25,660 bases of DNA, taken from contig MNYV01000086.1 in the NCBI GenBank assembly GCA_001873285.1, positions 1-25,660 on the forward strand, read 5' to 3'. Below are positions 1 through 25,660 of the stretch, piece by piece. The notes under the pieces were generated by a model that was not told the DNA's origin, made no database searches, and saw only the letters and a program-made list of their open reading frames with translations. Origin of the DNA: Nitrospirae bacterium CG2_30_53_67 (GTDB lineage: Bacteria > CG2-30-53-67). How positions within the stretch are numbered: position 1 is the stretch's first letter; every line of letters begins with the position of its first letter. The position numbers and the translations under genes are program-made.

Positions 1-440
1 GCCTCGCCTTCCAGTTCCTTCTGACCGGTCTCCGTAATGACATCCTCGATCCGGACCCCTTTGGGAAACTTGTAGGTTCGATTCAGGATCGAGTTGTCTT
101 TTTCGTAGTGGAGAATGGACTGGCCGTCTTCGTCCTTGCTGACTTCCCGTTCGATATGGATTTCCGCTTTTGTGATATCGCATACGACACGGCGCGGGAT
201 GCGCTCCATGGCGGCGTTGCTCCTGGCTACGGAGAGGATGGCGCGGATCTGCCGGATGGAACGTTTAAGGTCGCTGGAATAGACGGCGTTTCCGATTTTC
301 GGAAGCGTCAGCGCCAGGATGACGGATATAATCATCAGGGTGACGATCAGCTCAATCAGAGTGAACCCGCGCTCAGGATGACGGATCAAGGCGCCGCCGG
401 GCCGGATCCTATTCAATGTTCCAGCTTTCGATGTCCGCAT
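1..440 (-). CDS. gspH: Type II secretion minor pseudopilin GspH (partial, cut by left edge)
   Basis: The reading frame shows a prepilin cleavage site ERG|FTLIE followed by a hydrophobic helix ([16 protein letters not shown]), the hallmark of class III signal peptides cut and N-methylated by prepilin peptidase. Its place directly after gspG points to GspH, which sits at or near the tip of the periplasmic pseudopilus. I place the start at the ATG at 440-438 because AAGGA lies 4 nt upstream. The gene would then overlap the end of gspG by 32 bases and have a 25-residue leader ([16 protein letters not shown]... to the Gly before Phe). A TTG at 389 would give a 9-residue leader but has a poorer ribosome binding site. 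About 146 codons are visible and the C-terminus lies outside. GspI or another minor pseudopilin is possible, but GspH fits the order best. Confidence 0.8.
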
Positions 441-843
441 ATTTTCCTTCGCCGCCTTCCTCGCCGTCCGCCCCATAGGATTTGATGTCGTATTCCTTAT
501 TGTGCACGCCGGGTGAGATGTAGACATAGGGATTATGCCAGGGGTCGAGCGGCACCTTGTTATTGTCCAGGTACCCCCCCTCGTGCCAGTTTTTGGGGGC
601 GGGTTCTATGGACGGTTTCTCAATGAGGGCCTGGAGCCCCTGCTCGGTTGTGGGGAATGTCCCGTTGTCTCTCTCATAGAGCGCCAAGGCGCTTTGGATA
701 TTGCGTATCTGTGCCATGGCGGCGGTACGGCGGGCTTCATCGGTCCGGCCGAAGAGTTTCGGCCCTACGATGGAGGCCAGAACCGAAATGATGACCAGAA
801 CCACAAGGAGTTCGATCAGGGTGAATCCTTTTTTGTTGAGCAT
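409..843 (-). CDS. gspG: Type II secretion major pseudopilin GspG
   Basis: The 144-residue product begins [21 protein letters not shown], a short basic leader with a prepilin peptidase site and Glu5 of the mature chain. After the helix come the conserved GspG features: a DEARRTAA region, [20 protein letters not shown], a [11 protein letters not shown] turn and a C-terminal [10 protein letters not shown](E) segment, which in GspG proteins contributes to calcium binding. GspG is the main subunit of the periplasmic pseudopilus that pushes substrates through the secretin. An in-frame ATG at 879 would add 12 residues, but AAGGAGG at 850-856 sits ideally before the ATG at 843, so I use that start. 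It lies 257 bases after gspF, unlike the tight spacing elsewhere in the operon, so it may also have its own transcript. Confidence 0.96.
445..449 (-). promoter_or_regulatory. Ribosome binding site deciding the gspH start
   Basis: AAGGA read on the minus strand lies 4 nt before the ATG at 440-438, inside the 3' end of gspG. It supports an overlapping, translationally coupled start for gspH over the downstream TTG at 389. Confidence 0.5.
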
Positions 844-849
844 GAAAAA

Positions 850-856
850 CCTCCTT
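850..856 (-). promoter_or_regulatory. Strong Shine-Dalgarno of gspG
   Basis: AAGGAGG on the minus strand, 6 nt before the ATG at 843-841. It fixes the gspG start and gives the 6-residue prepilin leader typical of GspG rather than an 18-residue one. Confidence 0.85.
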
Positions 857-923
857 AATGACCGATTTCTTTTTTTCATTTTGGCAAAAACTTTATTTGT
901 AAATTATGGTTCTTCTCCCATTT

Positions 924-1077
924 AGTGGGTAAAAGGGTTCAAGGGTTCAAGTGAAATACTTAAACGCAAACAAAATCTCCAGAGAAAAACACTGGAACCC
1001 TTGATCCTTGATATTTTTAGCACTTCACTCGACCCCTTGAATCCTTGACCCCTTGAACCCTTATGTTTTCACCCACT
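924..1077. repeat. CCTTGAA-type heptad repeats forming a long imperfect inverted repeat between gspF and gspG
   Basis: One arm (924-950) reads AGTGGGT, AAAAGGG, then TTCAAGGGTTCAAG. The opposite arm (1031-1077) carries repeated CCCTTGAA/CCTTGACC units and ends in ACCCACT, the exact complement of the first 7 bases. A further pair of units lies at 994-1010. Pairing is interrupted by bulges (extra bases near 1061-1066). The rest of the 844-1100 gap holds no gene that I can support. Such heptad-like repeats could be a mobile or slipped-strand repeat, or an mRNA structure that tunes expression of gspG relative to gspC-F. Confidence 0.6.
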
Positions 1078-1100
1078 CTTTTGGAGATGATCCTAAATTA

Positions 1101-2318
1101 CTAATGGATCAGTTGGTTGATCTCGAAAATGGGCAGCAGGATGGAGATCACAATAAACCCCACGACCAGCGCCAATCCCACAATCATAAACGGCTCCAGC
1201 AATGAAGTCAGGGTGTTGACGGTCGTGTCGATCTCGTTGTCCGTGATATCCGCCACCTTGTTCAGCATCTCCTCGAGCGTGCCGCTTTTTTCTCCGACAT
1301 TGATCATATGGATCAGAATAGGCGGGAACACGCCGCTTCGTCTCAACGGTTCATGAATGGACGAGCCTTCCCCAATGTGTGTGCGGGCTTCCTCGATGGT
1401 CCTCTCCAGGAGTTTGTTTCCGACCACGTTTTTGACGATGTCGAGGGAGTTTAAGAGCGGGACGCCGTTCTTCAGGAGGGTCCCGAGGGTCCTTGAGAAC
1501 CTGGAAATGGCGATCTTGCGGTAAAGGGACCCGAAGATCGGCATCTTCAGTTTGAATTGGTCGAAATGAATCCTCCCTTCCTCGGTTTTAATATAGGCCT
1601 TGATCCCGGTGAAAGCGGCGGCAAAGAGGAGGAGGAAAAGCCACCAGTAGGACCGGATGAAACTGCTGATTGCGATCAGAACTGCCGTGGGGATCGGGAG
1701 GGTCTGCTTCATGTCGGAGAAAATTTTGGTTACGGAGGGCACCACATAGGTCATCAGAAAGAGAAGGATACAGAAGGCGATCGAGACAATGACCGCAGGA
1801 TAGATCAAGGCCGACTGGATCTTCCGTTTGGTCATGACCTGCTGTTCCAGGAAATCAGCCAGGCGAAGGAGGACGATTTCCAAGGACCCGCTGCTCTCAC
1901 CGGACCGGATCATATTGACCATGAGAGGGGAAAAGGCCCGGGTGTGAGGGGAGAGGCTGTCGGCAAAACTTCTTCCTTCCCGAACCGATTCACGGACCTG
2001 GGAAAGGATCCTCTCGAGACCCTTGTTGTCGATCTGGTCGATAACGGCTGAAAGCGCCTCCACAAGCGGGATGCCGGCATTCAGCAGGGTAGAGATCTGA
2101 CGGATAAGGATCGAGACCTCGATGGGACTGATGCGGGTAAAAAGGGTGATGCCTGCGGTCCGGTTTTTCCCCGGCATGGACAGCGTATCGGAGAGATCGG
2201 TGATGTAGACCTCTTGTTCACGCAGCTTCCCCCTGGCCTCCTGGGACGAGTCTGCATCCACGATTCCGGTGAGGGTCTTGCCTCTCTTGTCAAGGGCTTT
2301 GTATTCGTAAACCGGCAT
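1101..2318 (-). CDS. gspF: Type II secretion inner-membrane platform protein GspF
   Basis: At 405 residues this is the usual GspF length. It starts MPVYEYKALDKRGKTLTGIVDADS, the standard GspF opening, and has two T2SSF domains. The first (about 70-195) has LIRQISTLLNAGIPLVEALSA and ends in a membrane helix near 172-195; the second (about 275-400) repeats the pattern (ISRFSRTLGTLLKNGVPLLNSL) and ends in a membrane segment near 375-398. A third helix lies at about 213-235. GspF couples the GspE ATPase to pseudopilus assembly in the inner membrane. The start is 3 nt after the gspE stop, so the two are probably translated together. Confidence 0.97.
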   Translation of the reverse strand: MPVYEYKALDKRGKTLTGIVDADSSQEARGKLREQEVYITDLSDTLSMPGKNRTAGITLFTRISPIEVSILIRQISTLLNAGIPLVEALSAVIDQIDNKGLERILSQVRESVREGRSFADSLSPHTRAFSPLMVNMIRSGESSGSLEIVLLRLADFLEQQVMTKRKIQSALIYPAVIVSIAFCILLFLMTYVVPSVTKIFSDMKQTLPIPTAVLIAISSFIRSYWWLFLLLFAAAFTGIKAYIKTEEGRIHFDQFKLKMPIFGSLYRKIAISRFSRTLGTLLKNGVPLLNSLDIVKNVVGNKLLERTIEEARTHIGEGSSIHEPLRRSGVFPPILIHMINVGEKSGTLEEMLNKVADITDNEIDTTVNTLTSLLEPFMIVGLALVVGFIVISILLPIFEINQLIH

Positions 2319-2321
2319 AGT

Positions 2322-3866
2322 TTATTCTTGCGTCACGCGCAGGACCTCTTCGATGGTGGTGATGCCGCTTAGAACCTTGGCGGCGCCGTCCTGACGGAGC
2401 GTTCTCATTCCCTCCTGGACCGAGGCCGCTCTGATCATATTGGAATCGACATTCTGGAAAATCAGCTTATTGATCTTCTCCGTGCTCAAAAGCATCTCAT
2501 AAATTCCAGTCCGGCCGTGATAGCCGGTATGAAAACAGTAGTCGCATCCCTTGCCGTGATAAAAAACGGGATTTTTGAGCTGGGAGGGATCCAGCCCGAG
2601 CTCTTCAAGCTCGGCATGTGTGGGTTGGTGTGAAATCCTGCACTTGGGGCAGATGACCCGGACCAGGCGCTGTGCCAGAACGCCGAGCAGAGAAGAGGAG
2701 ACCAGGAACGGCTCGATCCCCATATCCACCAGCCGGGTCATGGCGCCGGCGGAGTCGTTGGTATGCAGGGTGGAGAAGACCAGATGGCCGGTCAGCGATG
2801 CCTGAATGGCGATCTCGGCCGTCTCCCGATCTCGTATTTCACCGATCATGATGACATCGGGGTCTTGGCGGAGGATGGATCGCAGCCCCCGTGCGAAGGT
2901 CAGCTCAATCTTGGGATTGACCTGCATCTGTCCGATTCCTTTGATCTGGTACTCGATGGGATCCTCAATGGTGAGAATGTTCTGGTCCGGGGAATTGATT
3001 TTGTTCAGGGCGGCGTAGAGCGTCGTGCTCTTTCCGCTTCCCGTGGGTCCCGTGACCAGGATAATGCCGTGGCTCTTACGGATCAGTTTGGAGATCTGAT
3101 GGTAGGTCTGATCGGGAAGTCCGATGTCCTCCAGGTCATAGATCGTGGCGTTCTTGTCCAGGAGCCGCAGCACCACCCGTTCGCCGAAGGCCGTAGGGAT
3201 GATGGAAACACGGATATCGACCTCCTTGTTGGCGATTTTGATTTTGATCCGTCCGTCATGTGGAAGCCGCTTTTCCGCGATATTCAGGTTGGCCATGATC
3301 TTGATCCTTGAGATCAGGGCGGAGAGGAAACGTCTGGGAGGCTGGAGTCTCTCGTAGAGGACGCCGTCGATCCGGTACCGGACCAGCATCTCCTTTTCAT
3401 AGGGTTCGATGTGGATGTCGCTGGCGCGGGATTCCACAGCCTGGTAGAGGATGAGGTTCATGAGCTTGATGATGGGCGCCTCGGTCTCGGCGTCCAGCAG
3501 GTCCTGGACTTCATCCAGTTCCTCGGCAATGGTTTCATATTCCTGACCGGCAAGATCATCGATCACACTCTCGGCCGTATCCGTGGCGCTTCCAAAGAAG
3601 AGGTTGATTTTCTGGTTGATCTGATTTTCCGAAGCCAGATAGGGCTCCACATTCTTCCGAAGCAGTTTCCCGAGGTCTTCCAGAGGGACGATGTTCGCCG
3701 GGTCGGAGACGGCCACACGGATCTCATGATCATCCTCAAAGAAAGGGAAGAGGACAAAGCGTTTGAGATAGCTGCGGGGGATCTTTTCCAGAGTCGCTTC
3801 GCTCAATTTCGGTTCCGGAATCTCCTGAAGAACAGGAATCCCGATGTTCAGGTGATCTGGGTTCAT
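2322..3866 (-). CDS. gspE: Type II secretion ATPase GspE
   Basis: This 514-residue protein is the cytoplasmic motor of the secretion system. An N-terminal T2SSE_N domain occupies about 1-95. The ATPase core has Walker A GPTGSGKS (273-280), an Asp box and Walker B (DPDVIMIGEIRD, 335-346) and a His box (GHLVFSTLHTNDS, 360-372). The zinc-binding tetracysteine of GspE/PilB ATPases is intact: C406xxC409 and C441xxC444. Its ATG overlaps the gspD stop by 4 bases (ATGA) and its stop is 3 bases before gspF, so the genes are tightly coupled. The linear order among other gsp genes makes GspE much more likely than a type IV pilus PilB. Confidence 0.97.
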   Translation of the reverse strand: MNPDHLNIGIPVLQEIPEPKLSEATLEKIPRSYLKRFVLFPFFEDDHEIRVAVSDPANIVPLEDLGKLLRKNVEPYLASENQINQKINLFFGSATDTAESVIDDLAGQEYETIAEELDEVQDLLDAETEAPIIKLMNLILYQAVESRASDIHIEPYEKEMLVRYRIDGVLYERLQPPRRFLSALISRIKIMANLNIAEKRLPHDGRIKIKIANKEVDIRVSIIPTAFGERVVLRLLDKNATIYDLEDIGLPDQTYHQISKLIRKSHGIILVTGPTGSGKSTTLYAALNKINSPDQNILTIEDPIEYQIKGIGQMQVNPKIELTFARGLRSILRQDPDVIMIGEIRDRETAEIAIQASLTGHLVFSTLHTNDSAGAMTRLVDMGIEPFLVSSSLLGVLAQRLVRVICPKCRISHQPTHAELEELGLDPSQLKNPVFYHGKGCDYCFHTGYHGRTGIYEMLLSTEKINKLIFQNVDSNMIRAASVQEGMRTLRQDGAAKVLSGITTIEEVLRVTQE

Positions 3867-6289
3867 GGTTGATCTTCCGTCCTGATGGGGGTCCCCGGCG
3901 CGCTGTTTTCATTCCCCTGACCGTCCTGAACCGAAGGATCCGGGGCCGGCGGATCCGGATTTTCCTTCAAGGTCTCATCGGGAAGGGCTTTTGGTCCGGT
4001 CGGATCTCCCTTGTCTTGCTCTTGTTTTTCCGGAGAACCGTAGAAATCGTATGAAGGCTGCTGAGCCTTATAGTCCTTGTTGGACTCAAAATCCTGTTGT
4101 TTCTTTTCAGAGAGTCTCGCCGCCTCCGTGGGATTGGTGACAATGTGCGGCGTCAGGAAGATCATCAGGTTCGTTTTGTTGTTTTTGTTCTGATTTGAGC
4201 TGAAGAGATATTTTAAAAACGGCAGATCACCCAAACAGGGAATTTTGGAATGGGTATCATTGATATCATCCTGGATGAGACCCCCGATGACGATAGTATG
4301 GCTGTCTTTGACCACGATGGTGGTCTTGGCGGACCGCTTGGTGGTCACCGGCGCCGTGGCCCCGGTCCCGGCCGTGGCTGCGGCATCCACATTGGAGACT
4401 TCCTGAGAGAGTTCAAGCCGGACGAAACGGTTCTGGCTGATATGGGGCGTGACCTTGAGCGTGACTCCCACGTCCTTGAACTCAAAGGTCTGAAACACAT
4501 CATTGACCCCTTGCTGCCCGGTTCGGGCCTGGGTCAGGAAGGGACGGTTCTCACCGACCTGGATCTCCGCCTCCTGGTTGTCCATGGTCAGGATCTGGGG
4601 GGTGGCGATGATGTTGGTGTCGGAACGGGTGGCCACGGCTGTGATCAGCGCCGAAATGGAAGGAAATTGGTGGCCGTTGAATGTAATAAAGTTTCCGAAG
4701 ACGCCCAGGTTGAATCCGGTGACGGATGAGGGGATCGTCCCTTCATTGAGGGATCCTATGGTGGGAAGGAGGGCGCCCTGAGGAAGCGATCCGCCGAAAC
4801 CCAGGCGGTCAATGGAGTCATCGGCGCCGATGCTCCCTCCAAAAGTTTCCCACTCCACACCGAGGTTGTAAGAATCGCTTCCGCGGACTTCCATGATCAG
4901 GGCCTCGATTAAGACCTGTGATCGAGGGATGTCCAGTTTTTCGATGACCGATTTGATCTGCTCATAATCTTCGGGATCGGCGTTGATGATCAGTGCGTTG
5001 GTGGCCTTGTCGGCAACGATCCTGATATCCGTCTGGGTCGGGATCTTCTCCGTCCCCTTATTGTCTTTGCCTTTTCCCGCCTTAATTCCGGAGACAAATT
5101 CATTCAGGACTGTAACGGCCTCCTCGGCCACGGCGTTCTGAAGATAATAGATGTTGACCCGCCCTTTTCCCTCGGGGGATGGCACATCCAGTCTCCGGAC
5201 AAGATTGACGATGCTTTCATAATCGTTTTTGGTAGCGAGGACGATCAGGGAGTTGGTCCGTTCGTCCGCAATGATCTTGATTTCGGACGAGACACCGGAG
5301 ACCGTGGTCGGTGCGGCGGACGGGGTCCCTCTCATCCTGACGCCGGGAGACGATCCTGAAGCGGCGGCGCTCCCTTGTCCGAGGATATCGTTTAAGTGCT
5401 CGGTTATGGTCTTGACCGAGGCATACTTGATGGGGATGACATAGAGTTCCGCATGGTATCCCTTGACATCCAGTTCGCCGATGATCTTCAGGATACGGTA
5501 AAGGTTGGAATTGAGATCGGTCATGATCAGCGTATTGGTCGGTTTGTAGGAGACCAGATAGCCGTCTTTCGAGAAGAGGGGCCGGATGAGGGCCGCCAGG
5601 TCATCGGCATTGACATATTCCAGCCGTGCGATCCGGGTAACGAATTCGTCCGTACGCTCTGAAAGAGAAGGGGCCTTTCCCACCACGGTCTCGATTCCTC
5701 TCTGTTTGGCTTCCGGGCTCGGGACGATCTTGATCACCTTATCAGCCGAGACTAGGGTGTATCCCCTGATCTCCAGGATGGATTCAAAAACCCTGTAGGC
5801 CTCATCCACAGTGATTTTTTCCGGAGAGACAACAGTGACCTTGCCTTTAACCGCTTCATCGATCAGGAAATTTTTATGCACCAGTTCACTGATGAACTTG
5901 ATCAAAACACGGATGTCCGCATCCTCAAAGTTCATGGTGATCAGTTCATCTTTCCGGGGCATAGGAGAAGATCCTTGCGGCGGAACTGCAGGGACCGCCC
6001 CTGGTGACGGATGGGATCCGGGTATGGGTACGGACGGCGGCTGTACAGCAGGTCCAGGTCCCGGCGTCCGTTGTGCCGCCGTGGGCGCCCCTATGTCCGG
6101 CGTGGATCCAGGGGGAGTTCCCTGGGCAGCCGGTACGGCAGGCGGTGTTCCCGGCATCCGCTGCGTTGCAGGGGGAGCCGCCGGCGAAACTTGTTGCGCC
6201 TGCTCTGCCGAGGCGTAAGAGAGGAGCATAAAGATAGATCCTGCCAGCAGGACCAGGCAAGAGAGATACATGGTTTGATGATTTTTCAT
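3863..6289 (-). CDS. gspD: Type II secretion outer-membrane secretin GspD
   Basis: This 808-residue secretin forms the outer-membrane exit channel. A Sec signal peptide (cleavage likely after Ala28, SYASA|EQ) is followed by an 80-residue Pro/Ala/Gly-rich stretch (32-111). Next come the N0 domain (from about 114, ITMNFEDADIRVLIKFI), N1-N3 repeats, and the secretin core ending in the signature VIGGLIQDDINDTHSKIPCLGDLPFLKYLF. Past the core (TNLMIFLTPHIV) is a tail of about 80 residues that is charged, then Pro/Asp-rich; this may be an S-domain-like or pilotin-interacting extension, but I see no clear S-domain. The low-complexity region before N0 is unusual compared with the classical GspD, where N0 follows the signal peptide closely. 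Confidence 0.96.
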   Translation of the reverse strand: MKNHQTMYLSCLVLLAGSIFMLLSYASAEQAQQVSPAAPPATQRMPGTPPAVPAAQGTPPGSTPDIGAPTAAQRTPGPGPAVQPPSVPIPGSHPSPGAVPAVPPQGSSPMPRKDELITMNFEDADIRVLIKFISELVHKNFLIDEAVKGKVTVVSPEKITVDEAYRVFESILEIRGYTLVSADKVIKIVPSPEAKQRGIETVVGKAPSLSERTDEFVTRIARLEYVNADDLAALIRPLFSKDGYLVSYKPTNTLIMTDLNSNLYRILKIIGELDVKGYHAELYVIPIKYASVKTITEHLNDILGQGSAAASGSSPGVRMRGTPSAAPTTVSGVSSEIKIIADERTNSLIVLATKNDYESIVNLVRRLDVPSPEGKGRVNIYYLQNAVAEEAVTVLNEFVSGIKAGKGKDNKGTEKIPTQTDIRIVADKATNALIINADPEDYEQIKSVIEKLDIPRSQVLIEALIMEVRGSDSYNLGVEWETFGGSIGADDSIDRLGFGGSLPQGALLPTIGSLNEGTIPSSVTGFNLGVFGNFITFNGHQFPSISALITAVATRSDTNIIATPQILTMDNQEAEIQVGENRPFLTQARTGQQGVNDVFQTFEFKDVGVTLKVTPHISQNRFVRLELSQEVSNVDAAATAGTGATAPVTTKRSAKTTIVVKDSHTIVIGGLIQDDINDTHSKIPCLGDLPFLKYLFSSNQNKNNKTNLMIFLTPHIVTNPTEAARLSEKKQQDFESNKDYKAQQPSYDFYGSPEKQEQDKGDPTGPKALPDETLKENPDPPAPDPSVQDGQGNENSAPGTPIRTEDQP

Positions 6290-6316
6290 TCTGCGCCCCC
6301 GAGTTCAAGATCGATG

Positions 6317-7150
6317 TTACTCGACCGTATAATTGATGGTCAGGACCTGGTTGTCCCTTTCCACCTCCAGGTTGAGTGTTTTGGCATCTGAGTACTTGTT
6401 GAAAATTTCAAAGATGTTTTTAAATTCCTCAGACGAGGTTCCGTTGATGGCCTTGATGATATCATTTTTTTGGAGGCCGAGCTCCGACAGGCGGCTCCCT
6501 TCACGAAGATAGGTCACCGTGAATCCGTCTCGTTTCCCTGAAGTAAAATGGGGGATGATCCTCACGTCCCTCATGAGAGATCTGAGGTCACTGGCCGCTT
6601 CCTGGATTTCCTGCCGCTGGATCCTCTGAGGGGGTTCGGCAAGGGCGGTGGGTCGGGATTCCCCTTTTTTATCCTGCTTGTCTTCCTGGAACATCAGCAG
6701 GAGTTCCTTGCGTCCGTTCCGGTTGATCACCACCCGATCCTCAAAAATGGCGCTTAAGGTGACGCCGCTTCCGATGTTGTCGTTGATATGATAAAGGTTC
6801 TGTGCTTTTAAATTGGTATCCTCAATGATGGCAAAGGAACGTTTCCTGTTGCTGACCACCGTGCCCTTTAGGGTTAATTTTAAATCCGTTTTGGGGTGAT
6901 CCAGGGAATCATCCGCGTTGTTCCCGGTTATCTGGGCGAAGGATGCCCCCTGGAACAGGTTCCGTTCAGTGATCTTGCCGTAAGCCGAAAAGGGTTTGGT
7001 CTCTTTTTTCAGGGAAAGCACGTTCTTGTTTGCGGCATCGTGTGGTTTCTCGACATATAGGTGACTGTTGATTATTTTCAAGGCGATATCGGCTGCAAAG
7101 AGGATGAATAAGGAGATCAAAATGATTTGAAAAACTCTCTTTTTATGCAT
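6317..7150 (-). CDS. gspC: Type II secretion protein GspC with C-terminal PDZ domain
   Basis: The 277-residue product has a short basic cytoplasmic start (MHKKR), one membrane helix (about 8-27) and a periplasmic homology region beginning SAYGKITERNLFQG. The HR region (KGTVV...FAIIEDTN..., then a RNGRKELL strand) binds secretin N0 in characterised systems. The C-terminal part (about 185-277) is a PDZ-type domain with GSRLSELGLQKNDIIKAINGT, which helps choose substrates. It is the first gene of the gsp operon and is divergent from the polysaccharide genes. The start is the ATG at 7150, preceded by TAAGG. GspC links the outer-membrane secretin with the inner-membrane platform. Confidence 0.93.
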   Translation of the reverse strand: MHKKRVFQIILISLFILFAADIALKIINSHLYVEKPHDAANKNVLSLKKETKPFSAYGKITERNLFQGASFAQITGNNADDSLDHPKTDLKLTLKGTVVSNRKRSFAIIEDTNLKAQNLYHINDNIGSGVTLSAIFEDRVVINRNGRKELLLMFQEDKQDKKGESRPTALAEPPQRIQRQEIQEAASDLRSLMRDVRIIPHFTSGKRDGFTVTYLREGSRLSELGLQKNDIIKAINGTSSEEFKNIFEIFNKYSDAKTLNLEVERDNQVLTINYTVE

Positions 7151-7185
7151 TTCATAAACCTTAGAGGTTGTCTAAACCATTTATT

Positions 7186-7212
7186 TTTATAATAATTTAC
7201 ACATTTTGTCAA
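7186..7212 (-). promoter_or_regulatory. Putative sigma70-type promoter of the gsp operon
   Basis: On the minus strand TTGACA (7212-7207) is followed after 15 bases by TATAAA (7191-7186). The -35 is perfect and the spacer is slightly short. It points toward gspC, whose ATG is about 36 bases beyond the -10. Prediction from sequence only. Confidence 0.45.
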
Positions 7213-7227
7213 GAAAATTGGACTCCA

Positions 7228-7285
7228 TTTTAATATAGCGGGAACTCCCCGCCTATAAAGGCGGGGAGTTCCCGCTATATTAAAA
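7228..7285. repeat. Perfect 26-bp inverted repeat (hairpin/cruciform) between the divergent operons
   Basis: The left arm 7228-7253 and right arm 7260-7285 are exact reverse complements over 26 bases, separated by TATAAA; the outer T-A of the loop can pair too, leaving a 4-base loop. The inner half of each arm is GC-rich (GCGGGAACTCCCCGCC) and the outer part is AT-rich. Neither orientation has a clear T-tract directly after a GC stem, although the arm edge is TTTT or AAAA. It could act as a bidirectional terminator or insulator, a protein-binding palindrome, or a small mobile palindrome. The within-arm GGGAACTCCC is itself nearly palindromic. Confidence 0.9.
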
Positions 7286-7292
7286 GACTCTT

Positions 7293-7364
7293 GTACCGAA
7301 TGTATGATAAATGCCAAAAAAACCGATACATTTTTCTTGACTGGTACCGGTTGTATGATAAAAT
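7293..7364 (+). repeat. Pair of 20-bp direct repeats 51 bp apart upstream of the polysaccharide operon
   Basis: Copy A (7293-7312) and copy B (7344-7363) both read GTACCGnnTGTATGATAAA, with 17 of 20 positions identical. Copy B overlaps the putative -35/-10 promoter of the plus-strand operon. The 51-base period is close to five helical turns, so a DNA-binding regulator could occupy both sites on one face. Confidence 0.65.
7337..7364 (+). promoter_or_regulatory. Putative sigma70-type promoter of the polysaccharide operon
   Basis: TTGACT (7337-7342), a 16-base spacer and TAAAAT (7359-7364) face the gene starting at 7426. Direct repeat copy B lies inside it, so a repressor binding there would block polymerase. 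Confidence 0.45.
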
Positions 7365-7425
7365 TTAATAGTAAATACAGTAAATTATCATTCTCTCAGA
7401 ATAGATAAAAAACAGGGAGAAATCT

Positions 7426-9960
7426 ATGTTAGATCGTCGATACTTGATCCTGGCCTCGGTTGTCTTCATTCTTTTTCCGGGTTGTTCTCATCTCCATCCG
7501 GAGGTCATGACCCTATCCGATTTTACCTGGTCCGTTGAAACCGGACCGGTCAATGCCGGACAGTATCGGGCTGTAACCGCCGCCGATCTGAACCAGGACG
7601 GCTTTCCGGATTTAATTGCCGGTTCGTTCAATCCGGGAGGGGTGACGATCTGGACGGGAGACGGGAAAGGAAAGTGGCGTCTGGCCAGGAAACCTCCGGT
7701 CAACGGGGATGTCCGCTCCATTGCCGTCTGTGATATCAACGGGGACGGGAACCAGGATCTGGCGGTCGTGGGCCAGAGAGATCTTAAAGGGGTGATGGTC
7801 CTCTTGCAGGGAGCGGACGGGTCCTGGAAACAAGGGAACTCGCCTGTGGAGACCGGAAGCTACGAGAGCGTGAAGTGTCTGGATGTCAATAAGGATGGGA
7901 ATCCGGACATCGTCGCAGCCAACAGTTCCGGAGACCAGGAAGGGGGCATCCAGGTCTGGTTCGGCGACGGCAAAGGGGAATGGATCCAGCAGGCCGGGCC
8001 GGATGCAGCCCACATCTATCGGGATGCGGCTCTGACCGATATCAACGGCGATGGGAACCTGGATATCATCGCCACGTCCTGGGGGCGCCCCGGGGGAATT
8101 CATATCTATCTGGGAAGCGGTGACGGCGCCTGGTCCACATTCCCGAGTCCGGCCAAGGAAGGGGACTTCTGGGGGGTGGCGGTCGCGGATCTGAACCATG
8201 ACGGATGGATGGACATCGCGGCCACAACCTACTATCAGGGGATCAAAATCTGGACCGGCAACGGCAAAGGAGACTGGCAGGACGTGACCTTTCCGGTGAA
8301 CCGCGGATTTTACTGGTCTATCCTGGTCTCGGATTTCAACAAGGACGGAAGGATGGATATCGCCGCGAGCTCGGTGGACTCCGGCGGGGTCAGGGTCTGG
8401 TTTGGAGGAAAGGTCGGGGGGTGGCTCTCCATGGGAAAAGGGCTCCCGGAGTCCGGGAGTTTTTATGGGCTTACGGCCTCAGATCTGGATGGGGACGGGG
8501 TCCATGATCTGATCGCGGCCAGCTATAGTGAAGGCGTGCAGATCTGGTTTGGAGGACATGGAGAAAAACGGGCCGTCAAGGAGATCCAGGCCGTTCCTTC
8601 GGGCAGGGAAGCGAAAGAGGCGTCCAATCCTTTTCTGACGCGTTTTGCGGTTCCGTTTGAGCCCAATGGGGAGGATCTGTCCAAGGCTGCCCAGGTTGTG
8701 ATTGCGGAAATCGTGAAGACATTGCAGAGCTCATCTTATGAGACGATCCGTATAGAAGGTCATGCGGACCGTCTTGAGAAACCCGAGGGACAGGGGTCCC
8801 TGATGGCGCTTTCGGAGGCGCGGGCGGAAAAGGTGAAAAAGATATTGGACGAGAGCCTTCAGATCGAACCCGGCAGGATATCCGTAACCGGTTTTGCCGA
8901 CAGCCGGCCTGCCGAGGAATCCGTGTCCGGCGCCGGATCCGGGAACTCCGTGGTGGAGATCATCATCTCCCATCAGGCGGGCGTGGACGGGCATCCGGCG
9001 CCCAGTGAAGCAGAAAAGAAACAGCAGGATGAGTTCATCAAGAGTCAATTCCTGACTGAATACAAGGTCGGACCGGGGGACATCCTCAAGGTCGTTTTCT
9101 GGAAACAGTTCAGCGCCGATGAGTATGAAGTGCTGATCCGGCCGGATGGGACCCTATCGTTGTTCATGGTGGATGACCTTTCTGCCGGAGGATTGACCCT
9201 CACCGAACTGGATCGTCTGTTGACGGAGAAGTTGAGCCGTTATTTCAAGAATCCGAGGATTGATATTACGATTAAAGAGTTTCACAGCCAGGAGGTGATG
9301 ATTCTGGGGGCCGTCAATTCCCTGGTACGGCAGCCTACCGGGCCTGGGGTTTATGTTTTAAAGAAACCGACAAAGATTGTTGAACTGCTGACCATTGCAG
9401 GGGGACCCCTTCCCACGGCCAACCTGAAAAAGGTGACGGTAACCCGGAAGAACGGGACCACCCTTTCGGTCAATCTCTATAAGGCGATTTTCCAAGCCAA
9501 CGCCTCGGAGGATATCCCGATCTATCCTGGGGATTCGATTTTTATCCCCGAAACCTCAGAAGGGATGAGCAAGGTTTATGTCTTCGGCGAGGTCAAGAAT
9601 CCAGGCATCTATGATCTCAAAGAGGGGATGAGCGTCCTGGATGCAGTGGGCAGGGCCGGAAGTTTTACCGAGGATGCCGTGGTCCAGAGCACGCACTTAA
9701 TCCGCGGAGATCTCTCCAGGCCTGAAGTCATCCCCGTGGATGTCAAACGGTTCTTTCAGAAGGGCGATCTTTCCGCCAACCTGGTCCTGCAGAATAACGA
9801 TATCATCTATGTTCCCAAAAACAGGATTGCAAGCGTTTCTTATCTCCTGACGAAAATCAAGCCCATGCTCGATTTCGTCCTTTTCCCGTATCAGTTTGAG
9901 TCGATGCGCACCACCATCGACCTGAACAAGGAGAATGTCAGGCCGCTGACGACGCCGTAA
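7426..9960 (+). CDS. Wza-like polysaccharide export lipoprotein fused to an FG-GAP/VCBS propeller and an OmpA-like domain
   Basis: 844 residues, more than twice a typical Wza. A lipoprotein signal ends FPG|C20, so the chain is probably lipid-anchored. Residues about 45-390 carry seven FG-GAP/VCBS repeats with calcium-type motifs DxNxDGxxD (first D at about 54, 103, 153, 205, 255, 303, 354), enough for one seven-bladed propeller. Residues about 405-520 resemble an OmpA C-terminal peptidoglycan-binding domain (IRIEGHAD, LSEARAEKVKKIL), though the usual NRRVEI is GNSVVEI. From about 545 comes the polysaccharide export domain (YKVGPGDILKVVFWK, RPDGTLSLFMV), then two SLBB domains (from about 622 and 715, VYVFGEVKNPGIYDLKEG). 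An AGGGAGA ribosome site precedes the ATG. It heads the plus-strand operon and should form the outer-membrane exit for the polymer. Confidence 0.9.
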   Translation: MLDRRYLILASVVFILFPGCSHLHPEVMTLSDFTWSVETGPVNAGQYRAVTAADLNQDGFPDLIAGSFNPGGVTIWTGDGKGKWRLARKPPVNGDVRSIAVCDINGDGNQDLAVVGQRDLKGVMVLLQGADGSWKQGNSPVETGSYESVKCLDVNKDGNPDIVAANSSGDQEGGIQVWFGDGKGEWIQQAGPDAAHIYRDAALTDINGDGNLDIIATSWGRPGGIHIYLGSGDGAWSTFPSPAKEGDFWGVAVADLNHDGWMDIAATTYYQGIKIWTGNGKGDWQDVTFPVNRGFYWSILVSDFNKDGRMDIAASSVDSGGVRVWFGGKVGGWLSMGKGLPESGSFYGLTASDLDGDGVHDLIAASYSEGVQIWFGGHGEKRAVKEIQAVPSGREAKEASNPFLTRFAVPFEPNGEDLSKAAQVVIAEIVKTLQSSSYETIRIEGHADRLEKPEGQGSLMALSEARAEKVKKILDESLQIEPGRISVTGFADSRPAEESVSGAGSGNSVVEIIISHQAGVDGHPAPSEAEKKQQDEFIKSQFLTEYKVGPGDILKVVFWKQFSADEYEVLIRPDGTLSLFMVDDLSAGGLTLTELDRLLTEKLSRYFKNPRIDITIKEFHSQEVMILGAVNSLVRQPTGPGVYVLKKPTKIVELLTIAGGPLPTANLKKVTVTRKNGTTLSVNLYKAIFQANASEDIPIYPGDSIFIPETSEGMSKVYVFGEVKNPGIYDLKEGMSVLDAVGRAGSFTEDAVVQSTHLIRGDLSRPEVIPVDVKRFFQKGDLSANLVLQNNDIIYVPKNRIASVSYLLTKIKPMLDFVLFPYQFESMRTTIDLNKENVRPLTTP

Positions 9961-9977
9961 TCCTGTGAGGCATATTG

Positions 9978-10052
9978 GGCGGACTCGTAAAAAGTCCACA
10001 AGGGGGACGGCAGAGTAAAAAGCTCCGGATGCAAGGCAAGATCATTGATCTT
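9978..10052. repeat. Short repeats and a palindrome in the gap before the BY-kinase gene
   Basis: The gap 9961-10072 carries two similar units, GTAAAAAGTCC and GTAAAAAGCTCC, the first inside a GGACT...AGTCC mini-hairpin. It also has a perfect 7-bp inverted repeat AAGATCA-T-TGATCTT at 10038-10052, about 20 bases before the next ATG. The string around GGACTCGTAAAAAGTC and CTCCGGATGCAAGGC resembles an intergenic repeat I associate with deltaproteobacterial genomes, from memory only. No gene is evident here. Confidence 0.4.
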
Positions 10053-10072
10053 ATCCATGATGAAAGGGAACC

Positions 10073-12406
10073 ATGAAAGCTATTGATTCATCGCAGTATG
10101 AACTCGATCTGAGAGACTACGGCATCATTCTTCTGAAAAGGAAGCGTCTGATCATCATGACCACCTTCCTGATCAGCTTCTTGAGCTTTCTGTTCGCCTT
10201 CTCAAAAGAGGCTATTTATGAGTCTACTTCCAGTGTGAAGATCGAGCAGAGCAAAACCGTCGCCGGTCTTTTTCTGGAGGCCTTCAGCTGGAACTCCTGG
10301 GACAATATTGCCACTGAGTCCGAGGTCATCCGGAGCACACCGGTTGTGGTCAGGGTCTGCAAATCCCTCGGATTGATCCCGCAGGAGATCTCCTACGATG
10401 AGATCAAGGAATCCGGCAAGTATTCCGGCATCGTCAGGGGGATCCAGGGAAAGATCCGAACCGCGCAGGAAGGGAACACCAACATCATCAATATCATCGT
10501 CTCTTCCAACGATCCGGTCCAGGTCAAGACCATCGCCAACAGGGTTGCCGAGCAATACAAGGTTTATCATGTCTATGCAAAGACCAATGAGGCGCGCAGG
10601 ACCCGGGAATTTATCGAGAATCAACTGATAGAGACTCAGAAGGTTCTCTCCAATTCGGAAAAGAAGCTTCAAGACTTCAAGGAAAAACACAAGTTCATTA
10701 CCCTCGACGCCGAGGTGAATGCGACTCTGAACAGCCTCCAGGCCGCGCAGACGGAACATGAACAGGTCAAACGTCAGGCGCAGGAAACAGACATGATGAT
10801 CAAACGCCTGGAAGGAACGCAGATTTCAGCCCTGGACCAGGTCCTTTCGGAACGTCCTTATGTCGAGTCGGCCGCATCCGTTCTCGGCCAGTTGAACAGC
10901 AAGCTGGTTGAGCTGATCCTCAGCAGGAACAACCTTTTGATTGATTACACCTCGGAGCACCCGCAGGTCAAGGACGTCGACGAGAAGATCATGGATATCA
11001 GAAGGGAGATGCTCAAGGAACTGAAGAGCCAGTATGCAGTCTATAACGACAGGGAAAAGACCCTTCAGGACCAGATATCGGGTATCATTGAAAAGAACAA
11101 GAACCTCCCCGAATACGAAGTTCAGTTAAGTCAGATCCAGAGAGACGTTCATGTCAATGAGGAACTCTTCTCCCTCCTGAAGACCAAATATCAGGAGGCG
11201 CAGATCCGGGAGAAGGAACAGGCCGATGAGGTTTCGGTGATCCGGGCGGCGGACCTGGGGACCCGTATGAATGACAAGCTCTGGTCAACCACTTTCGTGG
11301 GGTTGATCATCGGCCTGATGCTGGGCCTGATCATCGCCCTGGTCCGGGAAACCCTCGATACCTCCATCGGGACCATTGAGGACGTGGAGAGGTATCTCCA
11401 GATTCCCGTCCTGGGCGTCATTCCCCATATCGACATGTATGAGATCAAGGAGGTCGTCTCCCAGAACGACGAGAAGGATGCCAAGTTTGAGGATCTGCTT
11501 GGGAGTCATGCCCATCTCATCACCCAGCTCAAACCCAAGTCCTCTGTAGCGGAGAGCTACCGGACCTTGAGGACCAATATCCAGTTTACCAACCTGAAAA
11601 AAACAGGGCAGATCATCCTGTTTACGAGCTCCTCTTTAAAGGAAGGGAAGAGCACGACGGTAGCCAATCTGGCGATCACCAAGGCGCAGGAGGGGAACAA
11701 GGTGCTCCTGGTCAACTGCGATCTCCGTAAACCTTCCATCTACAAGATCTTCGGATTGGAGAAAGAGGTCGGCTTGACCGATATTATCCTCGGGAAGATC
11801 CCATGGAAGGATGCCGTCAAGGACATCACCGATCTCATGATGGGCAAGATCCGGATGGACGATATCATGAAGACCCCGGGTCTGGAAAACCTGCACGTCA
11901 TTACGGCCGGGGGGATACCGCCCAATCCGGCGGAGCTTTTGAGTTCAAAGGGAATGAGCGACTTCATGGAGGAGATTCGGAAAGAGTATGATATGATCAT
12001 CATGGACTGCCCGCCTCTCCTCCCCGTGACCGATGCGGCGATATTAGCTCCAAAAGTGGACGGGGTGGTCCTGGTCTATCAGGCCGGAAGGATACCGAGG
12101 AATGCCCTCAAACGGGCCAAGACGCACCTGGAGAATGTCCGGGCCAATATCCTCGGTATTGTTCTGAATGATATAACGGCTGAGATCAGCGGATATTATC
12201 CGATGTCTCAATATCAAACCAAATACTATGGTGAAGATACCGGGCGTGATCATGGCAGGAAGAAAGAATGGATGGCCCTGCTGGAGAAGTCTATTCAGAA
12301 GGCAAAAAGCCGGATCATGAAGACCCATGTCTCCATGTTTCAATTTTTTGTCCTGGCCCTTTCAGCAATATTGATTCTGGTCGGGTTCTTTTGGCAAAAG
12401 AAATAA
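10073..12406 (+). CDS. Chain-length determinant/BY-kinase (Wzz plus tyrosine autokinase)
   Basis: 777 residues. A Wzz domain (from about 10, LRDYGIILLKRKRL, membrane helix about 27-44) is followed by long coiled coils in the periplasmic part (about 165-385) and a second membrane helix (about 404-424). The cytoplasmic BY-kinase has Walker A SSSLKEGKST (519-528), Walker A' VLLVNCDLRKP (544-554) and Walker B MIIMDCPPL (about 642-650). A tyrosine cluster (YYPMSQYQTKYY, about 708-719) is the likely autophosphorylation site. Two oddities stand out: an insertion with GKIRMDDIMKTPG before the LHVITAGGIPPNPAELL motif, and a third hydrophobic segment at the extreme C-terminus (about 750-773). The prolines usual just before TM2 in Wzz proteins are lacking (AADLGTRMNDKLW). 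It controls polymer length with the preceding Wza-like gene. AAGGGAA precedes the ATG. Confidence 0.93.
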   Translation: MKAIDSSQYELDLRDYGIILLKRKRLIIMTTFLISFLSFLFAFSKEAIYESTSSVKIEQSKTVAGLFLEAFSWNSWDNIATESEVIRSTPVVVRVCKSLGLIPQEISYDEIKESGKYSGIVRGIQGKIRTAQEGNTNIINIIVSSNDPVQVKTIANRVAEQYKVYHVYAKTNEARRTREFIENQLIETQKVLSNSEKKLQDFKEKHKFITLDAEVNATLNSLQAAQTEHEQVKRQAQETDMMIKRLEGTQISALDQVLSERPYVESAASVLGQLNSKLVELILSRNNLLIDYTSEHPQVKDVDEKIMDIRREMLKELKSQYAVYNDREKTLQDQISGIIEKNKNLPEYEVQLSQIQRDVHVNEELFSLLKTKYQEAQIREKEQADEVSVIRAADLGTRMNDKLWSTTFVGLIIGLMLGLIIALVRETLDTSIGTIEDVERYLQIPVLGVIPHIDMYEIKEVVSQNDEKDAKFEDLLGSHAHLITQLKPKSSVAESYRTLRTNIQFTNLKKTGQIILFTSSSLKEGKSTTVANLAITKAQEGNKVLLVNCDLRKPSIYKIFGLEKEVGLTDIILGKIPWKDAVKDITDLMMGKIRMDDIMKTPGLENLHVITAGGIPPNPAELLSSKGMSDFMEEIRKEYDMIIMDCPPLLPVTDAAILAPKVDGVVLVYQAGRIPRNALKRAKTHLENVRANILGIVLNDITAEISGYYPMSQYQTKYYGEDTGRDHGRKKEWMALLEKSIQKAKSRIMKTHVSMFQFFVLALSAILILVGFFWQKK

Positions 12407-12464
12407 ACTCCATTTATTGATCTCCACTGGATTCAACCGACCTGACCTCTCTTGTGGGCTCGAT

Positions 12465-13829
12465 ATGATTGCAACCGACCGGACCAAAATTCATATTTTT
12501 TACATCATTCTGCTCTCCATGGCCGTGCTAACCACCCATTTCCTGACCCAACTGACCACAGGGACCTCCCTCAAGGTTGCGGCGGGATGCCTGATCCTGG
12601 TGGTTTCCATACTGAGAACCGAGGCGGCCCTCTACATCCTGATTCTTTCCATGCTTTTGTCGCCTGAAATCAAGGTTGCCGGCGGCGCTGGACGGGATGT
12701 AGTCCTGAGGGTGGATGATATTCTCCTGGTGATTATCGGCTTGTCCTGGCTTGCCAAGACAGCCCTCTTCAAAGAGATGGGGATATTCAGGAAGACTCCG
12801 ATCAACCGTCCGATCCTGATCTATGCCGTGGTCTGCGCATTCTCCACCATTCTGGGCGTTCTCTTTGACCGAGTCAGGCCTGCGGACGGTTTTTTCTATG
12901 TCCTGAAATATCTGGAATATTTCGTGGTTTATTTTCTCGTCGTCAATCAACTCCGCGGCGGCGAGCAGATCCGGAGATTTGTCTGGGCGATTTTGATCAC
13001 AGGAGTTCTGATATCCATTTATGGGATGATGCAGATTCCTTCGGGCGTCCGGGTTTCCGCTCCCTTTGAAGGGATCAACGGGGAACCCAACACCATGGGA
13101 GGGTATCTATTGCTGCTGATCTCGATAGTTTCAGGATTTTTTCTGACGGCAAAAACCCAGAAAACCAAGGTGATTTATATGGGGCTGGCCGTATTCTTTA
13201 CGATTCCTTTTATCTATACCCTATCCAGGACCTCCTGGATTGCCGTGATCCCCATGGTCATGACTCTGATCTATTTCAGTTACCGGAAGACCGTGTTGAT
13301 CTATTTCGTCATTCTGGCCGTTGCCCTGACCCCCATTTTTGCCCCGAAGAGCGCAAAAGAGCGTTTTTTATATACCTTTCAGAAACACCATACGAAATCC
13401 ATCGTCGTGGCCGGGGTCACCCTTGACCCCTCTTCCTCGGATCGAATTACAAGCTGGGGGAGATGCCTCAATGATTTTGTCCATCACCCGGTCTTGGGAT
13501 ACGGAATCACCGGGTATGGATTCATTGACGGCCAGTACTTCAGGACCCTGGTGGAACTGGGTTTGGCCGGTCTGGTTTCATTGTGGTACTTGATGTTTGT
13601 CGTCTTCCGGGAGATCTTAAAAGTCTATCGGGTTTGTACCCGGCCCTATGACAAGGGGCTGGCCCTGGGCATGCTGGCCGGGTGTTCAGCCATGTTTATG
13701 CACTCTTTAGGGGCCAATACGTTTATTATTGTACGGATTATGGAACCCTTTTGGTTTCTCGTGGGTATGGTCCTCATTCTGCCCAGACTGCGGATGGCGG
13801 CTTGCGACGACGAGGAAGCAGGGTCTTGA
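12465..13829 (+). CDS. O-antigen ligase/polymerase family membrane protein (Wzy/WaaL-like)
   Basis: About 454 residues, almost all hydrophobic, with some 10-12 predicted membrane helices. The Wzy_C-type region has GEPNTMGGYLLLLISIVSG, LSRTSWIAVIPMVM and a large loop with HPVLGYGITGYGFIDGQYFRTLVELGLAG, in which the Arg and His resemble positions important in WaaL and Wzy enzymes. It probably polymerises repeat units on the periplasmic face or ligates the chain to an acceptor; sequence alone does not separate these. The longest frame begins at a TTG at 12417 with no ribosome site; I prefer the ATG at 12465, which precedes the first helix, though its ribosome site is weak as well. It fits between the chain-length kinase and the tailoring genes. 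Confidence 0.85.
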   Translation: MIATDRTKIHIFYIILLSMAVLTTHFLTQLTTGTSLKVAAGCLILVVSILRTEAALYILILSMLLSPEIKVAGGAGRDVVLRVDDILLVIIGLSWLAKTALFKEMGIFRKTPINRPILIYAVVCAFSTILGVLFDRVRPADGFFYVLKYLEYFVVYFLVVNQLRGGEQIRRFVWAILITGVLISIYGMMQIPSGVRVSAPFEGINGEPNTMGGYLLLLISIVSGFFLTAKTQKTKVIYMGLAVFFTIPFIYTLSRTSWIAVIPMVMTLIYFSYRKTVLIYFVILAVALTPIFAPKSAKERFLYTFQKHHTKSIVVAGVTLDPSSSDRITSWGRCLNDFVHHPVLGYGITGYGFIDGQYFRTLVELGLAGLVSLWYLMFVVFREILKVYRVCTRPYDKGLALGMLAGCSAMFMHSLGANTFIIVRIMEPFWFLVGMVLILPRLRMAACDDEEAGS

Positions 13830-13847
13830 TTTCATCATGAGGAAGGT

Positions 13848-15557
13848 ATGATCGTATTGGGAATTTGGGGCTACTCCGCAGACAGTCCGGCTCAGGCACA
13901 CGACAGCGGCGCTGCCGTGATTCGAGACGGCGAAGTGCTGGCGGCGGTTTCTGAAGAGCGCTTGACGAGAAAAAAGTGCGAAGGCTCCTTCCCTGTTCTT
14001 TCCATAGCGGAAGTTCTTAGGATATCAAATCTTTCGACAAAGGAAATCAACGCCGTGGCTTTGGCGGGCTTGCCGCCCTTCGGCCGCGCCGGGAAAATGC
14101 TCAAATACATCTATAAGACGTACAGAGACACCGGGATTCTCATGTCGAACAGGATCCTCTACGCCCTGCTGACGGCAAAAAAGATCCGGAGGACTCTCCC
14201 GGATCTGTTGAACGGGATCACCGTTTATGAGATTGACCACCATGAGGCTCATGCGGCGAGCGCCTACTACACCTGTCCATGGAGCGAGGCCGCCGTCATT
14301 ACCCTGGACGGCATCGGCGATTCAGCCGTTTGCGGGACCATCGGCGTGGGGAAAAACGGCAGTCTGGTTAAGCTTCGTGAATTCAACGGCTATTATTCGC
14401 CGGGAATTCTCTATTCGTTCATCACCCAGTACTTCGGATTCAAGCCGTCACGGCATGAAGGGAAGATTACGGGGTTGGCGGCTTACGGCGATTCGAAGAA
14501 GTGTTTCGAACGGTTCCGTACGATCAATCGATATGACGCAGACCGCCATGAATTCTTTTCCGATTATATCCCGTGCCTTTTTAAAGCGAAAAGCTACGAT
14601 GACTGGAGGATCCCGCTTGTAGACGAGATGCTTGAGGAGGTGGAAAAGGCGGATGTTGCGGCGGCCTTGCAGGAGCTTACAGAACAGAATGTCACGGCCA
14701 TGGTGAGAGACGCCGTCAACATGACCGGGATTCGAAACGTCGCGCTGGCCGGAGGTCTATTCGGGAACGTGAAGGTCAATCAAAGGATTCGAGAACTGGA
14801 TTGCGTGGAGGGGGTATACGTCCAGCCCGCCATGTCGGATACCGGATTGGCTTTGGGAGCGGCTTTGAAAGTCTGGGCAACGGCGGCTCTGAAAAAGGGG
14901 GGCCGGCCCCTTCCCGTTTTTTTGCGAAATGTTTACCTGGGACCGGAATATACGGACGGGGAGGTTCGGAGGGCGATCGAGAAGTATCAGCTTCCTTATC
15001 GGCGTGTGGAGCATCCTGCAAGTTTCACGGCGAAGATGTTAAAAGAGAAGAAGATTGTGGGATACTTCTCGGGAAGGATGGAGTACGGCCCCCGTGCGCT
15101 GGGGAACCGATCCATCCTGGCGGATCCGACAGATCGCTCCATTAACGACTGGTTAAATGAGCGCTTGAAGAGAACGGAGTTCATGCCCTTTGCGCCCAGT
15201 ATTCTGGAAGAGGATGCGGGCCGCTTTTATCCGGATTGGTCGCCTACGGACGTGCCGGGTCGTTTCATGACCATGACCTATGACGTTGATGCGCAGGGAG
15301 TTTCCCTGGCGCCGGCGGTGTCGCATATCGACCATACGGCACGGCCGCAGGTGGTGCGTAAAGAAGACAATCCGACCTATCATTCGTTGATTTCAGAGTT
15401 CAAGAAATTGACCGGACTGCCCTTGGTGATCAATACGAGCTTCAATATACACGAAGAACCGATTGTCTGCTCCCCGGAGGATGCCATCCGCTCCTTTCTC
15501 AATGGAAGTGTCGATGTCCTTGTCTTGGGCCATCACGTTGTAGAGAGCCGGTTGTGA
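13848..15557 (+). CDS. NodU/TobZ-family carbamoyltransferase
   Basis: This 569-residue protein has the two-domain layout of O-carbamoyltransferases that move carbamoyl from carbamoyl phosphate, via carbamoyl-adenylate, to a sugar hydroxyl. The N-terminal Kae1-like domain starts MIVLGIWGYSADSPAQAHDSGAAVI and includes SEERLTRKK, the metal-binding HHEAHAASAYY, and NVKVNQRIRE. The C-terminal domain has GRMEYGPRALGNRSILADP and LPLVINTSFNIHEEPIVCSPEDAI, all standard. Length and motifs are intact. GAGGAAGGT sits before the ATG. It overlaps nothing and is followed by the flippase gene after one base, so it likely decorates the repeat unit before flipping. Confidence 0.93.
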   Translation: MIVLGIWGYSADSPAQAHDSGAAVIRDGEVLAAVSEERLTRKKCEGSFPVLSIAEVLRISNLSTKEINAVALAGLPPFGRAGKMLKYIYKTYRDTGILMSNRILYALLTAKKIRRTLPDLLNGITVYEIDHHEAHAASAYYTCPWSEAAVITLDGIGDSAVCGTIGVGKNGSLVKLREFNGYYSPGILYSFITQYFGFKPSRHEGKITGLAAYGDSKKCFERFRTINRYDADRHEFFSDYIPCLFKAKSYDDWRIPLVDEMLEEVEKADVAAALQELTEQNVTAMVRDAVNMTGIRNVALAGGLFGNVKVNQRIRELDCVEGVYVQPAMSDTGLALGAALKVWATAALKKGGRPLPVFLRNVYLGPEYTDGEVRRAIEKYQLPYRRVEHPASFTAKMLKEKKIVGYFSGRMEYGPRALGNRSILADPTDRSINDWLNERLKRTEFMPFAPSILEEDAGRFYPDWSPTDVPGRFMTMTYDVDAQGVSLAPAVSHIDHTARPQVVRKEDNPTYHSLISEFKKLTGLPLVINTSFNIHEEPIVCSPEDAIRSFLNGSVDVLVLGHHVVESRL

Positions 15558-15558
15558 T

Positions 15559-16989
15559 ATGGGAACCATCACACGTGTCGCGAAGAATACCTCACTCGTT
15601 TCCACCGAGATTATTCTTGTCAACCTTCTTTCCTTTGGCTTCGCGGTCTACGTAACCCGTGCACTGGGCGTGATGGAGTTTGGGAAATTCGCCTTTGCCA
15701 AGGCCTTTATGGAAATGCTTGTCGTATGGGCGGATCTGGGTCTGGCCAAACTTCTTATACGGGAAGTCGCAAGAAACAGGGAGGACATATCGTCTTATCT
15801 TCCGGATTTTGCAGCGATCAAACTCCTCTTTTCCATTCTAACGGTTGCCATGATCGCTTTGCTCATGCGTATTCTGGGTTACGAACCAGAGGTGATTCGG
15901 ATCGTCTATATTCTCGGAGGCGCTTATCTCGTTCATTCCTTCACGGGGATTCCTGTTTCCGTATTTCAAGGATATGAACGGATGGGACTCGGATCATCTC
16001 TTTCTGTTTTTCGAAGTCTGCTGCTCATATTATTTGGTGTGACGGTTCTGACCGGCGGCTATGGGCTTAAAGGATTGTGTTGGTCGATTTTTGCTGCGAA
16101 TGCGATCCACGCATTGTCGGCTTTCTTTTTCTTGCTGAATGGTTTTGCACGAATCAAGTTTTGTTTCCACCCGGCCGTATGGTGGAGCATTGCTAAAGAG
16201 AGTTTCTCTTTCGGCGTTGGGAGCGTTTTTGTACGGATTTATGCTCGCATTGATTCAGTCATGCTTTCAAAGATGATCGGCATGACCGTCGTGGGTTTGT
16301 ACAACGCTGCATACAATATTGTCATTGCCCTCATGTTCCTTCCCGGCGCATTGAGTCAGGCTTTGTTTCCCGTCACGTCAAGATACTTTGAAACGGATCC
16401 CGACAAGGCAAAGAATATTTTCGAACGCTCCTTTAAATATTCTGTTCTGATCGGATTTCCTGCGGCGACAGGCATCGCCTTCCTGTCGGATAAAATCATT
16501 CTGATGATGTACGGCACTTCCTTTAATGAGGCGGCTGCCGCGCTCCGAATCCTAATCTGGACTCTGGCCTTTTCCTTTGCTACGGCCATGCTGGGGAACC
16601 TTCTCAATTCAGCAAACCAACAGATACGTACGACCTATAATATGATGATCTGTACAGCCGTCAATATCGGGCTGAATCTGATTCTTATCCCCCTTTATGG
16701 TTTTCTGGGTGCAAGCGCCGCCACCGTATTAACGGATGTGAGCCTCGTTACCCTTAGTTACCTGTCCGTTCGGAAATATGTCTATGCTCCGCGTATTGCA
16801 ATGCCCCTTATAAAGGCTGTTCTCGGCAGTCTTGTAATGGGGGCTGCCTTATATTTCATCAGAGATGGAAGCCTATTTTTAAGCATTTCACTCGGTGCAT
16901 TGGTTTATGCTGTCATGCTTCTTATTGTCAAAGTCTTTGACCGCGAGGATTGGAATATCCTGCAGAAAATGCTTTTTGTGAAGTCATAG
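15559..16989 (+). CDS. Wzx-type oligosaccharide flippase (MOP superfamily)
   Basis: This 476-residue integral membrane protein has about 12-14 hydrophobic helices. It opens ITRVAKNTSLVSTEIILVNLL, has FAKAFMEMLVVWADLGLAKLLIREVAR, the pattern of polysaccharide_synt (PF01943) flippases, and a central IYARIDSVMLSKMIG. It should move lipid-linked repeat units from the cytoplasmic to the periplasmic face. Its base composition is visibly lower in GC than its neighbours: sampled 60-base lines give 26-29 GC, against 40 in a sampled line of the carbamoyltransferase gene. This suggests a separate origin for the gene or simply membrane-protein codon bias. The ATG comes one base after the previous stop. 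Confidence 0.9.
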   Translation: MGTITRVAKNTSLVSTEIILVNLLSFGFAVYVTRALGVMEFGKFAFAKAFMEMLVVWADLGLAKLLIREVARNREDISSYLPDFAAIKLLFSILTVAMIALLMRILGYEPEVIRIVYILGGAYLVHSFTGIPVSVFQGYERMGLGSSLSVFRSLLLILFGVTVLTGGYGLKGLCWSIFAANAIHALSAFFFLLNGFARIKFCFHPAVWWSIAKESFSFGVGSVFVRIYARIDSVMLSKMIGMTVVGLYNAAYNIVIALMFLPGALSQALFPVTSRYFETDPDKAKNIFERSFKYSVLIGFPAATGIAFLSDKIILMMYGTSFNEAAAALRILIWTLAFSFATAMLGNLLNSANQQIRTTYNMMICTAVNIGLNLILIPLYGFLGASAATVLTDVSLVTLSYLSVRKYVYAPRIAMPLIKAVLGSLVMGAALYFIRDGSLFLSISLGALVYAVMLLIVKVFDREDWNILQKMLFVKS

Positions 16990-17015
16990 TGGCCCAAGAG
17001 TGCGTTAGAGAGACT

Positions 17016-17654
17016 ATGAGTATCTGCCCATTGTGCAAGAAGGGGAGTATGATTCGGACCGAAGATTCCTTGAGGGAAGACAGGATCTGTCCGGCCTGCG
17101 GGCAGCGTTACGGGCCGCTTCGTCTTCAAGAGACCCTGCGGGGTCCCGGAGCGGCTGCGCAGATCCTTCGATGGCTGAAGAGGTTATGGACCTACCCGAT
17201 CTATTACCGGTTTCGGAAGAAGAATATCCATGTGGGCAAAGGCGTTTCCATCTCAAGAGGATTCAAGTTTCTATGGGGGAACATGATCGTAGGAGATGAC
17301 GTTGCGCTGCAAAACACGTTTTGTGATGACTCCGCTGCCGTGACGATCGGCGCCCGCAGTTTTTTCGGCCATGATGTGAAACTGCTGACTCCCTATCACG
17401 ACATGGAGTCGTTCGATCAGGACAGACGTCACGCCGTACGCTGCAAGCCCATTCATATCGGACGGGGCGTTTGGATTGCCTCCAGCGCGATCATCCTGGC
17501 CGGAGTGACCATCGGAGATGGAGCGGTCGTGGGCGCCGGGGCCGTGGTCACACGGGATGTCCCCGCCTTTACTTTCGTCGCTGGGAACCCGGCAAGAGTG
17601 ATCCGAACCCTTTTGAAGAAAGAAGCGGGAGAGATGATCGAGGAGAAAGCCTGA
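17016..17654 (+). CDS. Zinc-ribbon/left-handed beta-helix O-acetyltransferase
   Basis: About 212 residues. The C-terminal two thirds is a hexapeptide-repeat acyltransferase of the WcaF/MaaT type: VGKGVSISRGFKF, FFGHDVKLLTPYHD with the likely catalytic His, then IGRGVWIASSAIILAGVTIGDGAVVGAGAVVTRDVP and AGNPARVIR. It would acetylate a sugar using acetyl-CoA. The N-terminus adds a compact zinc-ribbon (C4xxC7 and C25xxC28, CPLC and CPAC), not usual in these enzymes. A basic aromatic segment (LKRLWTYPIYYRFRKKN) may touch the membrane. The ATG at 17016 has GAGAG upstream; an ATG at 16950 would overlap the flippase by 40 bases and precede the ribbon with unrelated residues, so I reject it. Confidence 0.85.
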   Translation: MSICPLCKKGSMIRTEDSLREDRICPACGQRYGPLRLQETLRGPGAAAQILRWLKRLWTYPIYYRFRKKNIHVGKGVSISRGFKFLWGNMIVGDDVALQNTFCDDSAAVTIGARSFFGHDVKLLTPYHDMESFDQDRRHAVRCKPIHIGRGVWIASSAIILAGVTIGDGAVVGAGAVVTRDVPAFTFVAGNPARVIRTLLKKEAGEMIEEKA

Positions 17655-17658
17655 ACCC

Positions 17659-18639
17659 ATGAAAATATTCCTTGTTGCAGTTCATTTCCATAGCTCCTTC
17701 GGCTGGTCCATTGAGCAGGCCCTCAAGCGATGCGGACATGAGGTGATCGTGTTCGATTACCGCAAGGACACGCGCCTGCGCGCTCCGCTTTTGAGCACCC
17801 TCTTTGTTCAGCGTATGAATCGCCTGTTGTCGGCTTTGGTGAAGGAGGTCAAGCCGGACTTGACCTTTGTGGCAAAGGGGGAACTGCTTTTTCCTGAAAC
17901 GGCAAAGAGGATTCGAGAGGTGACCGGCGCTCCGTTGATCAATTGGTTTCCGGATGCGCGGCCCATGGCCTTTGATAATGTCGCCCATGCGCTTTCTTGT
18001 TATGATTATTTCTTTACCAAGAACCCCTATTGGAACAAAAAACTTCGTGAAATCGGTTATCAGAATATTCATTTCCTGGCGCACTCCTATGATCCGGAAA
18101 TTCAGAAAAGGATGCCGCTGACGGAGCAGGAGAGACAAACCTTCGGATCGGAGGTCAGTTTTATAGGCACCATGTATCCGTACCGGCTAAAGGCCTTGGA
18201 GAGGGTTCAGGGGATGGATTTCAAAATATGGGGCCCAGGTTGGGAGAAGCTCCCTTGTGATCATCCTCTGCATGGCTCTTGCCAAAGATCCGGCATTATT
18301 CGCGGCATAGACCATAGCCGAGTGATCAATGCATCCCTGATCAACCTGAATCTTCACCACTATGATGACATTGATGGTCTGAACCAGCGGTTTTTTGATA
18401 TCGCGGGGTGCGGCGGTTTTCAACTGGTTGACGATCGGGCCGAAATCGGGCGCTATCTGACCCCCGGCAAAGAGGTCGTCTGTTATCGAGACGTGGAAGA
18501 GCTTTGTGAAAAAATCCGATATTACCTTGAGCGCCCGGATGAGCGTGAGGCGATTCGGGAGAACGGATTCAGGCGGATCCGGAAGGGGAATACGTATGAT
18601 GACCGGATCAAGGAAATCTTCTCTGTGATTCGGACTTGA
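17659..18639 (+). CDS. CgeB-like GT-B glycosyltransferase
   Basis: The 326-residue product starts MKIFLVAVHFHSSFGWSIEQALKRCGHEV and has the features of the CgeB/Glyco_trans_1_2 (spore-maturation-like) group: LINWFPDARP, YDYFFTKNPYWNKKLREIG, VSFIGTMYPYR, a C-terminal NQRFFDIAGCGGFQLVDDRAEI and a closing segment RYYLERPDEREAIRENGFRRI. These are putative sugar transferases of the GT-B fold with a reduced N-terminal domain. The substrate is unknown. It starts 4 bases after the acetyltransferase stop, with GAGAAAG as ribosome site, so it is in the same operon. Confidence 0.8.
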   Translation: MKIFLVAVHFHSSFGWSIEQALKRCGHEVIVFDYRKDTRLRAPLLSTLFVQRMNRLLSALVKEVKPDLTFVAKGELLFPETAKRIREVTGAPLINWFPDARPMAFDNVAHALSCYDYFFTKNPYWNKKLREIGYQNIHFLAHSYDPEIQKRMPLTEQERQTFGSEVSFIGTMYPYRLKALERVQGMDFKIWGPGWEKLPCDHPLHGSCQRSGIIRGIDHSRVINASLINLNLHHYDDIDGLNQRFFDIAGCGGFQLVDDRAEIGRYLTPGKEVVCYRDVEELCEKIRYYLERPDEREAIRENGFRRIRKGNTYDDRIKEIFSVIRT

Positions 18640-18740
18640 GCGGATCCCGTGACCCTGCCGTGTCTTTGGCCACAAACCGCCCTGCGCAGGGCCTCGAAAA
18701 GGGAAACAAGAAATGGCGCCGCTTCGACCGGGAGATTCAA

Positions 18741-19907
18741 ATGGCCCGCCTAAGAGTGCTTTTCGTAACTGTGGATTATCCTCCACTTATAGGAGGCATG
18801 TCTGAGCATGCCTATGGGATCGTGAAGGGTCTTCGGGATCAGGGAGAGGAGGTCTTTGTGCTGGCTCCCCGCCCGGACGGCGCTTTGAGAGGAGATTCGA
18901 TTCGCTCTGAAGAAAGGATTTATCGCTATCCTTTGTTGAATTCACCCATTTTGCGAATCCTCGTTCTCAGCTATTTCATTTTAATGCTTCTTCTCCGGCA
19001 CAGGATTCGGGTGGTTCTGAACAATACCTGGTCTCCCTGCGGCATATCCACTTATCTGGTTTCTCGTCTATTGCGAATCCATTACTTTATCCATGCACAC
19101 GGACTGGATGTGCTTGAGCCCCGGAGAAGCGCGTTTTGGAGGAGTTGGATGATACGGGTGATGCGTCATTCCGATCGGATCTTGCCCGTGAGCCGGTTTA
19201 CGGCTGAGAAGATACTCAGGCTGGGAATCCCCAAAGAAGCGGTGACGATCCTGAGCAACGGGATTGACCCCGCTCGGTGGCTCGAGTCAAAAAAATCTTC
19301 CGGCCTGCTGCAACGAGATTCTCTCCAAGGGAAGAGGATCATTTTGAGCGTCTCAAGACTGGTGAAGAGAAAGGGGCATGATCTGATTCTGCGGGCCGTG
19401 GAGAGGCTGTCCGGAGAATTTCCTGACCTGGTCTACCTGATCGTCGGGGATGGTCCGGAAAGGGAACGGCTTGAGTCCCTGGCAAAGGGGCTTCATTTAG
19501 ACGGGCGGGTGATTTTTACGGGTTATGTGAAAAGTGAAGATCTCCCGGCCATCTATTCTGCCTGTGATCTATTTGTGCTGACGCCTGCCGAGATCCGGGA
19601 TCAAGGGGATGTCGAAGGATTCGGGATCGTCTTTCTTGAGGCGGGCATCATGGGCAAGGCGGTCATCGGTTCCCGTTCCGGAGGCATTGAGGATGCCGTG
19701 GCGCACGAGCAGACAGGGCTTCTCATTCCGTCGGGAGATCAGGACGCTCTGGAACAAGCGCTTCGAACCCTGTTGCATGAGAGGGCATACTGCAGTCAAC
19801 TGGGGCAAAATGGAAAGGAGCGCGTTTTGAAGGATTATACATGGAGCCGGGTTGCCGCTCATCTCAGGACGATTATCTCTTGCCATGCCGGCCAAAGAGG
19901 TAAATAG
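18741..19907 (+). CDS. GT4-family glycosyltransferase
   Basis: About 388 residues with a GT-B fold. The N-terminal half begins MARLRVLFVTVDYPPLIGGMSEHAYGIVKGL. The C-terminal half has ILSVSRLVKRKGHDLILRAV, LIVGDGPERERLESLA, VIFTGYVKSEDLPAIYSACDLFVL and the EGFGIVFLE (E-x7-E) sugar-nucleotide-binding motif, then SGGIEDAV. It adds one sugar to the lipid-linked unit, donor unknown. The frame is open upstream to a TTG at 18636, but GGGAG at 18730-18734 gives a good site before the ATG at 18741, and the N-terminal strand begins there. The 101 bases 18640-18740 therefore carry no gene that I can support. Confidence 0.9.
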   Translation: MARLRVLFVTVDYPPLIGGMSEHAYGIVKGLRDQGEEVFVLAPRPDGALRGDSIRSEERIYRYPLLNSPILRILVLSYFILMLLLRHRIRVVLNNTWSPCGISTYLVSRLLRIHYFIHAHGLDVLEPRRSAFWRSWMIRVMRHSDRILPVSRFTAEKILRLGIPKEAVTILSNGIDPARWLESKKSSGLLQRDSLQGKRIILSVSRLVKRKGHDLILRAVERLSGEFPDLVYLIVGDGPERERLESLAKGLHLDGRVIFTGYVKSEDLPAIYSACDLFVLTPAEIRDQGDVEGFGIVFLEAGIMGKAVIGSRSGGIEDAVAHEQTGLLIPSGDQDALEQALRTLLHERAYCSQLGQNGKERVLKDYTWSRVAAHLRTIISCHAGQRGK

Positions 19908-19923
19908 GGATCGAGGGTTTTGC

Positions 19924-21036
19924 ATGCCGGGGAATGTCGTGAAGAAGAACGTCCTTTTCATAGAAAACACATCCGATCTGATCGGAGGCGGCCAACAGAG
20001 TCTTCTGAATCTGCTGCGCTTCCTCGACCGGGATCGATTTTCTCCGATGGTCGTATTCCCTTGTGACGGGCCGTTTGCGGAGAGGATTCTGACCTTGGGA
20101 ATCCCTGTTTTCTTTAGTGATATGAACACCCTGAAAACGCTCAATGTTCTTCGTTTGGCACAAAGTGTTCGGAGTCTCATCCGTATCCTGCGCAGCCGGA
20201 AGATTGATCTTGTGCACACCAACGCATCCAGGACCACATGGTATGCAGGGCTGGCCTGCAGAATGGCGGGGGTATCGCTGGTTTGGCATGTCAGAATCGC
20301 GATGCGGGAGTCGTTCTATGATGCGCTGCTGTACCTTCTATCTGACAGGGTGATAGCCATTTCCAATGCCGTGGCGCGCCGGTTCCCGTACCCGAACTCC
20401 CGGAAGAAGGTCTCCGTCATTTACAACGGCATTGATCCGGATGAATTCCACCTCGTAGATGCGTCGCCATTCCGGAGAAGATTTAAATTGGACGATAAAT
20501 TCGTGATCGGCGTTGTCGGACAGATCCATCCCCTGAAAGGCCAGGTTTATGTCATACGGGCGCTCAAACAATTATCAGCGTCATTTCCCCATCTTCACTG
20601 TCTGATCGTAGGATCTCCCACCGCTTACCAGAGAGAGTTGGAGCGCATGGTTACAGACCTTGGATTGGAAACCTCTGTCACCTTTACAGGATGGCAGCAG
20701 GATGTTCGGGAGGTCATGTCGGCCCTGGACATTCTTGCGGTTCCTTCTCATACCGAAGGCTTCGGGCGGGTCTTGATTGAGGCGATGGCGTGTGAGCGGC
20801 CGGTGGTGGCATTTGCCGTTGATGCCGTTCCGGAGATTATCGAATCGGGAGAGTCGGGATTGCTCGTGCCAAAGGGAGATTTGGCCGGTCTGGTTACGGC
20901 CATTCGAGCCTTGATTGAAAACAGGGATTTGAGGCAACGAATAGCAAGGAATGGAAAAGAGCGGGTGCGCCGGCTTTTCGACATTCGGGAGAATGTCAGG
21001 AGGACGCAGCAGGTTTATGATCTATGTAAAGTGTAA
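19924..21036 (+). CDS. GT4-family glycosyltransferase
   Basis: About 370 residues. It starts MPGNVVKKNVLFIENTSDLIGGGQQSLLNLL, with the Gly-rich loop of GT4 enzymes. It continues with LVHTNASRTTWYAGLACRMAGVSLVWHVR, YNGIDPDEFH, VGQIHPLKGQVYVIRAL, VTFTGWQQDVREVMSALDILAVPS and the E-x7-E motif EGFGRVLIE, then DAVPEIIESG. It is a second distinct retaining glycosyltransferase in the operon. Upstream in-frame starts (TTG 19852, ATG 19885) overlap the previous gene and lack ribosome sites, while GAGG lies 9 bases before the ATG at 19924. The 3' end overlaps the methyltransferase start by 20 bases. Confidence 0.9.
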   Translation: MPGNVVKKNVLFIENTSDLIGGGQQSLLNLLRFLDRDRFSPMVVFPCDGPFAERILTLGIPVFFSDMNTLKTLNVLRLAQSVRSLIRILRSRKIDLVHTNASRTTWYAGLACRMAGVSLVWHVRIAMRESFYDALLYLLSDRVIAISNAVARRFPYPNSRKKVSVIYNGIDPDEFHLVDASPFRRRFKLDDKFVIGVVGQIHPLKGQVYVIRALKQLSASFPHLHCLIVGSPTAYQRELERMVTDLGLETSVTFTGWQQDVREVMSALDILAVPSHTEGFGRVLIEAMACERPVVAFAVDAVPEIIESGESGLLVPKGDLAGLVTAIRALIENRDLRQRIARNGKERVRRLFDIRENVRRTQQVYDLCKV

Positions 21037-21862
21037 TCACTGCGGTCACGATGATACAAGGCTGGTCCAGCAGGTTGACGATACCTATCGGGTCGTTCAG
21101 TGCCGTAGCTGTGGTTTGGTCTATACGAACCCCATCCCCGACCTTCACTCTCTTTGCGACCATTACGGTGAAAACTATTACCGTGATTGGATCGAGAAGC
21201 AATCGCGCGCCAGAGAAAGGATGTGGAGAAAAAGGATCAGGGAGGTGATGAGACATAAACAGGGCGGCCGGTTACTGGACGTGGGCTGCGGTCTCGAAAC
21301 GTTCTTGATGCTGGCGAAAGGGCAGGGATTTCAGGTCCAGGGCACGGAGGTATCCTCTTTTATCACGTCTCAAGGGCGTGAAGACGAACCTCCGGATATA
21401 TTTCGAGGGGAACTTCCGGAAGCTCAATTCCCGGATAAGCGCTTTGACGTCATCACCCTGTGGCACAGTTTGGAGCACATGCCGGATCCAAAGAGGAACC
21501 TGATGGAAGTCCATCGCATCATGAAAGACGACGGGTTATTGGTGATTGCCGTGCCCAACCTGAAAAACTATTTTACGCGGTTTTTTTACCGCCTTTACAA
21601 GAGAAAAAAGTTCTCCCTGTTTGATCCCGGGGCCAAGGAACTTCACCTGTTTCATTTTACGCCGATCAGCTTGCCCGCCATGCTGCATTCCGTCGGATTT
21701 TGCGTGGAGCAGTTGCGGCTGGATTTGTCCGCCGTGGTATTCCAGCGGAAAATCATCGACTGGATCAGCGGACTCGTCTATGCCGCGACCCGCGCCAACT
21801 TTGCCGATGGATTTAAAATATTTGCAAGGAAGTCCGGTCACACCGCACAAAAAGCCCAATGA
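21017..21862 (+). CDS. Zinc-ribbon SAM-dependent methyltransferase
   Basis: About 281 residues. An N-terminal zinc-ribbon (CNHCGHDD... then VVQCRSCGLVYTNPIP, two CxxC pairs) precedes a class I methyltransferase domain of the Methyltransf_23 group: LLDVGCGLETFLMLAKGQGF (motif I, slightly altered from VGCGxGxFL), FDVITLWHSLEHMPDP (motif II with the His common in this group), and LKDDGLLVIAVPN-like text. Such proteins usually methylate a sugar or other small group in polysaccharide or natural-product clusters. The start at 21017 overlaps the preceding glycosyltransferase end by 20 bases; an upstream ATG at 20951 reads unrelated antisense-like sequence. The stop TGA forms ATGA with the start of a mini-ORF. 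Confidence 0.87.
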   Translation: MIYVKCNHCGHDDTRLVQQVDDTYRVVQCRSCGLVYTNPIPDLHSLCDHYGENYYRDWIEKQSRARERMWRKRIREVMRHKQGGRLLDVGCGLETFLMLAKGQGFQVQGTEVSSFITSQGREDEPPDIFRGELPEAQFPDKRFDVITLWHSLEHMPDPKRNLMEVHRIMKDDGLLVIAVPNLKNYFTRFFYRLYKRKKFSLFDPGAKELHLFHFTPISLPAMLHSVGFCVEQLRLDLSAVVFQRKIIDWISGLVYAATRANFADGFKIFARKSGHTAQKAQ

Positions 21863-21909
21863 AAAAAACCAGGATGGGCTTGTATGTGAAGGGATGGCTT
21901 CGGGAATGA
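21859..21909 (+). CDS. 16-residue mini-ORF linking the methyltransferase and GT9 genes (coupling?)
   Basis: ATG at 21859 overlaps the methyltransferase stop as ATGA (21859-21862), and its own TGA (21907-21909) overlaps the ATG of the next gene at 21906 as ATGA. It encodes MKKTRMGLYVKGWLRE. Two ATGA junctions in a 51-base frame look like a relay for translational coupling rather than a functional peptide. It could be coincidence, since ATGA overlaps are common; homologue comparison would decide. Confidence 0.3.
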   Translation: MKKTRMGLYVKGWLRE

Positions 21910-23063
21910 AATCACTGCTTAAAACTCGTCAGGTTCTGAAACGTCTCTTCGTGTTCATGAGAACGGTTTTTCTTCTAAGCGCGGGGCGTTTTGTTGTTCC
22001 CAGGAAAAGGAGCGGGATTCCGTCAAAACCCGTCAAGATCCTTGTGATCTCCCAGACGCGCCTGGGAGATGCTGTGCTGTCCGTTCCCCTCCTGACGGTT
22101 CTTCACGACCGATTCCCCTCAGCGCAGATTCATGTGCTTGCAAATCGGTATATACGGGAAGTCTATGAGATGTGCCCGCACACCACCGGGATCATGGAGT
22201 TGGAGAGCGTTTTCGGGCCCTTGGACTGGGCGCATGACATCAGACGAATCCGAAGGGAGAAGTTCGATTGGGTTATAGATCTGAATACGGACGGATCTTT
22301 GATGCCGGCGGTTGCGGCCGGGTACTCAGCCGCGCCATGCAGAATCGGTTATGGACAGGATGGACGGCGTATCTTCTTTGACGCCGCGCTCCCTTTTCCC
22401 AAGGAAGGGCGGCATATGGTGGATCTGATTCTGGGTACTCTGGCGCCCCTCGGACTTTCCAGGGACCGGCCCGGTTTTGATCTGGTGATCCCTAAGGCGG
22501 AAGAGAGAGATACAGCCGCTATGCTGGAGCGGATCGGCGTGAAACGCGGCCGCCCGGTTGTCGGGATTCATCCCGGTGGAGTCCATCCAACCCAGCGCTG
22601 GCCTGCGGAGAATTTTGCTGATCTTTCCGACCTTATCCTCCGAAGCGGAGAAGCTCAGGTTCTCTTGCTTGGAGGGCCGAAGGATCAGATTCTGCTTTCG
22701 GAAATCGTCAACCGGATGCAAGGCGCGCCGATTCAATTCCCTCCCGTGACCCGTATCAAAGGTCTTGCAGCGCTCTTGAACAATCTGAATCTGTTGGTGT
22801 GTAATAATTCCGGCCCTCTTCATTTGGCCTCGGCTCTTTCTATCCCGACGATTTCATTTATGGGGCCCACGCGGGCCGAACAGTGGCGGCCTGTAGGAGA
22901 AGGGAATACAGTCCTCCGAAGGGATGACCTCGATTGTATCGGGTGTAATATGGGAATATGTCCGGTTAAAACGCATGCATGCATGTACGGAATCTCGCCG
23001 ACAGAGGTATTTGAGACCATCCGGAATCGTCTGGCGCAAGACTCCAAGATCTTGTCTTCATAA
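21906..23063 (+). CDS. GT9 heptosyltransferase-like glycosyltransferase
   Basis: About 385 residues, typical for ADP-heptose:LPS heptosyltransferase relatives. The N-terminal motif is KILVISQTRLGDAVLSVPLL, the GT9 signature; the donor-binding half has VVGIHPGGVHPTQRWPAENFADL, VLLLGGPKDQILLSEIV, LLVCNNSGPLHLASAL and ISFMGPTRAEQWRPVGEG. A C-terminal cluster of Cys (CIGCNMGICPVKTHAC) may bind metal. I start at the ATG at 21906, with AAGGGATGG 8 bases upstream; 21894 is an alternative 4 codons longer. It is the last gene of the plus-strand operon and its 3' end overlaps the nucleotidyltransferase relic on the other strand by about 19 bases. The substrate is unknown. Confidence 0.9.
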   Translation: MKSLLKTRQVLKRLFVFMRTVFLLSAGRFVVPRKRSGIPSKPVKILVISQTRLGDAVLSVPLLTVLHDRFPSAQIHVLANRYIREVYEMCPHTTGIMELESVFGPLDWAHDIRRIRREKFDWVIDLNTDGSLMPAVAAGYSAAPCRIGYGQDGRRIFFDAALPFPKEGRHMVDLILGTLAPLGLSRDRPGFDLVIPKAEERDTAAMLERIGVKRGRPVVGIHPGGVHPTQRWPAENFADLSDLILRSGEAQVLLLGGPKDQILLSEIVNRMQGAPIQFPPVTRIKGLAALLNNLNLLVCNNSGPLHLASALSIPTISFMGPTRAEQWRPVGEGNTVLRRDDLDCIGCNMGICPVKTHACMYGISPTEVFETIRNRLAQDSKILSS

Positions 23064-23275
23064 TAGTGCCGGCTGAGGAAGTTCATTTCTTCGTATTCCT
23101 TGAAGGCGCGGATGCAGAAGGAAATGAACTCTCCTTTTTCCCGCTCGAAAAGAACCCTGCCGTTCTGGGCGACCTCATACCGTAAGGCTGAGGAGACGCT
23201 GTTCAGACAGACGACGTCCAACCGGTCTACGACAAGCAGATGAATCTCCGGGCGGGATATCCCGTAAAAACAAAG
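23045..23275 (-). pseudogene. C-terminal relic of a minimal nucleotidyltransferase (MNT-like)
   Basis: After the PqqD-like stop, another frame encodes ISRPEIHLLVVDRLDVV, CLNSVSSALRYEVAQNG, RVLFERE and a tail ending RHYYEDKIL. This matches the C-terminal part of small MNT-type nucleotidyltransferases (VDVVxLNxASxxLRxEVxxxGxxLYER...YY). The catalytic GSxxxxxDxD half is absent upstream; the frame instead joins the end of the PqqD gene. It has no stop codon near the domain end and runs into the antisense of the GT9 gene. I read it as a truncated remnant. It may once have belonged to the peptide operon or been a HEPN/MNT toxin pair component. The 23064-23282 gap holds nothing else I can support. 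Confidence 0.55.
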
Positions 23276-23282
23276 CTGGGGA

Positions 23283-23564
23283 TCAATCGGAGGAAAGCAC
23301 CAGAAGTTTTTTCTCAACGAGGTCCCGGATCAGGTCCAGGGCCTGTTTCCGGATAACGGCCGGGTCTCCCTCAAACTCCTGAGGAAGAAGAGAGAGGATT
23401 TCTCCCAACGGCACGTCTTCATTGCAGAGATCCCAGATCCGGGCGCCGGTCTCGTTCAAGAGGTAAGGTTCCCCGTTTTCTTCATCAAACAGGACGGTAT
23501 TCCCGTCCTCTTCTCTCCAGAGCACGTTGGATGGGATGCTCGGTTTGCGATGGTCCGTTGTCAT
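23283..23564 (-). CDS. PqqD-like RiPP leader-recognition protein
   Basis: 93 residues. The PqqD signature is clear: GNTVLFDEENGEPYLLNETGARIWDLC, then EILSLLPQEF and a C-terminal helix QALDLIRDLVEKKLLVL. PqqD-family proteins bind the leader of a precursor peptide and deliver it to a radical SAM maturase (RiPP recognition element). It has a ribosome site AGGGTGA before ATG 23564 and lies 26 bases after the precursor-like gene, so it is probably co-transcribed with it. The neighbouring radical SAM protein has no N-terminal recognition domain of its own, which fits a separate PqqD partner. Confidence 0.88.
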   Translation of the reverse strand: MTTDHRKPSIPSNVLWREEDGNTVLFDEENGEPYLLNETGARIWDLCNEDVPLGEILSLLPQEFEGDPAVIRKQALDLIRDLVEKKLLVLSSD

Positions 23565-23590
23565 ATATCACCCTTATATTGAGGGATGAA

Positions 23591-23770
23591 TTAACTGAAT
23601 ACTGTGTTCTTGGTGGACTGACTGCAAGAGACCGAGCCTGTCGGGATATTATTCTTGCCGCAGACGATTCCCCGTTCGAGGCCCGTGGTGCAGAAATAGT
23701 TTCCCACACCTTGAACCGAGATGGATGTGAGTTCGGGTTTTATCCATGGTTTTTTCGGTTTTGTTGCCAT
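23591..23770 (-). CDS. Putative RiPP precursor peptide, 59 residues
   Basis: The ATG at 23770-23768 has AAGGAG at 23779-23784, overlapping the stop of the radical SAM gene, and TAA at 23593-23591. The peptide opens MATKPKKPWIKPELTSISVQ and continues GVGNYFCTTG..., with Cys27, Cys37 and Cys49 and a Ser/Thr-rich tail ending VFS. The basic leader with W9-x-x-P12-x-L14 resembles the leader motif YxxPxL that recognition elements bind in lasso peptide systems. The core would be the C-terminal 30-38 residues, with three Cys spaced 10 and 12 apart and no transmembrane segment. Position between the maturase and the PqqD gene, a strong ribosome site and a Cys-bearing core support a modified-peptide precursor. 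I do not recognise a named family. Confidence 0.78.
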   Translation of the reverse strand: MATKPKKPWIKPELTSISVQGVGNYFCTTGLERGIVCGKNNIPTGSVSCSQSTKNTVFS

Positions 23771-23778
23771 ATTTTATA

Positions 23779-23784
23779 CTCCTT
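23779..23784 (-). promoter_or_regulatory. Ribosome binding site of the precursor peptide gene
   Basis: AAGGAG on the minus strand, 8 nt before ATG 23770. Its first bases are shared with the TAA stop of the radical SAM gene (23785-23783). The strength of this site suggests the peptide is made in larger amounts than the enzymes around it. Confidence 0.8.
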
Positions 23785-24790
23785 ACTTTGTTTGAGAAAG
23801 CCTTACACAGGGGGCATATTCCCCCCAGACATCGTCGGTGCGGAGATAGGCCTCGGCCCTGCAGCCGCCTTTACATTCATGCAGGGATTCACAGCCGCGG
23901 CACCGGCCGTGAAGGTTTTCCACCTGCAGGAACTGGGCATAAAGCGGGATCTGCTCCCAGGCCCCCTGTATCCCGTATTCCAGGACATTGTTTGAGAGCC
24001 CCCAGACGTGGGCCGGGGTGCAGGGGGTCATGTTCCCGTCCGGCATGATCAGGCAGGTGGAGGCGGTTTCGCTCCCCACGGTGCAGGTGCTGGGCCTTCC
24101 GATCTCATTAAAGAAGAGGGTATGGTTCCTGAAAGAAACCTTCACGCCCATCTCATTCAATGACCGGATACTGTCCATGGCCTCACGAAGTTCTTTTTCA
24201 AGGGGCCGTAAGGATTCGTAATTCAAAAAGCCGCGGCCTGTCGGTGTCATCTCGGAGGCATTGATCAGGGAGGGTTCGAAGGGGAGAAGCTTATGGACCA
24301 GCCGGGAGAGGTCATGGATATTCTCCCGGGTGATGGTCACCTTGATATGCAGGTCAAGACCCGCATCGTGGATCCAGCCGAGGGCCTTGATGATCCGATC
24401 AAAGGCATGCCCACCCATGATGGCGTCGTTGATCTCCGGTCTGGAGCCGTGCAGGCTCACCTGAATCCGGTTCAGACCATAGTCTTTAAGGCCCTGAACC
24501 GTTGCCGGGTCCAGTAAAATTCCGTTGGTGGTCAGGACCGTGAAGATTCCGTTCTCGCGGAGACGTCCGACATAATCCAATGTTTCGGGGATCAGGAGGG
24601 GCTCCCCGCCGGTGAGGTAGACCTTCAGGACCCGGCATTGGATCAGGTCTTCGAGAATGAGGGCCCGTTTTTCGGCATCCAGTTCATGGTCTCGGATCTC
24701 GAGATCCGATTCGCTGAGGCAGAAATTGCACGCCATGTTGCACCGGTCCGTGAGACACCAGAAGACTTCAACGGGGGTTTTTAAGAGCAT
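23783..24790 (-). CDS. Radical SAM/SPASM peptide maturase
   Basis: 335 residues. The radical SAM motif is C17xxxC21xxC24 (CNMACNFC), with GGEP at 61-64 and a downstream TIM-barrel region (NRIQVSLHGS). The C-terminal SPASM domain fits the published pattern of C-x(9-15)-G-x4-C, gap, C-x2-C-x5-C-x3-C, gap, C: C236, G252, C257, C297, C300, C306, C310, C328. SPASM domains bind two auxiliary iron-sulphur clusters and act on peptides (PqqE, AlbA, anSME). The protein starts 3 bases after the kinase stop (TGACCCATG) and its stop overlaps the precursor's ribosome site. It probably installs a crosslink, epimerisation or thioether on the neighbouring 59-residue peptide. Confidence 0.93.
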   Translation of the reverse strand: MLLKTPVEVFWCLTDRCNMACNFCLSESDLEIRDHELDAEKRALILEDLIQCRVLKVYLTGGEPLLIPETLDYVGRLRENGIFTVLTTNGILLDPATVQGLKDYGLNRIQVSLHGSRPEINDAIMGGHAFDRIIKALGWIHDAGLDLHIKVTITRENIHDLSRLVHKLLPFEPSLINASEMTPTGRGFLNYESLRPLEKELREAMDSIRSLNEMGVKVSFRNHTLFFNEIGRPSTCTVGSETASTCLIMPDGNMTPCTPAHVWGLSNNVLEYGIQGAWEQIPLYAQFLQVENLHGRCRGCESLHECKGGCRAEAYLRTDDVWGEYAPCVRLSQTK

Positions 24791-24793
24791 GGG

Positions 24794-25660
24794 TCAGCCT
24801 GTCTTTAAAATGTCCAAAATGATGCCGGGCAAAACGGGAAAATCCCTTATAATATTATATTTTAACCGGGTTATGGCTATGCTGTCAATGATCGATTTTG
24901 AGACGTCAAAAGCGGCCCGGTTATGGCGGATCAGGTCTTCCCGGGCCGTATCCGGAGACTCCTGAATCTTGGCTGCTTCCAGGGAGGCGAGCAGGGAGAA
25001 AAAGGCCTCAGCCTTATCCATTTTATCAGCATAAATGGATAAGTGGTTGATATTGTTGTCTAAAAATATCACTTTTTTTAATGGGGCACTTTCCGGAAAC
25101 GGTTCTCTAAGGTCGATCCGGAAAACTTCTTCATCCATGCTTTGCACCAAGGTCTTTTCATGGGCCATCAGGCCGAGTTCCGGATGGAGATTCATCACGT
25201 CCCGGGTGATCCGGATCCTGCGGGGGTAGGGAAGGATCTGGAACGACCCGTTGCTTTCCATACGGATGAAGCTGTCCTCTTCGGAGAGATAGCTGAATCC
25301 GTATTTCGTCAGGAGGCAGGAAAGGGAGGTCTTGCCTGAGTTGGTCTTGCCGAGGAGAAGGAGACCCCTCCCATCCTTGTAAAGGGATGCCCCGTGAAAC
25401 ACTGCCAGGTCTCCCATAAGAGAGAGTTCCAAGTGGACCAGGAAGCCGGTGACCCCGAAGAGGATGACCGCAACCGCATCCGCCGGGCACGAGCCGCTGA
25501 TATAGAGATGGACGGTCCGGTTAGGGATGTTCAGCACGGAGACGGTATCTTTGCGGATCCAGTGGATTTCGTCTCCGGGATCTCTCCGAAGCGTCTTGAG
25601 CGGTGTTTTGTCCTCATCGAGGTCTTGTTTTTGTGTCAGGGAGAGACGGATCCGGGGAGA
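24794..25660 (-). CDS. HPr kinase-like (HprK-related) protein, partial at right edge
   Basis: The frame is open from the right edge (25660) to the stop at 24794: 288 codons, with the true start outside. It has a P-loop GKTNSGKTS (bases 25325-25351), preceded by LAVFHGASLYKDGRGLLLL and followed by GFSYLSEEDSFIRM and ILPYPRRIRI. That order is typical of HprK-related kinases found beside PqqD proteins and radical SAM enzymes, not of true HprK of the sugar phosphotransferase system. In paeninodin biosynthesis such a kinase phosphorylates the C-terminal serine of the precursor, and the precursor here ends in Ser. A GTG at 25537 is possible as a start, but the upstream frame (RIRLSLTQKQDLDEDKTPLK) continues and looks coding. 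Confidence 0.8.
   Translation of the reverse strand, partial: SPRIRLSLTQKQDLDEDKTPLKTLRRDPGDEIHWIRKDTVSVLNIPNRTVHLYISGSCPADAVAVILFGVTGFLVHLELSLMGDLAVFHGASLYKDGRGLLLLGKTNSGKTSLSCLLTKYGFSYLSEEDSFIRMESNGSFQILPYPRRIRITRDVMNLHPELGLMAHEKTLVQSMDEEVFRIDLREPFPESAPLKKVIFLDNNINHLSIYADKMDKAEAFFSLLASLEAAKIQESPDTAREDLIRHNRAAFDVSKSIIDSIAITRLKYNIIRDFPVLPGIILDILKTG

Follow-up and report, generated by a model that had tools for sequence, protein, structure and literature searches.

We propose, with a probability of about 0.6, that the last 2.4 kb of the DNA analysed here (the window, which is the whole of contig C86, 25,660 nt) belong to a RiPP operon that groups the tailoring genes otherwise known from phosphorylated lasso peptides (PqqD/B1, B2, kinase and nucleotidyltransferase) around a radical SAM enzyme and not around a lasso cyclase. 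Lasso-type tailoring genes paired with a radical SAM core enzyme are a combination that we found described nowhere, and a literature search for radical SAM enzymes with HprK-type kinases likewise did not find this architecture described, its coverage being limited so that papers outside the search may differ. The source assembly (2.36 Mb in 183 contigs, 95% complete) is fragmented, and the operon lies at the contig end as four minus-strand genes in the order kinase, radical SAM/SPASM enzyme, 59-aa precursor and PqqD protein, with spacings of 3, 12 and 26 bases in the reading of the window's open reading frames. The gene coordinates confirm these spacings, and they bear out the original prediction of a compact RiPP-like operon, with the precursor between the maturase and the PqqD gene (a gene set that recurs in related operons) and with a kinase gene and a radical SAM gene beside a single peptide gene. 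The features at this end of the window are:

24794..25660, minus strand: peptide kinase of predicted HprK/PEPCK fold, open at the contig end, with about 43 codons of its 5' part beyond it
23783..24790, minus strand: radical SAM/SPASM peptide maturase, 335 aa, nearest named families PqqE and MftC
23591..23770, minus strand: precursor peptide, 59 aa, with leader KPWIKPEL, core cysteines C27, C37 and C49, and C-terminal Phe58-Ser59
23283..23564, minus strand: PqqD-family leader-binding protein (RRE, lasso B1-like), PF05402 at 3.4e-15
23045..23260, minus strand: decayed C-terminal half of an MntA antitoxin, outside the operon
21621..23063, plus strand: heptosyltransferase-like gene, convergent, named by eye, the ORF start probably too early

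Sequence comparison indicates that the 59-aa precursor frame is real and conserved beyond chance. The peptide is 52-58% identical to those of the first three relatives, and dN is lower than dS in all pairs (0.13 versus 1.33 for L035/L037). A precursor profile matches 8 of 386 genomes at E <= 6e-12, namely every one of the six family genomes plus two from a second phylum, and as the profile was built from these same eight sequences, what informs is that no further genomes were found and that the copies are single, not the scores. Each of the eight precursors occurs once and always beside this radical SAM gene, and the next matches (0.002 and worse) carry an internal stop. Lack of conservation in related operons had been named beforehand as the finding that would count against the predicted RiPP operon; the frame is instead conserved in eight genomes from two phyla. 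All eight precursors share the leader motif WxxPx[LI], with invariant Trp and Pro, as well as two Cys and a C-terminal Phe-Ser whose Ser is the sole hydroxyl residue common to them all. Compared with the lasso motif YxxPxL, Trp stands in place of Tyr and the last residue is Leu or Ile. The stretch between leader and tail is otherwise highly variable between genera, with three Cys in six of the precursors, and with two Cys and an N-terminal MKRREFL stretch in the two from the second phylum. That the second phylum keeps just two of these three Cys counts against a Cys-centred radical SAM chemistry.

The operons of the relatives add the partner genes. The order in the Hainich groundwater bin H32-bin143 (L004 and G001 are this one genome, counted once) is NTP_transf_5 (PF14907, 1.8e-51), kinase, radical SAM enzyme, precursor and PqqD, without B2, while G004 (L035) has a CPBP intramembrane protease gene, NTP_transf_5, kinase, radical SAM enzyme, precursor, PqqD and a B2-like transglutaminase-fold peptidase. 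The contig-cut operon of G002 (L037) retains the radical SAM enzyme, precursor, PqqD and B2-like genes, and G005 (L063) reads CPBP, kinase, PqqD, radical SAM enzyme, precursor and B2-like. In G003, CPBP and kinase end one contig, and the tail of the radical SAM gene, the precursor and the B2-like gene start another. From the other phylum, G049 (L067) has NTP_transf_5, kinase, PqqD, radical SAM enzyme and precursor, and G326 (L126) has PqqD, radical SAM enzyme and precursor at a contig start.

The nucleotidyltransferase gene NTP_transf_5, of a family to which we take PsmN to belong, lies directly upstream of the kinase gene in two relatives (G001 and G004) and is therefore expected beyond the contig end in the window; a full-length match was not found in the window's own genome, and in G003 and G005 the gene lies elsewhere in the genome. 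The B2-like peptidase occurs in five of the six family genomes and is missing entirely from G001. It keeps Cys128, His160 and Asp175, its best Transglut_core matches are weak (3.8e-4 and 1.2e-4), its predicted structure was too poor for a fold search, and its profiles gave no match against the PDB or against the protein annotated as lasso B2 in L120, so that "B2-like" is to be read as a weak assignment made from sequence. In the window's genome a CPBP gene and a B2-like gene stand at the end of contig C118; a junction of C118 with C86 was considered and rejected, their adjacency being unproven because the two share no end sequence.

The maturase carries both features by which radical SAM/SPASM maturases are recognised, CxxxCxxC (residues 17-24) and the seven-Cys SPASM set (C246, C257, C297, C300, C306, C310 and C328, invariant in its closest relatives). 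It matches Radical_SAM at 1.1e-27 and SPASM below the cut-off, and the PqqD protein also matches lasso_PqqD_Bac (2.9e-9, below the cut-off); motif reading and family matches agree with the earlier identification of these motifs and of PqqD. The five full-length radical SAM enzymes of these operons form one clade in the tree (support 100/100); the ScmE/ScmF-like enzymes of the window's genome fall outside it, as does a second clade of kinase-linked radical SAM enzymes.

The kinase is predicted to have an HprK/PEPCK fold with the His and Walker Lys in place. The protein in the window has weak HMM matches only (HprK_rel_A 3.2e-6, ScmC 5.4e-4), far under the cut-offs. PEPCK and HPr kinase have a common fold, and an AlphaFold2 model of the full-length L004 kinase (20 sequences, pLDDT 91.9) aligns with PEPCK over its full length (Z 19.3, 284 residues, 3.4 A); PEPCK came out on top in both Foldseek and VIA-align, HprK being matched by sequence profile only (HPr kinase 3tqf, weak, 1e-3), which does not speak against a structural likeness to HprK itself. 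In L004 numbering the motifs are H132, Walker A G147-T154 with Lys153, and E170-E171. His132 and the Walker Lys153, which the lasso kinases also have, do not vary among 20 homologues. The acidic pair is Glu-Glu in the clade of the window and Asp-Glu in G003, G005 and G049, the latter pair recurring among the survey's other NTP-linked kinases, whereas characterised lasso kinases have an Asp-Asp pair that is essential (PMC10368454). Kinase activity is thus not assured, because Asp-Asp is replaced by Glu-Glu or Asp-Glu. HprK-like kinases adjoining single radical SAM and PqqD genes were fairly common in the survey.

Since counterparts of A, B1 and K are present, and partly those of N and B2, without an Asn synthetase-like gene on any operon contig, we read the operon as a radical-SAM RiPP operon that shares the phosphorylated-lasso kit. 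Gene order, precursor conservation, conserved motifs and the predicted kinase fold are seen directly, and from them we infer the chemistry. PqqD would bind the WxxPx[LI] leader and present the precursor to both enzymes, whereupon the radical SAM/SPASM enzyme would crosslink the core or modify it in another way at a C-H bond, most likely with participation of the conserved Cys. By analogy with PadeK, ThcoK and PsmK, characterised kinases that place a phosphate on the last Ser of lasso precursors (review PMC9266682), the HprK-fold kinase would phosphorylate the invariant C-terminal Ser. Such prediction of a site by analogy can fail, because BsfK phosphorylates the internal Ser3 (PMC10368454). 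Where present, the NTP_transf_5 protein would then extend the phosphoserine by a group that may be a hexose, hexoses being what the nucleotidyltransferase homologue PsmN attaches to the phosphoserine of its lasso peptide (review PMC9266682), and the B2-like Cys peptidase, where present, would cut off the leader. The predicted product is a peptide with a Cys core modified by the radical SAM enzyme and a phosphorylated, possibly glycosylated, C-terminal Ser. It is conceivable, although we would not bet on it, that these operons define a new subclass of RiPPs. In it, a single peptide would be crosslinked or otherwise modified by a radical SAM/SPASM enzyme and would also be phosphorylated and then sugar-modified at its C-terminal Ser, by kinase and nucleotidyltransferase types characterised until now on lasso peptides, with one PqqD protein guiding both. 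If true, the lasso kinase and nucleotidyltransferase would form a transferable unit acting on the C-terminus of RiPPs unrelated to lasso peptides, and a single PqqD could serve radical SAM and phosphate chemistry alike. With the invariant C-terminal Phe-Ser the idea could be tested by changing one residue, and a substrate of just 59 aa lends itself to direct reconstitution.

Of the named systems SynChlorMet comes nearest; according to the NCBIfam names it joins the HprK-like ScmC and the PqqD-like ScmD to the SPASM enzymes ScmE and ScmF, with a short peptide. The original prediction recognised no named class with an HprK-like kinase and a SPASM enzyme, and this statement needs correcting because SynChlorMet already joins those proteins; it stands insofar as the operon falls below every SynChlorMet cut-off and has one radical SAM enzyme where SynChlorMet has two. 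The operon could accordingly be a one-enzyme offshoot that follows the ScmC/D/E/F logic and is unrelated to lasso tailoring, in which case the HprK-like protein may not be a C-terminal Ser kinase. The shared protein types and the weak ScmC matches of the kinase (5.4e-4 in the window, 1.8e-4 in L035) speak for such an origin, which we nonetheless consider unlikely: the radical SAM enzyme reaches 84.6/79.3 bits against the ScmE/ScmF models (cut-offs 400), the kinase 19.4 bits against ScmC (17-21 bits over the window and L035; cut-off 125) and PqqD 23.2 bits against ScmD (cut-off 100). Moreover, a distinct SynChlorMet-like cassette is present on contig C96 of the window's genome; its two radical SAM enzymes score 298 and 237 bits, no NTP_transf_5 or B2-like genes were seen in it, and its putative precursor ends in Val.

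Less probable still is that the radical SAM enzyme acts like PqqE or the mycofactocin enzyme MftC and makes a small redox cofactor from the peptide, with the kinase acting on an intermediate or in regulation. PqqE (1.6e-42) and MftC (3.3e-37) are its nearest named families and likewise work with a PqqD-type partner, the closest solved structure is PqqE, and the invariance of the C-terminal Phe-Ser beside a strongly variable core would fit a cofactor precursor. Both matches nevertheless lie far under the equivalog cut-offs, the precursor is a different one, the operons read showed no further genes of a cofactor pathway, and the cores differ greatly between genera, as would suit a variable natural product better than a universal cofactor. 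A defective lasso cluster, with precursor and tailoring genes here, the cyclase elsewhere and the radical SAM enzyme as an accessory, is very improbable: the PqqD, B2-like, kinase and NTP genes and the YxxPxL-like leader are as in bsf, but the Asn_synthase genes present in these genomes are never on the operon contigs (no match to the lasso cyclase family PF00733 on those of the eight genomes, the window's own operon being contig-cut), those beside NTP in G003 and G005 look by eye like ordinary glutamine-type AsnB, and the eight cores have no shared Gly plus Asp/Glu ring pattern.

The nucleotidyltransferase relic that had been counted as part of the operon is present, but proves to be an MntA antitoxin of which the C-terminal half is left, and the operon nucleotidyltransferase of the relatives is NTP_transf_5. 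The frame 22820-23317 matches the MntA antitoxin NF047752 (1.1e-8) over profile positions 54-103 of 106 only, and the other frames of the relic carry stops. An intact MntA-HepT pair lies elsewhere in the window's genome, on contig C164 (G000:C164), and the relic is 68% identical in DNA to the region of this intact MntA. We rejected the decayed MntA as an operon member; it has no counterpart in L004 and is taken as a local accident, because there the PqqD gene and the convergent glycosyltransferase gene are just ~127 bases apart. The convergent heptosyltransferase-like gene bounds the operon downstream in the window, and likewise in L004.

Among other known systems, HPr-rel-A (TIGR04352/TIGR04353) also combines an HprK-related kinase with a PqqD-family protein, the window's proteins scoring 26.4 bits against HprK_rel_A (cut-off 200) and 26.2 bits against PqqD_rel_X (cut-off 35). 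Sactipeptides and ranthipeptides are characterised by a Cys-to-carbon thioether made by a radical SAM enzyme; the precursors of the present operons have conserved Cys. The kit as a whole (A, B1, B2, K and N) resembles that of the phosphorylated lasso clusters paeninodin, pseudomycoidin and bsf, a further correction to the view that no named class was recognisable. The bsf cluster comprises precursor A, B1, B2, C, D, K and N with a YxxPxL leader, and in it B1 accelerates phosphorylation and helps to take off the leader (PMC10368454). Shared with these clusters are a discrete PqqD/B1 protein, an HprK-like kinase and a nucleotidyltransferase, together with a weakly assigned B2-type peptidase and a leader motif that is alike in the form aromatic-xxPx[LI], and with paeninodin and pseudomycoidin also the C-terminal Ser; unlike them, the operon described here has a radical SAM/SPASM enzyme in place of the lasso cyclase and a Cys-containing core.

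A gene for a CPBP intramembrane protease adjoins operon genes in three genera, at the following loci:

L066 (contig C118 of the window's own genome) 3510-4208, CPBP intramembrane protease gene
L035 5600-6259, CPBP intramembrane protease gene
L063 11210-11869, CPBP intramembrane protease gene
L064 6823-7482, CPBP intramembrane protease gene

When compared with the myxosortase core model, the own-genome copy (L066) scored 120 bits, relative to a cut-off of 100.

Small ORFs in which an N-terminal Tat-like (K/R)RE(F/I) stretch leads into an aromatic-xxP motif were found near genes for HprK-like kinases or, at L126, inside a PqqD-radical SAM operon:

L067 6614-6817, small ORF with Tat-like start, near HprK-like kinase gene
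L126 1394-1603, small ORF with Tat-like start, inside the PqqD-radical SAM operon
L100 5573-5875, small ORF with Tat-like start, near HprK-like kinase gene
L110 5738-5914, small ORF with Tat-like start, near HprK-like kinase gene
L113 9210-9380, small ORF with Tat-like start, near HprK-like kinase gene

Single radical SAM enzymes adjoining HprK-like kinases at L102-L106, L108 and L109 form a second clade (100/100 support), and PqqD is present at most of these loci. The candidate precursors of L104 and L105 have YSKPTV/FIEPKL leaders and cores that are rich in Ala/Gly and devoid of Cys. A cluster of genome G232 (L074, 1980-8549) unites small ORFs (34-46 aa, with YxxPtL leaders), a Mur-ligase-like protein, PqqD, a radical SAM enzyme, an HprK-like kinase and NTP_transf_5; no Asn synthetase was seen in this cluster, which is possibly another cyclase replacement. 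A putative B2-like protein is encoded there as well.

The nucleotidyltransferase NTP_transf_5 lies away from the operon in G005 and G003, next to an AsnB gene within a glycosyltransferase cluster (L068, L069). In Deinococcus psychrotolerans (NZ_CP034185.1; L120, 1708-8179) a single protein joins an NTP_transf_5-like region to a lasso B2 domain, and in its vicinity an ExeM/NucH endonuclease gene accompanies those for PqqD and for an HprK-like protein.

Within the window we also detected a decayed MntA antitoxin fragment (22820-23317), and the same genome carries an intact MntA-HepT pair on contig C164 (L002, 1299-2134). Judged by eye, candidate type II secretion components GspF, GspE, GspD and GspC occupy 1101-7150 of the window, with a polysaccharide cluster farther along.

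The window's genome harbours a SynChlorMet-like cassette on contig C96 (L070, 6829-10851), comprising a double PqqD, ScmF-like (298 bits) and ScmE-like (237 bits) enzymes and an HprK-like protein, followed by a small ORF that is rich in Cys, carries a YEPPKV motif and has NPV at its C-terminus.

Follow-up and report, generated by a model that had tools for sequence, protein, structure and literature searches.

A candidate RiPP precursor with a lasso-type leader and a cysteine core beside a radical-SAM/SPASM gene in an uncultured groundwater bacterium

What kind of product is encoded where a leader motif of the lasso type and a core with widely spaced cysteines meet in one small gene, next to a radical-SAM/SPASM enzyme? 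The window, that is, the whole stretch of 25,660 nucleotides analysed here (contig MNYV01000086.1 of Nitrospirae bacterium CG2_30_53_67, an uncultured groundwater bacterium), contains such a gene. Its frame, translated as MATKPKKPWIKPELTSISVQGVGNYFCTTGLERGIVCGKNNIPTGSVSCSQSTKNTVFS, lies exactly where the original prediction had placed it and has 59 residues, with W9, P12 and L14 of the leader and Cys27, Cys37 and Cys49 of the core as claimed. It had been called too short for usual gene calling, which does not hold, as an ORF finder with a 40-aa cut-off detects it. The gene is flanked on its own strand by the predicted SPASM gene upstream and a PqqD gene downstream:

7426..23063, (+): exopolysaccharide/capsule-type locus, from annotation of the window ORFs; the peptide cluster adjoins its end on the opposite strand
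23283..23564, (-): PqqD-type RiPP recognition element (RRE), 93 aa (PF05402, 3.4e-15)
23591..23770, (-): predicted precursor peptide gene, 59 aa, stop codon within the coordinates
23594..23599, (-): C-terminal Phe58-Ser59, predicted phosphorylation site
23624..23626, (-): Cys49, third core Cys
23660..23662, (-): Cys37, second core Cys
23690..23692, (-): Cys27, first core Cys
23729..23746, (-): predicted RRE-docking motif of the leader, W9-I-K-P12-E-L14
23779..23784, (-): AAGGAG ribosome-binding site of the precursor gene, 8 nt before the ATG
23783..24790, (-): radical-SAM/SPASM maturase, 335 aa (PF04055, 1.1e-27)
24794..25660, (-): predicted HprK/PEPCK-fold kinase, truncated on its 5' side where the contig stops

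Short length is the sole point in favour of a chance ORF or a degraded gene, a reading that is contradicted by the homologues and was rejected, its probability being negligible. A strong ribosome-binding site, sharing bases with the stop codon of the radical-SAM gene before it, precedes the frame, and the pattern [WY]xxPx[LIV] within the first 30 residues is found in the precursor only, among the 142 window ORFs of 40-90 aa in six frames. At the Cys frequency of the window, the chance of at least three Cys in 59 aa is about 0.03. A scan of genome contigs with the precursor alone gave no match, because the family is too divergent, and homologues were reached via the radical-SAM gene. In this way 13 precursors (window included) were found at the same place, each beside a homologous radical-SAM gene. 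Their dN/dS ranges from 0.09 to 0.47 in the four homologous pairs with computable dS (NG86), with one of these at 0.53 by YN00 and dS saturated in two further pairs; the values are below 1 wherever computable, so the frame is under purifying selection. For the radical-SAM and PqqD genes, the comparison of the window's own genome (G000) with G001 yields 0.19 and 0.09. The 59-aa ORF is almost certainly a RiPP precursor. No model of Pfam or NCBIfam matches it, and the family, which appears to be previously unnamed, is present in at least four bacterial phyla.

The 13 members are distributed amongst six genomes of the window's phylum (G000-G005), a Schekmanbacteria MAG (L020) and two further groups outside that phylum, one of two genomes (G049, G062) and one of four (G385, G259, G124 and G396, hereafter the f108 branch). 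Identity of the radical-SAM enzyme to that of the window is 86% in G001, 65% in G002, 63% in G004, 48% in L020 and 42% in G005, while G003 has a fragment. Most of the 70 radical-SAM loci encode other SPASM enzymes of 22-31% identity with no such precursor nearby, and the matches in G039 and G326 fall outside this family. An Elusimicrobia small ORF with three Cys and YxxPxI (L043:5018-5155, MKKKKKYSKPEIKSEKVFETAALACGKCQTGPTGQSACKSLKRYS), about 2 kb from a SPASM match, was not counted as a member either; it may represent a different precursor family of the RRE type. In G049 and G062, the precursors (L013:5614-5817, L093:1394-1603) carry an N-terminal MKRREFLEKGKK... extension before the leader motif, resembling a twin-arginine signal and unusual for a RiPP leader. 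In the G062 radical-SAM gene (L091; L093:358-1362), one TAA lies inside the matched stretch, yet a 334-aa ORF is listed there.

The alignment of homologues called for in the original prediction shows conservation across phyla, not the random change at the Cys and W-x-x-P-x-L positions that had been named as the contrary outcome. In the leader, W and P are invariant and the last position is L or I in 13/13, consistent with the lasso-type motif that had been recognised. In the core, three Cys are found in 11 of the 13 precursors and two in the others (G049, G062), and nine of the 11 three-Cys homologues have CX9C spacing between the first and second. The last residue is Ser in every precursor, the ending being FS in nine and GLS in the four of the f108 branch. 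Cys and this terminal Ser are the only core residues kept through all lineages; IGS/PIGS, NP and the terminal aromatic are partly conserved, and no acidic residue is. The invariant Ser, absent from the original prediction, is a second likely functional site.

How would such a leader be recognised? The motif [Y/W]xxPx[LVIFA] is that recognised by discrete lasso RREs, and WxxP is nearly invariant in paeninodin-like leaders (PMC13381572). The best NCBIfam model for the RRE of the window is lasso_PqqD_Bac (2.9e-9, below cut-off), and the closest solved relatives of a nine-member RRE profile are TbiB1 (3.5e-12), 9x90, which carries the name lasso PqqD chaperone, and TfuB1, followed by PqqD. By these comparisons, lasso B1 proteins appear to be nearer relatives of the RRE than PqqD is, and the RRE very probably docks at the WxxPx[LI] motif.

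The radical-SAM enzyme contains CX3CX2C (at residue 17 in the window) and a full seven-Cys SPASM signature, both present in all complete members. The closest solved enzymes are PqqE (1.4e-35), SkfB and 5wgg, the SCIFF maturase CteB. It scores below every NCBIfam equivalog cut-off listed; the best-scoring models are PqqE, MftC and AhbD, none of them a thioether-forming family. That PqqE, followed by the mycofactocin maturase, gives the best NCBIfam and PDB scores, and that the terminal FS is invariant in the nine precursors outside f108, would fit a redox-cofactor pathway like those of PQQ and mycofactocin, in which the C-terminal Phe-Ser is modified and cut off as a small end product and the Cys are structural. 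Such a pathway is very improbable here, since the curated cut-offs are missed by a wide margin (146 vs 381 bits), the clusters showed no sign of PqqB/C/F or Mft partners, the Cys keep their positions and the f108 precursors end in LS, not FS.

Several SPASM enzymes make carbon-carbon links. The enzyme might accordingly link non-Cys residues by carbon-carbon or other bonds, with the Cys forming disulfides or binding metal and the kinase modifying the peptide; the partial conservation of IGS/PIGS, NP and the terminal aromatic speaks for this. Against this stand the Cys themselves, which besides the terminal Ser alone persist through all lineages, and the fact that two-Cys and three-Cys cores are served by one enzyme family, so that this arrangement is considered quite unlikely. 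Action of the radical-SAM enzyme on the Cys core is the reading kept here, as a good likelihood. With three Cys spaced approximately CX9CX11C, and two or three Cys in the homologues, the core is unlike those of lasso peptides or SCIFF, as had been predicted; SCIFF has six Cys in forty-five residues, and the peptide is not a SCIFF by its Cys count.

The kinase gene, truncated in the window, was interpreted with the help of its homologue in G001, which has 331 aa and is 87% identical to the window's. The structural model of the latter homologue (pLDDT 84) matches PEPCK (Z 19.8, 280 residues) and HPr kinase 1ko7 (Foldseek E 3.7e-7), the best PDB sequence match of the kinase profile is Hpr(Ser) kinase, and HprK-related family models match weakly. 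From this model, the kinase is predicted to have the PEPCK/HprK fold. A His and GxTxxGKT with the P-loop Lys are conserved, a P-loop Gly being replaced by Asn in three members. Lasso kinases need a His-Lys-Asp-Asp catalytic motif (PMC9266682); the acidic pair is [DE]-E here and Asp-Asp in PadeK/ThcoK. The gene adjoins the cluster in G000, G001, G004, G005, G049 and L020 and is located elsewhere in the genome in G003. A PF14907 nucleotidyltransferase gene stands beside it in G001 and G004 and near the cluster in L020 and G049 (1.8e-51 in G001, 4e-48 in L020, 9.7e-41 in G049; in G004 by homology), while the window contig ends before this gene would be reached.

In lasso clusters with a kinase, the C-terminal Ser is conserved; it is phosphorylated by PadeK, ThcoK, SyanK and PsmK and decorated by PsmN (PMC9266682), whereas the related kinases BsfK and LppK modify core Ser3, not the last Ser. 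By analogy with PadeK, ThcoK and PsmK, the C-terminal Ser would probably be phosphorylated in the kinase-bearing branch. The f108 genomes have no recognisable kinase of this type, yet their precursors end in GLS, so the terminal Ser may have another role; either this role is older or the ending is coincidental. The f108 branch is the main weak point of the proposal, and its lack of a kinase weakens the phosphorylation step.

This branch also bears on a simpler alternative, a ranthipeptide/sactipeptide-type system that merely shares the lasso-like RRE motif, its kinase and nucleotidyltransferase not acting on the peptide. As the f108 cluster consists of RRE, radical-SAM enzyme and precursor alone, these three form the minimal system, and like SCIFF, PapB and SkfB it joins a SPASM maturase to a Cys-containing core. 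The window cluster differs from the ranthipeptides and sactipeptides in its separate lasso-like RRE, its kinase, the nucleotidyltransferase of its relatives and its Cys spacing. The alternative is judged unlikely: kinase and nucleotidyltransferase accompany the cluster in three unrelated lineages, also where the surroundings differ (G004 and G005 lie beside other genes than the window), the genes are closely packed and in G004 overlap, and in lasso and LPP (linear polyphosphorylated peptide) clusters these enzymes have peptides as substrates.

A candidate for leader removal is found in the relatives. A transglutaminase-like gene adjoins the precursor and PqqD genes in G002, G003, G004, G005 and L020, and its product has a conserved Cys-His-Asp. 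The best matches of this protein are PF13471 and lasso_biosyn_B2, weak and below cut-off; its profile has no close solved relative, and an AlphaFold model of it was set aside for its pLDDT of 48. In G000, the gene is located on contig C118, not in the window cluster. Because the C118 gene adjoins a CAAX-protease-like gene of the kind flanking the G004 cluster, the G000 cluster has apparently been split and moved. The protease was not found in the G001, G049, G062 and f108 genomes (E <= 0.001). Counting from the W at -15 of the paeninodin-type PbaA or the Y at -17 of BsfA, the predicted end of the leader falls at residue 23-25, immediately ahead of Cys27. The CAAX-type intramembrane protease gene beside the B2-like protease gene on C118 (L114:3510-4208, PF02517, 9.3e-18), a type also near the cluster in G004, may encode a second peptidase or an immunity factor.

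Among known systems, the paeninodin/pseudomycoidin lasso clusters (PadeA/K, ThcoK, SyanK, PsmK/PsmN) share the WxxPx[LI] leader, discrete RRE, HprK-type kinase, nucleotidyltransferase and C-terminal Ser and, in several relatives of the window, the B2-like Cys protease. The window family differs from them by its radical-SAM/SPASM enzyme and by a Cys core without a conserved acidic ring residue, the lasso ring being closed between the first core residue and an Asp or Glu near position 7-9. No lasso cyclase (the asparagine-synthetase-like C protein) was found among the window ORFs scanned with Pfam. In the L020, G001, G004, G005 and G049 clusters, kinase, nucleotidyltransferase, RRE, radical-SAM enzyme, precursor and protease account for the genes, again with no cyclase. 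Strictly speaking, the product does not count as a lasso peptide, as this enzyme is absent from the clusters that were read. LPP clusters likewise share the RRE, the HprK-type kinase, the NTP transferase, a [Y/W]xxP leader, the lack of a lasso cyclase and location in polysaccharide loci. Their leader is YxxPxVLxHQxIxFETxxS, their peptidase is a signal peptidase of the SpI-like kind, and the Ser they use is Ser3 (PMC13381572). The window family has WxxPx[LI] and not the rest of that leader, and no SpI-like leader peptidase was recognised among the cluster genes examined; by its different leader, it is not an LPP. The main text of that paper (PMC13381572) does not contain the word 'radical'.

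The SynChlorMet cassette (TIGR04248-04251) shares SPASM enzymes, a PqqD relative and ScmC, which is weakly similar to the kinase (5.4e-4). It has two SPASM enzymes (ScmE and ScmF) where the window cluster has one, and the window shows no match to a named precursor. ScmC, ScmD, ScmE and ScmF score 19, 23, 85 and 79 bits against cut-offs of 125, 100, 400 and 400, and the cluster is not SynChlorMet on these scores. The HPr-rel-A system (TIGR04352/TIGR04353) also joins an HprK-related kinase and a PqqD-type chaperone, with scores of 26 bits against a cut-off of 200 for the kinase and 26 against 35 for PqqD.

Both parts of the odd mixture first described, a lasso-type leader and a Cys core served by a SPASM enzyme, are borne out, and the picture is incomplete without the RRE closest to lasso B1 proteins, the HprK-type kinase and, in relatives, the PF14907 nucleotidyltransferase and B2-like protease. 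The reading that we favour, with moderate confidence, is that the precursor belongs to a RiPP family, as yet unnamed, which is made on a lasso chassis of the paeninodin type with the radical-SAM/SPASM enzyme in place of the macrolactam synthetase. Conserved leader motif, Cys core and invariant C-terminal Ser can be read directly from the sequences, together with genes for the RRE, the radical-SAM enzyme, the PEPCK/HprK-fold kinase and, in relatives, the nucleotidyltransferase and B2-like protease. The pathway would be RRE-dependent and work like a phosphorylated lasso pathway up to the core-forming step. The PqqD-type RRE would bind WxxPx[LI] and pass the peptide to its enzymes, and the radical-SAM enzyme would cross-link or otherwise oxidise the Cys core, most likely by thioether bonds that join the Cys sulfurs to carbons of the backbone or the side chains. 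The kinase would then phosphorylate the C-terminal Ser and the nucleotidyltransferase would add a nucleotide or sugar there, after which the transglutaminase-like Cys protease would remove the leader, cutting a few residues ahead of the first Cys. Finally, the product would be exported and act at or near the cell surface, where polysaccharide is made. That the Cys are modified, the Ser is phosphorylated, a nucleotidyl group or sugar is transferred and the leader is cleaved is proposed from the enzyme families and their published relatives. Taken whole, a single peptide whose Cys core is cross-linked by the radical-SAM enzyme and whose C-terminal Ser is (poly)phosphorylated and decorated with a nucleotidyl group or a sugar, made on a lasso RRE chassis without cyclase in several little-known phyla and yielding a cell-surface or polysaccharide-linked product, is put forward tentatively.

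The genomic surroundings are those of polysaccharide synthesis and export. The locus adjoining the peptide cluster encodes an FG-GAP/OmpA/SLBB export protein, a Wzz/Wzc-like protein, an O-antigen ligase, a carbamoyltransferase, a flippase, glycosyltransferases, a methyltransferase and a heptosyltransferase. In Schekmanbacteria, the genes directly after the cluster encode an export protein with FG-GAP and SLBB domains and a protein of the Wzz type, and genes of both types also occur in the window. In Bacilli, LPP and paeninodin clusters are often found in capsular loci (PMC13381572). A polysaccharide-related role of the peptide is doubtful, though conceivable. The export proteins (window 7426-9960 and L020:8937-11108) have N-terminal FG-GAP repeats fused to Poly_export/SLBB in two phyla, that of the window also including OmpA, and both are encoded near the peptide cluster.

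If the favoured reading is true, the lasso accessory module of RRE, kinase, nucleotidyltransferase and B2-like protease would be a portable chassis for different core-forming enzymes, hosting a lasso cyclase in paeninodin, none in LPP and a radical-SAM enzyme in the window family, and would help to explain how a RiPP class may originate by a swap of its class-defining enzyme. Precursor, RRE, radical-SAM enzyme, kinase and nucleotidyltransferase form a compact testable set for probing the purpose of the phosphorylated C-terminal Ser, whose role is described as unknown in the papers cited above. The set also bears on why such clusters occupy polysaccharide loci in Bacillota and in these candidate phyla. 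The literature covered, open access with few subscription journals, yielded no paper that links radical SAM to HprK kinases or to the YxxPxL motif. Three tiny ORFs of 48-56 aa in the Schekmanbacteria genome G063 (L128:4138-4284, L129:4738-4908, L131:6158-6307) each adjoin an HprK-like kinase gene, with PqqD, PF14907 or SPASM genes nearby. They possess a YxKP[RL] motif and a common Cys-free tail, YTxxxLxxxFxxLxG, and by these features appear to represent a second precursor family, one that lacks Cys, on a chassis of this kind.
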